From positions 62,001 to 126,000 of the forward strand of contig JAFROK010000034.1 in NCBI GenBank assembly GCA_017429695.1: a DNA stretch of 64,000 bases, written 5' to 3'. Of the stretch, positions 1 through 64,000 are shown in pieces. The position numbers and the translations under genes are program-made. The notes below the pieces were generated by a model. The model did no database searches. It had not been told where the DNA came from and worked only from the letters and a program-made list of their open reading frames with translations. This DNA is from Clostridia bacterium (GTDB lineage: Bacteria > Bacillota > Clostridia > Christensenellales > Aristaeellaceae). How positions within the stretch are numbered: position 1 is the stretch's first letter; every line of letters begins with the position of its first letter.

Positions 1-3000
1 GTCAGCCTTCCTGGGTCTGTCAACGAGCTTGGTCTTCCATTCTGTCACCGATTCCTCGATCCACTCATAGTACTCGCCGACCTCGATCTTGTCGACATCC
101 TGCTTGCGCCTGGATATCTGAATCCGTTTGCCGTCATTTTCCGGAACGCAGGTGTTCTTCAGTTCCTTTTCGGGATTGTTCGCATCGTAGATGATCACTT
201 CACCGGTGCTGTACTGAACGACGATTCCCTTCTGCTTCTGTACGACGCCGTTGTCATCCCGCACCACGTGCTCACCGTATTTGAGCACTTCGTAGTTGAA
301 GTGGCCCTGGACTGTGGTGACGTATTCACCTTCATCGATCTTGTCGTATTCAATGGCTGTGCCGACCGGGCCGCCGACCAGTGCCGCGGTGTTCTGCATA
401 TTCTCGCGGGAGATGGCACGGCTGACATCCAGGTGGGCCAGGTCAAGGGCGAATCCCTTGTCCGTACCGGTGGAAGCGATGGTCGCGTTGGCGGTGGCGC
501 TGTTAGCCACGGACTGTACGTCCACCTTGCCCGTCACATCCAGGATGCCGCCCACCCGCAGGTGCGCTTCCTGTTTCTGGGAAGTATCAGCCTTGGCGAT
601 ATTCGCGCCGAGTTTCGCGCCGCCGACAGAAACTGCCGCGTAGCGTACATCTGCGCTCGTATTCACAGCGCCGGTGGACAGTACGTTCACGTTGCCTCCC
701 ACCGTCGCAACACCCTTGACCGCTTCGAATCCGGAAGCTACCTCAGCAGTGTTCTTTGCCATGGCCACGTTCACGGCCAGGCTGGCCAGGCTGACGTCCA
801 CACCGCGCTTGGAAGGAGTCACCTTGGCGCTGTTGTTCACGATATAATCGGTCTTCACATCCACGTCGCCGCCGATGTTTGTTTCCGTTCCGCTTACAAC
901 CACCATCGTGCTGAACAGTTCCTGGCTGTAGGCGCCGGCGAACCGGGCCGAAGCACTGATGAAGTCGAAGCTCTGGTTGGAGATATCCGCTGTTACCGTG
1001 TCAGTTGCGATGTTCACGGACTTGATGGCGCCGAAGTTGTTTTCGCCTTCGAATTCCGCTTTGACAATGCTCCTTGCGCGTCCGTAGGCGATCGCCGCGT
1101 TGACCTTGACGCTCAGCAGGCTGCCGCCGCCGGTCACCATGTTCGCGGTGGTTTCGGCAATCTGGCTCGCATTGAGGTTCACAGTGCCGGTAACGGTGGT
1201 ATCACCGCTCAGTTTGACTTCGGTGCGGTTATCCGCGTCGTTCAGGGAAACCACAGCGGAAACCGCCACGTCTGCCAGGCCGATGGAGAGGCCCTTCAGG
1301 GCAGCCGTTGTATCCGCCTCACCGCCGCCCTGGACTGTCATGTTGCCGCCGACCTTCACGGTCTTTGCGCCGGTCAGGTAGGCGTAGTTCTTGGTGTTGT
1401 TCCGGGCGATAGCCGCGTTCATGCCGACGGAGATCAGGCCCATGTTACCGGAGATGGTGTGGGCGACCGCGTTCGTGTAGCGATGCTCGCCGACGCCGGT
1501 CATGATGTCCAGGTTGCCGGTCAGGTCGATCTTGGAGTCGGTTACGAATGCGCGGTTCTCCGCGTGCAGGTCGGCGTAGTTCACGCTCAGGCCGACCGCG
1601 ATGGCGCCGACCTGGACAGCCGCCAGGCTGGAGGTCGCTTCCGCGCCGATGTCGCCGATCACGGACATGTTGTTCGCGGTAACGTTCGCGTTGGTGACGC
1701 CCGCTTTGGCCTTGGTGTCGTTGAAGGCCAGCAGCACGTTGCCGCCTACCGCCACGCCGCCCGCGGCCACAGCCAGTACCTTCGGAACCGCCGCGCTGAC
1801 CGTGTCGTTGTAAACCTTAATGTCGCCCGCGGCGGTGATGGTGGATTCCTTATCCGCGCCGCCGATATGGGTGTTGATATCCGCATCCACGTCATTGACC
1901 GCCGCGTTCAGGGCGACGCCGACGCCGCCGACCGATACGCCCAGCAGATAGCTGTTCGCCGTAGTCTTGCTGGCCGCGTTCACGATGATGTCCTTACCGG
2001 AATTGATGGTGGTGCCGCTGCCGATGCCGGTCTCCTGGTTCAGGCGGTTGAAGCTCAGCGCTACCGCCGCGTTGATGGCGCCCATACCTCCGCCGGCGGT
2101 AACCGCGATGGAGTCCACGCCGACGTTCGTGTCGGTGGCGACTTTCACGTTCTTGCCTTCATTGGTCTTGACGGTGGTTCCGTCCGCGATCACGGCCTTG
2201 ACCGTACCGTTGGCCTGGGCCACGGAAACGGACGCGCCAGCCGCGAACTGGCCGACAGCCAGTGAACCGGTGGCAGCCATCACGGAACCGTAGTTATGAT
2301 TCGCGAAGACGTTCACTTCACCGGATTCTTCCACCTTGCCGCCCAGGATCGCCTGGGTGACGTTGTCGGTCAGGGCCACGGAAACCGCGACCGCCAGTCC
2401 GACCTGGCCTGCACCGACTGCCACGCTGAACACCCGGATGGACCGTGTAGTCAGCTTGTCCGCCAGCTCTGCCAGGGTGGACTTCTTCTCTTCCTCTGCC
2501 TTTTTCTTGTCTTCCTCGGAGGCGTCTTCCGCCACGGGCTTGTTGCTCATCAGGTCGCCCACGGCTTCGTTCCGTTCATCGGCGTCGTGGTCGTCCACGA
2601 ACTTGCCGCTGACGGACAGGGCCTTCACATTCACACCGCCGGTGGCCTTTTCGATGTTGCCCATGCTGCTGGCGGAAACGTTGCTGTGCAGGATCGCAAC
2701 GACCGTACTGATACCGGCGCCGACCTGGCCTACCGCAACGGCCGCGCCGATCAGGTCGATGGCCGCGCCGGAGGAGGCTTCCACGTTGACCGTGTTGGCC
2801 TTGACGGTTACGTCCTTGAGGATACGTGCGATAATCGCGTCGTCCGGATTACCGTACGTATAGGTATTCATGTTCTTAGCCTTGGTAATATCGGCGGTGT
2901 CTTTCGCGTCGAGCTTTTCACCGCGGTTGTTCTCATTGTCGGTATCGTTGGCCTTGGTATCCAGTTCGCTGGAGCGGTATCCGGAAGCGCCGTCGAAGGT

Positions 3001-6000
3001 CGCTTCGCCGTTTTCAGTGGAGCCGACGCTTTCCTTGCTCTCGTAGTGTCCGTTGCCTTCGATATCGCCCGCCAGCATCTTGCCGCCGAACTGGTTGTCT
3101 TCGCCTTCCTCGCCCTCGTTGATCGCATTCATGTCGATACCGGCCTTTTCAGCGTTCTCCATGAAGAGGCTGGCGTCGAAACCGGCCTTGGTGTCGCGGC
3201 TGTCGGAGTTGCCGTATGCCACCATGTCCGCGGCATCCTGGCTCATCTTGCTGCCGGCCACCAGGACCATAACGGTGATGCCGCCGCTGAACTGTCCGGC
3301 CGCGACGGTCGCCGCCGCGTTGATCACGTCGCGGTTGCCGATGGCCTTGACGTTCATTTCCTTGCCGGCTGTTCCGTTGCCGCCCAGCTCAGCTGTCGCG
3401 TTGCTCTTCAGCACGCTGACCACGGCGTTCACGCCGACGGCCACCTTGCTGGCGGACACGGCGCCGCTGATGGCGCGCAGCTTATAGTTGCTGTTGGTTG
3501 TAATGTTCACGTTGCCGGCGGTGGCGGTCACTTCCGTGCCTGCCTTCGTGCCCGCATAGGCCTTGTCCTTGCTGACCAGGATATTGGCCGCGCCGCTCAG
3601 GCCGAAGCCGGTGCCGGCGGAGATGCCCAGCGTGTAGAGGCCAACTTTCTTGATGGCTTCACTGGAGATGTTCACATTGCCCTTGGTCACATTCACGGTG
3701 CCGCTTTCAAGGACCGCGTTGGATTCGCCCTGGAAGTAGGTCACCGCGCCGACAGGCGCAACGGCCGCGCCGCCGCCATAGCTGGCAGCCAGAGCTCCGG
3801 CAATGTTCGTCAGGGTGGTATTGTTTGTGCTCTTCAGGTCAAAGTTGCCGTTGTGCGCGGTCACTTCGCTGCCCACGATGGCGTTGACCTTGCTCTTCAG
3901 CACCTGTACAGCCGCGCCGATTTCAACCGCGGTGCCTTTGCCCAGGCCGACGCTGACCGCCAGCGTCGCGATGTCGTCGCTGTTGTCCGCGTTCACGCTG
4001 ACATCCTGGGCCGCTTCCATGTCATGTCCCTTGGCGGTGACAGTCTTGTTGGAAACGATGGTCACCACAGCGCCGCCCAGAGCGGAGCCGGCCGCGGAGA
4101 TGTTCAGTCCGCCGGCCAACAGGGTCTGCTTCGTGTTATCGCTGGCAGCCACGGCCACATTGGCTTCACCGCTTGTCGCCTTGAGGACAGCCTGCGCGGC
4201 ATCCGCCAGGACCATATTGCTGTTCACCAGCACGACGATTTCGCCGCTTGCGCTGGTTTCCTTTCCACCCGCGACGCCCGCGGCGGCCATGAACTGGGTT
4301 TCTTCCGCCTGCGCGCCGACATAGACGCCGTTGATATTCTTGCCGGTCAGGGACTTGGTATTGTCGTCCGCCTTGGCGTTGTTCGCCGTCACGGTGCTGG
4401 CCGCAATTTCCGTGGAGACCACGTTGTTCTTCACGGCGTTCACCGTAGCCAGGCCGAAGGCGCCTTCCTTGAAGGAAACGGCGATGCTGCCGGTGGCGCC
4501 GACGGTGAAGTCGCTGAAGTAGGATTCAAGCAGTGCGTTGCGTCCCGCTGTCGCGGTGATGCCCTTCGAAACGGTGGTGCCGATGGTGTTGGCTTCCCAC
4601 TGGAAGGCGATGGTGCCGCTCAGGGCGTTCCCTTCCGCAGCGCCGCTGGCGCTCAGGGCCGCCAGGATGGAAGTATCGCGTCCGCTGGACTGGACCTTCA
4701 GGTCACGGCCCGCGGTCACGGTGCCGCTATCCATGTTCACGGTCGCATGGCGCTTGAATACGTCAACGTTGAAGGCCGCGCCCAGAGCACCCTTGTCGGC
4801 ACCGGCCACAGACAGGCCCGCGTTCAGCATCCAGGCGTCGTTGTTGGCGTTCACGTTCACATCGCCCGCCGTCGCAGTGATGTCCGCCTGGCCCACGGTC
4901 GTATCCGCCTTGGATTCGGACCACAGGAAGTTGATCACGCCCGCGCCGGCCTTGCCGTCCTTGGAGGCGGCAACGGAGATCGCTGCCACGCCGGAAATCA
5001 GCTGGTCGGATACATCGGATGTGATGTTCACGTCCTTCGCCGCTGTTACAGTCACGCCGCTGCCCAGCTTGTTCAGGGCCTGGTTCTTGTCGTAGATCAC
5101 GTTGATCGTGCCGCCCGCGGCGTAGGTCGCGCCTTCGCCCTTGCCGGCCGTCACGTTGGCGGAACCGGAGATCGCCCACAGATCCTGTACGGTAGTGCTC
5201 GTGATGTTCGCACTGCCACCGGAGGTGATCTTCGCGTTGTCGCCGATCTTGTTCTCGTTCTTGTTCCGGCTCACGATCACGTTGATCGCGCCGCCGGCCG
5301 CGGTGCCCACTTTATCGCCGTAAGCCACGCTCATGGCTGCGGTGAACACCTGGATGTCGCTCTTTGTTTCCGCGTTCTGGGCGAAGTTGCCGCCCGCATT
5401 CACAACCGCGCCGCTGCCGGTTTCAGCCTTCACCTCGTCATCGGTCACCAGCACGGCAATCGTCGCGCCGACGCTGGCCTTGGCCGGAGCCGCGGACAGG
5501 GAGCCCGCGATGATCCGGGTAGTCGCTGCGTTGGACGCGTTCACGGTCATGTCGCCGGTGTGCGTTTCATCCTTTGTCAGGGTTACGGTTGCGTTCCGAC
5601 CCAGGCTTGCTGCGACGGTGTTGTCCGTTACGGCCACCGCGAAGGAGCCCGCCAGGCTCAGCTTGCTGCCGTCCTCATGCTTGCCGGTCATCACGGAACC
5701 CGCGATGGCTTCCGCGTAGGTGTTCTGGCCGCTCAGGAAGTTCAGGCCGTCCATCATGCCCAGCAGCTTATCGCTGGACAGGTTGATCTTCATCTTGTAG
5801 CTGTCGTCACCGTCGCCCTTGTGCAGGTCAAGGATACCGGTATCCGCGTTCTTGCGCTCCTCTTCCGACAGCTGGCTGGAATCGGTCGCCAGTTTGCGCA
5901 GCTGCAGCGGATTCTTGTAGTCGTCCCAGGTCACCGCCTGCTTCTCCGCGTTCAGTTTGAAGGAGGAGCCGGTGATGCTGACATCGTTGCCGACCGCCGC

Positions 6001-9000
6001 CTTGATGTCGTTGCTGCTGACAATCGTGGTGGAGGCAATGCCCATGCCCACGCTGGAACCCTTGGAGATGCTCAGGCCGCCCGCGCGCGCCGCCAGCCGG
6101 CTCTTGTCGGTCGCTTCAACCAGGATGTCCGCGCCTTCGAGCTTGCGTTTGGTGCTGCTGGTGCCGCCCGCGATATCCACACTGGATTCCGCGTCGCTCC
6201 AGACCCAGCTGATCGCGCCGCCCAGGGAAATCTGGGAGTTGTTGCCCGCCACGGAACCGGCCAGGGACTGGGCCGCCAGCTTGCCGGCGAACTCGCCGTC
6301 CAGGTTCTGGGTCAGTTTGCTCTTCAGGGTCAGGTTGCCGCCGGCAACCAGGTCGCCCGTGGCCTTCACCTTGGCTTTGTTGTCGTTCACGCTCACGGCG
6401 ACGCCCGCCGCGATAGCGTTGGCATGTTCCGCCCTGGACATGGCCGCGCCGGTGCCCATGGTGTTGAAGTTGCCGGTGTTCTCAGCCGTCACGCTGATCG
6501 CCTTGCCCGCCGTGATCTTTCCGACGGTGGTGCCCACGTTATGGTCGGCAACGGTCACGCCGATGGCCGCGGCTACCTGCCAGGTGGAGTCGTCTTTCTT
6601 TTCCTTCTTTTCACTGCCGGGCAGGTCCACGCCGGTCTTTTCCTTAATGAAGTCGTTGGCCGGCTGCGTGCCTTCCTCGCCCGAATCTTCGCTTTCGGGC
6701 TTCACACCCATCGTGCGCAGCACGTTGGAACCGGTGCCGTTTTCAGCGCTGGAGTCCTTCCCGCCGTCCTTCTTCTTCTCGTCCAGGCGCTTGTTGATCA
6801 TGTCGCCTGTATCGGTCTTGCCCTTCTTGTCGTCCTTCTTGCCGCTGTCTTTCTTTTCTTCTTCCTTCTTCTTGTCGATTTCGTCGACATAGGAGCCGTC
6901 CAGCAGCTTGTTGCCCTTCTTTTCAATATTGTCCGTCGCCTGTCCGAGCTTGGCCAGGTTCCGGGCGATATCCGCGCCCATCGCGGTGGCGATGGCCGTG
7001 GTGATATCCTCGCTGTGGCTCGTCGCCGCGATGTTGGCTTCGCCCGCCACGGTCGCCTCGCCCGCCATCATGGCCTGGGCGGAGGTAATGGCGATATTGA
7101 CCGCCACGCTGGCGCCGACCGCCGTCTTGCCGCCGGCCGCGTAAGCGCTGGTGGTGGCCTGCGTCTTCGCTTTTTCCGTCGCGGTCACGGTCAGGTTACC
7201 GTCCTTGGTTCCTTCGGCGTCAGTGTATCCCTTCGTTTCCACAACCGCACCGGAAGCGATGCCGGCCTGGACGTCCATATCCACGATGTTCACGGCTACG
7301 GAAGCGTCCACGCTGAACTTCGGCGTCTTTTCCAGTTCCGCGTTCCCGCTCAGCGGATCGGTACCGGCTGCCGCGGAAATATCTTCCTTATGGTCTGCAA
7401 CCGCGGTCACGGACATTTCACCGGCGGTCACTTTCCGCTTGCCGATTTCGGCCTTCACGGTGTTGCCGCCGTAGACAACGGAGAATGCCGCGCCGACGCC
7501 GACGCTCTTGCCCTTGTCATCCTTGGTCGTCGTTTCGGATTCCGCCACATCCGGCTCTTCGCCCTTTTCGAAGGCAGCCAGAACAGAGGTCACTTCGCCA
7601 TCCGGCATCGTGAAGGTGTACACATATTCATCTTTATTGCTGCTGACGAGGGTGAATACCTTTTCTTTCTTGGCATCCGCGTTTTCGTTGTTGAATTCAA
7701 CGTCGTGATTGTTGCCGTCCTTGTCGGTCCAGGAATAGCCGACGGTAAGCAGCTTGCGGCCGGCCGCCTTCTTGATCTTGATCTGGACCGTTTCGCCGGC
7801 GCGGGCCTGGAGTTTTCCTTCCTCCTGCTCCCGGTCTTTGACGGTCACCGTCAGCGCGTCCTTGCCGACCGTCACTTCGCCGTCGGTCAGCGGCTCGTCG
7901 ATGGTGATGTTGTTCAGCACTTCAACGGGCTTCAGCTCCAGGTGTACGTCCGTCTTGCTGTCCAGGGCGGACAGGTCGCCGACGTTGGGGTTCACATACC
8001 ACTGGCCGTCCTTGTTCTGGCTGAGGACAACCGTGCCCTTCACCTCAGAGCCGTCCTTGGTATAGGTATATTCGGCGTAGGGTTTGCCGTCCTTTTCGTC
8101 AAACTTGTAGCCTTCCTTCAGGGTGACATAGATGTTCGGACGGTCTTCCGTCGTGTCGCCCGTCAGGATCTTCAGGGTAGCGCCCGTCGCAGTTTCCATG
8201 GACACATGGTTGCAGTCCGCACGGGTATCCGCGCTGCCGCCGCTCACGTCCTTGGCCGCTTCATTCTTGGCTGCCTTGTTGTCGCCCGCGTTGCCCTTGG
8301 CATCCGCCACGGCGGACGCGGTGTTCTTCACTTTGATGGTCTTGTCGGCGTTGACGTCGAGATCCTTAGTCACGGTGATGTCGCCGCCGTCCGCGATGGT
8401 CGCGCTGGTTTCGCCGTTCAGTACGGTCACCGCCACGCTGCCCGCAACGCCGACATCCCGTGCGCCGGCGCCTGCCATCGCCTGGGTACTCACCACGTGG
8501 CCGGTTGCCTTGGCTTCCGCCGGCGCCAGCGCCAGGCCGAAGTGATCGCTCAGCGCGCCGATCACCTCATTGCTGAGGGTCACGGACGCCTTCTTCGCCG
8601 CGTTCTTCAGGCCGTCTACAATCAGTTTCTTAAAGTCAGTCTTGGCGATCTTCTGGAGCATCGCTTCATAGTCGAAGACATTCTCCTTGAAGCTCTTCAG
8701 CACCTTGTTGCCGGCGTCGGTAAACACCTTCTCCAGCTCGTCCTTCTGGTAGGCGTCCTTCAGGTTGTTGAACAGCTTAACAATGCGGTCAATGTCATCC
8801 TGGTCCAGGTCGGGCAGGATAGACTTGTAGGTTTCCGCATCCAGCAGGGTTTCCTGGATCGCGGCGGATACCAGCTTTTTGGTTTCCGCCTTCACAGACG
8901 CGGTAATGGCATTCTTCGCTTCGTCAAATACCTTTTCCACTTCTGCTTCAATGTCGCCGCTCAGCACGCCGGAGAGAATATCGAACATGTTCGACTTCAG

Positions 9001-12000
9001 ATAGTCGATCACGCCGTCCTTGGCGCTCTTCAGGATCTCCACACCGGATTTTTCCAGTTGGCTGAGGATCTTGTCCTTGAGCTTGCCGGTCACATTTTTC
9101 GTCAGGGCTACGACCTCATCGGGCGTCAGGCTGGCAATATCCACTGCGTCGCCCATCACGTCCATCAGGGGCGCCACGAACTCTTCGTACATGGCAGCCA
9201 GGCCTTCCGCAGCTGTGGTCAGCTTCTGCTTGGCGTTTTCGTACTTCTCCTGGAAATCGCCTTTGCCAAGCAGTTCATCCAGGCCGGACGCCTTGATCAG
9301 CTCATTGGTCGCAGCCGTAACCACCGGGTTCACGATTTCGCCCAGCAGTGTGGAGGAGACCACCTGGTCCAGGCCGACTTCCTTCACAATATAGTTGACG
9401 AATTCGCCGGCCTTTTCGCCGATCTGCTTCGCCAGGCCGTCTTTGTCGTCAACCTTTTCAGTTGCCGGCTTGACTGTTTCCGCTTTGGGTTCAGGCTCTT
9501 TCATCTTGGTGTTCGCCGCAACCTTCAGCAACGCGGCTTCAATCGTACCGTCGCCGACCTTCGCGATGTTGTCCAGGAAGATAATGTTCAGCGCAATGCC
9601 CACGCCAACGCCGATATCGGAATTCGTGGTGCTGGCGTTCGCCTTGACCAGGGAGGTCGTGCGGTTCAGGCTGACCACCGCCACATCGGCGGGTGTCTTC
9701 ACGTTTACGCCCTTCATGATCTCGGAGCGGGATCCGCTGCTCTGGATATTCAGGGCAAGCGCACCGGCCACGCCGACCGTGCCTTCGCTGGTTTCCGACT
9801 TCTGGCGGTCCTTGGTCATGCCGTCAATCTTCCCGCCGTTCGCGCTGGAAGACTTGTTGTTGCCGGACAGTTTCTTGGCCGAACCCAGCAGGCCGTCCGC
9901 CTGTTTGTCCGGGCTGTTGTCCTTGCCCTCTTTTTCCTTCTTGCCGCCGGAAGCGCTGGCCGTCGCAGTGGCCGTCACGGTGCTGACCGCATCGGAGGAA
10001 ACGCTTACGTTGCCGCCGGCTTCGACGCTGTTGTTCAGCTTGGCGCTGGCGCCGTCATTAACCACATCCACCACGATGGCGGCGCCGACGCCGGCGCCCT
10101 TGCCGGCCGCGGAAGCGTCCGCGGTAATCGTGTGGATTCCTTCCGCAACCGCGGAAACATTCAGGCCTTCCTCCAGGTTCAGCTTGTCTGCGGCCTTGCC
10201 CATAAAGGCTTTCGCTTCCACGCTCGTCACGTCCACCGCGGCCACGGGCACCACGGCGGTGCCGCCGGCTGCGCCGGCCTTGGCGTTCACGGTATCGGTA
10301 ACCTTCTGATTGGCTGTAATGGAAATGCTCTTGATCTTGGTCGCTTGATTGGTGCCCAGCTTCGCGCCGTCCTGAACGGCTGCGTAGGTATCGCCGCCGT
10401 TCACGGCCACCGCGATACCGGCGCCGACGCCGACTTTCTTCGCTTCACCCTTGTTGCCGGAAGCGTCCGCGTTCACGCCGAAGGTGACGTCAGAAGCAGC
10501 GTCAATCGTCAGATTACCGTCCAGCTTGATGTCCGCATTCTTATGCACCAGCGCCTTGCTGTCGATACCCGCAACCTGCACGCTCACGGCGCCGCCGATG
10601 CCGGTGTTGCCCTTGCTGTATCCGGCTTTGGATTCGGTTTTGATTTCGCCGCCGGCAGCAGACTTGATGGTCAGGTTGCCGCCCATGGTGACAGCGCCCT
10701 TTACATCCGCGCGGCTTTCGCTGTTCACAACCGCCACGGCAATACCGGCGCCCAGGCTGGTATCCACAGCGGAGCTGTCGGACTGTCCCTTCTCAAACTC
10801 GCCCTCGAATGTTACGACAGCGTTTCCAGTAATATAGGAAGGAACTTCAAACTTATAGGTGGTGTCGTTCACCCGAACCAGGAACACTTCTTCGGTGGAG
10901 GCGCCGTCAGACGACTTGACAATGGCCTTCAGCGTGCCGTTCTTCACCTTGAAGCCGTCGCCGGGTTTCACGGTCACCGTCACCATCTCGCCGCCGTCCG
11001 CGCGCTTGTTGACGGGCGTCACCGTACCGTTCTCCAGCTTGGCCTCATTCAGCTGGGCGCTCTTCTGGCCCAGCGTCGCGATCACGGTAATGCTCTTGTA
11101 ATCTTCCTTCACATCAAAGGAATTGCCGGTGATCGTTTTCTTCTCAGTGGTTCCGTCCGCTTTGGTGAATTCCACCTGCATGCTGACGACCTTCTGGCCT
11201 GCCTTGACCAGGTCTGCATTCGGGGTTACGGTAACTTTTTCACCCTTTGCGGTGTAAGGCGCCACGACGATGTTCTTGTCATCGTCCATTGTGCCCTTGT
11301 TGATGCCAATGTCCTTATTCTTGAAGGTGGCGCTGACCTTGATCTCGCTGCCTTCCTTCAGTTCGTCCTTCAGGTCAAAGGTATAAACACCTGCAATTTC
11401 CTTGCCGTCCTTATCCTTGACCTTGGTAATCTTGCTCTCACTATCGCTCAGCTTAAGGGTAACTGTCTTCTCCTTCTTCTCCCCGTTTTCTTCCACAATA
11501 GCGGTATATGTCACCGTCACATCGTCAACGGCATACCCGTCCTTCGGATTCAGGGAAATCTTCGGGGAATCTCCGCGCTTGAGCTTGTCTTCATGCAGTT
11601 TGACTTCGCCGTTTTGATCGGTATTCTCCGCCTTGAAGGCATTGGTCACTTCCTTAAACGCGGTGGTCACTTTGATGGCCGTGCCTGTCGGAAGTTTGGA
11701 ATAATCCAGGTACCACAGGCCGTCCTTCTCAATCAGTTCAACGGGATCGCTTTCCTGCTGAGTCTTCGGATCGATCCAGGTGGCCTTGACCTTCTTTTCA
11801 GTGTCCAGCACATAGCCGTTCTCTGTCTTGGGAGTTACCGTAAAGGCATAGAACTTTCCGGCAGTGCCGCCGTCAGTGAGCGTCACATTTTCCTTCAGGC
11901 CTTCAAAGGTCATGTCGCCGGTCTTCGTGTTTTCCTTGGCGTCCTTCACGGTGTTATAGCTCATCTGGATGACGTGCGGAATAATCTTCTGGGTTTCCTG

Positions 12001-15000
12001 TCCGCCTTTATATTCGCCAACGACGCCACTGTCTGCGGCAAACGCGAAGTGGACAGAGATGTTGGTCCCCTTGTCAAGCCGCTTCGGATCCTTTTCAATG
12101 CCGGTATTGTATATGACGGAATCCTGGATCTTTTCCCAGGTACTCGGTTCGTCCCCTTCAAAATCGATACAGCTGGTATCGATAATGTAGTTGCCCTTTC
12201 CGTTCTTCTTCAGCTTGACCTGATAGGTACCGTCGTCATTCTTCTTCAGTTTCCATGTCTTCAGCTTGCCGTCGCTCATGTAGGACACGGTTGCACTGGC
12301 CAGCTGATAACCGCTAACAGCGGTGGGCGTGAAGGAATAGGCAAAGTTCGAGGCCCCGTAATTGAACATATTAACGCCATCATCCACCGTCTTGTTGCCA
12401 GTGCTGCCGCCGGATGATCCACTGTTGCTTTGCTCTATTGCTTTGTATTCTACCGTACCGTTGACCGCTTCTTCCAGCGTCAGGGAGAAGATGTTCCGGT
12501 CATTCGGATCGTAATCGACATAATCCTTGGCTTCGGGACGGTCAATCGCCAGCTCGTCCTTCTGCTTCTTGACGGGAGAAATGCTGTCCTTGGTGACGGA
12601 AGAACCGTCCGCAAGGGTGTAGACATCCGTATGTGCGTCAGAAGCCGCGTCCACGCTGCCACCGGCAACCACCTTCGCCCCGGCGTCAATGATCGCCCGG
12701 CTGTCGTTGATCGCCACGGTCACTGCCACCGTACCGGTCAGCTGGGTCTGGCTTTCGTCCGCTTCCGCGCTCTTGTTGTCCGTATCGTCGATGAATTCAG
12801 CCGTCACCTTCAGTTTCTTGTCCCGGATCAGGTTTTCCGGCACCTTGAAGATATAACGGCCCTGGCTGTCGGCGTTCACGACAGCCGTCTTCTTGACTTC
12901 TTTTTCCTCTTCTTCGCCTTCCGGCTTTTCCTTGACGTAGTATTCAACCTTCAGGCCGCCCGTCTTCAGCTTCTTGCCGGCGGCGGGGTTCGGAACCAGG
13001 CGCAGGTCTTCGCCCTTCAGGGCGTAGGTGAGGTTCTCATCCTCTTTGCCTTCATAATAATCATAAGTCAGCACTGAACCCTTGCTGAGATCTTTCGGCA
13101 GAACCAGGTCCACCTTCATCTCGATGTCTTTTTCTTTATCCAGGATCTTGTCCAGGTCCGACTTGGTGTTGTCATCATCCGTGCCGCTCTGCACGTCGTT
13201 GAGCAGCTTCATGAGATCGGTATCGTCGTCCTCGGCCTTTTCCTTTTCATTGAAAAGGTCATCCGGCTGCCAGGTGTCCTCGTCGTCGCCGGCGGACGGG
13301 TTGGTCAGTTCTTTGTATTCCACAAAGATGACCATATTGGTTGCTTTCAGTTTATCAAACTTGACGGTGACTGTTCCGTCCTCGATATCGTCCTCGTCCA
13401 GGCTCTTGTATGCGTGCCACCATTTATTGTCGCCGGGCATATAGCCGCGGATCATCACTTCGTCAACATAATACCCTTCCCAGGGCTTGATCTTGACGAC
13501 AACATTGGTTTTTTCTTCTCCGTTTTCTTCCACATTCTCAATGTCCGTGGTCACTGTGCCCTTCTGTTCGGCATAGTCATCCAGCTTAACGGATTTATTG
13601 GAATCCGGAATCTTGTCAATGGCCTTTTCCAGCTTCTTTGCCAGATTCGCCTGGGCTTTGCGCTTCGTGAAGAAGCCGGTGATCTTCGGTAGAACCTTTT
13701 TATGCAGGATATCCCGGATCTTGCCGAAGATTTTGTCATCAGCCTTGTAGCCGTTCTCATCCTTAATCGCAGAGGAAGATGCGCGGTTGGTCACTTTTTC
13801 GTTCGCGGTGGATGTCACCTTCACATTGCCCTTGGCCGTAACTTCCGCGGTGCTTCCGATTTCCGCCAGCACATCCTGCATCGCCACGGTCACCGCCGCG
13901 AAGAAGCCGGAAACGCCCTTCTGGTCGCCCCGGTCTGCCACGGTCGCGGCCCGCAGGTTGCCATCCGCTGTTATGGTTACGTTGCCGCCGGAAACGATCT
14001 TGCCATCCACGGTGGCTTTGGAATCGTTCAGCAGCACCGCCACACCCACGGCAAACGGAGCGCCAAAGGTGCCGGAATCTGCCCTGGTCGAAGCTTTCAG
14101 GTCGGAACTGCTCTTCAGGGTGACGTCCTTCGAAGCCTGGATCAGCGCCTTCTCGCCCACGGTTACCGAGGCATCCAGCACAGCAACGCTGACGCCCAGG
14201 GCCAGGCCCTGGCTGTAGGGCTGATCCTTTTTGGTCAGGCCCATGCTCGTCGTGATCCGGGCTTCCGCGTTGACGCTGCCCTTGGTACCGTTGGTCTCCA
14301 CGGTAATGCTGTCCGATTTGGCATCCATAGCTTTCCGGACCTCGGCCATGTTGCTCACGCCGGCATACAGCTTGCCGTTCAGTTCAATCGCAGCGCTGGC
14401 CAGCTTAACATTGACCGCGTTGTTCGCAGCGTCCATGGTGCTGCCCGCCACAACAGCTGCCGTCATGACCTTGGTAAAGATCTTGTTGATGTCAAACAGG
14501 CCGCCTGTCTGGTCCACGGTGGCAATCAGGTTCACATCATTCTTGGAATAGATAGCGGAATCCTCGCCCAGTACAATGGAAACGTCATCCTTGACGTTCA
14601 AATTGAATACAGTGGCCGCAACCGCCGCAACCCCGGCGCCGGCCTGGGCCAGTCCGGGAACTTCGATTTCTTCTTCAAAATGGGAATACAGGTCACCGAA
14701 GCCGGGAGTATTCTTCCCGGTGCCGGCTTCCGCCCGCATATCCACCTGGTCCGCGATAATCGTACCGTTGACTTCGATATTCTGCGCCTGCAGCAGGAGG
14801 GCCATGCCTTCCACATCAATCAGGGCGTCTTTCTTGATCAGCAGCTTGGTTTCGCCGTCCCAGTCGGAAGCGGTGTTCACCAGCAGCTTGGTCAGCGGCA
14901 GGGGCTTGCCATCCTTGGTGGTAATTTTAATCGTTTTCAGGTCTTTGGCCGGAACTGTGATCTTGAAATCAGAGAAAGCATCCCCTTCCCCTGCCTCGTA

Positions 15001-16278
15001 CACAGCTGTACCGTCCTTAGGAGTCAGCTGGACAGTCTTCTTGTTTTCCAGTGTGTCAATAATGCTTTCGATGTTGTTCTGGACAATATTCAGGGAATTG
15101 GATTGTCCGTCAGCTGTCAGGCTCTGCAGCGTCATGTTGTTGATGGTGCCGCTGGCGTTGACGTCATCCTTCTTATCCTTATCCAGCTTTCTCAGCGTAC
15201 CGCTGATATGCATGTAGTCGGCGCCGTCTTCGTCGTTCAGGGTCAGCTTGGTCACCGCTTCCGCCAGGGACAGGTCCAGTTCCACCTTGTCGTTGCCCTT
15301 GCCCAGGTTCACGGTCATCGTGCCGGTGGGATCCTTGCCGGCCTGGTTGGCCAGGGTGATATTGTCATTGCCCTCGCCCAGGTCGATGGTCAGGCTGTTG
15401 CCACCGGTCCGGATGTCCGCTGCCACGGTGTCGTCGCCTTCGCCGGTCTTCACGTCCACCGTGCCGCGGCGGGCGTCGCTGGTCAGCAGCACCTCGTCTT
15501 CACCGTCACCGGTGTTCAGGGTAACCTCCACTTCTTCGCTGCCCTGCACAGTCAGGTTCACCGCGTCGTTCCCATCCTGGGTATTGATGGTCGCCTTGCC
15601 TTTTTCAACGGTGGCAGTGACGCTGTCTTCACCGTCCCCGGTTGTCACCGTGAGTTCGCCGGCGGAAGTATCCTTCACCGTCACGGTATCATTCCCGTCG
15701 CCGGTTGCAATCGTCATATTGCCGCTGTTCTCAGCATTCACCGTGTCGGCGCCTTCACCGGTCTCCACGGTGACAGTGGACTTTTCGTCCACCGTAACGT
15801 CGACCTTGTCGTCCGCCTTCGTGCCGAAATAATTCAGCGTGCCGTTCTTGACGTCGATCTTGCCGGCGATGGCCAGGCCCTTCAGCATGACGTTGATTCC
15901 GTCAATGAAGAAGTTACCGGTCAGCTGTGTCGTCCCGTCCGCGGACAGGCCGTCTTCCCCGGCATCTTCGGTGTTGATCTGGAGGGCGCTGTACTGCTTG
16001 TCGCCGCTCTTGACCTCCACGTTATCATTTCCGAAAATGGTGCCCTTCTTCAGAACAACAACCACCGGATCATCCGGGTTTTCTGAAGCATTGACGGCAT
16101 CGTCAATCAACGCCTGCAGGTCGGTCGGCGTTGAAATGCCCGCATCGGTGCTATCCGATCCGGTGCTTTCGCCTTCCGCCATGACAAAGCCGCCGGCCGG
16201 CCAGATGCCGATCAGCATGGTCATTGTCAGCAGGAGCGCGATCAGGCGCTTCATCTTCGTACGGTTCTCAATCATCAT
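1..16278 (-). CDS. Giant secreted repetitive adhesin-like protein, LktA/filamentous-adhesin type, 3' end beyond the window
   Basis: The minus frame starting at ATG 16278 has no stop to base 1, giving at least 5,426 codons. An AGGGAGGT ribosome site lies about 8 bases before the start. Residues 1-34 are a signal peptide (KRLIALLLTMTMLIGIW, then a likely VMA cleavage). Residues about 147-366 hold RTX-like acidic repeats such as GDGNDTVT and GEGNDNITL. Residues about 900-1830 contain InlB-type and Ig-like beta modules. Most of the rest is a long series of hydrophobic Ala/Gly/Val repeats of the type VNAAVALS and GVGVGLN, typical of LktA-like filamentous adhesins. It is broken by a helical stretch (about 2250-2580) and a Lys/Glu/Asp-rich linker (about 3105-3230). 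No anchor is visible because the C terminus is missing. A role in surface attachment or cell contact is inferred from the family only. Confidence 0.85.
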   Translation of the reverse strand, partial: MMIENRTKMKRLIALLLTMTMLIGIWPAGGFVMAEGESTGSDSTDAGISTPTDLQALIDDAVNASENPDDPVVVVLKKGTIFGNDNVEVKSGDKQYSALQINTEDAGEDGLSADGTTQLTGNFFIDGINVMLKGLAIAGKIDVKNGTLNYFGTKADDKVDVTVDEKSTVTVETGEGADTVNAENSGNMTIATGDGNDTVTVKDTSAGELTVTTGDGEDSVTATVEKGKATINTQDGNDAVNLTVQGSEEVEVTLNTGDGEDEVLLTSDARRGTVDVKTGEGDDTVAADIRTGGNSLTIDLGEGNDNITLANQAGKDPTGTMTVNLGKGNDKVELDLSLAEAVTKLTLNDEDGADYMHISGTLRKLDKDKKDDVNASGTINNMTLQSLTADGQSNSLNIVQNNIESIIDTLENKKTVQLTPKDGTAVYEAGEGDAFSDFKITVPAKDLKTIKITTKDGKPLPLTKLLVNTASDWDGETKLLIKKDALIDVEGMALLLQAQNIEVNGTIIADQVDMRAEAGTGKNTPGFGDLYSHFEEEIEVPGLAQAGAGVAAVAATVFNLNVKDDVSIVLGEDSAIYSKNDVNLIATVDQTGGLFDINKIFTKVMTAAVVAGSTMDAANNAVNVKLASAAIELNGKLYAGVSNMAEVRKAMDAKSDSITVETNGTKGSVNAEARITTSMGLTKKDQPYSQGLALGVSVAVLDASVTVGEKALIQASKDVTLKSSSDLKASTRADSGTFGAPFAVGVAVLLNDSKATVDGKIVSGGNVTITADGNLRAATVADRGDQKGVSGFFAAVTVAMQDVLAEIGSTAEVTAKGNVKVTSTANEKVTNRASSSAIKDENGYKADDKIFGKIRDILHKKVLPKITGFFTKRKAQANLAKKLEKAIDKIPDSNKSVKLDDYAEQKGTVTTDIENVEENGEEKTNVVVKIKPWEGYYVDEVMIRGYMPGDNKWWHAYKSLDEDDIEDGTVTVKFDKLKATNMVIFVEYKELTNPSAGDDEDTWQPDDLFNEKEKAEDDDTDLMKLLNDVQSGTDDDNTKSDLDKILDKEKDIEMKVDLVLPKDLSKGSVLTYDYYEGKEDENLTYALKGEDLRLVPNPAAGKKLKTGGLKVEYYVKEKPEGEEEEKEVKKTAVVNADSQGRYIFKVPENLIRDKKLKVTAEFIDDTDNKSAEADESQTQLTGTVAVTVAINDSRAIIDAGAKVVAGGSVDAASDAHTDVYTLADGSSVTKDSISPVKKQKDELAIDRPEAKDYVDYDPNDRNIFSLTLEEAVNGTVEYKAIEQSNSGSSGGSTGNKTVDDGVNMFNYGASNFAYSFTPTAVSGYQLASATVSYMSDGKLKTWKLKKNDDGTYQVKLKKNGKGNYIIDTSCIDFEGDEPSTWEKIQDSVIYNTGIEKDPKRLDKGTNISVHFAFAADSGVVGEYKGGQETQKIIPHVIQMSYNTVKDAKENTKTGDMTFEGLKENVTLTDGGTAGKFYAFTVTPKTENGYVLDTEKKVKATWIDPKTQQESDPVELIEKDGLWYLDYSKLPTGTAIKVTTAFKEVTNAFKAENTDQNGEVKLHEDKLKRGDSPKISLNPKDGYAVDDVTVTYTAIVEENGEKKEKTVTLKLSDSESKITKVKDKDGKEIAGVYTFDLKDELKEGSEIKVSATFKNKDIGINKGTMDDDKNIVVAPYTAKGEKVTVTPNADLVKAGQKVVSMQVEFTKADGTTEKKTITGNSFDVKEDYKSITVIATLGQKSAQLNEAKLENGTVTPVNKRADGGEMVTVTVKPGDGFKVKNGTLKAIVKSSDGASTEEVFLVRVNDTTYKFEVPSYITGNAVVTFEGEFEKGQSDSSAVDTSLGAGIAVAVVNSESRADVKGAVTMGGNLTIKSAAGGEIKTESKAGYSKGNTGIGGAVSVQVAGIDSKALVHKNADIKLDGNLTIDAASDVTFGVNADASGNKGEAKKVGVGAGIAVAVNGGDTYAAVQDGAKLGTNQATKIKSISITANQKVTDTVNAKAGAAGGTAVVPVAAVDVTSVEAKAFMGKAADKLNLEEGLNVSAVAEGIHTITADASAAGKGAGVGAAIVVDVVNDGASAKLNNSVEAGGNVSVSSDAVSTVTATATASASGGKKEKEGKDNSPDKQADGLLGSAKKLSGNNKSSSANGGKIDGMTKDRQKSETSEGTVGVAGALALNIQSSGSRSEIMKGVNVKTPADVAVVSLNRTTSLVKANASTTNSDIGVGVGIALNIIFLDNIAKVGDGTIEAALLKVAANTKMKEPEPKAETVKPATEKVDDKDGLAKQIGEKAGEFVNYIVKEVGLDQVVSSTLLGEIVNPVVTAATNELIKASGLDELLGKGDFQEKYENAKQKLTTAAEGLAAMYEEFVAPLMDVMGDAVDIASLTPDEVVALTKNVTGKLKDKILSQLEKSGVEILKSAKDGVIDYLKSNMFDILSGVLSGDIEAEVEKVFDEAKNAITASVKAETKKLVSAAIQETLLDAETYKSILPDLDQDDIDRIVKLFNNLKDAYQKDELEKVFTDAGNKVLKSFKENVFDYEAMLQKIAKTDFKKLIVDGLKNAAKKASVTLSNEVIGALSDHFGLALAPAEAKATGHVVSTQAMAGAGARDVGVAGSVAVTVLNGETSATIADGGDITVTKDLDVNADKTIKVKNTASAVADAKGNAGDNKAAKNEAAKDVSGGSADTRADCNHVSMETATGATLKILTGDTTEDRPNIYVTLKEGYKFDEKDGKPYAEYTYTKDGSEVKGTVVLSQNKDGQWYVNPNVGDLSALDSKTDVHLELKPVEVLNNITIDEPLTDGEVTVGKDALTVTVKDREQEEGKLQARAGETVQIKIKKAAGRKLLTVGYSWTDKDGNNHDVEFNNENADAKKEKVFTLVSSNKDEYVYTFTMPDGEVTSVLAAFEKGEEPDVAESETTTKDDKGKSVGVGAAFSVVYGGNTVKAEIGKRKVTAGEMSVTAVADHKEDISAAAGTDPLSGNAELEKTPKFSVDASVAVNIVDMDVQAGIASGAVVETKGYTDAEGTKDGNLTVTATEKAKTQATTSAYAAGGKTAVGASVAVNIAITSAQAMMAGEATVAGEANIAATSHSEDITTAIATAMGADIARNLAKLGQATDNIEKKGNKLLDGSYVDEIDKKKEEEKKDSGKKDDKKGKTDTGDMINKRLDEKKKDGGKDSSAENGTGSNVLRTMGVKPESEDSGEEGTQPANDFIKEKTGVDLPGSEKKEKKDDSTWQVAAAIGVTVADHNVGTTVGKITAGKAISVTAENTGNFNTMGTGAAMSRAEHANAIAAGVAVSVNDNKAKVKATGDLVAGGNLTLKSKLTQNLDGEFAGKLAAQSLAGSVAGNNSQISLGGAISWVWSDAESSVDIAGGTSSTKRKLEGADILVEATDKSRLAARAGGLSISKGSSVGMGIASTTIVSSNDIKAAVGNDVSITGSSFKLNAEKQAVTWDDYKNPLQLRKLATDSSQLSEEERKNADTGILDLHKGDGDDSYKMKINLSSDKLLGMMDGLNFLSGQNTYAEAIAGSVMTGKHEDGSKLSLAGSFAVAVTDNTVAASLGRNATVTLTKDETHTGDMTVNASNAATTRIIAGSLSAAPAKASVGATIAVLVTDDEVKAETGSGAVVNAGGNFAQNAETKSDIQVFTAAMSVAYGDKVGTAAGGAINVIVSRNKNENKIGDNAKITSGGSANITSTTVQDLWAISGSANVTAGKGEGATYAAGGTINVIYDKNQALNKLGSGVTVTAAKDVNITSDVSDQLISGVAAISVAASKDGKAGAGVINFLWSESKADTTVGQADITATAGDVNVNANNDAWMLNAGLSVAGADKGALGAAFNVDVFKRHATVNMDSGTVTAGRDLKVQSSGRDTSILAALSASGAAEGNALSGTIAFQWEANTIGTTVSKGITATAGRNALLESYFSDFTVGATGSIAVSFKEGAFGLATVNAVKNNVVSTEIAASTVTANNAKADDNTKSLTGKNINGVYVGAQAEETQFMAAAGVAGGKETSASGEIVVLVNSNMVLADAAQAVLKATSGEANVAVAASDNTKQTLLAGGLNISAAGSALGGAVVTIVSNKTVTAKGHDMEAAQDVSVNADNSDDIATLAVSVGLGKGTAVEIGAAVQVLKSKVNAIVGSEVTAHNGNFDLKSTNNTTLTNIAGALAASYGGGAAVAPVGAVTYFQGESNAVLESGTVNVTKGNVNISSEAIKKVGLYTLGISAGTGFGLSGAANILVSKDKAYAGTKAGTEVTATAGNVNITTNSNYKLRAISGAVSASKVAVGVNAVVSVLKSNATAELGGNGTAGKEMNVKAIGNRDVINAAATVAAGQFSGGITVMVLVAGSKMSQDAADMVAYGNSDSRDTKAGFDASLFMENAEKAGIDMNAINEGEEGEDNQFGGKMLAGDIEGNGHYESKESVGSTENGEATFDGASGYRSSELDTKANDTDNENNRGEKLDAKDTADITKAKNMNTYTYGNPDDAIIARILKDVTVKANTVNVEASSGAAIDLIGAAVAVGQVGAGISTVVAILHSNVSASSMGNIEKATGGVNVKALSVSGKFVDDHDADERNEAVGDLMSNKPVAEDASEEDKKKAEEEKKSTLAELADKLTTRSIRVFSVAVGAGQVGLAVAVSVALTDNVTQAILGGKVEESGEVNVFANHNYGSVMAATGSLAVGQFAAGASVSVAQANGTVKAVIADGTTVKTNEGKNVKVATDTNVGVDSIAVTAGGGMGAINAAVALSFNRLNQETGIGSGTTINSGKDIIVNAASKTTANSYLLGVSVGGVGVALNAAVNDVDADINTHIGGADKESTITAAGDIKVYNDTVSAAVPKVLAVAAGGVAVGGNVLLAFNDTKAKAGVTNANVTANNMSVIGDIGAEATSSLAAVQVGAIAVGLSVNYADLHAENRAFVTDSKIDLTGNLDIMTGVGEHRYTNAVAHTISGNMGLISVGMNAAIARNNTKNYAYLTGAKTVKVGGNMTVQGGGEADTTAALKGLSIGLADVAVSAVVSLNDADNRTEVKLSGDTTVTGTVNLNASQIAETTANMVTGGGSLLSVKVNAAIAYGRARSIVKAEFEGENNFGAIKSVNIATDTVTADISNQSFDFISASARFAGAYSQELFSTMVVVSGTETNIGGDVDVKTDYIVNNSAKVTPSKRGVDVSLASLAVNVAMAKNTAEVASGFEAVKGVATVGGNVNVLSTGAVNTSADVRYAAVSVGGAKLGANIAKADTSQKQEAHLRVGGILDVTGKVDVQSVANSATANATIASTGTDKGFALDLAHLDVSRAISRENMQNTAALVGGPVGTAIEYDKIDEGEYVTTVQGHFNYEVLKYGEHVVRDDNGVVQKQKGIVVQYSTGEVIIYDANNPEKELKNTCVPENDGKRIQISRRKQDVDKIEVGEYYEWIEESVTEWKTKLVDRPRKAD

Positions 16279-16380
16279 ATTGGAGACCTCCCTAATGATA
16301 GTTCGGACGATACGCAGCATGGTGTGAGCCTGAGGCACTATATAATAGGAAGAAACCATTTACAGTGCCGTATTTCCTGT

Positions 16381-16417
16381 CCGGGTTCACCTTCCCCGGA
16401 GGGGATGCATAACCGGG
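16381..16417 (-). other. Stem-loop in the giant gene's 5' leader
   Basis: Read on the minus strand, CCCGGTT and AACCCGG form an outer stem with one mismatch around an inner CCCC-TCC-GGGG hairpin. It lies about 105 bases before the start codon, inside the predicted leader of about 165 bases. There is no clean T-run after it, so it is not an obvious terminator. I could not match it to a known riboswitch, including the cyclic di-GMP classes. Confidence 0.35.
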
Positions 16418-16451
16418 TAAAAAAGGGCATAGGGACACCTCTGGTTATACG

Positions 16452-16480
16452 GTTATATGTTCCCATAAATTGTCCAACAA
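16452..16480 (-). promoter_or_regulatory. Possible promoter of the giant adhesin gene
   Basis: On the minus strand TTGTTG (16480-16475) is followed after 17 bases by TATAAC (16457-16452). The surrounding 16450-16575 segment is markedly AT-rich compared with the flanking genes. The -35 box is weak, and other AT-rich hexamers in the same 506-bp gap (16279-16784) could serve instead. No gene was found in that gap. A short plus-strand frame inside it lacks a convincing ribosome site. Confidence 0.3.
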
Positions 16481-16674
16481 ATGTCCAGTATAGAAAAGAC
16501 TTTTTCTGTGTTTTTTCTGCATTTTTATCAACAATTGCTTGTTTTTACTCAACTTTAACTTTTTTGTAATATTTTCGTAACTTTTGCTTCAGCATCATGG
16601 TTCCTGATTTCGCGTCGCAGAAAAACCGTCCTGCACCTGTTGATACGCCGGAATAAATTCAGCGGCAGTTTTGA

Positions 16675-16703
16675 TTGCATTTTTCTTCAAAAAAAAGTAT
16701 GAT
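16675..16703 (+). promoter_or_regulatory. Promoter of the secreted protein gene at 16785
   Basis: TTGCAT at 16675-16680 and TATGAT at 16698-16703 are separated by 17 bases that include an A-run. The gene start follows about 80 bases downstream, with an AGGGAGA ribosome site. Confidence 0.5.
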
Positions 16704-16784
16704 AGTCTCAGAATAGATCGGAAACTGTCCTGGCGAACAATTTCCGGAATTCCGGCATAGCCGGATGGACAAGGGAGATATTCA

Positions 16785-17609
16785 ATGATGAAGAAACGGA
16801 CCATTTTCCTGCTGGTTCTGGCGGCCATCATCGTGCTGGCCTGTTCTTCCGCCTTCGCCGAATGCCTGCTGAAGAATTACGTCGCCCGGCTGATGGATCC
16901 GGACGACCATGTGACCTACTATCTGGCAAACCTGGAATACGGATCCATGATGCCGAATGACGACTACACGCCGGATTTTGCGCCGATCCTGCTCGATGCA
17001 GAGATAACTCCCCTGGATGGAAAATTATCCCCGGAGGGAGAGTACATCGTCCTGGCGTTCCCCCTGGACGGAATCCGTTTTGATTTCTTCTGCGACAGTG
17101 CAAACATGAATTATGTCCGACAGAACAATCCCGATGGCAGCGAAGAACTTTTCACCATTACGATGCCGGAAGATATCCTGATGCAGTCCAGCGAAATGAT
17201 GGCTTACGAAGTGAAGGCACTAGCCGAAGCACTTGGGCGTGACTCCACAGAAACGACTGATCTCGCATCCGGCTATTATCTGTGGTTTTCGGACCGGCTG
17301 GTGCTGGATCTCGCTAAAAGTGACAGCGACGGGGTCTATCATATAATCGTCCTTGACAGCACGTCTGCGTACGATGCATCGATTATCTGGACTTTCGATT
17401 GCCGGGAGGATACGGAAAGGACTGCCTTTAATGCCTTCCACGTTGTCTGTGAGTCAGCCGACTACAGCAATACGGATGAAGAACCGGAATCGGAAATCAT
17501 CTATGACCGGGAATGCAGCACGGTTTTCCTGCTGCATGATGATCTGAGTTTTGAAATTCTGAATTCAGATGATGAATACCTGAACGGAGCCGTCCTGGAG
17601 ATGTATTAA
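16785..17609 (+). CDS. Secreted protein of unknown function, 274 aa
   Basis: The product begins with a clear Sec signal peptide (two Met codons, Lys-Lys-Arg, then a hydrophobic core of about 17 residues and a likely SAFA cleavage before ECLL). The start is supported by AGGGAGA 7 bases upstream. The mature part of about 250 residues is acidic, has no further membrane segment, and ends in a Glu/Asp-rich stretch around residues 225-270. I recognise no domain. The gene faces the clostripain-like gene tail to tail with only 7 bases between the stop codons, so it is a separate transcription unit. Export is well supported, the function is unknown. Confidence 0.7.
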   Translation: MMKKRTIFLLVLAAIIVLACSSAFAECLLKNYVARLMDPDDHVTYYLANLEYGSMMPNDDYTPDFAPILLDAEITPLDGKLSPEGEYIVLAFPLDGIRFDFFCDSANMNYVRQNNPDGSEELFTITMPEDILMQSSEMMAYEVKALAEALGRDSTETTDLASGYYLWFSDRLVLDLAKSDSDGVYHIIVLDSTSAYDASIIWTFDCREDTERTAFNAFHVVCESADYSNTDEEPESEIIYDRECSTVFLLHDDLSFEILNSDDEYLNGAVLEMY

Positions 17610-17616
17610 CCAACGG

Positions 17617-19755
17617 TTATTCTTTTCCGGTCCATTTGATCCGGACCGTACCTTCCCAGGTAAAGTCCTCCGGAAATGTCATCTTTTCGCCATCCCAGTA
17701 CATTTCGATCCGGCCCAGTGTCGCCGGGCGCAGGAACATATCATCCGCTTCATATTCCAGGAAATACGTGCCCTCCGGCAGGATCTCTTCCACGACATCC
17801 ATGGTTCTGTACAGCCGCTTGGATGTGCCTGCCGGCATATATTTGTTATCCTTAATCGGACGATCCAGCAGCCACAGGAGCCGGTATTCCCGTCCGGCCA
17901 GCTCAGCCAGATTGGTCACGCAGCGGTTGCTCATCTCGGTAGTTTCGTTATATCCTTCCCAGACGCCATACACTTCATAGGAACGCTTTGCTTTGTCAAA
18001 ACTATTAAGCTGCCGGCCGCACCGAAGCTGATAAATATCCGTACCGATCTGTATATTGATATTATACAGGTTTTCTTTATATGATTCCCGGTACCGTTCC
18101 TGAACCAGTTCAATATCGCACGGCACATCGTCAATATACGGCCATCGCCACGGTTCATACGCGTAAAACACACTCTCGTAATTCTCGTTGCTTACAGACA
18201 TGCAGTCCGTTCTGCCCAGGCGAACAATCTGGGAGGTCGTCCCATCCTGCATGTACAGATGGTAATATATCCCGCTCAGGTTATTGAATGGACCATCCAC
18301 CTGAAGCCCGGGAAAACCATCTGCAGTCCAGACCTTTTTCAGGTCAATCTGTAAATCTTCAATCGTACTGATTGCCGGCAGCCGGTCAACCCGGGTATAC
18401 AGTTCGTCCGGCGCCTCCCAGTCAGTAACCGCATCCAGGAAAGCCAGGTAATAAGGGCTCGGGCAATTCTGTGCATATGTCTTCAGTTCATCGGTATCGG
18501 CGCTCACCGGATAGCAGAAACTCAGCCCCAGCGCCTGGCTGCGGCCCATACCCCGCACATTGTATTCCACGGCATTTTCTACCGCTGTCTTCAGTTCATT
18601 CCGCAGTTCGAATTGCAGATATAACGTCGAATAAGCGCTTTGAACCAGGCTGGCGATATCCCGCATACATTGATTGCTGTTACCGTATTCCTCCGCCATG
18701 TTGGCACTGTTCGCAAAAGCAGCGGCCACCTCAGGTAATTTTACATATATTTCCCCGACTGTCCGGAATAAGCTGTCCATGGCGCTGATCACCCGGTCAA
18801 TCTTGCTCAGATCGATCACGGACCACGTCAGGGTGGCCCGTGCCTGGTTATCGCCATGATTGGCATATTTCTGCATCGTGAGGTCGCAGACAGTTCGTCC
18901 CAGTTGCTGCCCGTCACATTTCGGATTGGTATACAATTCAAGCAGCCAGGCCCCGAGGGCTGTACCGCCGCCCGGCACTTCTTCTTCTGATGCCACCATC
19001 CACCGTGCGTAATTCCGGACCATGGCGGCGGTCTCCATATTGGCCATCAGACAGGCGTCGATTATCAGTGTTTCAAACACTGTTCCTCCGTCCTTCAGCG
19101 CCTGTTCCAGCTCATTGAGATACATCGTTTCATTATTGAACAGTTCGTCCACAAACAGTCCGGTCATTGCCCCGCCGCCATGATCCCAAAGCACCAGCAC
19201 ATATTTTTCCGCCGGATATGTGGCTACGCCCCAGCGGATAAAGTCCGCCAGTGTTTCCGGATCCGCCATGCTGGCCAGCGGAAGGGTTTCCTTTAGCTCA
19301 AAGTAATTATGATTTCCGCCCATAGAGAGCGCTGATTTCCTGCAGTGAAACTGCCACCGTTGCAGCGAATTGATATCGATCGCCATATCCTCGGTATGCC
19401 ATTCCTTGCAGCCGCCGGTTTCCAGCAGGATATTCACCGTTCCGGGCACCTCGTAGTCGTCCGGATTAATGCCTGCTCCCGCATAGTCATCCGCAAAGAC
19501 TTCAAATACAGACTGGGGATAAGTGAGATTGAGGACCTCTTTCAGGTTTCCGCTGGCATAGGAATACTTGGATTCCAGATCGGAGCCGCAGAAATAGAGC
19601 AGCACAGTCCAGTCCGCTTTTTCGCCTTCTGCCGGTTCACCGAAAAATGGCAGGGAGTCCAGGCCTGTTCCCGGAGCTTCTTCCGCAAAGCCGGAAATCA
19701 TCCCCATTCCCAGAATCAGCGCCGCCACAAGTATCCAAAACAGTAATTTCCTCAC
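17617..19755 (-). CDS. Secreted clostripain-family (peptidase C11) cysteine protease
   Basis: The catalytic dyad regions of family C11 are visible: LWDHGGGAMTGL near residue 193 supplies the His, and LIIDACLMANMETA near residue 235 supplies the Cys. Clostripain-type enzymes cleave after Arg or Lys and often self-process. A GTG start at 19755 is chosen because GGAGG lies 8 bases upstream; a longer ATG frame to 19791 would include this ribosome site in the coding region. Residues 1-26 form a signal peptide (KLLFWILVAALILGMGM, GFAEE). The long C-terminal part after about residue 470 has no domain I recognise. It lies 39 bases downstream of the leucine-rich-repeat gene, probably in one transcript. 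The signal peptides of both genes are very alike. Confidence 0.8.
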   Translation of the reverse strand: MRKLLFWILVAALILGMGMISGFAEEAPGTGLDSLPFFGEPAEGEKADWTVLLYFCGSDLESKYSYASGNLKEVLNLTYPQSVFEVFADDYAGAGINPDDYEVPGTVNILLETGGCKEWHTEDMAIDINSLQRWQFHCRKSALSMGGNHNYFELKETLPLASMADPETLADFIRWGVATYPAEKYVLVLWDHGGGAMTGLFVDELFNNETMYLNELEQALKDGGTVFETLIIDACLMANMETAAMVRNYARWMVASEEEVPGGGTALGAWLLELYTNPKCDGQQLGRTVCDLTMQKYANHGDNQARATLTWSVIDLSKIDRVISAMDSLFRTVGEIYVKLPEVAAAFANSANMAEEYGNSNQCMRDIASLVQSAYSTLYLQFELRNELKTAVENAVEYNVRGMGRSQALGLSFCYPVSADTDELKTYAQNCPSPYYLAFLDAVTDWEAPDELYTRVDRLPAISTIEDLQIDLKKVWTADGFPGLQVDGPFNNLSGIYYHLYMQDGTTSQIVRLGRTDCMSVSNENYESVFYAYEPWRWPYIDDVPCDIELVQERYRESYKENLYNINIQIGTDIYQLRCGRQLNSFDKAKRSYEVYGVWEGYNETTEMSNRCVTNLAELAGREYRLLWLLDRPIKDNKYMPAGTSKRLYRTMDVVEEILPEGTYFLEYEADDMFLRPATLGRIEMYWDGEKMTFPEDFTWEGTVRIKWTGKE

Positions 19756-19794
19756 CAATGCATCCTCCAAAAACCGATCACAAACCACCAATCA

Positions 19795-20820
19795 CTAATC
19801 TTCCCCGAACGGCACCCAAACATGCTTTTTCAGGCAGGGCACATAATGCTTATACCGCGGATGGTCCCGCCAGCCTTCCCCAGTGGAGGAATTGCTCCCG
19901 CTGAAAAAGACGGTTTCACAGTCCGGATGGGTTCCGATGAAATACTGCTGGGCAGCCTCCCCCAGTTCCTTGTTCCGGATCGCCCACAGGCGTTCCAGTT
20001 TCGTGCAGGCGTCCAGCGGGGCCAGGTCCGTAATTTTGTTGAAGCACAGGTTCAGGTCCAGCAGTTCCGTGCAGGCCGCCAGGGGGGATACGTCCGTAAT
20101 ATCGTTCATGAACAGCTCCGCGTACTGCAGGTGCGGCATCTCCGCCAGCACGGAAATGTCCGTAATATCGTTGTCCGCCAGGATCAGCAGCTCCAGGTCC
20201 AGGCCCTTCAGGAAATCCAGCGAGGTAATCGCGTGATGGCCCAGGTCCAGCGCTTTCAGGCCCGGGGCGTATTTCAGCACCTCCAGCTCGGAGGATTTCA
20301 GTTTCCGGCCGGTCTTTTCCCCCTTCATCGTGGAATAGGCGGTGGCGTCGCTGGCCAGCGTATAGGCGTTCGCCAGGTTGATCAGCCAAACAAACTCGAT
20401 GTCCGGATACTTTTCCAGCATCGGGATCATTTCCTTGTTGCTCAGGTTCCGGTGCCTGGAAGTGATGATCTTCTTCACGCCGGGAACCAGTTTAATCAGG
20501 ATCTCCAGGTCCTTCACCGTCACATTGGCATCTGACCCGTTCAGGTCAATCAATTCGTCCGTATCGGAAACCACTGTCCCGCACCAGGTCGTGGCAAAGG
20601 AAAGCTTCCCGCCCTCCTGCAAAGCGTCCGCGATCTTTTCCAGTTCCGTGGGTTTGATCCGAACGCTCCCGATATCCAGGTCCGTCGGCTGGTTCTTCTC
20701 AATATACTTCATGATGTTCCGGTAGGACTTGTCCTTGATCTCCAGCGTTTCCGCCCCGGAGAAGCCCACCATTCCAACCAGCATCACAACCGCCAGAACC
20801 CAAACCAGTAGTCTTCTCAC
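19795..20820 (-). CDS. Secreted leucine-rich-repeat protein, 341 aa
   Basis: From about residue 170 to 300 the protein has tandem repeats of about 20-22 residues with internalin-like spacing, such as LELLILADNDITDISVLAEM followed by further NDITDVSPLA and NKITDLAPLD units. Such repeats form a curved protein-binding surface. The GTG start at 20820 is preceded by GGAGGG at 8 bases; an upstream ATG at 20856 would swallow this site. The signal peptide (VRRLLVWVLAVVMLVGMVGFSG) closely resembles that of the following clostripain-like protease. There is no visible anchor, so the protein is probably released or held by partners. A joint role with the protease is inferred from gene pairing only. Confidence 0.75.
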   Translation of the reverse strand: MRRLLVWVLAVVMLVGMVGFSGAETLEIKDKSYRNIMKYIEKNQPTDLDIGSVRIKPTELEKIADALQEGGKLSFATTWCGTVVSDTDELIDLNGSDANVTVKDLEILIKLVPGVKKIITSRHRNLSNKEMIPMLEKYPDIEFVWLINLANAYTLASDATAYSTMKGEKTGRKLKSSELEVLKYAPGLKALDLGHHAITSLDFLKGLDLELLILADNDITDISVLAEMPHLQYAELFMNDITDVSPLAACTELLDLNLCFNKITDLAPLDACTKLERLWAIRNKELGEAAQQYFIGTHPDCETVFFSGSNSSTGEGWRDHPRYKHYVPCLKKHVWVPFGED

Positions 20821-20872
20821 AAAACTACCCTCCAACGCTTTCGTTTCACTCTGCATTCCAAGTGTTCCGATA

Positions 20873-20918
20873 TCATTCTGAGCGCTTAAATGTCATTCCG
20901 AGCGAAGCGAAGAATCTC
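20873..20918. repeat. Intergenic repeat of the GAGCGAAGCGAAGAATC type
   Basis: The gap holds ATCATTCTGAGCGCTT followed directly by a second, longer unit TGTCATTCCGAGCGAAGC continuing into GAAGAATCTC. The second unit matches, as I remember it, a short sequence seen in intergenic regions of many unrelated bacterial genomes. The first looks like a partial copy. No coding potential is seen. Confidence 0.55.
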
Positions 20919-20925
20919 CTCTACT

Positions 20926-20948
20926 AACCACTAATCACTAACCACTAA
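20926..20948. repeat. Degenerate CACTAATCAC/CACTAACC tandem repeat
   Basis: ACCACTAATCACTAACCACT is made of repeated units of about 7 bases. It overlaps the last codons and stop of the beta-helix gene, supplying its Val-Val-Ser-Asp end. Similar tracts occur near 19785-19800 and 44140-44165. Confidence 0.5.
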
Positions 20949-22859
20949 CCCGTTCCAGTCCGCAAATGGCCCGGGCAGCGCGTCATCCCCGGTCCTGGGC
21001 GTTCCGGTGATATCGCATGGCACGCCGTCCGTCGCCGGCACCCTCCTGACCTTCCGGGGATCCATGATCATGTTCAGCCGTTCCAGCTGCCGCGGCATCG
21101 CGAAAGGCTTTTCCTGTGCCGTCCGGAATACGGCCGTCTTCTTTTCCGCGTCGATCTCAATATCGAACCAGGCGTTCTCCCCGTTTTTGTCGAACCCGCA
21201 GAATTCCTGCCATGCCGGCAGGTTCAGGCACACTTCCGGTTCCGGATACATGACCCGCAGGTATCCGCCCTGCATTTTCACATACAGGTTTCCCTCCGCC
21301 TGGTTGTCCCGCGTCGGGAAATCAATCGCGGCCTCGCCGCATTCATAGAAGATATTGTTGATGATCCGCGCGTCCCGGGAGGTGCCGCCCCGTTCCATGC
21401 CGTGCATCCGGAATCCCACCGGTTTGGCATAATATCCGCTGTGGCGGCAGCGGCCGATCAGGTTATGGGCGATATACAGCCGGTCCGTACCCTCCCCGTA
21501 GATGCCGTATCCGTTCACCGCGTCGTTCTCCCGCAGCTTGTACCATCCGGAAGAACCCGGCTCCTTCGGAACCTTTTCAGGATCAAACCGTCCCGGCACA
21601 TTCCAGATGATGTTGTTGTCGATCAGGTTGATCCCTTCCCGGGTGCACTCGATAAAGATCGCTTCCCGTTGCTCAATGCCGTCCAGGAACAGGTTGCCGG
21701 TAATCCGGTTGTTCTCGTTTCCGCAGTCCAGCCACAGGTGGTCCGCCCGCAGCGTATTCCGGAATACATTCCGCCGGATCAACGCGTTAACGCTGTTATG
21801 CAGCTTGATAGCCCCGGCTTCCCAGCTCAGTTCCATCTTCTGCCAGCCGGTGCCTTCGATCTCGTTATCCTCAATCAGCATCCCTTCCGCGAACAGCCCG
21901 GCAATGCCGCATACCCCGGCGTCCCGGATCCGGCAGTTCCGGATCACGCTGTAGCCGATCACTTCACCTTCCCGGTGGGTATGGTGCCAGCATTCGTTGC
22001 CCACGTCCACGGCCACGCCGTTGGACCAGTTGATATCGCAGTCCTCGATGATCCAGTGGTGTCCCCGGTAAGCCGAAACAGCGCCGCGCTGCGGCACCGG
22101 CGCGCCGGTGGCGGCGTGTTCAAACGTCAGTCCCTTGACTTTGATATAGTTCAGGAAAGGCTTGTCCGGCGCAAAGCACTGCTCCCGCACCGTCACCTCG
22201 ATCAGGTGGTCTTTCGGATCCGCGTCTCCTGCCAGGCGGAAATGCACCTTCTGCCCGTTGGCTTCCACCCAGTAGGTGTTGTCCTGCCGGCCCATCATAT
22301 AGTACAACGGCACCTGCGTCAGCGGTTTTCCGTCGCAAAACACGCATCCCCGCCGGTTCAGGTATGGCGTCATGTCCGTCTTGTCATATTCGATGAACAA
22401 CCGGTCGTGCAGGATGTTCACCGCGCAGAAAGGATTGTATCCCCGGAACAGATCCGGGTCCAGGTCGTATTCCCAGATGCGGATATCCCCGTCTTCCGGC
22501 ATGCGCAGCATCCATCCCTCGCTGGGAATGAAATCCGACACTTTTTCCGAAGCCCGGACGATCACGTCCCCGTCACCATAGGCTTCAAAGGAAATCATAT
22601 GCTCCGCGTCTTCCCCGCCCCGGGCCGGCCGTACGCATTCCCGGTACAGCCCGGCATGGATCCGGACCCGGGTTCCCGGCACTGCTTCCGCCGCGGCCCT
22701 CCCGATCGTCCGGAAAGGCGCGGCTTCGCTGCCGTCGTTCTCATCTGAAGCGGCGGGATCGTCCGCGCTGACGAACAGCTCCCGCTGCCATACGGTTTCT
22801 TTTTCCCAGAAACGGAAGCTGCTGCCATCCGGCAGAATTGCTGAATAATCCTTTTCCAT
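20931..22859 (-). CDS. Right-handed parallel beta-helix protein, 642 aa
   Basis: Residues about 30-90 carry the entry motif FVSADDPAASDENDGSEAAP followed by FRTIGRAAAEAVPGTRVRI, typical of DUF1565/NosD-like beta-helix proteins. Repeated beta-strand turns with Asn-rich corners (IEDNEIEG, IRRNVFRN, IDNNIIWN, IINNIFYE) continue to about residue 540. Such folds are common in polysaccharide lyases and epimerases, but I see no specific catalytic motif. ATG 22859 is preferred over 22919 because GAGAGGG lies about 7 bases ahead. No signal peptide is present, so the enzyme seems cytoplasmic. It lies downstream of the AraC and sugar-transport genes and may act on the imported glycan. That link is inference. 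Confidence 0.7.
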   Translation of the reverse strand: MEKDYSAILPDGSSFRFWEKETVWQRELFVSADDPAASDENDGSEAAPFRTIGRAAAEAVPGTRVRIHAGLYRECVRPARGGEDAEHMISFEAYGDGDVIVRASEKVSDFIPSEGWMLRMPEDGDIRIWEYDLDPDLFRGYNPFCAVNILHDRLFIEYDKTDMTPYLNRRGCVFCDGKPLTQVPLYYMMGRQDNTYWVEANGQKVHFRLAGDADPKDHLIEVTVREQCFAPDKPFLNYIKVKGLTFEHAATGAPVPQRGAVSAYRGHHWIIEDCDINWSNGVAVDVGNECWHHTHREGEVIGYSVIRNCRIRDAGVCGIAGLFAEGMLIEDNEIEGTGWQKMELSWEAGAIKLHNSVNALIRRNVFRNTLRADHLWLDCGNENNRITGNLFLDGIEQREAIFIECTREGINLIDNNIIWNVPGRFDPEKVPKEPGSSGWYKLRENDAVNGYGIYGEGTDRLYIAHNLIGRCRHSGYYAKPVGFRMHGMERGGTSRDARIINNIFYECGEAAIDFPTRDNQAEGNLYVKMQGGYLRVMYPEPEVCLNLPAWQEFCGFDKNGENAWFDIEIDAEKKTAVFRTAQEKPFAMPRQLERLNMIMDPRKVRRVPATDGVPCDITGTPRTGDDALPGPFADWNGLVVSD

Positions 22860-22959
22860 ATGCCGTCCCTCTCTTTTCGTCTGATCAGGCTTCATACTGT
22901 CCGGATTCACATGATTCATATCAGTTTATTTTATGCCACTCCGGCCCTCTTCGTCAACA

Positions 22960-22997
22960 AAAATGAAACAGCGGGACGGTCTTTTTTGTTTCATTTT
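22960..22997. repeat. REP-like palindrome, degenerate relative of the element in gltB
   Basis: AAAATGAAACA and TGTTTCATTTT form perfect 11-bp arms around GCGGGACGGTCTTTTT. The core GGGACGGT, T-rich stretch and TTTCA(C/T)TTTT order match the palindrome at 42703-42769. It sits between the beta-helix and AraC genes, about 100 bases upstream of the beta-helix start. Confidence 0.45.
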
Positions 22998-23014
22998 GCA
23001 TTTTTCAGGCAATC

Positions 23015-23049
23015 AAAAAACCGGGACTTCGCATCTGCGCGATGTCCCG
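23015..23049 (-). terminator. Intrinsic terminator of the AraC gene
   Basis: On the minus strand CGGGAC pairs with GTCCCG, with an inner CGC/GCG pair, followed by GTTTTTT. It begins about 40 bases after the stop codon of the AraC regulator. Confidence 0.75.
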
Positions 23050-23087
23050 ATTCATGCTGCCGGCTGATCGGCTTTTTGCTTTTTCAG

Positions 23088-23960
23088 TTAAACATGCCCC
23101 TTCATTTCCTTGCGGAACTGGCTCGGGGATACGCCGATCAGTTTCCGGAAGGTCCTGAGGAAATTGGAATAGTCGTTGAATCCGCATTGGTAGGCAATGG
23201 CGTTCAGCGACTGGTCGGTCAGCATCATCTGCCGTGCTAGCATCACCCGGCGGTACAGGATGTAGTCATATACGCTCCGGTTGGTGAATTTCTGGAATTC
23301 ATGGCTCAGATAACTGACGCTGATCCCGAACCGCTTGGCCAGCTGTTCTGTTTTCAGCGGCTGGGTATAGTTGCTGTTGATATAGGCGAGCACTTCCTGG
23401 ATAATACTGTTCGGGAATACATTGCTCGTCACGGGGTGCGCCTGGCGCATGGCCCGGCAAACCTTGCAGAGGAACTCAATCAGATAGCCGCACTTGCGAA
23501 AATCATCCAGCACGTCGTTGAGCTGCGGCGTGGCCAGTTTTTTCATCAGCTCAATGCATTCCTCCGCGTCCTCCGGCGACAGCTGGAAAGTGTACTGCCC
23601 CTGGGAGGTATAGGACCGGAAAAAGGATTCCAGGTCTATCTGCCCGCACCCGAGGGTGCGCAGCATATCCGGCGACACATTCACGTAGCCCCGCCTGTAA
23701 TCCCGGATGCCCGCGGCGGCGGACAGGCCATGCATGCAGAAGGGCGGTATGATGAAAAGCTGATCCGGCTTGAGCGTATACATATTGTTGTCCAGGCCGA
23801 AATACGGTCCCCCGTGGGTGTGGATATAGAACTCAAAAAAGTCATGGCAATGGTACTCCGTTTTCACCATCCATTCGTCATGGGAGTACTTGGCCTCATA
23901 TTTCCGCCCGGGCGCCATGGTGGTCAGGATACCGTTAGCCGGAGCCTGCGTACGTTCCAC
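23088..23960 (-). CDS. AraC-family transcriptional regulator, 290 aa
   Basis: The N-terminal about 170 residues form a cupin-like sensing domain with YHCHDFFEFYIHTHGG near residues 37-52. The C-terminal about 100 residues form the double helix-turn-helix: LAKRFGISVSYLSHEFQKFT, then the second motif with NAIAYQCGFNDYSNFLRTFR and a closing GVSPSQFRKE. Such proteins usually activate sugar-uptake genes when the sugar or a derivative binds the N-terminal domain. The GTG start at 23960 follows GGGAGG by 9 bases. It lies 91 bases downstream of the solute-binding protein gene, behind a hairpin that may reduce read-through. It is the natural candidate to bind the direct repeats at 28505-28566. Confidence 0.88.
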   Translation of the reverse strand: MERTQAPANGILTTMAPGRKYEAKYSHDEWMVKTEYHCHDFFEFYIHTHGGPYFGLDNNMYTLKPDQLFIIPPFCMHGLSAAAGIRDYRRGYVNVSPDMLRTLGCGQIDLESFFRSYTSQGQYTFQLSPEDAEECIELMKKLATPQLNDVLDDFRKCGYLIEFLCKVCRAMRQAHPVTSNVFPNSIIQEVLAYINSNYTQPLKTEQLAKRFGISVSYLSHEFQKFTNRSVYDYILYRRVMLARQMMLTDQSLNAIAYQCGFNDYSNFLRTFRKLIGVSPSQFRKEMKGHV

Positions 23961-23984
23961 AGGGGTTCACCTCCCTTCTGTCTG

Positions 23985-24014
23985 AAAAGAGGGAACCGGC
24001 CGGGGCCGGTTCCC
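23985..24014 (-). terminator. Hairpin terminator or attenuator between the solute-binding protein and AraC genes
   Basis: GGGAACCGGCC and GGCCGGTTCCC are perfect 11-bp arms separated by two bases, followed on the minus strand by TCTTTTC. The U-tract is short, so partial read-through into the AraC gene is plausible. Confidence 0.6.
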
Positions 24015-24050
24015 TCCCCAGATCAATGTCCGGTAGAAAGTCCGGGTTGA

Positions 24051-25703
24051 TTATTCAACGTACTCGATGTTGTAGAACTTGAGCAGCAGGTCAATCCGTT
24101 CGTCGATGATGTCGTTGCCGCCATTGTTCAGGTACTGCTCGAGGTAGCTGTCATACACGTTGTCGAACTCTTCCACGGAAGCGGTCACAGCCTTGGTGAA
24201 CAGCTCGTCGCGCAGCTCGGTCAGGCTGGAGCCGACCTTGGTTTCGCTCTCGATGGTGCCCACGTTGTAGTGCTTCGGGAAGCGGCCGTTGTTCTGGCCA
24301 TACTCGTTCGCCTTGATGACTTCTTCAGCGGGGATGCCCGGATAGCTCAGCGCGGTGCTGACGCCGGTCACATCGCCCAGGTACAGGCCGTTGCAGGTCA
24401 TGGTGTAGTCGATGTTGTTGCCGGAGTTCTTGATCCAGTCGCCGGTGGCGGCCAGGATCTTGATGGCGCCGTCTTCCATGACTTCATAGGTGGTGCCTTC
24501 CAGACCGGTCTGCAGATAGTAGATCGTGCTGGCGTCAGAGATGAAGTTCACATACAGCAGGGAGGCCAGGGGCTCTTTGTTGGTGGACGGGAAGAAGATC
24601 TTCCGGTCGCTGCCGACGGCCGCGCCCATGAACTTCCGGGTGATGCCGGCGTCGTTCGGGAAGCAGTCGATGGCGACGAACTTGGCGTTTTCGCCGATGT
24701 TCTTGGCCAGGTTGGCATTGATGCAGTCTTCACCATTGCGGTAGGGGTAATCCCAGTTGTGCTGGAAGGCGCCCACGAAGCCGGACTTCATGTTGTCATC
24801 TTCCACGCTGGCATCGCCGCTGTACAGGCCGAAATCTTTCCAGACCAGGCCTTCGTTGTACCACTGGTTCAGCACGCGGATACCTTCTTTGTATCCGGGA
24901 TAGAGGAGGTGACGATCATCGTAGCCGTACACGAACAGGGTTTCATCGTCCACTTCTTCCGGAACGAAGCTCACGCTCAGCAGGTCATTGCGCCAGCCGA
25001 TATCGGTGGAGGTGGTGTAGGGAATCATGCGCTCAGCATCGGCACCCAGCAGGGTTTCAGCGTTGTCGCGGAAAGCAACCAGCGCAGCATGGAACTCTTC
25101 CAGGTTGGTGGGCTCAGCCAGGCCCAGGGTGTCCAGCCAGTCCTTACGGATGAAGGTGGTGATACGGGACACGTCCGCGCGGCGGCCTTCGATCATCCAT
25201 ACGGCCTTGGTCACGGGATCCTGGTCATAGTACAGGTTGTCTTCGCCCAGCAGCGCGATCAGGTCGCCCAGCTGGTCTTTGTACGCTTCCAGATAGGGAG
25301 CCAGGTCGATGATACCGGGATTGCCATTCTCGTCCACCATGTTGGCGTAGGAGATGACGGTGTTGCCGCCGTAGGTGTAGCAGATGTCCGGGGCATTGCC
25401 GGCCGCCAGCAGGTTGTTGATGTCGTCGGTTTCGGTCCAGCGGCCGACAGAGACGAATTCAACTTCCACGTTGTAGCGATCCAGCATCTGCTGCTTGATC
25501 CAGTCGGTCCACACGTTGTTGGTGGGGTCGGTGCCGCCGTCGTTGTTGCGGTTGTAGATCTCGACGGTGATATGGCGGGTTTCAGTGAACTTGCCATCCA
25601 CGAATCCGGGGTCTGCTACTTCCGCAACAGCAGCTGTGGTGAACAGAGCCGCCACGCTTGCCAGAAGAGCCAGGGTCAGAATCAGGGACAGGATACGTTT
25701 CAT
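24051..25703 (-). CDS. Extracellular solute-binding protein of an LplA-like carbohydrate ABC transporter, 550 aa
   Basis: A signal peptide (KRILSLILTLALLASVAALF, then AVAEVA) is followed by a family 1 type binding protein of about 525 residues with segments such as VWTDWIKQQMLDRYNVEVEF and LLAAGNAPDICYTYGGN, typical of LplA/YtcQ-like proteins. The start follows GGAGG by about 8 bases. Its neighbours upstream in the operon are the two permeases, in the usual B-C-A order. No ATPase gene is present, as is normal for this group, which shares a common MsmX-type ATPase. Oddly, no lipobox cysteine is present at the end of the signal peptide, so membrane anchoring by lipid is not predicted. Confidence 0.88.
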   Translation of the reverse strand: MKRILSLILTLALLASVAALFTTAAVAEVADPGFVDGKFTETRHITVEIYNRNNDGGTDPTNNVWTDWIKQQMLDRYNVEVEFVSVGRWTETDDINNLLAAGNAPDICYTYGGNTVISYANMVDENGNPGIIDLAPYLEAYKDQLGDLIALLGEDNLYYDQDPVTKAVWMIEGRRADVSRITTFIRKDWLDTLGLAEPTNLEEFHAALVAFRDNAETLLGADAERMIPYTTSTDIGWRNDLLSVSFVPEEVDDETLFVYGYDDRHLLYPGYKEGIRVLNQWYNEGLVWKDFGLYSGDASVEDDNMKSGFVGAFQHNWDYPYRNGEDCINANLAKNIGENAKFVAIDCFPNDAGITRKFMGAAVGSDRKIFFPSTNKEPLASLLYVNFISDASTIYYLQTGLEGTTYEVMEDGAIKILAATGDWIKNSGNNIDYTMTCNGLYLGDVTGVSTALSYPGIPAEEVIKANEYGQNNGRFPKHYNVGTIESETKVGSSLTELRDELFTKAVTASVEEFDNVYDSYLEQYLNNGGNDIIDERIDLLLKFYNIEYVE

Positions 25704-25761
25704 GGGTTCTTCCTCCTTTTTTATTTTCAGGGTGCGTTACACCCCAAGAATCAGTTTCAGG

Positions 25762-26736
25762 TTATCCCTTCACAGCGCCGATGGTCACGCCGGAAACGAA
25801 GTAGCGCTGCAGCCAGGGATAAACGATCAGGATCGGTACGGTGGCAAACATAACGGTGGCCATTTGGATCGTCTTGGAAACACCTGCGGATGTGGCGCTG
25901 GAGCCTTCCTGGGCGATCTGCTCGGATTTCTGCGTCGCTTCCGTCACCAGGTTGTACAGCAGCAGCTGAATCGGGGAATACTTGGCTTTGGCCGCTTCAT
26001 CCTTGATATACATCAGTGCGTCGGAGAAACCGTTCCAGCGGCCGACCGCATAGAACAGGCTCAGCGTGGCGATGACCGGCAGGCTCAGCGGCAGGTACAC
26101 CCGGATCAGCACCCGGAGCGGACCGGCGCCGTCAATTTCCGCCGCTTCCCGCAGGCTGTCCGGCACGCCGTAGAAGAACGACCGCATGATGATCACGTTG
26201 AACACGCTGATGCAGTTAGGAACAATCAGCGCCCAGGGTGTATCCAGCATACCCAGGCTGTTGAGCACCAGGTAATTGGGGATCGTGCCGGCGCTGAAGT
26301 ACATCGTCAGCAGCATGAACAGGCTGATGAGCTTCCCGCCTTTCAGGTTGGTATAGATCAGCGGGTAAGCGGCACATATCGTCAGCGAAATCGATAGCAG
26401 CGTACATCCGATGGTCAGGATTGCCGTAAATTTCAGGGAATGGACGTATTTGTTCTCAACGTCATTGCCGGCTTCATCCTTGTCCGGCTTCAGCACTTCG
26501 TTGTACGCCTCCGTGTTCCATCCCTTCGGCAGGAGGAACACTTCGGAGCGCATCAGGGCTTCCGGGCTGGAAAGGCTGCTGGCCAGCACATGGATCATCG
26601 GCAGAATGCACACCAGCATCATGATGAAGCAGATCACCGCGATGATCCAGTCGCCCCGCCGGGTGCTGCTGGATTTGATCATGCCGTCATGCAGCTTTTT
26701 CTTTTGCACCGTGCCTGCAGTGTTTGCAATACTCAT
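25762..26736 (-). CDS. Carbohydrate ABC transporter permease, LplC-like, 324 aa
   Basis: The protein has about six membrane segments and the permease EAA loop EAAEIDGAGPLRVLIRVYLP near residues 205-225, which contacts the ATPase. The N terminus contains RRGDWIIAVICFIMMLVCIL, the usual first helix of LplC-type permeases. The ATG at 26736 is chosen because GGAGGTG lies ahead; the longer frame to 26820 overlaps the upstream permease gene. It starts 13 bases after that gene stops, so the two are probably translated together to form the channel heterodimer. Confidence 0.88.
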   Translation of the reverse strand: MSIANTAGTVQKKKLHDGMIKSSSTRRGDWIIAVICFIMMLVCILPMIHVLASSLSSPEALMRSEVFLLPKGWNTEAYNEVLKPDKDEAGNDVENKYVHSLKFTAILTIGCTLLSISLTICAAYPLIYTNLKGGKLISLFMLLTMYFSAGTIPNYLVLNSLGMLDTPWALIVPNCISVFNVIIMRSFFYGVPDSLREAAEIDGAGPLRVLIRVYLPLSLPVIATLSLFYAVGRWNGFSDALMYIKDEAAKAKYSPIQLLLYNLVTEATQKSEQIAQEGSSATSAGVSKTIQMATVMFATVPILIVYPWLQRYFVSGVTIGAVKG

Positions 26737-26749
26737 CGTCCGCACCTCC

Positions 26750-28369
26750 TTACCAGACTCCGCGCTCGCCGAACTTCTTGGCCAGCGTGTTGGATGCCAC
26801 AAGGAAGATGACGCACACAACGCTCTGGAACATGCCGACCGCTGTGCTCAGGGAATACTGGTTGCCTTTCAGGCCGCGCTCATACACGAAAATGGAAAGC
26901 GTGGTACTGACCTCCTTGACCTGGAGGTTGGACAATGTGTAGGGCCGGTCGAACTCGGATCCCAGGATGCGGCCCAGGTTCATAATCAGCAGCACGATGA
27001 TCGTGGAGCGGATACCGGGCAGCGTCACATGCCAGATTTTCTGCAGGCGCCCCGCGCCGTCCACTTCCGCAGCCTCATACAGTTCCGCATTGATGCCGGT
27101 CAGCGCAGCCAGGTAGATGATGGTGTTCCATCCGCACTCTTTCCAGATGCCCAGGATGATGTACATCACCCGCCAGCGGCCGCCCTCCTCCAGGTAGGGC
27201 ACCGACGTGCCGAGCAGTTTGTTGAAAATACCATCATTGGTACCGAACAGGCGAATCGCAATGTTGGAAATAATAACCCAGCTCAGGAAGTGCGGCAGGT
27301 ACAGCACCGTCTGGGTAAACCGCTTGTACTTGGGGAATGCCAGTTCGTTCAGCAGCAGCGCCATGATGATCGGCATCGGCATGCCAACGATCAGGTCCAG
27401 CAGGTTCAGGAAGATCGTATTGTAAAGTGCTTCGCCGAACTTGGGATCGGTAAACGCGGCGGTGAACCAGCCCATACCACCCTGGTCGGCCAGCGCAACC
27501 TGCCACGGGTGCCGCAGGATATCGTTCTGCTTGAACGCCAGGGAGATGTAGGACATGGGATAGTAACGGAAGATCAGGAAGAAGGCGATCGGGATCACCA
27601 GCAGCAGATACAGCGTCCAGTATCTTTTGATATAGGTCTTGAAGGAATATCCGGTGCCCCGCACAACCGAGGTGCCCCGGAGAATCCAGATCACCCAGAG
27701 CAGCGCGGCCGTCCGGAAGATCATCAGGATGCTCAGTTCCGGAATTGCCTGTTCCAACACGGTGGCCGGAATGTAGAAGGCAAACACCAGCGCGATCGCC
27801 AGCGGCAGGTGTTTCATGGTAGAATCGTCCTTCGCGCTCAGCATCCACATCAGGATCGTCAGGACGCCCATGGCTGCCAGCAGGACGCTGCGGACACCCA
27901 GCCAGAAATATGCGCCGTCTCCGTCGATCCATCCGTTAAAGCGGATAAGGCCTTCCGCCGCAACACATCCGAAGAGGATAAAAATCGCGGTTTCCATGCG
28001 GCGCTCCGTCACAGTTTCCGCCTTGCCGTAGCGCTGTTCCCGGTAGAACTCCAGCATCAGGAAGAATCCCGCCGTCGCCAGGTAGCTGACGATCCGGCCC
28101 AGGCCCTCGCCGTCCGGCAGGGGTGCCCGCGGAACAACCGCCGCCACGATCCGGGGAACAAGCCGGTAAGCTTCGCCGGCCAGGAGCACAAACAGCGCCG
28201 CGGACAGAAGCCGGGCTCCCTTTCCCTGCTGGCGCCAGACCCACAGGGCGATGATCAGGACCGCTGCCAGGTAGAACAGGCAGAGAATCGGCTCAACCGA
28301 CTGCCATATGCTGGTGAGCGGATCCCGCAGCCAGCCGACAGCGTTTGACAGGCCATTCAGGATACCCAT
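26750..28369 (-). CDS. LplB-like ABC permease with an extra N-terminal seven-helix membrane module, 539 aa
   Basis: Residues from about 240 to the end match a normal LplB permease: YWTLYLLLVIPIAFFLIFRY at its start and the EAA loop EAAEVDGAGRLQKIWHVTLP near residue 442. Residues 1-235 are an additional hydrophobic region with about seven predicted helices (around 25-45, 52-66, 93-109, 125-145, 152-176, 186-206 and 211-230). LplB permeases are usually about 300 residues long, so this is a fusion. The frame is continuous and the start follows GGGAGG at about 8 bases, so it is not a run-on of two genes. The role of the extra module is unknown; sensing or substrate delivery are guesses. Confidence 0.82.
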   Translation of the reverse strand: MGILNGLSNAVGWLRDPLTSIWQSVEPILCLFYLAAVLIIALWVWRQQGKGARLLSAALFVLLAGEAYRLVPRIVAAVVPRAPLPDGEGLGRIVSYLATAGFFLMLEFYREQRYGKAETVTERRMETAIFILFGCVAAEGLIRFNGWIDGDGAYFWLGVRSVLLAAMGVLTILMWMLSAKDDSTMKHLPLAIALVFAFYIPATVLEQAIPELSILMIFRTAALLWVIWILRGTSVVRGTGYSFKTYIKRYWTLYLLLVIPIAFFLIFRYYPMSYISLAFKQNDILRHPWQVALADQGGMGWFTAAFTDPKFGEALYNTIFLNLLDLIVGMPMPIIMALLLNELAFPKYKRFTQTVLYLPHFLSWVIISNIAIRLFGTNDGIFNKLLGTSVPYLEEGGRWRVMYIILGIWKECGWNTIIYLAALTGINAELYEAAEVDGAGRLQKIWHVTLPGIRSTIIVLLIMNLGRILGSEFDRPYTLSNLQVKEVSTTLSIFVYERGLKGNQYSLSTAVGMFQSVVCVIFLVASNTLAKKFGERGVW

Positions 28370-28504
28370 TCCAACGCGCCTCCCATCATCTCCGGACCGT
28401 TTTACGGGAATATGCCCTTATCAGGCATTTTCAGAATCTTTTTCCGGAAGTTTACTTCACCAGGTCCATTTTCGATTGCACTTTTTTCCGTTTCTGCGAT
28501 GCTT

Positions 28505-28566
28505 ATTCTACCAACCGTTTCTTTCAAACTCTATGCAAATCCTGCTTTATATTGTGTTAATCCTGC
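28505..28566 (-). promoter_or_regulatory. Predicted AraC-type operator and promoter of the lplB-like operon
   Basis: On the minus strand GCAGGATT occurs at 28566-28559 and again at 28545-28538, exactly 21 bp apart (two helical turns), and a related GCAGGATC lies at 28617-28610. A -10 like TAGAAT is at 28510-28505, which puts the -35 position just downstream of the proximal repeat. This is the usual layout for an AraC/XylS activator at a promoter with a poor -35 box. The rest of the 451-bp gap (28370-28820) holds the divergent promoter and no gene. Confidence 0.5.
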
Positions 28567-28694
28567 ATAAAATTCCTGTTTTTTTCCGGTTTTTCGGCAG
28601 AATTGTGCAGATCCTGCTGTCAAAAACGGGAGAAAAATGGCCCTTTAACCCATCAAAATCAAGGCTTTGACAGCATTCCCAGCCTTTTTCACAC

Positions 28695-28724
28695 TTGCAA
28701 AAAATGTCCGTACATCAATAAAAT
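28695..28724 (+). promoter_or_regulatory. Possible promoter of the DUF218 gene
   Basis: TTGCAA at 28695-28700 and TAAAAT at 28719-28724 are 18 bases apart. The start codon follows about 95 bases later after TAATGGAGG. Confidence 0.35.
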
Positions 28725-28820
28725 AAAGTATTTCAGGCAGCAGGAAATCGTCTTTCGACAGCGAATCTGAGAATTAGAGCAGATTTAGCTCACATTACAG
28801 CAGGTAATGGAGGCAATTGT

Positions 28821-29807
28821 ATGAAAAAAGCATTATTTCAGAAGAAAACAGACAACGAATCCCCCCGGAAGCGCAGCAAAATCCGCCTGATCCTGGGGTG
28901 CGTGCTCGTTGCGCTGGTCCTCGTTTTCTCGCTGATTGTACTGATTAATATGCGCCAGCGTGTCGGCGCTGCCTCCGGGGCAGAACAGGATCTCCTGTGG
29001 CGCGGGCTTCAGGATGACTACATCTTCTGCATCTGCCTGCTGATTGTCTCGCTCGGCATCGCCTTCGGCATTGCGCCGTCCCGGCGGAGCACCGCCATGC
29101 GGATCGTCGGCGGCGTCATCTGGTGCATCGCGCTGGTGGTCGTCGTTGAAACCGGCTGGCTTGCCGCAAAGACCATTATCCATTCCGGACAGCAGGAGAT
29201 TGCCCCGGAAGCGAAACATGTGGTCGTTGTCGGCAGCGCCCTGACGGAGAAGGACAAGCAGCCGACGCCCATGCTGGAAGACCGTCTGGACACCGCAGCT
29301 GACTGGTGGAAGGGCCATCAGGATGACAGCCTGATCGTCTGCAAGGCCACCGAATCCGTTGTGGAGACATTCTACGGCGGCTCCATCGAAAAGAAGGAGT
29401 CCAAGGTCAAAAACACCATGCCCGGCCGCAAAAGCAGAAAAGGCACCACCCCGGAAACCGTCCTGACCACCCATATCACCGACCGGGGCGTTCCGGCTTC
29501 TTCCGTCATCATGGAAACCGACTCGACAAATGCCGAAGAAGCCTTTGAAAAGGTCCTGGGCCTGAAGGAGCTCTATGCGGGCACAGACCTCGACACCAAG
29601 GTGGACCTGGATATCACAACCGATACGCCCATCGTCATCGTCACCAACGGCTGCTTCATGAACGATACAATCCGCCAGGCCAGGAAGGCAGGCTTCACCA
29701 ACATCTCCCGTCTTCCTGCCCCCTCCACTTTCGGGGATTACCTGAGCAGCTTCCTTTGGGAAACCTGGCTGGAAAACGATCCGGTCCTGAAAGCCTCCAT
29801 CGAGTAA
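28821..29807 (+). CDS. YdcF/SanA/ElyC-family (DUF218) membrane protein, 328 aa
   Basis: Three hydrophobic segments (about residues 22-43, 70-86 and 94-115) precede a DUF218 domain from about residue 130 (KHVVVVGSALTEKDKQPTPM, EDRLDTAADWW). Further family-like segments are VIMETDSTNAEEAF and IVIVTNGCFMNDTIRQARKA. Members of this family are linked with cell-envelope integrity and polyprenyl-phosphate handling in other bacteria. The start follows GGAGG by about 8 bases. It is transcribed alone and ends at a strong hairpin terminator shared with the AraC gene opposite. Confidence 0.8.
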   Translation: MKKALFQKKTDNESPRKRSKIRLILGCVLVALVLVFSLIVLINMRQRVGAASGAEQDLLWRGLQDDYIFCICLLIVSLGIAFGIAPSRRSTAMRIVGGVIWCIALVVVVETGWLAAKTIIHSGQQEIAPEAKHVVVVGSALTEKDKQPTPMLEDRLDTAADWWKGHQDDSLIVCKATESVVETFYGGSIEKKESKVKNTMPGRKSRKGTTPETVLTTHITDRGVPASSVIMETDSTNAEEAFEKVLGLKELYAGTDLDTKVDLDITTDTPIVIVTNGCFMNDTIRQARKAGFTNISRLPAPSTFGDYLSSFLWETWLENDPVLKASIE

Positions 29808-29830
29808 ACAGTACGGAAATTCCTCCCGTC

Positions 29831-29865
29831 AAAAAATCTCCTGTGGCCGTCACAGGAGATTTTTT
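29831..29865. terminator. Bidirectional intrinsic terminator
   Basis: AAAAAATCTCCTGTG and CACAGGAGATTTTTT are perfect arms around GCCGT. The A-run and T-run on the two sides let it serve both the DUF218 gene and the opposing AraC gene. Confidence 0.9.
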
Positions 29866-29896
29866 GATGATTTCTTGCCTGATATTACGCTTAAAC

Positions 29897-30727
29897 CTAC
29901 ATTTCCGAATATGTTCGTACAACCGACACCCAACCCTGGGCCATCTTGTCCCGGTATTCCCCGGGTGTCATTTTTTGTTCTTCCATGAAAGCGCGGTGAA
30001 AGTTCCGCGTGCTTTCATAACCACATTCAAAACACACTTCCTTGATGCTGCGCGTCGGATCCTGTAACATTTGGCAGGCTTTCTCAATCCGGATCGTGTT
30101 CAGGAACTGCCTGAAGTGGATATGGAGTTTCTGGGAAAGCAGATGACTGAGATGGGAACGTCCGATTCCCATTTCCTTTGCAACGGAATCCAGGGACAGG
30201 TTTTCCCGGGCATGCTGCTGGATATAATACAGGATTTTATACATCATATTGTCGCGGTTCAGCTCAGCGGATGGCGCCAGCTCCAGCTTCATCAGGAGAC
30301 ACCCCACCAGCAGGTGGATGTAGGCCTGGGCCAGCGGGTGGTTTTCATCCTGTTTGGCATATCCTTCCAGATGGTGGATAGCGGTTTCCGTCTCTTCGGG
30401 GCATTCGCTGATGCTCACCATCGGGAAAACCGGCCAGAGGGTAATCAATGTCTGATGAAACTCATCAATCAGGCCGGGAGAAAGGCCGACAAACAAGCCT
30501 TCCGCATCCTCGGAAGCACTTTCATAGCTGTGGATCATGCCCGGAAAAATGACCATGATCGTATTCGGTTCCATGGTGAACAGGGCTCCGTTTACGGTCA
30601 TATTCATATGGCCTTTACGGAGGATAATGATTTCCACCGCTTCATGCATGTGGGCAGGATATGGATTTGTGCAGACCGGACCCAGCCTGAAACGCTTTTC
30701 CTTGATGGGTTCCACCAGCACAGCCAT
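29897..30727 (-). CDS. AraC-family transcriptional regulator, 276 aa
   Basis: An N-terminal cupin-like domain (AHMHEAVEIIILRKGHMNMT near residues 25-45) is followed by two helix-turn-helix motifs in the C-terminal 100 residues: SVAKEMGIGRSHLSHLLSQK and IKEVCFECGYESTRNFHRAF, then MTPGEYRDKM. The start at 30727 is chosen because AGGGGG lies about 10 bases upstream; the ATG at 30748 has no ribosome site. It lies downstream of pyrG in the same direction but is unlikely to be functionally linked to it. Its target is unknown. It shares little beyond the family pattern with the AraC protein at 23088. Confidence 0.85.
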   Translation of the reverse strand: MAVLVEPIKEKRFRLGPVCTNPYPAHMHEAVEIIILRKGHMNMTVNGALFTMEPNTIMVIFPGMIHSYESASEDAEGLFVGLSPGLIDEFHQTLITLWPVFPMVSISECPEETETAIHHLEGYAKQDENHPLAQAYIHLLVGCLLMKLELAPSAELNRDNMMYKILYYIQQHARENLSLDSVAKEMGIGRSHLSHLLSQKLHIHFRQFLNTIRIEKACQMLQDPTRSIKEVCFECGYESTRNFHRAFMEEQKMTPGEYRDKMAQGWVSVVRTYSEM

Positions 30728-30799
30728 TTCTTGCTTTCCCCCTGTCATTTTTGTCTGTCTATTTTTATATCACGGTCGGGGGATGCTTTTCAAGTTTTT

Positions 30800-32401
30800 T
30801 CAGGTATTTTTCAGGGACGCACCGACAAAGCCAAGGAACAGCGGATGGGGCTTATTGGGGCGGCTCTTGAATTCCGGATGGAACTGGACGCCGACAAAGA
30901 AATCCTCACCCGGGATTTCTACGGTTTCGATCAGTCGTCCGTCCGGTGACTGGCCGGACAGGCAGAGGCCGGCATTCTGGAGTTTTTCCCGGTATTCATT
31001 GGCAAATTCATAGCGATGGCGGTGGCGTTCACTGATTTCCAGTTTTCCATAGCAGCGGGCGATTACGGTATCCTCCTGCAGGACACAGGGATACCTGCCC
31101 AGGCGCAGGGTGCCGCCCTTATCGATCTCATCGTTCTGGCCGGGCATGAAGTGGATGACCTGATACGGCGCGTCTTCGTCAAACTCATGGGAGTTGGCGC
31201 CGGGCATTCCGGCCACGTTCCGGGCAAATTCGATGACCGCAATCTGCATGCCCAGACAGATGCCGAAATACGGCACATGATGCTCCCGGGCATACTGCGC
31301 AGTCAGGATCATGCCCTCGATTCCGCGTCCGCCGAATCCGCCGGGAACGATAATTCCCTGCACACCGGAGAGAATATTGGCATAGTTATGCTCATTCAGG
31401 CTTTCAGAATCGATCCATTCGATCTGAACCTTCGCGTCCAGGGCATAGCCGGCATGCCGCAGTGCTTCCGCCACGGACAGGTAGGCATCATGCAGCTGCA
31501 CATATTTCCCGACCAGGCCGATTTTAACAGTCTTGTTCTGGTGCCGGACGCGCTCCACCATTTCCCGCCATTCCGCCAGGTCCGGCATGGGGGCATCGAT
31601 TTTCAGCTCCCGGCAGATGATGGAGGAAATATTTGCCTCTTCCAGCATCAGCGGCGCTTCATACAACACCGGCAGCGTCAGGTTTTCAATGACGCAGTCT
31701 TCCTTGACGTTGCAGAAATGGGCAATCTTGGAAAACACGGATTCGTCCGTTATTTTTTCATCCACCCGCAGGACGATGATATTCGGCGTAATTCCCATGC
31801 CCTGCATTTCCTTGACGGAATGCTGGGTAGGCTTCGACTTATGTTCGCCGCTGGCCTTCAGGTACGGCACCAGCGTCACATGCACATACAGCGCGTTCTC
31901 CCGTCCGACCTCCAGGCCCACCTGGCGGATGGCTTCAATGAACGGCTGACTTTCGATATCGCCGATGGTGCCGCCGATTTCAGTAATGACCACATCCGCG
32001 TCGGTCTTCTCGCCGACCCGGTAGATGAAACGCTTGATTTCATCCGTCACATGCGGAATGATCTGCACGGTGGAGCCCAGGTATCCGCCCTGGCGTTCCT
32101 TGTGCAGCACGTTGGAGAACACTTTACCTGTCGTCAGGTTGGAATACTTGTTCAGGTCCTCGTCGATGAAGCGCTCATAGTGGCCCAGGTCCAGGTCGGT
32201 TTCCGCCCCGTCCTCCGTCACGTAGACTTCCCCGTGCTGATAGGGGCTCATGGTGCCAGGATCCACATTGATATACGGATCCAGTTTCTGCGCGGCGACC
32301 TTCAGGCCCCGGGCCTTCAGCAGCCGCCCGATGGAAGCGGCTGTAATTCCTTTTCCCAGCCCGGAAACCACACCGCCGGTTACGAATATATACTTCGGCA
32401 T
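30800..32401 (-). CDS. pyrG: CTP synthase
   Basis: The enzyme makes CTP from UTP, ATP and glutamine. The N-terminal amidoligase domain shows the P-loop-like [20 protein letters not shown] and [11 protein letters not shown]; the C-terminal class I glutaminase domain shows the nucleophile in FGICLGMQ and the HPEF of its catalytic triad. Length 533 residues is normal. It begins 38 bases after dapL, which begins 18 bases after glmS, so glmS-dapL-pyrG is a likely operon. Co-transcription would place this glutamine user under the glmS leader. Confidence 0.97.
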
Positions 32402-32439
32402 CCTGTTTATCCCCCTAGTCAGTTGTCTGTTGTCAGCAA

Positions 32440-33630
32440 TTATTTATCGGCGGTTACGATTTTCCGGATCCGTTCCGCGGCAATCTTCGTTGCCTCCGGG
32501 TCGCCGAAGGATGACAGGCGGAAGAATCCTTCGCCGCAGGAGCCGAAGCCTTCGCCCGGCGTTCCGATAACCTGTACCTTATTCAGCAGCAGGTCGAAGA
32601 AATCCCAGCTCTTCATGCCGTCCGGGCATGCCATCCAGATATACGGCGCATTCTTCCCGCCCCAGTAGCGGATGCCCGCCGCGTCCAGCGCCTTCATGAT
32701 GACCCGGGCGTTTTCCTTGTAAACCATAATATTCTCCTGGAGCTGTTCCAGGCCTTCGTCCGTGAACACGGCAATGCCGGCCTTCTGGAGGATATAGGAA
32801 ATGCCGTTCGTCTTCGTGGTCCGGTTCCGGATCCACATGGCATTCAGGTTCATCCCGTCCCGCTCCAGTTCCTTGGGAATCACGGTATATCCCAGCCGTG
32901 TACCGGTAAAGCCGGCTGTCTTGGACAGGGAACAGATTTCGATAGCGCAGGTCCGGGCGCTGGGAATCTCAAAAATGCTGTGGGGATAATCACCCTCGAT
33001 AAACGCTTCGTATGCAGCGTCAAAGAGAATGACCGCCCCGCGCCTGTTGGCAAAATCCACCCACTGCTGCAACTGTTCCCGGTTGTATACCGCGCCGGTG
33101 GGATTGTTCGGGGAACACAGGTAAATCAGGTCCGCTTCCGTATCTTCCCCGGGGAGCGGCAGGAAGTCGTTATCCGGCCCTGCATTCAGGAAGTTCACCT
33201 TCCGCCCCGCGATAATGCTGGCATCCACATAGGCCGGATAGGCCGGCTGGGTTACCAGCGCCGGAGACGAAGCGTCAAACAGGTCCAGGATATCGCCCAG
33301 CTCATCGCTGGCGCCGCTGGAAACGAAAACCTCGTCCGGATCCAGGGTCACATTCCTGCGGGCATAGTATCCCGCCACCGCTTTGCGGAATTCCGGAATA
33401 CCGCATTCCGGCGTATAGCCCCGGAATGTGGCGCCGTCCGCCTGGTCGTTCACCGCTTCATGCAGTGTTTTGATCACCACGTCGCACAGCGGCCGGGAGA
33501 CATCCCCGATGCCCAGCCGGTATACCGGCATATCCGGATGCTCTGCCTGGTAAGCCGCCACCTTCTTCGAAATCCCGAAAAACAGATAGGAGTCCTTTAG
33601 GTTTCCGTAATTCCCATTCGGCTTTAACAT
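32440..33630 (-). CDS. dapL: LL-diaminopimelate aminotransferase
   Basis: This PLP enzyme converts tetrahydrodipicolinate directly to LL-diaminopimelate for lysine and peptidoglycan synthesis. The PLP lysine is in [15 protein letters not shown], and [17 protein letters not shown] is the family cofactor motif. The N terminus ([20 protein letters not shown]) is typical of DapL. The 396-residue length fits. It sits between glmS and pyrG with short gaps, linking precursors of the cell wall (glucosamine and diaminopimelate). Confidence 0.93.
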
Positions 33631-33648
33631 ATCGTTTCTCCCTGTAAA

Positions 33649-35517
33649 TTATTCCACCGTCACGCTCTTGGCCAGGTTTCGCGGCTTATCCACGTCCAGT
33701 CCGCGGTTCACGCTGGTGTAGTATCCCAGCAGCTGCAGCGGCACGATCGCCAGTGACGCCATGAAATGTTCATCCGTTTTGGGAATGTAGACCGTGAAGT
33801 TCACCGAATCCTCAACGGAGAAATTCCCGTTGGTCGTAATGCCCATCAGGTAGGCACCGCGGGACTTGCATTCCATCATATTGGAAACGGTCTTCTCATA
33901 CAGCGCCTGCTGGGTCAGCACGCCGATCACCAGGGTGTTGTTCTCAATCAGGCTGATCGTTCCGTGCTTCAGTTCGCCGGCGGCATAGGCCTCCGAATGG
34001 ATGTAGCTGATCTCCTTCATCTTCAGACTGCCTTCCAGGCTGATCGCATAGTCCAGCCCGCGGCCGATGAAGAAAATGTCGTGGGTGTTGGCAATCTTGG
34101 AGGAAAACCACTGCAGCCTTTCCTTCTCATCCAGGATCCTTTTGATCTTGTCCGGAATCAGGGCAAGTTCCGCCAGCAGTTCCGCGGTCCGCTCCGGTGT
34201 AATGGCTTCCCGCACCCGGGCCATATGGATGGCCAGTACATCCGCAGCCGCCAGCTGGGCGCTGTACGCCTTGGTGGTGGCCACGGCAATTTCCGGGCCG
34301 GCCAGCGTATACAGCACATGGTCCGCTTCCCGGGCAATCGTGGAACCGATGACGTTGACGATCGCCAGCGTCATGGCGCCGCGCTCCTTGGCCACCCGCA
34401 GGGCCGCCAGGCTGTCCGCCGTTTCCCCGGACTGGGAAATGATGATCACCAGGGTGTTCCCGTTCATCGGAATGTTCCGGTAACGGAATTCAGACGCCAG
34501 CTCCACCCGGACCGGGATTCCCGCCAGGTCCTCAATCACATACTGGGCGGCCATGCCCACATGCCATGCGGAGCCGCAAGCAGCGATGTCGACCTGCTCA
34601 ATGGAGCGTATCATGTCATCCGTCAGGCCGGTCTGGCTCAGGTCAATCGTTCCATCCTTGACTACGCTGTTCAGCGTATCCCGGACCGCAACCGGCTGCT
34701 CATGGATCTCCTTGAGCATGAAGTGTTCAAAGCCGCCTTTTTCCGCCGCTTCGGCGTCCCATGTGATCTCCGTCAGTGGCATGTTCACTTCGTCGCCGTT
34801 CAGGTCGTAGAATACGACTTTCCCGGGGGATACCCGGGCTACCTGCAGGTTGTCGATATAGTATACCTGCCGGGTATACTTCAGGATGGCCGGAACGTCG
34901 GACGCCAGGTAGGAATCCTCGCCTTCCGTGCCGATGATCAGGGGAGAATCCTTGCGGGCTGCAAAAATCTCATCCGGATAATCCTTGAACATCAGGGCCA
35001 GGGCATAGCTGCCCCGGATCCGCACCATGGTCCGGGTAATCGCGTCCACCGGACCGATCTTGTATTTCTTGTAATAGTAATCCACCAGCTTTACGGCCAC
35101 TTCCGTATCTGTATCGCTGTAGAAGGAATAGCCGTGGCGCAGGAGCTTGTCCTTCAGCTCCGTGAAGTTCTCAATGATGCCGTTATGGACGCCCACCACA
35201 TCAGATTCCACGACGCCGCTGCCGGAACCCCGGCAGTTGCCGCTGACGTGCGGATGTGCATTCACCAGGCTGGGATCCCCGTGGGTAGCCCAGCGGGTAT
35301 GGCCGATGCCGCAGCATCCCGCCAGAGCCCGGCCCTGGTCCGTCTTATCCGCCAGGTGATGCAGCTTTCCGGTGGCCTTCACGACCTCAGCCAGCGCCGT
35401 TCCATTCCGAACGGCCAGGCCGGCGGAATCATATCCCCGGTATTCCAGCCTGGAAAGGCTGTCCAGCAGGATCGGCGCCGCCTGAACATGTCCCGTATAT
35501 CCAACGATTCCGCACAT
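33649..35517 (-). CDS. glmS: Glutamine--fructose-6-phosphate aminotransferase (isomerizing)
   Basis: GlmS makes glucosamine-6-phosphate from fructose-6-phosphate and glutamine, the first step to UDP-GlcNAc. The mature N terminus begins with the catalytic Cys in MCGIVGYTG, so the start is ATG 35517 with GGAGG 8 bases before it, not 35568. The glutaminase domain spans residues 1-240 and two SIS domains follow (VDIAACGSAWHVGMAAQYV; SQSGETADSLAALR; FFIGRGLDYAISLEGSLK). It ends in the usual KPRNLAKSVTVE. The leader is only about 70 bases and has no room for a glmS ribozyme. Instead it holds an intrinsic terminator. Confidence 0.97.
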   Translation of the reverse strand: MCGIVGYTGHVQAAPILLDSLSRLEYRGYDSAGLAVRNGTALAEVVKATGKLHHLADKTDQGRALAGCCGIGHTRWATHGDPSLVNAHPHVSGNCRGSGSGVVESDVVGVHNGIIENFTELKDKLLRHGYSFYSDTDTEVAVKLVDYYYKKYKIGPVDAITRTMVRIRGSYALALMFKDYPDEIFAARKDSPLIIGTEGEDSYLASDVPAILKYTRQVYYIDNLQVARVSPGKVVFYDLNGDEVNMPLTEITWDAEAAEKGGFEHFMLKEIHEQPVAVRDTLNSVVKDGTIDLSQTGLTDDMIRSIEQVDIAACGSAWHVGMAAQYVIEDLAGIPVRVELASEFRYRNIPMNGNTLVIIISQSGETADSLAALRVAKERGAMTLAIVNVIGSTIAREADHVLYTLAGPEIAVATTKAYSAQLAAADVLAIHMARVREAITPERTAELLAELALIPDKIKRILDEKERLQWFSSKIANTHDIFFIGRGLDYAISLEGSLKMKEISYIHSEAYAAGELKHGTISLIENNTLVIGVLTQQALYEKTVSNMMECKSRGAYLMGITTNGNFSVEDSVNFTVYIPKTDEHFMASLAIVPLQLLGYYTSVNRGLDVDKPRNLAKSVTVE

Positions 35518-35540
35518 ATCATAATCCTCCGTAATTTCAT

Positions 35541-35583
35541 AAAAAAACGGGTAAAGGGGGTCTTTCACAAGACCCCCTTGCCC
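35541..35583 (-). terminator. Leader terminator (attenuator) in front of glmS
   Basis: On the minus strand AAGGGGGTCTT and AAGACCCCCTT pair around GTGA, extended by GGG/CCC, and are followed by GTTTTTTT. It lies between the predicted promoter and the glmS start. Its 5' arm contains GCAAGGGGGTC (35581-35571), the version here of the motif shared with the glnA, asnB and amt leaders. It could also end amt transcripts, whose stop is 75 bases upstream. Confidence 0.8.
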
Positions 35584-35595
35584 TGTTCGGGGAGG

Positions 35596-35625
35596 ATCAT
35601 ATCATACTTGATTGCCCGTTGTCAA
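35596..35625 (-). promoter_or_regulatory. Promoter of glmS
   Basis: TTGACA at 35625-35620 and TATGAT at 35601-35596 on the minus strand, spacer 18. Predicted transcripts start near 35588. Confidence 0.65.
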
Positions 35626-35641
35626 TAATACATTATAATAC

Positions 35642-35662
35642 ATTAATACAAGTTGTATTAAT
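35642..35662. promoter_or_regulatory. 21-bp perfect palindrome, candidate operator between amt and glmS
   Basis: Arms ATTAATACAA and TTGTATTAAT flank a single G. The palindrome overlaps the amt stop codon and lies 17 bases upstream of the glmS -35 box. It is followed by two 10-bp near-repeats AATACATTAT/AATACATTAA. Symmetry and position suggest a dimeric repressor or activator site; the protein is unknown. Confidence 0.5.
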
Positions 35663-37373
35663 CATCTCCCTGCAGTGCGTCATACCCCGTCTCGCCGGTC
35701 CGGACACGAACCACGTCCTCCACGTCGTGGACGAAGATCTTGCCGTCGCCGATATGGCCGGTATACAGCACCTTCCGGGCTGTTTCGATGACCTTGGCCA
35801 CCGGCACCTTGCTGACCACGATATCCACCTGGACCTTCGGCAGCAGCGTCACTTCAACCGGCGTGCCGCGGTAATACTCAGGCTTGCCCTTCTGCATGCC
35901 GTAGCCCATGACGTTGGTCACGGTCATGCCCGTGATGCCGATGCCGTTCATGGCGGTCTTCAGGCTCTCCAGGCTGGCCGGACGGCAGACGATCTGCACG
36001 CGGGTGTAGACCGGTTCATCAGGCGCCTTTTCAGCCTTCTTAGCAGTTGTAACCGGTCCGATAACTGCCGCAGCGCCTTCCGCCACGGGCGGCACTTCAC
36101 CGGTCAGAGTGAATACGCCTTCCTCAGGCAGGATGGAGAATCCGGCATAAGCAGTGGTCAGGCCGTGCTCGCTGCGGTCGAGGCCCATGACCTCATCTTC
36201 TGCGTCAGCCCGCAGGCCGATGGTCTTTTTGATCACAAAGAACACAATGGTGATCACCACAGCTGTCCATGCAATCGTTGCGCCGACGCCCAGCGCCTGC
36301 ACGCCCAGGAAATGGAATCCGCCGCCGTAGAAAACGCCCTTCTCCGTGCTCACGCCCGTGGCGAACAGTCCTGTCAGGAGCGTTCCCATCGCACCGCATA
36401 CTCCGTGAACGGAGATCGCACCGACCGGGTCATCGATTTTGACCACATTGTCAAAGAAGCTGACCGACAGCACCACCAGGATGCCGCATACCAGGCCGAT
36501 GATTGCCGCACCGAAGGGGTTAACCGCGTCACACCCGGCTGTAATGCCGACCAGACCGGCCAGCGCCGCGTTGAAGGTCATGGATACATCCGGCTTGCCG
36601 TAACGGGCCCAGGTAAAGATCATGCAAGCCAGGGTTGCCACTGCCGCCGCCAGGTTGGTGTTAAAGAACACCAGGCTGGCGGATTCGATCGCTTCATCGC
36701 TGTCCATCGCCACGGTGGACGCACCATTGAAACCGAACCAGCAGAACCAGAGGATAAACACGCCGAGCGCGGCGATCGACAGGTTATGGCCCAGGATCGC
36801 CCGGGGCTTTCCGTCCTTGCCGTACTTGCCGATGCGCGGCCCCAGCATCTTCGCGCCAATCAGGGCGCAGACGCCGCCGACCATATGCACCGCGGTGGAA
36901 CCGGCAAAATCATGGAATCCCATTTCAGCCGCCCAGCCGCCGCCCCAGATCCAGTGGCCGCTGACCGGATAGATAAACAATGAAATCGCCGCGGAGTAGA
37001 TGCAGTAAGCAGAGAACTTTGTGCGCTCCGCCATGGCACCGGAAACGATCGTCGCGGAAGTCGCACAGAAGACGGTCTGGAAAATCGCGAAGGCCCACAG
37101 CGGTACGCCGTCCGGCAGGACCGCACCGTATTCCTTCATGATGAAGGGATCGATCCAGCCAAACAGGGCCGTACCCGATCCGAACATGATGCCAAATCCG
37201 ATCAGCCAGTAGATCGGGGTACCGATACAGAAGTCCATCAGGTTCTTCATCAGGATATTACCGGTATTCTTGGCCCGGGTAAAACCGGCTTCACACATCG
37301 CGAAGCCTGCCTGCATGAAGAAGACCAGCGCCGCGCCTATGAGGACCCAGATTGTGTTTGCTGCAGAGAACAT
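35658..37373 (-). CDS. amt: Ammonium transporter fused to a C-terminal P-II regulatory domain
   Basis: Residues about 5-405 are an Amt channel: MCEAGFTRAKNTGNILMKNL, the GHWIWGGGWAAEMGFHDFAG region and the conserved pore-His segment AISVHGVCGAMGTLL. After a linker of about 50 residues rich in Ala, Pro and Glu, residues from about 450 to 571 form a complete P-II protein. This starts with YTRVQIVCRPASLESLKTAM, has the T-loop tyrosines in GKPEYYRGTPVEV and ends with the signature GKIFVHDVEDVVRVRTGE. P-II normally is a separate trimer that plugs Amt when nitrogen is plentiful; here channel and plug are joined. The gene has its own promoter and leader terminator at 37415-37497. Confidence 0.95.
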   Translation of the reverse strand: MFSAANTIWVLIGAALVFFMQAGFAMCEAGFTRAKNTGNILMKNLMDFCIGTPIYWLIGFGIMFGSGTALFGWIDPFIMKEYGAVLPDGVPLWAFAIFQTVFCATSATIVSGAMAERTKFSAYCIYSAAISLFIYPVSGHWIWGGGWAAEMGFHDFAGSTAVHMVGGVCALIGAKMLGPRIGKYGKDGKPRAILGHNLSIAALGVFILWFCWFGFNGASTVAMDSDEAIESASLVFFNTNLAAAVATLACMIFTWARYGKPDVSMTFNAALAGLVGITAGCDAVNPFGAAIIGLVCGILVVLSVSFFDNVVKIDDPVGAISVHGVCGAMGTLLTGLFATGVSTEKGVFYGGGFHFLGVQALGVGATIAWTAVVITIVFFVIKKTIGLRADAEDEVMGLDRSEHGLTTAYAGFSILPEEGVFTLTGEVPPVAEGAAAVIGPVTTAKKAEKAPDEPVYTRVQIVCRPASLESLKTAMNGIGITGMTVTNVMGYGMQKGKPEYYRGTPVEVTLLPKVQVDIVVSKVPVAKVIETARKVLYTGHIGDGKIFVHDVEDVVRVRTGETGYDALQGDD

Positions 37374-37414
37374 TCAACTCACTCTCCTTTTCTCTGTGCG
37401 TCTGCACAGGTATC

Positions 37415-37454
37415 AAAAAAGGCGCCGGGGTGCTTCTGCACACCCTTGCGCCTT
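37415..37454 (-). terminator. Leader terminator (attenuator) in front of amt
   Basis: On the minus strand AAGGCGC pairs with GCGCCTT and an inner GGGTG-TGC/GCA-CCCC stem closes on AGAA; TTTTTT follows. The 5' arm includes GCAAGGGTGTG (37449-37439), the shared leader motif. It lies 15 bases from the predicted -10 box and about 40 bases before the start codon. Confidence 0.8.
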
Positions 37455-37468
37455 GCTTGATTGCGTGT

Positions 37469-37497
37469 ATTGTATACAGGATCCAATCGTCTGTCAA
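37469..37497 (-). promoter_or_regulatory. Promoter of amt
   Basis: TTGACA at 37497-37492 and TACAAT at 37474-37469, spacer exactly 17. Confidence 0.8.
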
Positions 37498-37543
37498 GCG
37501 GAAAACAACCGAAGAACATTGGTTTTTTCACGCATCTTTTTTC

Positions 37544-38263
37544 TCAGCCGCCGATCTGCTTTTCCAGCCGTCCCATAATCTCCCGGTAGGCGTCCTCAAC
37601 GCCGCCCATATCCCGCCGGAAACGGTCCTTGTCGAGCTTTTCATGGGTCTTGCTGTCCCACAGGCGGCAGGTATCCGGGCTGATTTCATCCGCCAGGACG
37701 ATGGTTCCGTCTGACAGGCGGCCGAACTCCAGCTTGAAGTCCACCAGCGTCACGCCGCAGGAAAGCCAGAATTCCTTCAGTGCTTCATTGATCCGGAAAG
37801 AAAGGTCCTTGATGGTTTCAATTTCTTCTTTGGTCGCCAGTTTCAGCGCCAGGGCGTGGTATTCGTTCAGCAGCGGATCGCCGAGTTCGTCGTTCTTATA
37901 GGAAAACTCAATCGTCGGCGCGTCAAAAACAATGCCTTCCTCCACGCCGTAATGCTTCGCAAAGGATCCCGCTGAGATATTCCGGATAATCACTTCCAGC
38001 GGTACAATCTGCACGCGCTTGACCAGTGTATCCCGTTCGCTGAGTTCCTTCACAAAGTGGGTCGGAATTCCCTTCTTCGCCAGCATCTGCATCAGGGCAT
38101 TGCTCATCCGGTTGTTGATGACGCCTTTGCCTTCAATGGTGCCCTTTTTCAGGCCGTTGAATGCCGTTGCATCGTCCTTGTAGGACACGATCAGCAGCTC
38201 CGGATTCTCCGTCTCGAATACTTTCTTGGCCTTGCCTTCGTACAGCTGAACTCCCTTGTTCAT
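37544..38263 (-). CDS. purC: Phosphoribosylaminoimidazole-succinocarboxamide (SAICAR) synthase
   Basis: PurC joins CAIR and aspartate in purine synthesis. Family motifs are LYEGKAKKVFETENPELL at the N terminus, VPLEVIIRNISAGSFAKHYG and VLADEISPDTCRLWDSKTHE. The start is ATG 38263, with GGAGGG 8 bases ahead; upstream codons to 38497 belong to the 3' part of gltD in another frame. Length 239 residues is normal. It begins 16 bases after gltD, so it is the last gene of the glnA-nitR-gltB-gltD-purC transcript. Confidence 0.97.
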   Translation of the reverse strand: MNKGVQLYEGKAKKVFETENPELLIVSYKDDATAFNGLKKGTIEGKGVINNRMSNALMQMLAKKGIPTHFVKELSERDTLVKRVQIVPLEVIIRNISAGSFAKHYGVEEGIVFDAPTIEFSYKNDELGDPLLNEYHALALKLATKEEIETIKDLSFRINEALKEFWLSCGVTLVDFKLEFGRLSDGTIVLADEISPDTCRLWDSKTHEKLDKDRFRRDMGGVEDAYREIMGRLEKQIGG

Positions 38264-38279
38264 TGAAACCACCCTCCTG

Positions 38280-39683
38280 TTATTTCCTGAGATACCGGTC
38301 GGTTTCCCGTGCCGCCGCCCGGCCGTCCGCCAGGGCACGAACCACCAGGGACTGTCCGGTGCGCATATCGCCGGCGCTGAACAGCTTTCCGCCCAGGTAA
38401 TGGCTCTGGTCTTCCGGCAGCAGCCGTCCCCTGGAATCCGCAGAAAGTGAGAACGCTTCCCGCGTTTTCTCATCGCAGCCGACAAAGCCGGCTGCAATCA
38501 GCATCAGGTCGCATGGCAGGGTCTGTTCCGAGCCTTCCACCGGCGCCATCTTCCCATCCGGGGTTCTGTGCAGCTTCACGGTTTCCGCGGCGGTCATCTG
38601 ACCACCGGCGTCTATTATAACCCGTTTTACCGTTGTTTCATAGACCCTTGGATCATTTCCCTGTACTTCTGCTGCTTCCATTTGCCCGTAATCCGTCCGG
38701 AGGGTTCTCGGCCATTCCGGCCAGGGATTGCCCGGTGTCCGGAATTCCGGCGGAGCAGGCATCATTTCCAGCTGCGTCACCGATGCGCAGCCCTGCCGCA
38801 GCACCGTACCCACACAGTCGTTCCCCGTATCGCCGCCACCGATCACCAGCACATGCTTTCCGCAGGCCAGCCGGTTATCCTCCCCGGCCAGCAGGCGTTT
38901 CGTGGTTTCCGTCAGGAAATCCACCGCAAAATACACGCCTTTTGCATCCGCGTTTTCCACATTCAGCGACCGGGGCTTCCGCGCACCGCCGCACAGCACC
39001 ACGGCATCCGCATTCCCCAGTTTTTCCGGATCTGCATCCGTGTTCAACCGGAAAGCGACGCCTTCCGCCTCCATCAGGTGGATCCGCCGCTCCACGATGC
39101 CCTTGGGCAGCTTCATGTTCGGAATCCCGTAGGTCAGCAGCCCGCCGGCCCTGTCTGCCCGTTCATATACCGTCACCTGATGCCCCAGCCGGTTCAGCAG
39201 GTCCGCTGCCGCCAGTCCGGAAGGTCCGCTGCCGACCACGGCCACATGCTTTCCGGTCCGGGTTTTCGGCGTTCGCGGGCGAACCCAGCCCTGTTCAAAT
39301 CCTTTTTCGATCAGATACAGCTCGTTGTCCCGGTTGGTCACGCCGCCTTCTTCCGACAGGTTGCATGCCTTTTCGCACAGCGCGGGGCAAACCCGCCCGG
39401 TGAATTCCGGGAAAGGTGCTGTTTCCAGCAGGCGCTCCAGCGCCTCCTGTTCCTGTCCCCGGCAAAGCAGGTCGTTCCATTCCGGAATCAGATTGTGCAG
39501 CGGGCATCCGAAGCCGGACTGGCAGAAGGGCACACCGCAGTTCATGCAGCGGGAGGCCTGGCAGAAGCGTTCTTCCGCCGGCTGCGCAACATGCAGGTCC
39601 TCATAGTCCGAAAGGCGTTCCTTCACATCCCGGAACGGATTTTCCTTCCGGCTGTATTCCATAAATCCAGTTGCCGTACCCAT
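38280..39683 (-). CDS. gltD: Glutamate synthase small subunit
   Basis: GltD passes electrons from NAD(P)H through FAD to the iron-sulfur clusters of GltB. The N-terminal domain has the cysteines CMNCGVPFCQSGFGC and VCPALCEKAC. FAD and NAD(P) nucleotide folds are VVGSGPSGLAAADLLNRLG and VLVIGGGDTGNDCVG. At 467 residues it is of usual length. It starts 55 bases after gltB, and the gap contains degenerate CAGGTCTCAGGTTTCAGG repeats. Confidence 0.95.
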   Translation of the reverse strand: MGTATGFMEYSRKENPFRDVKERLSDYEDLHVAQPAEERFCQASRCMNCGVPFCQSGFGCPLHNLIPEWNDLLCRGQEQEALERLLETAPFPEFTGRVCPALCEKACNLSEEGGVTNRDNELYLIEKGFEQGWVRPRTPKTRTGKHVAVVGSGPSGLAAADLLNRLGHQVTVYERADRAGGLLTYGIPNMKLPKGIVERRIHLMEAEGVAFRLNTDADPEKLGNADAVVLCGGARKPRSLNVENADAKGVYFAVDFLTETTKRLLAGEDNRLACGKHVLVIGGGDTGNDCVGTVLRQGCASVTQLEMMPAPPEFRTPGNPWPEWPRTLRTDYGQMEAAEVQGNDPRVYETTVKRVIIDAGGQMTAAETVKLHRTPDGKMAPVEGSEQTLPCDLMLIAAGFVGCDEKTREAFSLSADSRGRLLPEDQSHYLGGKLFSAGDMRTGQSLVVRALADGRAAARETDRYLRK

Positions 39684-39738
39684 GATATTCCCCCCTACCA
39701 GGTCTCAGGTTTCAGGAGAACCTATCTTTTCTGATGCC

Positions 39739-42700
39739 TTATGCCTGGCACCTGATACAAGTTTTCTGCAGGAAAGCCTGATACTCATCCGATATGACCG
39801 TTTTGAATGCCGGCAGGTAATCCTCAAAGTGGGCCAGAATCTCCGCCGCCTTTTTCGATCCGGTTGTCTTCTCATGCATGCTCAGCAGCCGCTGCAGCTC
39901 ATCCGCTTCATTCCCGCGTACCGGATACGCCTTCACATGGCCGGGATTCAGTTTCCCTTCCAGCGTGCCGTCTTCATCCAGCACCCAGGCGATACCGCCG
40001 CTCATGCCGGCGGCAAAGTTGTCGCCCACCGGTCCCAGTACGGCCACCCGTCCGCCGGTCATGTATTCACATCCGTGGTCACCCACGCCTTCCGTGACCG
40101 CCCATGCGCCGGAATTGCGCACCGCAAAGCGTTCGCCGGTTTTGCCTGCCACAAAAGCGTATCCGCTTGTCGCCCCGTACAGGGCCACGTTGCCGATCAG
40201 GGTATCCTCCGGCCGCCAGATACTGTCTGCCGGCGGGCATACCGCGATGGTACCGCCGGACAGGCCTTTGCCCAGGTAATCGTTGGCCACACCGAAGAGT
40301 GTAATCGCCTGGCCCTTGGGCAGGAACGCCCCGAAGGACTGGCCGCCGCAGCCCAGTGCCTGGATATTCCGTTCGCCTTTCAGCATCGTGCCGAAAGCCC
40401 GGTCTGTTGTCATCAGCTGCACATGGTCCTGGAACAGCCGCGCGTCCGTCCGCTCCTGCAGATGGAAATCATGCTTCGCTTCCGGCCGGAAATGCGTGTT
40501 TCGTGCGAAACCGGTCAGGTCGGACAGATCCATCGCGGTGTTTTCCTTCATCTTCAGCAGGTCGCTCCGGCCGACCAGCTCCGCTACCGTCCGGGCGCCC
40601 AGCTTCGCCATGATCTCCCGCAGCTGTTCCGCAATGAACAGCATGAACCGTTCCACATACTCCGGCTTCCCGGCAAATCTTTTCCGCAGATCCGGATTCT
40701 GTGTCGCAATGCCGAAGGGGCAGGTGCCCAGATGGCATACCCGCATCATCCGGCAGCCCATGGTCACCAGCGGCGCCGTGGCAAAGCCGAACTCCTCCGC
40801 GCCCAGCAGCAGTGCCACTGCCACATCATGGCCGCTCATCAGCTTGCCGTCTGTTTCCAGCGTCACCGTCTGCCGCAGCCGGTTCCTGCACAGCACCTGG
40901 TGGGCTTCCGCCAGGCCGATCTCCCATGGCAGGCCCGCATGATGCACGCTGCTGAGCGGCACCGCGCCGGTCCCGCCTTCCCCGCCGGAAATCAGGATCC
41001 CGCCTGCGCCGGCTTTGGCCACGCCGCTGGCAATCGTCCCGACACCGCTGGAGGACACCAGTTTCACGGTAATCTTAGCCTGCTCGTTGGCACACTGCAG
41101 GTCGTAAATCAGTTCCGCCAGGTCTTCAATCGAATAGATATCATGGTGCGGCGGCGGGGAAATCAGGGAAATCCCCGGCGTGGAGCAGCGGGTGCGCGCC
41201 ACGCTCTCCGTCACCTTGGCGCCGGGCAGGTGTCCGCCCTCGCCGGGCTTGGCGCCCTGCGCCATCTTGATCTGTATTTCTTTGGCAGAAAGCAGGTATT
41301 CCCGGGTTACGCCGAAGCGTCCGGAGGCCACCTGTTTGATGGCAGAGTTCAGCTCGGTGCCGAAGCGTTCAGGCAGTTCTCCGCCTTCGCCGCTGTTGGA
41401 CTTCCCGCCCAGGCGGTTCATCGCCTTGGCCAGGCATTCATGGGCTTCCTGGGAAATGGAGCCATAGCTCATTGCGCCGGTACGGAAACGATGCACAATG
41501 CTTTCCGCCGGTTCCACATCGGAAAGCGGAATCTCCCGGCAGGCTTCATACCGGAAGGTCAGCATAGACCGGATTGTCCGCGGCCCTTCGTTTTCCACCC
41601 TTGCGGCATACCGGTCAAACAGCGCTTTGTCATCCGTCCATACCGCCTGCTGCAGCATATGGATTGTCTCCGGAGAATACAGGTGCTCCTCCGCGCCTTC
41701 CCCGCTGCGCAGGCGATGAATGCCGACGCTGGGCAGGCCTTTCTGCTCCGGTTCCTCAAAGGCGGCCCCATGGTGGAAAATCAGGTCCGTCTCCACCCTG
41801 TTCAGGTCCGCTCCGCCGAGAACACAGGGCGTATTCGTAAAGTATGTATCGACAAACCGGTCGTCTAGTCCGACAGTTTCAAACAGCTGCGCGCTCTGGT
41901 ATGCCTGCAGCGTGGAAACGCCCATCTTCGAGGCAATTTTCAGCACACCGGCGGTCAGTGCCTTGTTGTAGTTCTCCAGTGCCTCCGCTTCCGGCAGCTG
42001 AATTTGTCCCTTCGCGCACAGATCCCGTACGCATTCATGGGCCAGGTACGGATTCACTGCCCGCGCACCGAAAGCGATCAGCAGGGCCAGCTGATGCACA
42101 TCCCGCGGCTCGCCGCTTTCCAGGATGACCGAGACCGCCGTCCGCTTTTTGATGTGAATCAGGTGCTGTTCCAGGGCGGATACCGCCAGCAGGGACGGAA
42201 TCGCCAGATGCGCTTCATCCACGCCGCGGTCCGACAGGATCAGCACGTTGATATGATCCCGGCATGCCTGGTCGCACGCCGCAAAGAAAGTATCCACCGC
42301 ATCCCGCAGGCTGTTTCCCTTTTCATACCGCAGGGGAACCGTCCGTACGGAAAACGCCGGATGCTGCAGTTCCCGGATCCGCCGGAGCTCATCCTCGGTC
42401 AGCACCGGGGAAGGCAATTCCAGCACCGTGCAGTTTTCCGGATCATGGCTCAGCAGGTTGCCGTCATCGCCGATATAGATGGAGCAGTCCGTCTTGACTT
42501 CCTCCCGCAGGGCGTCAATCGGCGGATTCGTCACCTGGGCAAAGCGCTGCCGGAAATAGTCAAACAGCGGCGGATGGGCCTTGGACAGCGCCGCGATCGG
42601 TTCATCCGCGCCCATGGAAACAATAGGCTCCGTGCCGTTCACCGCCATCGGCCGCAGGATATCCTGAATATCCTCCTGGGTATAACCAAATGCCTTGCAA

Positions 42701-44100
42701 AGTGGAACGTGGGGGACGGTTCCTTTTGTTTCACTTTTTGGAACGTCAGGAACCGTCCCCTGCGTTCCATTTTCGGGCAGGTCTTCCAGCCGGATGGCCT
42801 GTTTCATCCATTCCGTATACGGATACGCCTGTGCGTAACGGGTTTTGACCTCCGTGCTTTCCATCAGCCGGCCGGTAGTCAGGTCCGCCTCCAGCACATC
42901 GCCGCCGTGCAGTTTCCACCGGCGAACGATATGCGCATTCTCCTCAAACAGCACCCCGGCTTCGGAAGAAAGGATCAACCGGTGGTCATCCGTCAGCGCG
43001 CACCGCAGCGGGCGCAATCCGTTCCGGTCCAGGGAAGCGCAGACCCTGTCGCCATCCGAATACAGCACGGCAGCCGGCCCGTCCCATGGTTCCATCATGG
43101 TCGCATAATACCGATACAGGTCGCGCCACGGCGTCTTTTTCCGTGATTTCTGCCAGGGTTCCGGCAGCAGGATCATGCCCGCCAGCGAAAGCGGAAATCC
43201 GTTCATCGTCAGGAACTCCAGCGTGTTATCCAGCATCTGGCTGTCGCTTCCGCTTTCCGCCACCACCGGAAGCACGCGCCGCATCTCATCGCCCATGACC
43301 GCGGAGGACATCGTCTCCTCCCGGGCCTTCATCCGGTCATGGTTGCCGCGGATTGTATTGATCTCGCCGTTGTGCAGCAGCATCCGGTGCGGATGCGCCT
43401 TGCTCCAGCTCGGGAAGGTGTTTGTCGAGAAGCGGGAGTGTACCATCGCCATGCAGCTGGTATACCGCGCGTCCTGCAGGTCGTCATAAAAAGACCGCAG
43501 CTGGCTGACCAGCATCATGCCCTTATAGACAATCGTCCGGCAGGACAGCGAACAGACATAGGTATCCGTATCCTGTTTTTCAAAGATCCGGCGCAGCACA
43601 TACAGCCGCCGATCAAAATCCAGCCCGGCTGCCACGCCTTCCGGCCGCCGCAGAAAGCACTGGCGGATCCGCGGCATGGTACGCCGCGCGCCGGCACCCA
43701 GCTGCGCCGGATGGCAGGGCACATCCCGCCAGCCCAGCACGGCAATCCGTTCCGATGATGCCAGCTGCTCAAAAATGTGGCATGTGTTGTCCGTGCCGAC
43801 TTCATCTTCCGGCATAAAGAACATCCCCACGCCATAATCTCCGGGCTGTCCCAGAGAGATTCCCTCTTCCCGGGCCCAGGCCGAAAACAGGCTGTGGGGC
43901 AGTTGGGTCAGAATCCCGACCCCGTCGCCGGTGGTTCCCAGGGCGTCGCTTCCGGCCCGGTGCGCCAGGCGCTCCACAATGCAGAGCGCCTGGTCTACCG
44001 TCCGGTGGGTGGCCCGACCGTTCAGGTCTGCCACCGCGCCTACGCCGCAGCTTTCATGCTCGAGTTCCTCATGATACAGAGGATATCGCTGATCCCTCAT
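39739..44100 (-). CDS. gltB: Glutamate synthase large subunit with a REP-derived insert
   Basis: GltB makes two glutamates from glutamine and 2-oxoglutarate. The class II glutaminase domain starts at the Cys in HESCGVGAVADLNG and runs to about residue 430. The central and FMN synthase domains follow, with the 3Fe-4S cysteines in MGCRMMRVCHLGTCPFGI near residue 1118 and MAQGAKPGEGGHLPG near 950. The C-terminal GXGXG beta-helix is seen in GGTIAVCPPADS and TGGRVAVLGPVGDNFAAGMS. Residues about 444-466 (GTVPDVPKSETKGTVPHVP) come from a palindromic repeat inserted in frame, in the linker after the glutaminase domain. Length 1,453 is slightly below most bacterial GltB. Start ATG follows GGAGAG. Confidence 0.95.
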   Translation of the reverse strand: MRDQRYPLYHEELEHESCGVGAVADLNGRATHRTVDQALCIVERLAHRAGSDALGTTGDGVGILTQLPHSLFSAWAREEGISLGQPGDYGVGMFFMPEDEVGTDNTCHIFEQLASSERIAVLGWRDVPCHPAQLGAGARRTMPRIRQCFLRRPEGVAAGLDFDRRLYVLRRIFEKQDTDTYVCSLSCRTIVYKGMMLVSQLRSFYDDLQDARYTSCMAMVHSRFSTNTFPSWSKAHPHRMLLHNGEINTIRGNHDRMKAREETMSSAVMGDEMRRVLPVVAESGSDSQMLDNTLEFLTMNGFPLSLAGMILLPEPWQKSRKKTPWRDLYRYYATMMEPWDGPAAVLYSDGDRVCASLDRNGLRPLRCALTDDHRLILSSEAGVLFEENAHIVRRWKLHGGDVLEADLTTGRLMESTEVKTRYAQAYPYTEWMKQAIRLEDLPENGTQGTVPDVPKSETKGTVPHVPLCKAFGYTQEDIQDILRPMAVNGTEPIVSMGADEPIAALSKAHPPLFDYFRQRFAQVTNPPIDALREEVKTDCSIYIGDDGNLLSHDPENCTVLELPSPVLTEDELRRIRELQHPAFSVRTVPLRYEKGNSLRDAVDTFFAACDQACRDHINVLILSDRGVDEAHLAIPSLLAVSALEQHLIHIKKRTAVSVILESGEPRDVHQLALLIAFGARAVNPYLAHECVRDLCAKGQIQLPEAEALENYNKALTAGVLKIASKMGVSTLQAYQSAQLFETVGLDDRFVDTYFTNTPCVLGGADLNRVETDLIFHHGAAFEEPEQKGLPSVGIHRLRSGEGAEEHLYSPETIHMLQQAVWTDDKALFDRYAARVENEGPRTIRSMLTFRYEACREIPLSDVEPAESIVHRFRTGAMSYGSISQEAHECLAKAMNRLGGKSNSGEGGELPERFGTELNSAIKQVASGRFGVTREYLLSAKEIQIKMAQGAKPGEGGHLPGAKVTESVARTRCSTPGISLISPPPHHDIYSIEDLAELIYDLQCANEQAKITVKLVSSSGVGTIASGVAKAGAGGILISGGEGGTGAVPLSSVHHAGLPWEIGLAEAHQVLCRNRLRQTVTLETDGKLMSGHDVAVALLLGAEEFGFATAPLVTMGCRMMRVCHLGTCPFGIATQNPDLRKRFAGKPEYVERFMLFIAEQLREIMAKLGARTVAELVGRSDLLKMKENTAMDLSDLTGFARNTHFRPEAKHDFHLQERTDARLFQDHVQLMTTDRAFGTMLKGERNIQALGCGGQSFGAFLPKGQAITLFGVANDYLGKGLSGGTIAVCPPADSIWRPEDTLIGNVALYGATSGYAFVAGKTGERFAVRNSGAWAVTEGVGDHGCEYMTGGRVAVLGPVGDNFAAGMSGGIAWVLDEDGTLEGKLNPGHVKAYPVRGNEADELQRLLSMHEKTTGSKKAAEILAHFEDYLPAFKTVISDEYQAFLQKTCIRCQA
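42703..42769. repeat. REP-like palindromic element inside gltB
   Basis: TGGAACGTGGGGGACGGTTC plus CT and its near-perfect inverse ending in CTGCGTTCCA form 22-bp arms with two mismatches around a 23-base spacer containing TTTGTTTCACTTTTT. The GGGGACGGTTCC type of palindrome is, from memory, common in intergenic regions of Clostridia and Bacilli. Here it is translated. Confidence 0.75.
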
Positions 44101-44151
44101 TGGTCATTCTCTCCTCTGAGTGGTCAGTGATCAGCAATCATAATCCACTGT
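44101..44151. repeat. Intergenic decayed short repeats between nitR and gltB
   Basis: The 51-base gap contains TGGTCAGTGATCAGCAATCA, CCACTGTTCACTTTCCACTA and the edge of CACTAATCACT. These are degenerate units of the same kind as in several other gaps of the window. The only functional site seen is the gltB ribosome site GGAGAG. Confidence 0.4.
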
Positions 44152-44673
44152 TCACTTTCCACTAATCACTTTCTTGGCGTATTCCGTCATCTTAATGCCA
44201 TGGTTCATGGCCTGTTTCTGCAGCAGATGGTGAGCCTCCGGCTCGGATATCTGCATCTGTTTCATTAATATCGCCTTTGCCTGTTCCACGATTTCCTTGT
44301 CGGTCCCGCTTCTCCGGGGCATCTGTCTGTAATGCAGCTGATTCAGCATTTCCAGTGCACCGAGAATCGTCTGACCCGAGGTCGGAACAGGAAGGCGGAA
44401 CACTTCCGGAGCATCGCAGTCCGCCAGGATGGACGGCTTTGCGATCCACAGGATCTGTACCCGGTCTCCGTAATCCCAGATCAGTTCATCAGGTTTGCAG
44501 TCCGGAAAAGCACCCATGATAATGAGGATGCTGTCTTCACTCTCTGTCAGTGCTCTCCGCAGGCTGCTTTCTGACGCGCAGCAGCGGTATACGGTATAAC
44601 CGGAGGAGGCCAGCAGCCGGGACATTTGGTCGCGGTTCGTATCCGACACGCTGGCGATAATCATTCGCGCCAC
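44152..44673 (-). CDS. nitR: ANTAR-domain RNA-binding regulator with a degenerate receiver, NitR-like
   Basis: Residues about 120-170 form an ANTAR domain (KEIVEQAKAILMKQMQISEP, then AHHLLQKQAMNHGIKMTEYA), a three-helix fold that binds leader RNA and prevents termination. The first about 110 residues look like a receiver fold, but where the phosphorylated Asp is expected the sequence reads SILIIMGAFPD, so it is probably not phosphorylated there. A GTG start is used, with AAGGGGGAAGG ahead; ATG 44664 is an alternative. The order glnA-ANTAR-gltB-gltD matches the glnA-nitR-gltAB cluster I recall from Clostridium saccharobutylicum, hence the symbol. Targets are likely leaders of nitrogen genes. 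Confidence 0.82.
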   Translation of the reverse strand: MARMIIASVSDTNRDQMSRLLASSGYTVYRCCASESSLRRALTESEDSILIIMGAFPDCKPDELIWDYGDRVQILWIAKPSILADCDAPEVFRLPVPTSGQTILGALEMLNQLHYRQMPRRSGTDKEIVEQAKAILMKQMQISEPEAHHLLQKQAMNHGIKMTEYAKKVISGK

Positions 44674-44802
44674 TCAGCCTTCCCCCTTTTTTAGTTATCA
44701 GTTATTAGCCGTCAGTCACCGGAATGGTCTGGATTCCGTCAACTGGCATCTGAAAACTGATATGAAAATCTGATAACTGAAAGCCGATCACTGACAGAAG
44801 CA
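44674..44802. repeat. Gap between glnA and nitR with decayed CAGTTATCAG repeats
   Basis: The 129-base gap contains TTAGTTATCAGTTATTAG near its left end and CTGATAACTGAAAG near its right end, inverted relative to each other, with CTGAAAACTGATAT between. No promoter or terminator with a clear T-run was found, so read-through from glnA to nitR is likely. Confidence 0.4.
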
Positions 44803-46134
44803 TCAGTACATGACGATATACCGGTCAATTTCCCACTGGCTGACGTGCGTGCGATAAGCATCCCATTCTTTCTCTTTGCCTTCCACATACTGGGTCAGCA
44901 CATGCTCGCCCAGCGTGTCGCAGATCACCGGGTCCGCCTTCAGGCATTCCACCGCTTCCTTCAGGTTGCCGGGCAGGGATTTGATGCCCTTGGCTTCCCG
45001 GGTGGCGGCATCCATGGCAAAGATGTTTTCCGTAATTTCGTCCGGCGGGGTCATGCCCTTTTCAATGCCATCCAGGCCGGCCGCCAGGCACACCGCCAGG
45101 TTCAGGTAGGGGTTGCAGCTCGGATCGGGGCAACGCAGCTCAACCCGGGTGCCGCTGCCGCGTGCAGCAGGAATGCGGATCAGGGCGCTGCGGTTGCTGG
45201 CGCTCCAGGCCAGGTAGCAGGGGGCTTCATAGCCCGGCACCAGGCGCTTGTAGCTGTTGACCAGCGGGTTTGAAATCGCCGCCATGCCCCGGATATGGGT
45301 CAGGATACCTGCGATGAAGGAATAGGCTTCCTTGCTCAGGCCGCGCTTGTCGGAAGGATCGGCAAATACGTTCTTTCCGTCCTTGAAGAGGCTCATGTTG
45401 GTGTGCATGCCGCTGCCGTTGATGCCGAATACCGGCTTGGGCATAAAGGTCGCATGCAGGCCGTTCTTCTGGGCCAGCGTTTTCACCGCCAGTTTGAACG
45501 TCATGATATTGTCGGCGGAGCTCAGCGCATCCGCATACCGGAAGTCGATCTCATGCTGGCCGGCTGCCACTTCATGGTGGCTGGCTTCAATTTCAAAGCC
45601 CATCTGTTCCAGTGCCATGCAGATCTCACGCCGGGTGCTTTCGCCGTGATCCAGCGGTCCCAGGTCGAAATAGCCGGCTTCATCGGACGTTGCGGTGGTC
45701 GGCCGTCCCTGTTCATCCGTCTGGAAAAGGAAGAACTCGCACTCCGGTCCCACATTGAAGGAGTATCCCATGTCCGCCGCACGCTTCAGCACTTTCTTCA
45801 GCACACCGCGGGGATCTCCGGCAAAGGGGGTGCCGTCCGGATTGTACACATCGCAGATCAGCCGGGCAACTTTCCCGTGCTGCGGGCGCCAGGGCAGAAT
45901 CGTAAAGGTGTCCAGATCGGGATGCAGGTACTGGTCGCTTTCATTGATCCGGACAAAGCCTTCAATGCTGCTGCCGTCGATCATGATTTCATTATTGACG
46001 GCTTTCTCAATCTGGCTGGCCGTAATGGCCACATTCTTCAGCTGACCGAAAATATCGGTAAACTGCATCCGGATAAACTCCACGTCACCTTCCCGAACCA
46101 GGCGGATAATGTCCTCTTTCGTGTACTTGCTCAT
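44803..46134 (-). CDS. glnA: Glutamine synthetase, type I
   Basis: GlnA joins ammonia to glutamate using ATP. The 443-residue length, lack of a C-terminal adenylylation loop insertion, and motifs [63 protein letters not shown] and [13 protein letters not shown] fit the GSI-alpha form of Firmicutes. It is the first gene of the glnA-nitR-gltB-gltD-purC run, and has a consensus promoter and a leader terminator. The start ATG 46134 follows GAGGAGGGAAGAACG. Activity in such bacteria is usually controlled by feedback and not by adenylylation. Confidence 0.97.
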
Positions 46135-46156
46135 CGTTCTTCCCTCCTCAGTCGAT

Positions 46157-46198
46157 AAAAAGAAAACAAGGTGCGCCGCTCAACCACGACACCCTTGT
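46157..46198 (-). terminator. Leader terminator (attenuator) in front of glnA
   Basis: On the minus strand ACAAGG and CCTTGT, extended by TG/CA and CG/CG pairs, form a hairpin followed by TTTTCTTTTT. It starts 12 bases after the -10 box and contains ACAAGGGTGTC (46198-46188). No gene is transcribed towards glnA from upstream, so this hairpin can only act on the glnA transcript itself. Confidence 0.8.
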
Positions 46199-46210
46199 CC
46201 TGATGCGCGA

Positions 46211-46239
46211 ATCTTATCACCCGTCCGGAGCCCTGTCAA
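46211..46239 (-). promoter_or_regulatory. Promoter of the glnA operon
   Basis: TTGACA at 46239-46234 and TAAGAT at 46216-46211 with a 17-base spacer. The 349-bp gap 46135-46483 between glnA and asnB holds this promoter, the divergent asnB promoter, both leader hairpins and a leader peptide. Confidence 0.85.
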
Positions 46240-46292
46240 GCACCCCGATTGTATTCCCTTTGTTTTCGCCGCATCATCCCCTGGAAGCATCC

Positions 46293-46321
46293 TTGACAAC
46301 CGCTTTTCAGAATGATACCAT
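46293..46321 (+). promoter_or_regulatory. Promoter of asnB-guaA
   Basis: TTGACA at 46293-46298 and TACCAT at 46316-46321 with a 17-base spacer, divergent from the glnA promoter. Confidence 0.78.
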
Positions 46322-46331
46322 ACCCGACATC

Positions 46332-46369
46332 AAGGCAAGGGTGTCCTGGAAAGGATCCCTTGCCTTTTT
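46332..46369 (+). terminator. Leader terminator (attenuator) in front of asnB
   Basis: AAGGCAAGGG and CCCTTGCCTT are perfect 10-bp arms with an inner TCC/GGA stem, followed by TTTTT. The 5' arm holds GCAAGGGTGTC starting 13 bases after the -10 box. The hairpin is flanked by direct copies of GACATCAAGG and GACATCAAAGG. Confidence 0.82.
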
Positions 46370-46390
46370 GACATCAAAGGAGATGATCGC

Positions 46391-46441
46391 ATGCTGACGT
46401 ACTCCGTCTGCTTTATGAACCGAAAGCCCGGAACAATTTAA
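46391..46441 (+). CDS. Possible 16-residue leader peptide upstream of asnB
   Basis: ATG at 46391 is preceded by AAAGGAG at 8 bases, and the frame reads MLTYSVCFMNRKPGTI before TAA. It lies after the leader terminator and 42 bases ahead of the asnB start. The peptide is not rich in one amino acid such as Asn or Gln, so classical ribosome-stalling attenuation is not obvious. It is too short for statistical support. The ribosome site is the main evidence. Confidence 0.4.
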   Translation: MLTYSVCFMNRKPGTI

Positions 46442-46483
46442 TTCAACTGATTAATGAATATTGCTCCGAAGGAGGCATTCAAC

Positions 46484-48064
46484 ATGTGTTCAATCTTTGG
46501 CCTGACCAGCAGCCGGGTACCCCGTGATCTGATCGAAACCTGTTTCAACCGTACCATCTCCCGCGGTCCGGATATGAGCCGCCTCGTGGATATTCCCGGC
46601 GGCGTCCTCGGTTTCCACCGCCTGGCCATCATGGGCCTGCATGAAGAAGGCATGCAGCCTTTCCAACTGGATGACGATTATGTGATCTGCAACGGCGAGC
46701 TTTACGGGTTCCGCCCGCTCCGCGAACGCCTGATGCAGACCTATGAAATAAAGAGCGGATCGGACTGCGAAATCCTGCTTCCGCTCTACCGGGAATACGG
46801 CGTTGAAATGTTCAAAACCCTGGACGCCGAATTTGCCCTGATCCTTTATGACGGAAAGCAGGGCAAAATGATCGCCGCCCGCGATCCCATTGGCATCCGC
46901 CCGCTCTATTACGGCCGCCTGGCAGACGGCGAATGGGCCTTTGCCAGCGAGCCGAAAAACCTGATAGGCCTGTGTAAAATCATCATGCCCTTCCCGCCCG
47001 GACATTACTGGATGGACGGGGAGTTTGTGCAGTACGCGGATCCCGCGTATGTGGGATATTTCTCCATGAAAACAGAAGAGGAAGTATGTCCCAAGCTTCG
47101 CCGCCTGCTGATGGACGGCGTGGAAAAACGGCTGGACGCGGACGCGCCGGTCGGTTTCCTGCTCTCCGGCGGCCTGGATTCCTCCCTCGTCTGCGCCATT
47201 GCCCAGAAGATGCTCCCCCACCCGATCCGCACCTTCGCCATCGGCATGGATATCGACGCCATTGACCTGAAGTATGCCCGGATGGTTGCCGATTATATCG
47301 GTTCAGAGCATACGGAAGTCATTATCAGCGAAAAGGACGTGCTCGATGCGCTTCCGACGGTGGTTGAACTGCTCGGCACCTGGGATATCACCACCATTCG
47401 CGCATCCATCGGCATGTACCTGGTCTGCAAATGGATTCATGAAAACACGGATGTCCGGGTACTGCTCACCGGCGAAATTTCCGATGAGCTTTTCGGCTAT
47501 AAATACACAGACTTTGCCCCCTCTGCCGCCGCCTTCCAGGAGGAAGCGGAGAAGCGCATCCGGGAACTGCATATGTACGACGTGCTCCGGGCGGACCGGT
47601 GCATCTCCGTCAACTCCCTGGAAGCCCGCGTTCCCTTTGGCGACCTGAAATTCGTCCGGTATGCCATGAGCATTGACCCGGAGCTGAAAATGAACCGTCA
47701 CAACATGGGCAAATACCTGATCCGCAAAGCCTTTGCCGATGACCACATCTTGCCGGATGAAATCCTGTGGCGCCAGAAGGCAGCTTTTTCCGACGCCGTC
47801 GGCCATTCCATGGTCAACGACCTGAAAGCGCTTGCGGAAAGAACATATACGGACAAGGAATTTGAGCGCCTGGCAGCGAAATACGATTACTGCCGTCCCT
47901 TTACGAAGGAGAGCCTCCTTTACCGGGAGCTCTTCGAGCAGTATTATCCCGGCCAGGCATACATGATCCCCGGCTTCTGGATGCCGAACAAAACCTGGCC
48001 CGGCTGCAACGTCGACGATCCTTCCGCGAGGGTTCTGGCGAACTACGGCGCCAGCGGTCAGTAA
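46484..48064 (+). CDS. asnB: Asparagine synthase (glutamine-hydrolysing)
   Basis: AsnB makes asparagine from aspartate, glutamine and ATP. The catalytic Cys is residue 2 (MCSIFGLTSS), so the start is ATG 46484 with GAAGGAGG 8 bases ahead, not the in-frame ATG at 46454. The glutaminase half has ISRGPDMSRLVDIPGG, GFHRLAIMGL and ICNGELYGFRPLR; the synthetase half has the pyrophosphatase loop LLSGGLDSSLVCAIAQK near residue 225 and TGEISDELFGYKY. Length 526 residues is normal. It begins an operon with guaA 49 bases downstream. Confidence 0.95.
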   Translation: MCSIFGLTSSRVPRDLIETCFNRTISRGPDMSRLVDIPGGVLGFHRLAIMGLHEEGMQPFQLDDDYVICNGELYGFRPLRERLMQTYEIKSGSDCEILLPLYREYGVEMFKTLDAEFALILYDGKQGKMIAARDPIGIRPLYYGRLADGEWAFASEPKNLIGLCKIIMPFPPGHYWMDGEFVQYADPAYVGYFSMKTEEEVCPKLRRLLMDGVEKRLDADAPVGFLLSGGLDSSLVCAIAQKMLPHPIRTFAIGMDIDAIDLKYARMVADYIGSEHTEVIISEKDVLDALPTVVELLGTWDITTIRASIGMYLVCKWIHENTDVRVLLTGEISDELFGYKYTDFAPSAAAFQEEAEKRIRELHMYDVLRADRCISVNSLEARVPFGDLKFVRYAMSIDPELKMNRHNMGKYLIRKAFADDHILPDEILWRQKAAFSDAVGHSMVNDLKALAERTYTDKEFERLAAKYDYCRPFTKESLLYRELFEQYYPGQAYMIPGFWMPNKTWPGCNVDDPSARVLANYGASGQ

Positions 48065-48113
48065 TCCACCCCTGAAACTGACAGCTTGCAGCTGATATCG
48101 TGCCGGAGGAATC

Positions 48114-49655
48114 ATGAACAAAGAGCTGATCCTGATCCTGGATTTCGGCGGCCAGTACACCCAGCTGATCGCCCGCCGCGTCCGCGAATGCCACGTTTAT
48201 TCCGAAGTAATTCCATGGAACACGCCTCTTCCGAAAATCCTGGCCCGCCAGCCGAAGGGCATCATCCTTTCCGGCGGTCCCTCCAGCGTCCGGGACGCGG
48301 GCGCGCCGAAAATTGATCCCGCGCTGTATGATGCGGGCATCCCGGTTCTCGGTATCTGCTACGGCATGCAGCTGACCGCTGACCTGCTGGGCGGACATGT
48401 GGAAAAAGCAAAAGAACGGGAATACGGCCGCATCACAGTCCGGCTGGACAACCGGTCCGGCCTTTTCGGCGGCATGAAGCCTTCCTCCGGCTGCTGGATG
48501 AGCCATACATGGCAGGTCAGTGCCTGCCCGCCCGGTTTCCGCGTCATCGCAGAAACGGATAACTGTTCCGTTGCCGCCATGATCCACGAGGAAAAGAAAA
48601 TCTGCTGTGTGCAGTTCCATCCCGAAGTCACCCATACCGAGGACGGCAGCATGCTGATCCGGAACTTCCTGTTCCGCTTCTGCGGCTGTTCCGGCGACTG
48701 GACGATGAACGCCTTCGCCGAAACCGCCATTCAGCAGATCCGGGAGACGGTGGGCGAAACCGGCACTGTGCTACTGGCCCTGTCCGGCGGTGTGGATTCC
48801 TCGGTGGTCGCCGCCCTGATCTACCGGGCCATCGGCAAGCGCCTCACCTGTGTTTTTGTGGATCACGGCCTCCTTCGCAAAGGCGAAAGCGACCAGGTCT
48901 GCCATGTGTTCAGCCACCTGTTCCCGGTCCGTTTTGTCCGGTCGGATGCTTCGGCCCGCTTCTTTGCGGATCTGAAGGGAGTCACTGACCCGGAGGAAAA
49001 ACGGCACATCATCGGCCGGGATTTTATTGAAGTATTCAAGGACGAAGCAAAAGCCCTGGGCAAAATGGATTATTTCGCACAGGGCACCATTTATCCGGAT
49101 GTCATTGAGAGCGGCCAGGGCACCAACGCCGCCGTCATCAAGAGCCACCATAACGTGGGCGGCCTGCCGAAGGAACTGGGCTTTACCGAGCTGATCGAAC
49201 CGCTGCGGATGCTGTTCAAGGATGAAGTCCGCGCGCTGGGAGAGACCCTGGGCCTTCCCCGGGAACTGGTCTGGCGCCAGCCCTTCCCTGGTCCCGGCCT
49301 CGCCATCCGGATCATCGGGGAAGTCACGCCTGAGAAAGCGGAAATCGTCCGGGAAAGCGACGCCATCCTCCGGGAGGAGATTGCCGCCGCCGGACTGGAC
49401 CGGCATGTGAACCAGTATTTCACCGTCCTGACCGGCATCCAGAGCGTCGGCGTCATGGGCGATGAGCGCACGTATGACTACACCATTGCCATCCGCGCCG
49501 TTACCACCGACGACTTCATGACCGCCGACTGGGCGCGCCTCCCCTACGACCTCATCGCCAGGATTTCCTCCCGCATTGTGAACGAGGTTCCGCACGCCAG
49601 CCGTGTCGTCCTGGATGTGACCACTAAACCGCCGGCAAGTATTGAATGGGAATGA
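48114..49655 (+). CDS. guaA: GMP synthase (glutamine-hydrolysing)
   Basis: GuaA converts XMP to GMP using glutamine. The class I glutaminase domain has the nucleophile in LGICYGMQ and [10 protein letters not shown]; the ATP-pyrophosphatase domain has [20 protein letters not shown]; the dimerisation domain ends in [11 protein letters not shown]. The segment that usually reads WMSHGD appears as WMSHTW, a loss of a conserved Gly-Asp pair whose effect I cannot judge. Length 513 residues is normal. The start follows CCGGAGG. An integrase gene lies directly after its 3' end, a known favoured insertion site for mobile elements. Confidence 0.97.
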
Positions 49656-49724
49656 TGATTTCTTTACTTTCTCATCCTCGGATCTGTTGATTTTCAATCG
49701 CTTCCGGGGATGTTGTCTTTTTCC

Positions 49725-49766
49725 TGGCTACAAATTGGCTACATTTTTTCGCTTTTTTTGTAGCCA
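49725..49766. other. Candidate integrase-binding repeats / attachment region at the guaA 3' end
   Basis: TGGCTACAAA (49725) and TGGCTACA (49736) are direct copies 11 bp apart, and TTTGTAGCCA (49757) is the inverse. They lie between guaA and the end of the integrase gene, where the end of an integrated element is expected. The attachment core itself may be in the last bases of guaA (around ATTGAATGGGAATGA). I found no second copy of that sequence in the window. Confidence 0.4.
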
Positions 49767-50857
49767 GCACTGTCCGAGCTTTTCGGGTCGATCGTCTCGT
49801 TCAGTATTCTGGCCACTTCCTGCTGCTTGTTGGGATACAGGTGGCTGTAGATGTCCATGGTGGTCTGAACCTTTTCGTGGCCCAGCCGTTCCGCGATCAG
49901 CAGCGGGGAGAACCCCTTCTCCACCAGCAGCGACGCATGGCTGTGTCTCGTATCATGGACCCGAATCTTTTTCACTCCGGAGCGCCTGCACCCTTCTTCC
50001 ATAATCTTGTACAGGAATTCTTTCTTATAGGGGAAGATTCGATCATCCTTTTTCAGCCCGTAGCACAGCCCCATGTATTCTTCCAGGCATTCGCACAGCT
50101 TATCCGGCATGGATATCGTGCGGATGCTTTTCTGCGTTTTGGGCGTCGTGATGATCTCTTTTCCGTTCAGGTACTGATAGTTCTTGTTCACCGTCAGCAT
50201 CTTCTTTTCCAGATCGATGTCCGCCGGTGTCAGCGCCAGCAGTTCCCCTTCCCGGATTCCGGTATAGTACAGCGTCATGTAGATTGCGTACCAGACCGGC
50301 TCATCTTCAACGGATTCGATGAATTTCTGGAATTCGTCCTGCGTCCAGAACTGCATCTCGTCCGCCTGCTTCTTCCCCATGCCGCCCGCCTTATGGCAGG
50401 GGTTCTCCTTCAGTCCGTAGTACTTCACCGCGTAATTGAAGATCGCAACCAGCTGGTTCTGTATCGTCCGCAGGTAAGTCTGCGAATAAGGCTTTCCATC
50501 TGCATCCCGATACTTGGTCAGCGAGTTCTGCCACTTACGGATATCCGTGGGCTTAATCTCATTCAGCGGGATTTTCCTGAAGTACGGAAGGATCTTGGTA
50601 TCAATCAGCCACTTTTTACTGCTCAGGGTGGTTTCCTTCAGGCGCTGCTTCATGTCCTCATTATAGATCTCCACGAAGCTCCCGAATTTCATCCCGACAT
50701 TGCCGGTGGACTGACTGATGAATTCCTGTTCCCACTGTACGGCTTCTCGCTTTGTCGCGAAGCCGCGTTTCTTCTTATGAACGGTTTTACCCGTCCAGTC
50801 CGTGATCCGGAGCTGACTCATCCAGCGCCCCGTATCGCCATCCCTGGTTACCGACAT
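49739..50857 (-). CDS. int: Tyrosine recombinase / integrase of a mobile element, 372 aa
   Basis: The N-terminal part (TGKTVHKKKRGFATKREAVQ) resembles the arm-binding domain of Tn916-type integrases, followed by a SAM-like core-binding domain. Catalytic residues are visible: Arg in YYTGIREGELLALTP near residue 200, HDTRHSHASLLVEKG, GHEKVQTTMDIYSH with the second His and the nucleophilic Tyr. It lies tail to tail with guaA and probably catalyses insertion into its 3' end. The divergent small gene at 51705 may encode the excision partner. Confidence 0.93.
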   Translation of the reverse strand: MSVTRDGDTGRWMSQLRITDWTGKTVHKKKRGFATKREAVQWEQEFISQSTGNVGMKFGSFVEIYNEDMKQRLKETTLSSKKWLIDTKILPYFRKIPLNEIKPTDIRKWQNSLTKYRDADGKPYSQTYLRTIQNQLVAIFNYAVKYYGLKENPCHKAGGMGKKQADEMQFWTQDEFQKFIESVEDEPVWYAIYMTLYYTGIREGELLALTPADIDLEKKMLTVNKNYQYLNGKEIITTPKTQKSIRTISMPDKLCECLEEYMGLCYGLKKDDRIFPYKKEFLYKIMEEGCRRSGVKKIRVHDTRHSHASLLVEKGFSPLLIAERLGHEKVQTTMDIYSHLYPNKQQEVARILNETIDPKSSDSAGYKKSEKM

Positions 50858-50902
50858 AGTACCTCCTTTCCCTCAGACTTATATCCGCCATTCCGTGATT
50901 AC

Positions 50903-51508
50903 TCATTCGGTGATTCCCTCCTGTTGCAGACTTTCCAGATACTCGTTTCTCCGCTTAATCCGCTCTTCTTTCGACAGTTCCTTCGGTTCGGCAAGCTCTA
51001 CAGGCGTCGCCGCGTAATACGCCAGCGTCTGTTCCTGCCACTTCTGATAGGCTGCCTGCGTCAGAGCGTAGCTGCGAAGTTCTTCCCGCTGTCCCTCCCA
51101 GTCTTCCAGGAACAGGCACATGTCCGCGTTCAGGGGAGATTGTTTATCTTTCCCCCTGAAAGTCAGTGCGCATTGCCATTCCCGGCTGTGCGGAGGACGG
51201 TTTACATTAATTGAGAAATTCAGTCCGTCCACCTGCTCAATGTGGAAGAGGAAGTTCAGCACGTCCGCCATGCTCGTGATCGGTGTAACCTCCGTATCAT
51301 AGCCAAGAATATAGGTCGGCGTGCTGTCCAGTACCTTCGCCAGATCATTGACCACCCCGACAGAAACCTCAATCTCGCCTGTTTCATATTTCTGAACAGT
51401 GCGCAGAGATTTCCCGATCAGGTTTGCCAGCTCGATCTGGTTCAGATGCTTTTTCTTACGGAGCGCCTTGATTCTTGCCCCGACAGCGGAATAGTCGAAA
51501 GTCTCCAC
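50903..51508 (-). CDS. XRE-family helix-turn-helix regulator, 201 aa
   Basis: Residues about 10-65 form a Cro/C1-type domain (RIKALRKKKHLNQIELANLI, GKSLRTVQKYETGEIEVSVG). The remaining 130 residues are unlike known domains and may bind a ligand or mediate dimerisation. The GTG start at 51508 has GAGGTG 7 bases upstream. It is divergent from the excisionase-like gene and probably represses the element's genes. Repeated TGCATT-containing sites in the shared gap are candidate operators. It may be co-transcribed with int, 45 bases downstream. Confidence 0.85.
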   Translation of the reverse strand: METFDYSAVGARIKALRKKKHLNQIELANLIGKSLRTVQKYETGEIEVSVGVVNDLAKVLDSTPTYILGYDTEVTPITSMADVLNFLFHIEQVDGLNFSINVNRPPHSREWQCALTFRGKDKQSPLNADMCLFLEDWEGQREELRSYALTQAAYQKWQEQTLAYYAATPVELAEPKELSKEERIKRRNEYLESLQQEGITE

Positions 51509-51559
51509 AAAGTATCACCTCGTACATAAGATATCACAAACTAATACGAATTGCAAGTG

Positions 51560-51625
51560 CATTTTTTATTTCTTTTTGATGTTGACAAATGCATTTTGGA
51601 TGCTATAATGTGAATTGTGCATTAT
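51560..51625 (+). promoter_or_regulatory. Promoter and candidate operators of the mobile element's plus-strand genes
   Basis: TTGACA at 51582-51587 and a perfect TATAAT at 51604-51609 are 16 bases apart. AAGTGCATTT, AAATGCATTT and TTGTGCATTATAAGTGC lie before, within and after the promoter, as repeated GTGCATT-like units that could bind the XRE protein. Confidence 0.65.
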
Positions 51626-51704
51626 AAGTGCGTGTTTTGGGAAATATATCCCATATCAGCCGCATGAAAGATGCATGAATCAAGATTGGAAAGGAGGGTT
51701 GTCC

Positions 51705-51923
51705 ATGAAAGCGCAGTTCATCACCGCGGAGGAAGTTCAGGATGTTCTGGGCGTAAGCCGCAGCAAGGCTTACCAGATCGTTCAGGGCATGAATCGTGAG
51801 CTGAAGGCGCAGGGGTTCATTACCATCTCCGGTAAGTGCCCCATCGCTTACTTCCGGAAGAAGTTCTACGGACTTGAGTTCGATCAGAACGACCGGATTA
51901 CTCCTACCCCGTGCAGTGCCTGA
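51705..51923 (+). CDS. Small helix-turn-helix protein, excisionase-like, 72 aa
   Basis: The protein starts MKAQFITAEEVQDVLGVSRS and continues with KAYQIVQGMN, a MerR/excisionase-type helix-turn-helix in which the second helix follows GVSRSKAY. The ATG at 51705 follows AAAGGAGGG by 7 bases, while the frame open upstream to 51615 has no ribosome site. Position next to the integrase and XRE genes supports an excision or regulatory role. Sequence alone does not separate the two. Confidence 0.7.
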   Translation: MKAQFITAEEVQDVLGVSRSKAYQIVQGMNRELKAQGFITISGKCPIAYFRKKFYGLEFDQNDRITPTPCSA

Positions 51924-51984
51924 TGAAGGCAAAACCGCATTGCCGATGCGGTAAATCGGCAAAACTATGAAAGGAAGGTAAGTT

Positions 51985-52923
51985 ATGATTACTGATTCTC
52001 GTGAACTGAAGTCCTACCACGTGATCATCGGTGTTGATCAGGGGTATGGCAACATCAAGACGGCGAACACCTGCTTCAAAGCAGGCGTGACCGTCTATGA
52101 CAAGGATCCCTATTTCAAGGGAGACATGGTCTTCTATGGTGGGAAGTACTATGTCATCGGCGAACAGCACAAGACCTTCATCAAGGATAAGGATGAAGAT
52201 GAGGATTATTACGTCCTCACCCTTGCGGCTATCGCCAAAGAAATGAAGCTGGCAGGAATGAATTACGCCCTTGTCTTCCTGGCAGTCGGCGTTCCCCTGA
52301 ACTGGATTGCCGAGCAGCGGGACCGCTTCCGGAAATACATGCAGGCGAACAGGCATGTGGTGTTCTGGCTGAATGGTGAGCAGTACACCGTCGACATCGA
52401 CGGCGTGGAGATCTTTCCCCAGGGATTCGCCCATGTGGCTCCCTATATTGCCAAGCTGGAAGGAATCACCATGATCTGTGATATCGGCAACGGTACGATC
52501 AACGTGATGAAGCTCACCAACGGGATTCCGAGCCAGGCAGCATGCTACACGCGGAGGTTCGGCGTCAACCAGTGTATGATCCGGATTCAGGAAAGGATGC
52601 AACAGGAATACGGGACTTCCGCGGAAGAGAAACTCGTAGAGGAAGTCCTGATCACCGGCACCGCCAGGATTGGTGAAAAGGCACTGACTATCATCCGGGA
52701 GGAAGCGACGAAGTACGCAGATGAAGTCATGGGACTGCTCCGGGAACTCGGATATACTCCGGACCTGATGAACCTGCACATTGTCGGAGGCGGCGGGTGC
52801 ATCATCAAAAACTTCGGAACGTATGACGAGGACCGTGTCACGATCAACGACGACATCATGGCCGCGGCCAAGGGCTATGAGTACCTCGCTCAGGGCAAGT
52901 TGGAGAGGCAGGGAATGCTGTGA
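51985..52923 (+). CDS. parM: ParM/StbA-family actin-like segregation protein, 312 aa
   Basis: Actin-fold nucleotide-binding motifs are present: phosphate 1 in IGVDQGYGNIKTAN (about residues 14-27), phosphate 2 in ICDIGNGTINVMKLTNG (about 171) and the adenosine motif in HIVGGGGCIIKNFG (about 271). Such proteins form filaments that push plasmid copies apart. The start follows AAAGGAAGG by 6 bases. The last codons overlap the next gene through GTGA, the arrangement expected for a ParM-ParR pair. In an integrated element it would stabilise the circular form. Confidence 0.88.
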   Translation: MITDSRELKSYHVIIGVDQGYGNIKTANTCFKAGVTVYDKDPYFKGDMVFYGGKYYVIGEQHKTFIKDKDEDEDYYVLTLAAIAKEMKLAGMNYALVFLAVGVPLNWIAEQRDRFRKYMQANRHVVFWLNGEQYTVDIDGVEIFPQGFAHVAPYIAKLEGITMICDIGNGTINVMKLTNGIPSQAACYTRRFGVNQCMIRIQERMQQEYGTSAEEKLVEEVLITGTARIGEKALTIIREEATKYADEVMGLLRELGYTPDLMNLHIVGGGGCIIKNFGTYDEDRVTINDDIMAAAKGYEYLAQGKLERQGML

Positions 52924-53306
52924 GCCGGAAAAGCGCTATCGTCAACACCAATCTCCGCCTCAACCTGAACCGGGAGGAGGACCGTCTGGCCTGGGAGCAT
53001 CTGCAAAACAGGGATAAAACCCTGTTCCCCTCTTACAGCAAAACAGTTGTTATAGCGCTGAATGATTTCTTCCGCCGGCAGCAGAAGCTGGCGGAAGATC
53101 CTTTGCTGGAAACCAGGGAACGGGAAGATGCCTTCTGTCGGAAGCTGTCCGATTCCGTTGTCCGCGATCTGAAGCCGATCCTTGCCAATCTCACCGTCCA
53201 GACTGCTCCTGCCCCCGAAAGCAGGAACGAACCAACCGTGATCCCCGACGACCAGGCGCAGCGCAACCGTGAACTGGCGGATCAGGCGCTGAGCATCTTT
53301 GGCTGA
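52920..53306 (+). CDS. Probable ParR-like partner protein, 128 aa
   Basis: The gene starts with GTG at 52920, overlapping the TGA stop of parM, so translation is coupled. The N-terminal 50 residues (VNTNLRLNLNREEDRLAWEH, then SYSKTVVIALNDFFRRQ) resemble the ribbon-helix-helix region of plasmid partition adaptors. The C-terminal part is charged and likely unstructured (TAPAPESRNEPTVIPDDQA), where ParR proteins contact ParM. The assignment rests on gene order and size; sequence similarity to known ParR was not tested. Confidence 0.6.
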   Translation: MSRKSAIVNTNLRLNLNREEDRLAWEHLQNRDKTLFPSYSKTVVIALNDFFRRQQKLAEDPLLETREREDAFCRKLSDSVVRDLKPILANLTVQTAPAPESRNEPTVIPDDQAQRNRELADQALSIFG

Positions 53307-53347
53307 GCAGCAGCCAATTTAACCCGATTTTGAAGCCACTTTTCCCG

Positions 53348-53381
53348 ACTGGCTGCAAAAGCAAGCAGATTTGCAGCCAGT
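53348..53381. repeat. 12-bp perfect inverted repeat after the parR-like gene
   Basis: ACTGGCTGCAAA and TTTGCAGCCAGT flank a 10-base loop, followed by TTGGG. It is about 40 bases after the parR-like stop. The T-tract is too short for a strong terminator. A transfer-origin or partition-site role is possible given the neighbours. Confidence 0.5.
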
Positions 53382-53556
53382 TTGGGAGATTCCGATAGAA
53401 GGAGGACAGCCAATATGAACCGGAATCGAAGCCATCTGAAATGGCAGGAAAACCAACCAGTACGGAAAGGAGAAGAGCCCATGGAAACCAGGAAAAATCA
53501 ACGCTCCCGGGGGCGGCGGGTTTTCAATCGGAGCCTGCGGCATACGTCACTGAAAA

Positions 53557-53789
53557 GTGCGCACTTCTATACAGGTGTCCCACCTGTATTCGTGCGCCCT
53601 CCGGGGGACCTGCCCGCTGCATCCCAATGCAGCCGGTCAGGTGGAGCCGGGAAAAGCAATGCTGCTTTCCCGGCTCTGTCCAAGGGCTCAATCGCCCTTG
53701 CGCCGCGTTGCGGCTATCCCGAAGTACGGATGAACGTCGCTGCCTGCGACATTCATCCTTCCCATCACTGTGCACGCTACCCGCGTGCA
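53557..53789. other. Array of consecutive stem-loops in a non-coding region of the mobile element
   Basis: Within 233 bases follow one another: GTGCGC/GCGCAC-type arms enclosing ATACAGGTG/CACCTGTAT, CTGCAT/ATGCAG, GAGCCGGGAAA/TTTCCCGGCTC, AAGGGC/GCCCTT, GCCGC/GCGGC, GTCGC/GCGAC and GCACGC/GCGTGC. The stretch is part of a 509-base gap (53307-53815) between the parR-like and DUF3847 genes. An open frame crosses it, but its product is low-complexity and is explained by the palindromes. The structure suggests an RNA or a single-stranded DNA function such as a transfer or replication origin next to the relaxase genes. Confidence 0.6.
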
Positions 53790-53815
53790 ATCCATCATGA
53801 AGGAGGCTGCTGCAA

Positions 53816-54127
53816 ATGAAAAAGAAAGAACAGCCTCCCATCACTCTGGCTGACGCCGAGCGTCAGCTCAAGCAGGCGCAGCATCGTCTCCAGCGGGAAG
53901 AAAACAAGAAGGCGTATCAGCGCTCGAAAAAGGAAAAAGAGCGTGCGCATCGCCTGATTACCCGCGGAGCCGAAATCGAACACTTCTTCCCTGAAATCAA
54001 GTGCCTTACGGAAAGAGAATTCTATGATCTGGCGGAAATGCTGCATGACATTCCCGCCGTAAAGGCACTGTTTCAGGACAGGGCTGCCCTGCATGTAGAT
54101 CCTCCTCCGGAGAAGGAGGTGGGCTGA
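53816..54127 (+). CDS. DUF3847-like small protein of the mobilisation module, 103 aa
   Basis: A charged, mostly helical protein with a likely coiled coil at residues 13-50 (ADAERQLKQAQHRLQREENK) and a C-terminal segment LTEREFYDLAEMLHDIPAVK. This pattern and position match the DUF3847 proteins often found just before MobA/MobL relaxases in Clostridia. The start follows GAAGGAGG. Its stop is one base before the relaxase start, with the relaxase ribosome site inside this gene, so both are translated together. It may assist the relaxosome; this is inference. Confidence 0.78.
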   Translation: MKKKEQPPITLADAERQLKQAQHRLQREENKKAYQRSKKEKERAHRLITRGAEIEHFFPEIKCLTEREFYDLAEMLHDIPAVKALFQDRAALHVDPPPEKEVG

Positions 54128-54128
54128 T

Positions 54129-55628
54129 ATGGCACTGTGTCATTTCCATGTAGGCCATATCGGACGCGCCGGCGGCCAGAGCGCCATCGCGTCCGCCGCC
54201 TACCGTGCGGGAGAAGAGCTCTACAGCGAATATTACGGGGAAACCAACGATTTCACTCGCAAAGGCGGCGTGACCTATACGGAGATCATGCTGCCGCCAA
54301 ACGCGCCGCCGGAATACAAAGACCGGCAGACGCTCTGGAACGCGGTGGAAGAAGTGGAGAAGCACAAGAAAGCGCAGCTGGCGTACAGCTTTGATATCGC
54401 GCTTCAGAATGAGTTTACGCCGGAAGAAAACCTTGAGCTTGCCAGGACATTCGTACAGGAATTCCTGGTTGATAAAGGGATGATCGCGGATCTGGCGATC
54501 CATGAACCGGACAAGGGGGATGATGGCATCCCGAATCCGCACTTCCATGTGATGACAACCATGCGTCCGCTGAATCCGGACGGTTCCTGGGGCAACAAAC
54601 AGCGCCGGGAGTATGTGCTGGACGAAAACGGAAACCGGAAGAAGGATGAAAACGGGAATTACATTTTCAATGCCGTTCACACCACGGACTGGCATACGCC
54701 GGAAACGCTGATCTGGTGGCGGGAATGCTGGTGCAAACTGAACAATGAACTCTTTGAACGCAAGGGTCTCGATATCCGGCTCGATCCCCGCAGTTATGAG
54801 GAACGGGGCATCGACCAGATTCCAACCATTCATGAGGGGCCGCAGGTTCGGCAGATGGAAGCCCGCGGCATCCCGACTGAAAAGGGCGACAAGAACCGGT
54901 GGATCAAGGCGACGAATAACCTGATTGAAAAACTGAAATCCAAAATCCAGAGCATTCTGGAATGGATCAAAGAGCAGAAGACAAAACTGCTGCAATCGAA
55001 GGAACCTGTGCCGATTACGCCTATTGATCGGATCAGGCAGTATTACAAACAGGAAACCCGCAAGTCCGGAAACAGTCCAGATACTGATAAACTTCTGAAA
55101 GAAATGGCGGGCAGCATCCAACTGATGGAGGAAAACGGAATTCAGACCATGGTTGATCTGGACAGATTTGTCGGGGAACTGGACAGTCAAGTCAGCGGCA
55201 TCCTGGCTGAATGCCGGGAGATTGACAGGCAGATCAGGGATCTGGATACCAAAATCCAGTTGGGCGAAACCGTCATAGAAAACAGGCCGGTCATCGACCA
55301 GATGAACGAGATCCATTTTAAAACCAGGCGGGAGAAATACGCTCAGACGCACAGGGAAGAAATCAACCAGTACTATTCTGCAAAACGCACACTGAAAGAA
55401 AAATACAAAGTACCGAAGATCGCCATATCCTCCTGGAAAAAGGAAAAGCAGCAGCTTCAGACAAAAAAGACCGGATTGGAAGAACAGTGCAAACCAATCC
55501 GGAAAAAGGTCGACAGGCTCACGAAAATCAGATATCAGGCCTATACCGTTGAAAAAGCGGAAGAAAGAGCCCGGAATCAGCAGAAAATACTGATCAGAAA
55601 TAAAACGCGGAATCAACCGGAACGGTGA
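54129..55628 (+). CDS. mobA: MobA/MobL-family relaxase, 499 aa
   Basis: The first 220 residues form a MobA/MobL domain: FHVGHIGRAGGQSAIASAAY, the catalytic metal-binding NPHFHVMTTMRPL near residue 137 and WGNKQRREYVLDENG. A long charged helical region follows (about 230-499), with coiled-coil segments and high Lys/Glu content. Relaxases nick the transfer origin and lead one strand into a recipient. No conjugation pore genes are present here, so the element appears mobilisable and not self-transmissible within this window. The stop is one base from the stop of the convergent ABC gene. Confidence 0.93.
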   Translation: MALCHFHVGHIGRAGGQSAIASAAYRAGEELYSEYYGETNDFTRKGGVTYTEIMLPPNAPPEYKDRQTLWNAVEEVEKHKKAQLAYSFDIALQNEFTPEENLELARTFVQEFLVDKGMIADLAIHEPDKGDDGIPNPHFHVMTTMRPLNPDGSWGNKQRREYVLDENGNRKKDENGNYIFNAVHTTDWHTPETLIWWRECWCKLNNELFERKGLDIRLDPRSYEERGIDQIPTIHEGPQVRQMEARGIPTEKGDKNRWIKATNNLIEKLKSKIQSILEWIKEQKTKLLQSKEPVPITPIDRIRQYYKQETRKSGNSPDTDKLLKEMAGSIQLMEENGIQTMVDLDRFVGELDSQVSGILAECREIDRQIRDLDTKIQLGETVIENRPVIDQMNEIHFKTRREKYAQTHREEINQYYSAKRTLKEKYKVPKIAISSWKKEKQQLQTKKTGLEEQCKPIRKKVDRLTKIRYQAYTVEKAEERARNQQKILIRNKTRNQPER

Positions 55629-55629
55629 T

Positions 55630-56268
55630 TCATAAACTTATCACTCCCTGATCCATTTCGTGAACAGTATCACACAGTTCATCAATATCTTGGGCGAAAT
55701 GGCTGGCAAGGAGGATGGTTTTGCCCTGGGCTTTCAGATCAAGAAGCAAAGAGCGAATATCCTTGACGCCGTTCTTATCTAAACCATTCATAGGCTCGTC
55801 CAAGATGAGCAGGGATGGGTCGTCAAGCAGCGCCTGCGCAATGCCCAACCGCTGCCGCATCCCCAGGGAATACTGACCCACCTTCTTTTTCATGGCAGGA
55901 TCAAGCCCTACCACGCGAATGAGATTAGCGACTTTTTCGCGCGTTGCGCATTTCCCCAGTTTCGCCAGCCACAGAAGATTCTTCAGACCTGTTTCATGAA
56001 TCAGGAAACCGGGCGTTTCAATGAGCATTCCGGTATCCGGGGCAAAATCACAATCTGTGCTGATCGTTTTGCCGAAAACTATAACTTTACCAACCGTAGG
56101 TCGCAAAAAACCACAGATGCATTTCATCAATACCGTTTTTCCGCTGCCGTTGCGCCCGATGATGCCGTGAATCTTCCCTCGTTCCAGTTGCAATGAAACA
56201 CTCTTCAAAACCTTTTCATTTCCAAAGGATTTACTGATCCTCTGAACGTCCACCACCATGTCACTCAT
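55630..56268 (-). CDS. ABC transporter ATP-binding protein, 212 aa
   Basis: All key motifs are present: Walker A GIIGRNGSGKT, signature YSLGMRQRLGIAQALL, Walker B SLLILDEPMNGLD and the H-loop LLASHFAQDIDELC. The short length and partners resemble BcrA/NisF-type ATPases that work with ABC-2-like permeases. ATG 56268 with GGAGG 8 bases upstream is preferred over 56328, and overlaps the end of the permease gene by 8 bases (ATGAGTGA). It is the last gene of an operon beginning with five secreted paralogues. Confidence 0.92.
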   Translation of the reverse strand: MSDMVVDVQRISKSFGNEKVLKSVSLQLERGKIHGIIGRNGSGKTVLMKCICGFLRPTVGKVIVFGKTISTDCDFAPDTGMLIETPGFLIHETGLKNLLWLAKLGKCATREKVANLIRVVGLDPAMKKKVGQYSLGMRQRLGIAQALLDDPSLLILDEPMNGLDKNGVKDIRSLLLDLKAQGKTILLASHFAQDIDELCDTVHEMDQGVISL

Positions 56269-57166
56269 CGGAAAAACCTCCTGTAAAGCCGAATTGGAAT
56301 GTGCGCATTTTGAGCATAGACAGCGCAATCATCAGCGCTGTCACTCCGCCAAGAATTAAATAGGAAACATGCAGCCGGGGCAGCAAGTCGTATCCAAAAT
56401 TGTGCATGGTATAGGTGGCGTGCTGGAGGGGCGACAGCCAGGCCGACAGCAGATTGGCGTAATACCGCATCTCGATAGGCAGGTTCAGCCAGGTCATAAA
56501 CCGATCCGGCGTCAGCACGAATCCGGCAAAGTTCAGCACCAAGGCGGCAATGATTCCCGCCTTTTTGCTTTTCAGTACCGTGAAAAGCAACTGTATCATG
56601 GAAAGCAGCAGCACATACTGGAATAGCAGCCCGAAAATCTGATAGCAGCAGTCCCATGGCGTAGTGAGCTTCACCGTTTTGCGCATGACAGTCAGCGCGA
56701 CTTCAAAGCTGGCAGGTGAAAAAGACAGCATGGTGGCAGTTTCACTCCAATGGTTCTCTGAAAACACATTGCAGCCGATGCACATAGCGATAGAGGAAAG
56801 AAAAATCATCAGGCAGTAGGCCAACGTCAGCACGAATACGGTGATCACCTGCCCAAGAAGCCAGTTGATCTTTGTAGTACGGAAGATCAGATAGCTGGCG
56901 GGTGTATCCATACGCGGAAACGCGGACAGCATCAACATCATCACCAAGGCGGCGTACAGAATGCTATCTCCGTCAGCGTAACACCAGACAAAGGGTTCCA
57001 CGATCTGCACGTTGGTCTGGTATGTCCGGCTGATCGCCATAGTTTTGTCCGTCAGAAGCCAGCACAGAAGAAAACCCAGCAGCAGGCTCATATAGAACCG
57101 GGGATTCTTTCGCAGACTGTACAGATTCCAGCCTGCACAGACGAAGGGTGACGGGATTTTATGCAT
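56261..57166 (-). CDS. ABC-2-like transporter permease, 301 aa
   Basis: The protein has about six hydrophobic segments (near residues 25-42, 65-85, 108-135, 185-205, 215-232 and 270-290) and no recognised catalytic motif. Position between another membrane protein and the ATPase fits a two-permease export complex like those of bacteriocin immunity or envelope stress. The start is uncertain: ATG 57166 (AGGA just upstream) or GTG 57178. Both overlap the upstream gene, indicating coupled translation. Confidence 0.75.
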   Translation of the reverse strand: MHKIPSPFVCAGWNLYSLRKNPRFYMSLLLGFLLCWLLTDKTMAISRTYQTNVQIVEPFVWCYADGDSILYAALVMMLMLSAFPRMDTPASYLIFRTTKINWLLGQVITVFVLTLAYCLMIFLSSIAMCIGCNVFSENHWSETATMLSFSPASFEVALTVMRKTVKLTTPWDCCYQIFGLLFQYVLLLSMIQLLFTVLKSKKAGIIAALVLNFAGFVLTPDRFMTWLNLPIEMRYYANLLSAWLSPLQHATYTMHNFGYDLLPRLHVSYLILGGVTALMIALSMLKMRTFQFGFTGGFSDE

Positions 57167-57899
57167 ATTTCCTGACACCTCGATTCAGGAAAATTGTTTG
57201 CAAAACGACTGTAGCGGCAAACAGTACAGCAAGGAGCCATACGTTCCCTGATACCCACTGCATAGGGTTCAGCATCGGAGCCTCCGGGAAAAACCGGATA
57301 CCAATCATCATAAGGGCATAGCACAGGCACAGAGGCGCCAGATAAGCGGCAGAGGCGGTTTCCGTTGCCAGGGCAATCACACAGCCGACACCTGCCCAGA
57401 TCCCGCCGCACAGTATCCGTCGAAAGATTATGGGCCAGAAATCCGCGTTTCCTCCCCAGGGGAAGCCATGTCCGGCAATGCAGACCATGAGACCGTTCAG
57501 GATCAGGAACAGCAGTCCCACTGCTGCACCTTGCAGCAGCATCCCGCTGAGGGTGCAGCCGGCGGCTTTTCCCATAATCCAGGCCGTTCTTCCCGTGCGG
57601 AACACAGCCGGGCGGATGGCTCCGCTTTTGATCTCATGCAGCGCCTGGGCCGCGAAGGGCAGAGCGGAAAGGGCGGGCAGGGTCAGTACCCCGAAATCGC
57701 CTTGCATGCCCAGGATCAACAAGTCACTCAGTGAGTACCAGAAGTTATCTTCCTGCCATTCAATGCTTTCCAGATAATCGATCAGGCTGTAGGTGGCAGG
57801 TCCAATGGAGAGGTAAAGCGCCACGATGGTGGCAAACAAGGCCGCAATGAACCAACGCCCCGCGATGGCGCGGCGTAAATCGTACAATATGCATTTCAT
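57159..57899 (-). CDS. ABC-2-like transporter permease, 246 aa
   Basis: Six predicted membrane helices are visible, including WFIAALFATIVALYLSIGPA, LQGAAVGLLFLILNGLMV, YLAPLCLCYALMMIGIRF and VWLLAVLFAATVVLQTIF. The arrangement (two similar-size membrane proteins plus an ATPase) suggests they pair in the membrane. The start is ATG 57899, 10 bases after the stop of the last secreted paralogue, where TGAGGAA serves as both stop and ribosome site. No substrate can be assigned. Confidence 0.75.
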   Translation of the reverse strand: MKCILYDLRRAIAGRWFIAALFATIVALYLSIGPATYSLIDYLESIEWQEDNFWYSLSDLLILGMQGDFGVLTLPALSALPFAAQALHEIKSGAIRPAVFRTGRTAWIMGKAAGCTLSGMLLQGAAVGLLFLILNGLMVCIAGHGFPWGGNADFWPIIFRRILCGGIWAGVGCVIALATETASAAYLAPLCLCYALMMIGIRFFPEAPMLNPMQWVSGNVWLLAVLFAATVVLQTIFLNRGVRKYA

Positions 57900-57909
57900 T
57901 TTCCGTTCC

Positions 57910-58998
57910 TCAGTACCCGTATTTTCGGTCGATCACCGTTCCATCAATAGCATTGATCGTCACCCGTGGTTCCATATAGTGCGAATAGACATCGCCCGAG
58001 ACGGAATATGTGCCAAAGAAATCCCACACGGGAATCATCTGATATCGAGAGGGGTCATCCTTCATCTGGATGCACATGAACCCAAGCATAATACGGTCAA
58101 TGCGTAGGGTGTTATTCTCGCCTCGCTCGCCAGAGGCAATGGTCAGCGGAGCGATCTGGCCGAACACGGACATGATCTGGCTGAATGGCAGCAGGGTCGT
58201 TTCCTGTGAGACCACGGCTCCAATCTGCGCCGGATACTCATATCGGAGGTGGAAAATACCGTCCGCATCCACATCTACATAGAGCCGCTCATACGGAAGC
58301 GGTGGGATCGTATTTTCCTGCATCGCGTATCGCGCAATCTGCATGGAAACCGGCGTAACCGGAATGTCGCCCATATCACGCCGATAGTACACCCGGCAGC
58401 CGTATTGCCCCTGATAACGGTCATTGAGCCCATCCAGCGAAGGATCGATGCTGTCAAATACCATATCCGGCCAAACCTGCAGAACGATCTGATCCGCACG
58501 TCGTCTTGCCTCTTCCGGTGTGCAGGCGGCCTGTGAAAACCCGCCCTGCTCATCAACATATTCAAGGTAATTCCAATGGAACCAGTCCCGGCCGAACAGA
58601 TGGACCGTCTGCCAGGATATCGTCAAGCAGCGGTTTGTATTACCCAGCGCGTATAGATTGCAGCCGTGTACGGTGTGAGCCTCGACCTGTTCCTCTGTGA
58701 AATATACCTCTGCCTTTTCCGAATCCCCATGCCACCATTGCTTTTCCCCGAAAAGGAGGTCCGCGGTTCTTTCCGCTTCCAATGGGGTAAAGGTGCGCGG
58801 CATCACTTCATAAATGGGGAACGCATCTGCCGACGGTACAATCACCTCGGCATCCACATAGACATGGGATCGGCCCGAGGGGCTTTGAAACGTTTCTGTG
58901 GTATGCTCCGGAGCATGAACCTGCTCACGGATTGTTTCAGCTGAGGCGCAAGTGACGAGCAGGAACAATGCCAGCAGGAAAGAGAATTGTCTTTTCAT
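57910..58998 (-). CDS. Secreted paralogue E of the five-gene family, 362 aa
   Basis: Signal peptide (KRQFSFLLALFLLVTCASAE) followed by the family N-terminal block, here REQVHAPEHTTETFQSPSGR plus SHVYVDAEVIVP. The C terminus keeps the family ending: IPVWDFFGTY, then VTINAIDGTVIDRKYGY. It is the most divergent of the five in the N-terminal block, where QSNTGK has become QSPSGR. ATG 58998 follows TGAGGAGG. The last gene before the permeases, it links the paralogue array to the ABC genes. The C-terminal motif resembles PepSY/YycI-like ends (Asn-Ala-x-Asp/Thr-Gly), and I recall similar proteins as DUF6034; neither was tested. Confidence 0.75.
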   Translation of the reverse strand: MKRQFSFLLALFLLVTCASAETIREQVHAPEHTTETFQSPSGRSHVYVDAEVIVPSADAFPIYEVMPRTFTPLEAERTADLLFGEKQWWHGDSEKAEVYFTEEQVEAHTVHGCNLYALGNTNRCLTISWQTVHLFGRDWFHWNYLEYVDEQGGFSQAACTPEEARRRADQIVLQVWPDMVFDSIDPSLDGLNDRYQGQYGCRVYYRRDMGDIPVTPVSMQIARYAMQENTIPPLPYERLYVDVDADGIFHLRYEYPAQIGAVVSQETTLLPFSQIMSVFGQIAPLTIASGERGENNTLRIDRIMLGFMCIQMKDDPSRYQMIPVWDFFGTYSVSGDVYSHYMEPRVTINAIDGTVIDRKYGY

Positions 58999-59009
58999 GT
59001 TGAACCTCC

Positions 59010-60110
59010 TCAATACCCGAATCCCCTGTCAATGACCGTGCCATCCACAGCGTTGATGGTCAGCAAGGATTCCGCCGGATTCTCCGCGTTGAAGAAATCC
59101 CATACAGGCACCATCATATAACCGGTGGGGTTATCCCGATTTTGCACGCGGGAATAGCTGAGGGTGATACGGTTTACTGTTAGCCTGTTGGCATCCTGAT
59201 TACTGGTTGAGAGATACTGCTCCAGAAACTGGTACTTCAACGGAAGCAGCTGCGCAGCAATAGTCGAGATCTGGTTGAAGGATAATAATGTCACGGCCTG
59301 ACCGGAAGCAATGTCAATGGTGTGCGGTGCCTGCCATTGGAGCCACACGGAACCATCATGACGGTCTATGATGATCGTCATCGATTCATAGGGTGTTTTC
59401 AAATTATATGTGTCTCCGAAATTGTCATAAGCATAGCATTCTTTGCTTGTCCATACAACAGGCGTACCGTTTATCGACCTGGTAAAAACGAACATGTCTC
59501 CGCGCAGACCGCTCATCCCGCTGTTATCGTCATAGCCCATACTCAATCCTTCATAAACCAGCGCCATATCCGGATCAATAACCCGGGCAATACTCACTGC
59601 TTTTTCACGGGAATCAGCACTGACTGCTCCGGCAATAGGAAGATCGGCCACCTGATACCGGGCATAGCCCCGTCCTTCAAACTGAATCATGCCATACCAC
59701 AGATTCCCGTCATGCCTACGCAGTTGATTGAACGTCAGTAAAGCGAGGTTTCCAGCCGCATTTTCCGATGTGGCCTGAATTACGACTGCTGTGGGGTCGC
59801 TGCTTGCGCCGCATTGGGTTAAGCTGTCCAGATTGTTCGGATAGCTTCCATAGGGTATATCACCGAAGCACGCGGTTGCCACATGGAGCAGATCATCGAT
59901 GGTGAAGACTCGTTGCGAGGCGGGATAAACCATCATCTGCTGTACGCTCGGGACCTCCACGACAGCATCGACCGTGATGATCGTCTTTCCCGTGTTGCTT
60001 TGCCATACGGCACGATAGGCAGCTGGTGCTTCGACCTGTGATTGCACGTCCGCCAGGGCAACGGGGCAAAGCAGAATGATCGCAAGCACAAAAGCATATA
60101 TTTTTTTCAT
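59010..60110 (-). CDS. Secreted paralogue D of the five-gene family, 366 aa
   Basis: Signal peptide (KKIYAFVLAIILLCPVALAD), then VQSQVEAPAAYRAVWQSNTG and KTIITVDAVVEVP. The middle contains GDIPYGSYPNN and a Gly/Asp-rich segment YDDNSGMSGLRGD; the end reads MMVPVWDFFNAENP and LTINAVDGTVIDRGFGY. In this copy the usual Phe-Gly after Trp-Asp-Phe is replaced by Asn-Ala. Start ATG 60110 lies 13 bases after the stop of copy C, with GGGGG in between. Exported function unknown. Confidence 0.75.
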   Translation of the reverse strand: MKKIYAFVLAIILLCPVALADVQSQVEAPAAYRAVWQSNTGKTIITVDAVVEVPSVQQMMVYPASQRVFTIDDLLHVATACFGDIPYGSYPNNLDSLTQCGASSDPTAVVIQATSENAAGNLALLTFNQLRRHDGNLWYGMIQFEGRGYARYQVADLPIAGAVSADSREKAVSIARVIDPDMALVYEGLSMGYDDNSGMSGLRGDMFVFTRSINGTPVVWTSKECYAYDNFGDTYNLKTPYESMTIIIDRHDGSVWLQWQAPHTIDIASGQAVTLLSFNQISTIAAQLLPLKYQFLEQYLSTSNQDANRLTVNRITLSYSRVQNRDNPTGYMMVPVWDFFNAENPAESLLTINAVDGTVIDRGFGY

Positions 60111-60122
60111 GCGGACACCCCC

Positions 60123-61319
60123 TCAATATCCGTACTGCCGGTCGATCACCGTTCCATCAATGGCGTTGATCGTCAGCCAGCTATGACAAGCCCAGTTTTG
60201 AATAAAACTGCCGTTGAAGGTGACCGTGCCATAGAAATCCCAAACGGGAATCAGCGTCAGCATATCCGGCTGGTCGGGCCGCATCACCCGGAGATACCCC
60301 AGGCGAATGTCCGTAATTCTTGCCTTGGCTCCGGTGCCCTCCCGTTCATAGGAAACCAATGTCAGGGGCAGGATGCTTCTTGCAACCTGCATGATTGAAT
60401 CAAAAGGCAGCAGCGAACAATCCTCCTGGAGCGTGTCGACAATGTCATAAGGCTGATACCAGTACAAGTCCTGAATCCCCTCATCATCAATGATGACGCA
60501 GAGCGATTCCTCCCGGCAGCTTACGGAATAGTTATAGTCGGCCAGCCCCGATTTGGCAAAGTTGCAGGGCAGATTATACACCGGCGCGTAATAGAAAACC
60601 CACGCTTCCCGGAGACCCTCGGTATTCAGGACGGCGCTGTACTGTCCGGGTCTGACCGTATCCTGAATACATTCATGTTTAATGCCGCAGCCTGCATATG
60701 CCATGTGCGGGGCGATCTGCGCGGCAATAACATCCGCCTGCGCTTTTGCTTCCTCCAGGGTGATTGCACACTTGTTGGGCCCTCTCCCATCCGCGGGAGA
60801 AACGATGGAACCATCTTCCACATTATATCGGGCATGGGTTGCATCCGCCGCTTCCTCATTCCAGCGCGAGTAGCGGAGAAAGGTTTCATGCATCATGCCG
60901 TTTGCCAGCCGCTGGGCCTGAACGCGCACGACAGAAACGGCAACCGGCCAGTATAATCCTTCGGTTTGCTCGATCGTATCAAGCTCAGCCAGGTAATGCG
61001 TCCTGACAGCGCCGTCAAAACCGGTGCTGTTCTGTTTGGAATATCCGGCAGAGCCTGTCCACTTGCCCTTGCCCAGCAAAACGTCGGCGGCCCGCGTCAT
61101 TTCTTCCGCGTTGAATAGACGGGGCGTTATCAGATAAATCGGTATCTTGTCCACATCGGGCACCGTAACGTCCGCGTCGATAGTTATCACCGTTTTGCCG
61201 GTATTCGACTGAAATGTGTCTGTGACATGCGCCGGGGCGCTGACCTGGGATTGCACGTCTGCCAGGGCTGCGGGGCATAGCAGTAATAGCATAAGCAGAA
61301 AGGCAAGAATTCTTTTCAT
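60123..61319 (-). CDS. Secreted paralogue C of the five-gene family, 398 aa
   Basis: Signal peptide (KRILAFLLMLLLLCPAALAD), then VQSQVSAPAHVTDTFQSNTG and KTVITIDADVTVP, the clearest form of the family N-terminal block. A middle region follows with the sequence VLLGKGKWTGSAGYSKQN. The C-terminal block LIPVWDFYGTVTFNG and LTINAIDGTVIDRQYGY is typical. It contains four Cys in the mature part, more than the neighbours. The start follows GGTGGGGG in the gap after copy B. No known enzyme motif. Confidence 0.75.
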   Translation of the reverse strand: MKRILAFLLMLLLLCPAALADVQSQVSAPAHVTDTFQSNTGKTVITIDADVTVPDVDKIPIYLITPRLFNAEEMTRAADVLLGKGKWTGSAGYSKQNSTGFDGAVRTHYLAELDTIEQTEGLYWPVAVSVVRVQAQRLANGMMHETFLRYSRWNEEAADATHARYNVEDGSIVSPADGRGPNKCAITLEEAKAQADVIAAQIAPHMAYAGCGIKHECIQDTVRPGQYSAVLNTEGLREAWVFYYAPVYNLPCNFAKSGLADYNYSVSCREESLCVIIDDEGIQDLYWYQPYDIVDTLQEDCSLLPFDSIMQVARSILPLTLVSYEREGTGAKARITDIRLGYLRVMRPDQPDMLTLIPVWDFYGTVTFNGSFIQNWACHSWLTINAIDGTVIDRQYGY

Positions 61320-61334
61320 ACTGATACCCCCACC

Positions 61335-62525
61335 TTAATACCCGTATTCCAGATCAACCACTGTACCGTCCACAGCATTAATAGTAAGCAATGGTCGACA
61401 GCCAACGTCTGGATCATTCAGATCATTTCCATATAAACTCCAAACAGGTGTCAGGGCGAATGTCAGCGTATCCCGTTGGAGCACAGTCATGTAGCCCAGG
61501 TCAATGCGATATATGCGCAGATGAATATCTCCCCGCACTTCCTCTACCTGATATTTCAGCGGCATGGTTTGCCGGGCCACTGCAAGGATGTTTTCAAAAG
61601 GAAGCAGATTTTGCGCGATACGCTCATCGCTGATGAGGCATGGAGAAGACCAGTGAAAGCTTGTGACCTGCCCTTCCCGATTGATTGCCAGCAGCACCTG
61701 TTCATATCCTACGGCAGGTATGAACAGGTCGTCCCGAAAGCTGGAGGTATTCATCATGGCCCCATAGCAGGGAAGCAGCGCCGCGCCGTCGATCACACGG
61801 GTATAGGCTAGGGTGTATGAAAAGCCTGTGCCATCATACTGCCTTCCTTCATTCAACAATTCATCATCGGGAATATACCCACGTGCTTTCCCCACGGAAA
61901 ACAGCGCGAAAGGCTGATCCGTCAGTGCGTTCATCAGCTGATCCCCGATGGCAACAGCCTGTGCCATGGACAGGGGATGCCCCGCAATATCCTCCGTGAT
62001 TTCCACATCTGGATAAGGGGAAGAATAATTAACGGTTCGTCTTTGACGGTAACGCGTATCATATGAAACACTGCTACTAAGCACCGCGCCGGTCGGTTCA
62101 TTAAAGCTAGGATATTGGATATAGCTTGTATTAACCTGCGCATCGATATCATTTTGCAGCGTACCCATTTGAATCACACCAGCTGAATGCTGGATATATT
62201 TGTTTACCTGCCGTCGTCCCTCGATGGACGCCGTGTCGTTTCTGTCATCAACTTTCAATTGCTGGCTTCCCAGCCCAGGCCAAATCAGGTCGGCCAGAAT
62301 GGGCACCATGCCGTCGTCAAAAACCGTACTGCGCACCGGAATAAGAAACATGCTTTCCGCGTCCGGCACATTCACCTGTGCGTCTACGTCGATCACGGTT
62401 TTACCGGTATTCGATTGAAATGTGTCTGTGACATGCGTCGGGGCACTGGCTTGAGATTGCACATCAGCCAAAGCTGCAGGACAAAGCAATGTGCATATCA
62501 GCATAAAAACAAGCAATTTTCTCAT
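61335..62525 (-). CDS. Secreted paralogue B of the five-gene family, 396 aa
   Basis: Signal peptide (RKLLVFMLICTLLCPAALAD), then VQSQASAPTHVTDTFQSNTG and KTVIDVDAQVNVP, nearly identical to copy C in this block. The middle is rich in Tyr, Ser and Asn, and diverges strongly from the other copies. The end reads ALTPVWSLYGNDLND and LLTINAVDGTVVDLEYGY, so Trp-Asp-Phe-Phe is changed to Trp-Ser-Leu-Tyr and the terminal Arg to Leu-Glu. ATG 62525 follows TGAGGGG, in which the stop codon of copy A overlaps the ribosome site. Confidence 0.75.
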   Translation of the reverse strand: MRKLLVFMLICTLLCPAALADVQSQASAPTHVTDTFQSNTGKTVIDVDAQVNVPDAESMFLIPVRSTVFDDGMVPILADLIWPGLGSQQLKVDDRNDTASIEGRRQVNKYIQHSAGVIQMGTLQNDIDAQVNTSYIQYPSFNEPTGAVLSSSVSYDTRYRQRRTVNYSSPYPDVEITEDIAGHPLSMAQAVAIGDQLMNALTDQPFALFSVGKARGYIPDDELLNEGRQYDGTGFSYTLAYTRVIDGAALLPCYGAMMNTSSFRDDLFIPAVGYEQVLLAINREGQVTSFHWSSPCLISDERIAQNLLPFENILAVARQTMPLKYQVEEVRGDIHLRIYRIDLGYMTVLQRDTLTFALTPVWSLYGNDLNDPDVGCRPLLTINAVDGTVVDLEYGY

Positions 62526-62536
62526 GCTCACACCCC

Positions 62537-63700
62537 TCAATACCCATAGTTCCGATCGATGACAGTGCCGTCGATGGCGTTGATGGTCAACAGGCTGTAG
62601 TTGTCAAAAGCGTACTCCTTTCGGCTGCTGTCCTCAACTACACCAAAGAAATCCCAGGCCGGAACCAGTTTGTATTGGTATAATGTGTCCATGCAGTCGA
62701 CTCGGGCGTAACCGAAGGTGATTCTATAAACCTGTGCATGGACGGATTTTCCTTCTTGCTCCAAATAAGCTAGTTTCAGCGGCAGGATGGTTTCCGCCAC
62801 TTGCATGATCTGTTCGAAGGACAAAAGCTGTGGGGTTTCTTCCAGCGTTTCCCCGATCTGATAGGGAGATTCATACAAGATGGTTCCGATACCGAGATCC
62901 CCGTATACGATGATTCGCAAAGCCTCAAAAGGCCATGGTTCCTTGTGGATCACGGAAGTACTGGCCATATCCTGAATGCCGCGGGACACAGTATAGGTGA
63001 TGGGAATACCATTCAACAGGCGATAGAAGCAAAATTCATACCCTTCCGTCGTTCCGTCCCGGCCAATGGCTACGCCGCCCGTCATTTCCGTAAGGTCGGG
63101 AGCAACAGCCTGGGCAGCTTTACGAGCGAGTGCAGCTGCTTCCTCAAAGGAACAAGCGCATCCCACTGCTTCTGTGCCGCTTCGAGCATACAAGGCACGT
63201 GTATCATCCATATCATCCGCAGCAAAAGGCAGTTCCTGAGGATTGCTTGTGTAATGGGTATAATCCTGATAGCTCACTTGCAGCTTTCCGTGATAGCTTC
63301 CATTCAGTTTTTTCGCATCTGCCAACAGAATTTTCTGCCCCTCAAAGCTCAGGATCGATATGGAATCGCTGGCTTGATCCACTGTCCCGTCTGTATTGGC
63401 AGCATAATTATCCGGCATGTATTCCGTCGGCCCCATCCAAAAGCCCTGTCCCAACAGTTCGTCTGCCAGTGCAACCACATTTTCAGCAGGAACAGGCATA
63501 GGCAGCACACTAAAAACCGATGCCTTGCTTACGTCCGGTACATCTACGGTTGCATCAATGATAATCTCTGTCTTTCCTGTTTTAGATTTGATCGTTGTTT
63601 CCAAGTGCTCTGTGGCATTAATCTGGGATTGCACATCCGCCAGGGCGATGCCGGGAAGCAGCAGGCTGAGTGTCAGGATGATTGAAAGGATTCTCTTCAT
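62537..63700 (-). CDS. Secreted paralogue A, first gene of the five-gene array, 387 aa
   Basis: Signal peptide (KRILSIILTLSLLLPGIALAD) followed by VQSQINATEHLETTIKSKTG and KTEIIIDATVDVP. The C-terminal block is complete: LVPAWDFFGVVEDSS and LLTINAIDGTVIDRNYGY. ATG 63700 is chosen because TGCCGGAGGTGAAGGAC precedes it (GGAGG at 8 bases); ATG 63718 lies upstream of this site. As first gene of the operon it lies directly behind the promoter with four phased repeats. All five copies end in Gly-Tyr, hinting at a selected C terminus. Confidence 0.77.
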   Translation of the reverse strand: MKRILSIILTLSLLLPGIALADVQSQINATEHLETTIKSKTGKTEIIIDATVDVPDVSKASVFSVLPMPVPAENVVALADELLGQGFWMGPTEYMPDNYAANTDGTVDQASDSISILSFEGQKILLADAKKLNGSYHGKLQVSYQDYTHYTSNPQELPFAADDMDDTRALYARSGTEAVGCACSFEEAAALARKAAQAVAPDLTEMTGGVAIGRDGTTEGYEFCFYRLLNGIPITYTVSRGIQDMASTSVIHKEPWPFEALRIIVYGDLGIGTILYESPYQIGETLEETPQLLSFEQIMQVAETILPLKLAYLEQEGKSVHAQVYRITFGYARVDCMDTLYQYKLVPAWDFFGVVEDSSRKEYAFDNYSLLTINAIDGTVIDRNYGY

Positions 63701-63724
63701 GTCCTTCACCTCCGGCATCAGGGT

Positions 63725-63785
63725 ATCATAGGACCGGGTTCAAAGTCGTTATCGACTTGTAAGCAAGTTGTAAACAAGTTGTAAA
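63725..63785 (-). promoter_or_regulatory. Promoter with four 11-bp-phased direct repeats, candidate OmpR/PhoP-type response-regulator site
   Basis: On the minus strand TTTACA (63785-63780), TTTACA (63774-63769), CTTACA (63763-63758) and ATAACG (63752-63747) are spaced exactly 11 bp apart. The last overlaps the -35 position of a TATGAT -10 box (63730-63725, spacer 16). This is the layout of Gram-positive PhoP/VanR-type boxes. It drives the five-paralogue/ABC operon. Confidence 0.65.
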
Positions 63786-63968
63786 TCATTGAGTTTCGAT
63801 GTATTCCATGCTGTCGTAATCGTCATTCGGCTGCGGCGTAGCAGTGACTGTCTGCATGATGGTTTCAGCATGCTGTTCAATTTTGTGCGTCATGAAGGGA
63901 AGACCAAGGACAGAAATCGTAGCCAGCAGGATGATCAGCAAAACAGCTATCATGCTTTTCTTATTCAT
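63786..63968 (-). CDS. Small membrane or secreted protein, 60 aa
   Basis: One hydrophobic helix (MIAVLLIILLATISVLGLPF, residues about 6-25) is followed by a polar tail ending in DDYDSMEYIETQ. ATG 63968 has GGAGG about 9 bases ahead, which supports translation. The stop abuts the first of the four promoter repeats. The remaining bases 63969-64000 hold no recognisable gene, but the reading direction suggests an upstream neighbour on the minus strand, possibly the sensor or regulator of this locus. That is a guess. Confidence 0.6.
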   Translation of the reverse strand: MNKKSMIAVLLIILLATISVLGLPFMTHKIEQHAETIMQTVTATPQPNDDYDSMEYIETQ

Positions 63969-64000
63969 CTTTCTTTTCCTCCGCGGGCCAGATCATGGAA

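Follow-up and report, generated by a model that had tools for sequence, protein, structure and literature searches.

The window analysed here is a stretch of 64,000 nt (positions 62,001-126,000 of the forward strand) of contig JAFROK010000034.1 from Clostridia bacterium GCA_017429695.1 (GTDB lineage Bacteria; Bacillota; Clostridia; Christensenellales; Aristaeellaceae). It carries a set of nitrogen and glutamine genes, together with a gene for an ANTAR protein that sits between glnA and gltB (Table 1). The glnA and asnB genes are divergent, with their -35 boxes 53 bp apart. Judging by gene spacing, glmS, dapL and pyrG would form one operon.

Table 1. Genes and leader features in the window (positions are those of the 64,000-nt stretch).
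Feature	Positions	Strand	Basis
glnA promoter, TTGACA-17-TAAGAT	46211..46239	-	sequence
glnA putative antiterminator (P2-like) hairpin, hexaloop AAGGGT at 46191-46196	46183..46204	-	predicted fold
glnA leader terminator hairpin and T-run, overlaps hexaloop	46157..46199	-	predicted fold
glnA, glutamine synthetase	44803..46134	-	Gln-synt_N + Gln-synt_C
ANTAR protein, degenerate receiver-like domain, NitR-like; proposed trans-acting antiterminator	44152..44673	-	
gltB, glutamate synthase large subunit, 3' of ANTAR gene	39739..44100	-	
gltD, glutamate synthase small subunit	38280..39683	-	
asnB promoter, TTGACA-17-TACCAT	46293..46321	+	sequence
asnB putative antiterminator hairpin, hexaloop AAGGGT at 46337-46342	46329..46350	+	predicted fold
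asnB leader terminator and T-run	46332..46369	+	predicted fold
asnB, glutamine-dependent asparagine synthetase	46484..48064	+	
amt-PII promoter, TTGACA-17-TACAAT	37469..37497	-	sequence
amt-PII putative antiterminator hairpin, hexaloop AAGGGT at 37442-37447, four pairs only	37434..37455	-	predicted fold
amt-PII leader terminator and T-run	37415..37454	-	predicted fold
amt-PII, ammonium transporter fused to PII domain	35658..37373	-	
glmS promoter, TTGACA-18-TATGAT	35596..35625	-	sequence
glmS putative antiterminator hairpin, hexaloop AAGGGG at 35574-35579	35566..35587	-	predicted fold
glmS leader terminator and T-run	35541..35583	-	predicted fold
glmS, glutamine-fructose-6-phosphate transaminase	33649..35517	-	
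dapL, 3' of glmS, same strand	32440-33630	-	
pyrG, 3' of glmS, same strand	30800-32401	-	

The glnA, asnB, amt-PII and glmS leaders each carry CAAGGG(T/G)G after the promoter, and the terminator makes use of this motif. An earlier note on this DNA had assigned TTGACA promoters to these four genes, which their sequences bear out, and had placed a hairpin followed by a T-run 5' of each start codon, which folding of all four leaders recovers. AAGGG(T/G) starts 14, 15 and 16 nt after the -10 box in glnA, asnB and glmS, within the 12-19 bases stated in that note; the 21 nt of the amt leader fall outside. The motif was also said to form the 5' arm of the terminator hairpin in every leader. This holds in general, except that in the amt leader its two As lie within an internal loop of that hairpin. 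Compared with dinucleotide shuffles, the folds have z-scores of -2.09 (glnA), -4.01 (asnB), -5.33 (amt) and -3.62 (glmS). The motif has a second predicted fold, a small hairpin with the hexaloop A-A-G-G-G-N and a C-G closing pair. In published RNAs recognized by ANTAR antiterminators, loop positions 1 and 4 are A and G (A1/G4), and the target described for these proteins consists of two hairpins, P1 and P2. There was no Rfam match to the window at gathering thresholds or to the glnA-asnB leaders (46130-46400) at E<=1, in line with the earlier opinion that no named RNA family fits; the loop, the stem and the terminator overlap nevertheless fit the published ANTAR P2, and the same cluster contains an ANTAR gene.

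The pattern TTGACA-N32..52-CAAGGGNG occurs at eight places in this 3.03-Mb genome of a gut Clostridia bacterium and its backwards version at none, which is more than expected by chance. The four further sites lie 5' of purF, gdhA, the gene for an AGCS amino-acid carrier and that for a PPDK_N-domain protein, and six of the eight are followed by nitrogen or glutamine genes. Before the start codon, every one of the eight shows a hairpin with a T-run (recognized by eye and then by folding); all also have three inner pairs under an A1/G4 hexaloop and a terminator overlapping the P2-like hairpin. In the gdhA and AGCS leaders the terminator holds only two of the six loop bases and takes mainly the 3' side of the small hairpin. 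Searching the same genome with covariance model R1 (E<=5) gave 25 matches. Six extra loci were inspected: the amt leader, a locus before a purA-like gene in which no hexaloop stem stood out clearly, and four unconvincing ones.

Covariation was assessed in 42 leaders, 34 located beside ANTAR genes in genomes of the family and eight from this genome, which were chosen on loop sequence, the closing C-G pair and an upstream promoter, leaving the rest of the stem out of the selection. Standard pairs make up 81.3% of stem positions, compared with 70.0% in shuffled and 30-42% in slid controls, and the covariation score is 0.413 versus 0.225, with none of 500 shuffles as high. Beneath the loop the stem comprises three or more pairs and shows compensatory changes, and the loop across sites reads A-A-(G/A)-G-G-N, closed by a C-G pair. 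The plain pattern was too loose for the 120 family genomes (114 match, and often the backwards control does too), so model R1 was used instead. Of its matches, 162 were tested, and 134 of these pass a filter that asks for an A1/G4 hexaloop (a feature that the filter itself thus imposes) on three closing pairs, a -10 box, and a terminator as judged leniently. Weak R1 matches lacking a terminator were often Shine-Dalgarno-like sites near a promoter. By the first terminator test, 107 of 134 passed with loop and terminator; this test and the second, more lenient one sometimes took a later T-run, and in a stricter repeat with the nearest T-run 132 of the 134 sites that pass the filter keep the terminator. 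For 127 of these 132, two or more of the three inner 3'-arm bases, or four or more loop bases, are drawn into the terminator, which makes the two folds mutually exclusive. The sites are conserved across families and orders of Clostridia, and the genes behind them comprise GSI, GSIII, asnB, gdhA, gltB, gltD, amt, glmS, purF, pyrG and the ANTAR gene itself. A covariance-model search of related genomes, as proposed in the earlier note, located the hairpin before glutamine and nitrogen genes in many Clostridia. The common premature-termination switch for ammonia uptake and glutamine synthesis and use that the note envisaged is a well-supported prediction, backed by covariation, conservation across families and orders, and a coherent set of genes.

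The ANTAR domain (PF03861) of the protein encoded in the window scores 59.8 bits against a cut-off of 27.3 (2.2e-16), and EutV structures, among them EutV with RNA, are its closest solved relatives in both sequence and fold. A profile alignment to 6wsh gives Gly in place of the phospho-acceptor Asp of the receiver, and in this the protein departs from phosphorylated response regulators of the EutV type. In EutV, E160 and K149 contact G4 of the loop, and Tyr164 stacks on it. Contact residues of 61 ANTAR proteins from the family regions were read from an HMM alignment, a regular expression having given no match. The positions corresponding to E160, K149 and M172 are kept in 61, 60 and 60 of them, respectively; the Tyr164 position is His in 58, which may or may not serve equally, and the R175 position is mostly Gly; both differences weigh against ANTAR binding as proposed below.

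Three features had gone unnoticed in the earlier note: the small alternative hairpin, the ANTAR protein and, the unusual part, the absence of P1. The leaders match the P2 hairpin alone, with no P1 at a short linker upstream. At the 134 passing sites the loop starts 10-20 nt past the -10 box (median 15), with 103 at 14-16 nt, as found by a model that contains the promoter. Just 2-12 nt of presumed transcript lie 5' of the inner stem, with a second hexaloop there at none of the 134 sites. Given the predicted -10 boxes, this short distance leaves no room for P1 at any of them. A promoter-independent scan of 104 loci for a hexaloop with a terminator found 48 places, 26 with a promoter (20 of them 14-16 nt from the -10 box); block-shuffled sequences gave 14 and 4, and we consider the scan too noisy against this background to serve as evidence. 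Scanning 20 regions at the class level for hexaloop pairs returned three places. In L381 and L384 two hexaloops precede glnA, while the pair in L376 lies inside the glnA coding sequence and was taken as chance. In five other class-level leaders, judged by eye, some 50 nt or more separate the -10 box from the loop, a distance that could conceal a P1. These seven leaders, and the finding that P1 is obligatory for induction of eutP in Enterococcus faecalis (PMC3369931), speak for ANTAR leaders of the classical dual-hairpin type, in which P1 would have escaped notice because transcription really starts further upstream. Such an arrangement seems unlikely to us, given the near-fixed distance of the -35 and -10 boxes to the loop, the hexaloop-free 2-12 nt before the stem and the 53 bp between the -35 boxes of the divergent glnA and asnB promoters. 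Downstream, between the hairpin and the terminator end, a second hexaloop is found at 14 of the 134 sites compared with 5.7 in shuffles; tandem units may account for part of this excess.

Sites and ANTAR genes are associated. In the order outside the training family, 30 of the 32 genomes that have a passing site contain an ANTAR match, as do 61 of the 155 that have none (p=4e-9; background 91 of 187), and in the rest of the class the counts are 17 of 18 and 80 of 169, respectively (p=7e-5); 61 and 80 genomes thus have an ANTAR match and no passing site. The corresponding figures for the family, 46 of 49 and 23 of 71 (p=2e-12), are partly circular because leaders next to ANTAR genes supplied most of the training set of the model. 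Many of the sites are no more than a few kb away from the ANTAR gene; seven of the 134 passing sites belong to genomes without an ANTAR match. Among genomes with sites and no such match, G109 and G073 are incomplete, and the sites in G147 and G193 look false; G017 (97% complete) has a passing site, and G348 (97% complete, 6% contaminated) has two plausible ones. Plausible glnA sites without an ANTAR match also occur in G039 (83% complete) and G061 (87%), which are outside the association table because their sites fail the filter. The plausible sites in several such genomes, two of them 97% complete, and the missing acceptor Asp could point to a real terminator switch that answers to another factor or a small molecule (e.g., glutamine), with ANTAR genes merely co-occurring. 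We view this as improbable: for an RNA that binds a ligand the hairpin would be very small, and it matches no Rfam family at the thresholds given above, follows the A1/G4 loop rule and in many cases lies a few kb from an ANTAR gene.

A DNA operator just 3' of the promoter, to which a nitrogen repressor would bind, could account for the near-fixed promoter distance and the conserved sequence, but it is very hard to reconcile with compensatory changes in the stem, a motif that overlaps the terminator, a loop rule that matches that of ANTAR RNAs and the association of sites with ANTAR genes. Terminators with similar arms are common, yet ordinary unregulated attenuators or dispersed repeats under no common control are scarcely credible in view of the three inner pairs at all eight own-genome sites, the nitrogen or glutamine genes behind six of them, the absence of backwards matches, and covariation and conservation across orders.

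We are fairly confident that the leaders are ANTAR-controlled attenuators of a stripped-down, NitR-like kind, promoter-proximal, with a single hexaloop and no P1. The stop signal that contains the small hairpin is probably opened by an ANTAR-family RNA-binding protein, for which one hairpin seems to suffice in these leaders, against two in the standard model; the genome association and the conserved contact residues bear on this putative binding. RNA polymerase would start a few nucleotides before the small hairpin or at its base. By default, the 3' arm of the hairpin, along with some or all of its loop, would become part of an intrinsic terminator some 40 nt from the presumed start, and transcription would stop. 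When nitrogen or glutamine is short, the NitR-like protein encoded between glnA and gltB would bind the hexaloop and hold the small hairpin, letting polymerase read into the gene. More generally, it is probable that in many Clostridia ANTAR proteins govern an entire nitrogen and glutamine regulon by way of one hexaloop at the extreme 5' end of the transcript, without a recruitment hairpin, and that the two-hairpin rule describes some systems and not the mechanism.

Why ANTAR antitermination needs two hairpins is a standing question in the field: the EutV dimer binds one hexaloop at a time, and deletion of P1 still impairs induction. The leaders described here are strong natural candidates for single-hexaloop ANTAR sites, and their number provides built-in replicates. 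While ANTAR antitermination is already known, its single-hexaloop, promoter-proximal form on nitrogen genes is a new aspect; among the literature matches listed, mostly from outside subscription journals, there was no report of single-hexaloop ANTAR leaders for nitrogen genes. Scans for two hairpins (as in Ramesh 2012) are not expected to detect such leaders, so in Clostridia of gut and rumen the ANTAR control of nitrogen may extend beyond the published lists. The regulon would couple glutamine supply (glnA, amt, gltB, gdhA) to glutamine-consuming amidotransferases (asnB, glmS, purF, pyrG).

Protein and RNA of the Sac/Bgl RAT antiterminators are unrelated to those of ANTAR leaders. The likeness, as described in PMC3369931, is a single protein-stabilised hairpin that excludes a terminator. 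With EutV/eutP, NasR/nasF and AmiR/amiE (Ramesh 2012, Walshe 2022) our leaders have in common the A1/G4 hexaloop, at least three closing pairs, the overlap of hairpin and terminator, an ANTAR protein and nitrogen genes. They differ from these dual-hairpin systems in having one hexaloop instead of two, in placing the hairpin where the transcript presumably begins, and in the C-G closing pair and A2/G5, which are nearly fixed among R1-found sites. According to a review (PMC6316151), NitR of Clostridium saccharobutylicum (Stutz 2007), an ANTAR protein, induces GS/GOGAT genes by antitermination under nitrogen limitation, a precedent for the reading given here. Walshe 2022 redefined the minimal ANTAR site as one hexaloop and suggested that single-hexaloop sites may exist, with more work needed; the candidates given there are the EutX RNA of E. 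faecalis and some RNAs of Mycobacterium tuberculosis. The former sequesters a protein and the latter are stem-loops located in 5'-UTRs or at ribosome binding sites, whereas in the leaders described here the single hexaloop overlaps a promoter-proximal terminator across a whole regulon.

The leaders of glnA, asnB, amt-PII and glmS proved on re-reading to be as the earlier note described them, each with a TTGACA promoter, a shared motif and a hairpin with T-run before the start codon. All four have good -10 boxes, and the AAGGG(T/G) stretch begins 14 (glnA), 15 (asnB), 21 (amt) and 16 nt (glmS) downstream of them. This stretch, flanked by C on its 5' side and G on its 3' side, lies within the 5' part of the terminator hairpin, followed by the T-run and then the start codon. 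Scanning the organism's own genome (3.03 Mb, 60 contigs, 88% complete) returned eight places with the pattern TTGACA-N32..52-CAAGGGNG, and none with its reverse. The four extra sites are upstream of purF, gdhA, an AGCS amino-acid carrier and a PPDK_N-domain protein gene; in every case a hairpin and a T-run come before the start codon.

The role of the motif as a terminator arm stands, but the earlier account contained neither a small alternative hairpin nor the ANTAR gene of the window (Table). The motif can also close on itself, forming a six-base loop A-A-G-G-G-N with a C-G closing pair and two further pairs; below these there is often a mismatch, and the stem can extend by as many as four or five pairs. 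According to passages of two published studies, RNAs bound by ANTAR proteins follow the rule of a hexaloop whose first base is A and whose fourth is G (A1/G4; PMC3369931, PMC8934654). For each of the eight own-genome leaders, the small hairpin loses to the nearest terminator at least two of its three inner 3'-arm bases and from two to all six of its loop bases; the predicted energy of the terminator is also below that of the 22-base hairpin window (e.g. -13.0 vs -7.3 kcal/mol for glnA; -15.4 vs -5.6 kcal/mol for gdhA). As predicted folds, the small hairpin and the terminator are mutually exclusive.

The ANTAR-domain protein scored 59.8 bits against a cut-off of 27.3. A profile of 19 family ANTARs matched the solved structures of EutV (7.9e-13) and also Rv1626, NasR and AmiR. 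In the AlphaFold model (mean pLDDT 87.9, pTM 0.65), a receiver-like domain is accompanied by one long helix and by three helices of the ANTAR part. The closest fold match of the model is RNA-bound EutV (1.2e-9), with a large rmsd (12.5) across the whole chain, which is expected where two domains are placed differently. The EutV acceptor Asp position is Gly in the profile alignment, which makes phosphorylation there unlikely. Equivalents of EutV E160 (61/61), K149 (60/61) and M172 (60/61) are kept in family-region ANTARs. The Tyr164 position is His in 58 of these 61 (L072-L131 and the window) and Tyr or Phe in 20/20 regions from other parts of the class; Tyr164 of EutV stacks on loop G4.

Sixty regions around ANTAR genes were taken from genomes of the window's family, and in 35 of them a glnA begins whose identity to that of the window is 70% or more. 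The motif C-A-N-N-G-G-N-G, no more than 135 nt from the start and with TANNNT upstream, was found in 33 of these 35 leaders; of the other two, L105 has it with GAAGGT as its loop and L117 has it some 214 nt from the start. It also precedes a more distant glnA (43%; L083). We aligned 34 family glnA leaders with the eight own-genome leaders, the stem past the closing pair playing no part in the choice. Standard pairs fill 81.3% of cells (70.0% shuffled; 30-42% with slid partners) and the covariation score is 0.413 (0.225 shuffled; reached by 0/500 shuffles), figures that kinship of the sequences can inflate and for which the slid control preserves kinship. Both sides change at five of seven stem pairs, but 183/500 shuffles matched that count, which is not above chance.

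A covariance model of promoter and hairpin (R1), built from 32 sequences, matched 57/120 family, 46/200 order and 22/196 class genomes at E<=0.01; these sets overlap, as the order draw contains family genomes and each of the three includes the own genome. A script tested 162 matches (134 of 135 distinct family and order matches, 28 of 32 non-own class matches), and 134 of the 162 have an A1/G4 hexaloop, three closing pairs, a terminator and a -10 box (hereafter passing sites), the terminator being retained in 132 under a nearest-T-run test. This filter admits at least two false-looking matches (G147, G193) and drops some real-looking sites, for instance those with one non-standard inner pair (G095, G053, G039) or a loop starting with G (G061, G070). 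Passing loops are mostly AAGGGN (69) and AAAGGC (44). Outside the family, passing sites are 78.1% paired vs 61.8% shuffled (0/200), having been found with a stem-containing model. Some leaders, several before GSIII genes, show by eye a second, tandem-attenuator-like hexaloop unit about 60-80 nt past the first. A weak R1 match in the own genome lies upstream of a purA-like gene and has CAAAGGCG with a second copy nearby; inspection of its sequence revealed no clear hexaloop stem. The organism is an uncultured Clostridia, probably from gut or rumen, since its 58 named relatives are almost all such metagenome assemblies; two of them bear the label Christensenella sp. and another that of Candidatus Fimadaptatus.

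Passing sites and ANTAR genes were associated when counted per genome. In the family, 46 genomes with a site have an ANTAR gene and 3 do not, vs 23 and 48 without a site, a partly circular comparison. The corresponding counts are 30 and 2 vs 61 and 94 in the order outside the family (p=4e-9), and 17 and 1 vs 80 and 89 in the class outside the order (p=7e-5). G039 and G061, whose real-looking sites fail the filter, likewise have no ANTAR match.

Similarity to proteins of the window's genome labelled the genes at 80 of the 134 family and order matches. The majority are glnA (54), seven of them at just 26-33% identity and probably GSIII or uncertain; the others are asnB (7), gltB (6, some loose), gdhA (5), glmS (2), amt-PII (2) and gltD, purF, the PPDK_N gene and the ANTAR gene itself (one each). 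Among the unlabelled matches, GSIII, CTP synthase, a class-II amidotransferase-like protein and an aminotransferase were recognised from first residues and from Pfam checks on nine examples. The class set adds purC, amt and carA; in the nearest-T-run test no terminator lies near the carA site. The gene set is one of ammonia assimilation and glutamine-using enzymes. In the window, dapL and then pyrG follow glmS on the same strand; in relatives, G091 for instance, pyrG is preceded by a site of its own. Ammonium transporter and PII are fused as one protein, possibly linking ammonium sensing with the ANTAR protein. The short open frame in the asnB leader is a possible leader peptide; a similar frame start (MPAYLACL) is visible in G112. 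The AATACA...GGGAATACAAT element recurs at glnA promoters of several genera (e.g. L079, L082, L085, L098), no more than about 30 nt before the -35 box, and is possibly an activator site or a UP element.

Features discussed in the text (G, searched genomes; L, fetched regions around ANTAR genes)
Feature	Location	Remark
ANTAR-domain protein gene	window 44152-44673	between glnA and gltB
amt-PII fusion	window 35658-37373	
Short open frame (MLTYSVCFMNRKPGTI)	window 46391-46441 (+)	between asnB terminator and asnB
AATACA...GGGAATACAAT element	window 46240-46270 (- strand)	
Weak R1 match	G000:C22:35076-35131	E 0.02
Second hexaloop unit (by eye)	G485:C26:231396, G214:C10:6520, G109:C193:6962, G166:C34:12700, G348:C65:1209	
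Class glnA leaders, dual hexaloop	L381, L384	
Class glnA leaders, one hexaloop 22-27 nt from -10 box	L378, L379, L380, L386, L389	
Class glnA leaders, one recognisable hexaloop at least ~50 nt from -10 box	L371, L372, L374, L377, L382	P1 possible
Class glnA leaders, assigned to none of these types by eye	L376, L383, L390	
Passing site, no ANTAR match	G109, G073	68% and 77% complete
Passing site, no ANTAR match	G017	97% complete; loop AACGGC; exception to association
Passing site, no ANTAR match	G147, G193	sites likely false
Passing site, no ANTAR match	G348	97% complete; two plausible sites; exception to association

The published model demands two hexaloop hairpins, upstream P1 and downstream P2: according to a portion of PMC3369931, P1 deletion impairs eutP induction and linker length matters. 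In passing sites, the loop starts 10-20 nt from the -10 box (median 15; 14-16 nt in 103/134). Assuming a start at least 6 bases after the -10 box, 2-12 nt of RNA would precede the inner stem, too short for a second hairpin with linker; given the predicted -10 boxes, no hexaloop precedes the inner stem in any of the 134. For purF and the PPDK_N gene the spacing is just 10 nt, so the hairpin would begin at the first RNA bases. As a control, 20 regions from elsewhere in the class, chosen non-randomly by top ANTAR scores, were scanned for hexaloop pairs; genuine pairs lie upstream of glnA in two, and a pair within the glnA gene of L376 is taken as due to chance. Fifteen of the 20 regions contain glnA, and their leaders were sorted by eye (Table). 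In the relevant sections of PMC8934654, Walshe and colleagues report that a dimer of EutV accommodates just one hexaloop at any moment and redefine the minimal site as one hexaloop; they name EutX and M. tuberculosis RNAs as possible single-hexaloop sites and call for further work.

In the mechanism we propose as most likely, the terminator would form and transcription would stop when no ANTAR protein is present; the median distance between presumed transcript start and T-run is 40 nt (25-73; nearest-T-run test). An active ANTAR protein would hold the small hairpin and let the polymerase pass. Both ANTAR binding to the hexaloop and the transcript start are what we infer here. As the genes under this control serve nitrogen assimilation, read-through should rise under nitrogen shortage; guesses for the signal include PII, glutamine synthetase or a metabolite.

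A single hairpin excluding a terminator is an old idea, and ANTAR control of nitrogen genes and the hexaloop are also known. The nearest described system, through the portion of a review that covers it (PMC6316151), is NitR of C. saccharobutylicum. Our open-literature search found no report of a promoter-proximal, one-hexaloop ANTAR leader serving a whole regulon across Clostridia. Whereas published ANTAR targets carry both P1 and P2, the leaders described here have one hexaloop close to the promoter and, given the predicted -10 boxes, lack P1, and their predicted use for a whole nitrogen regulon in Clostridia is the new aspect.
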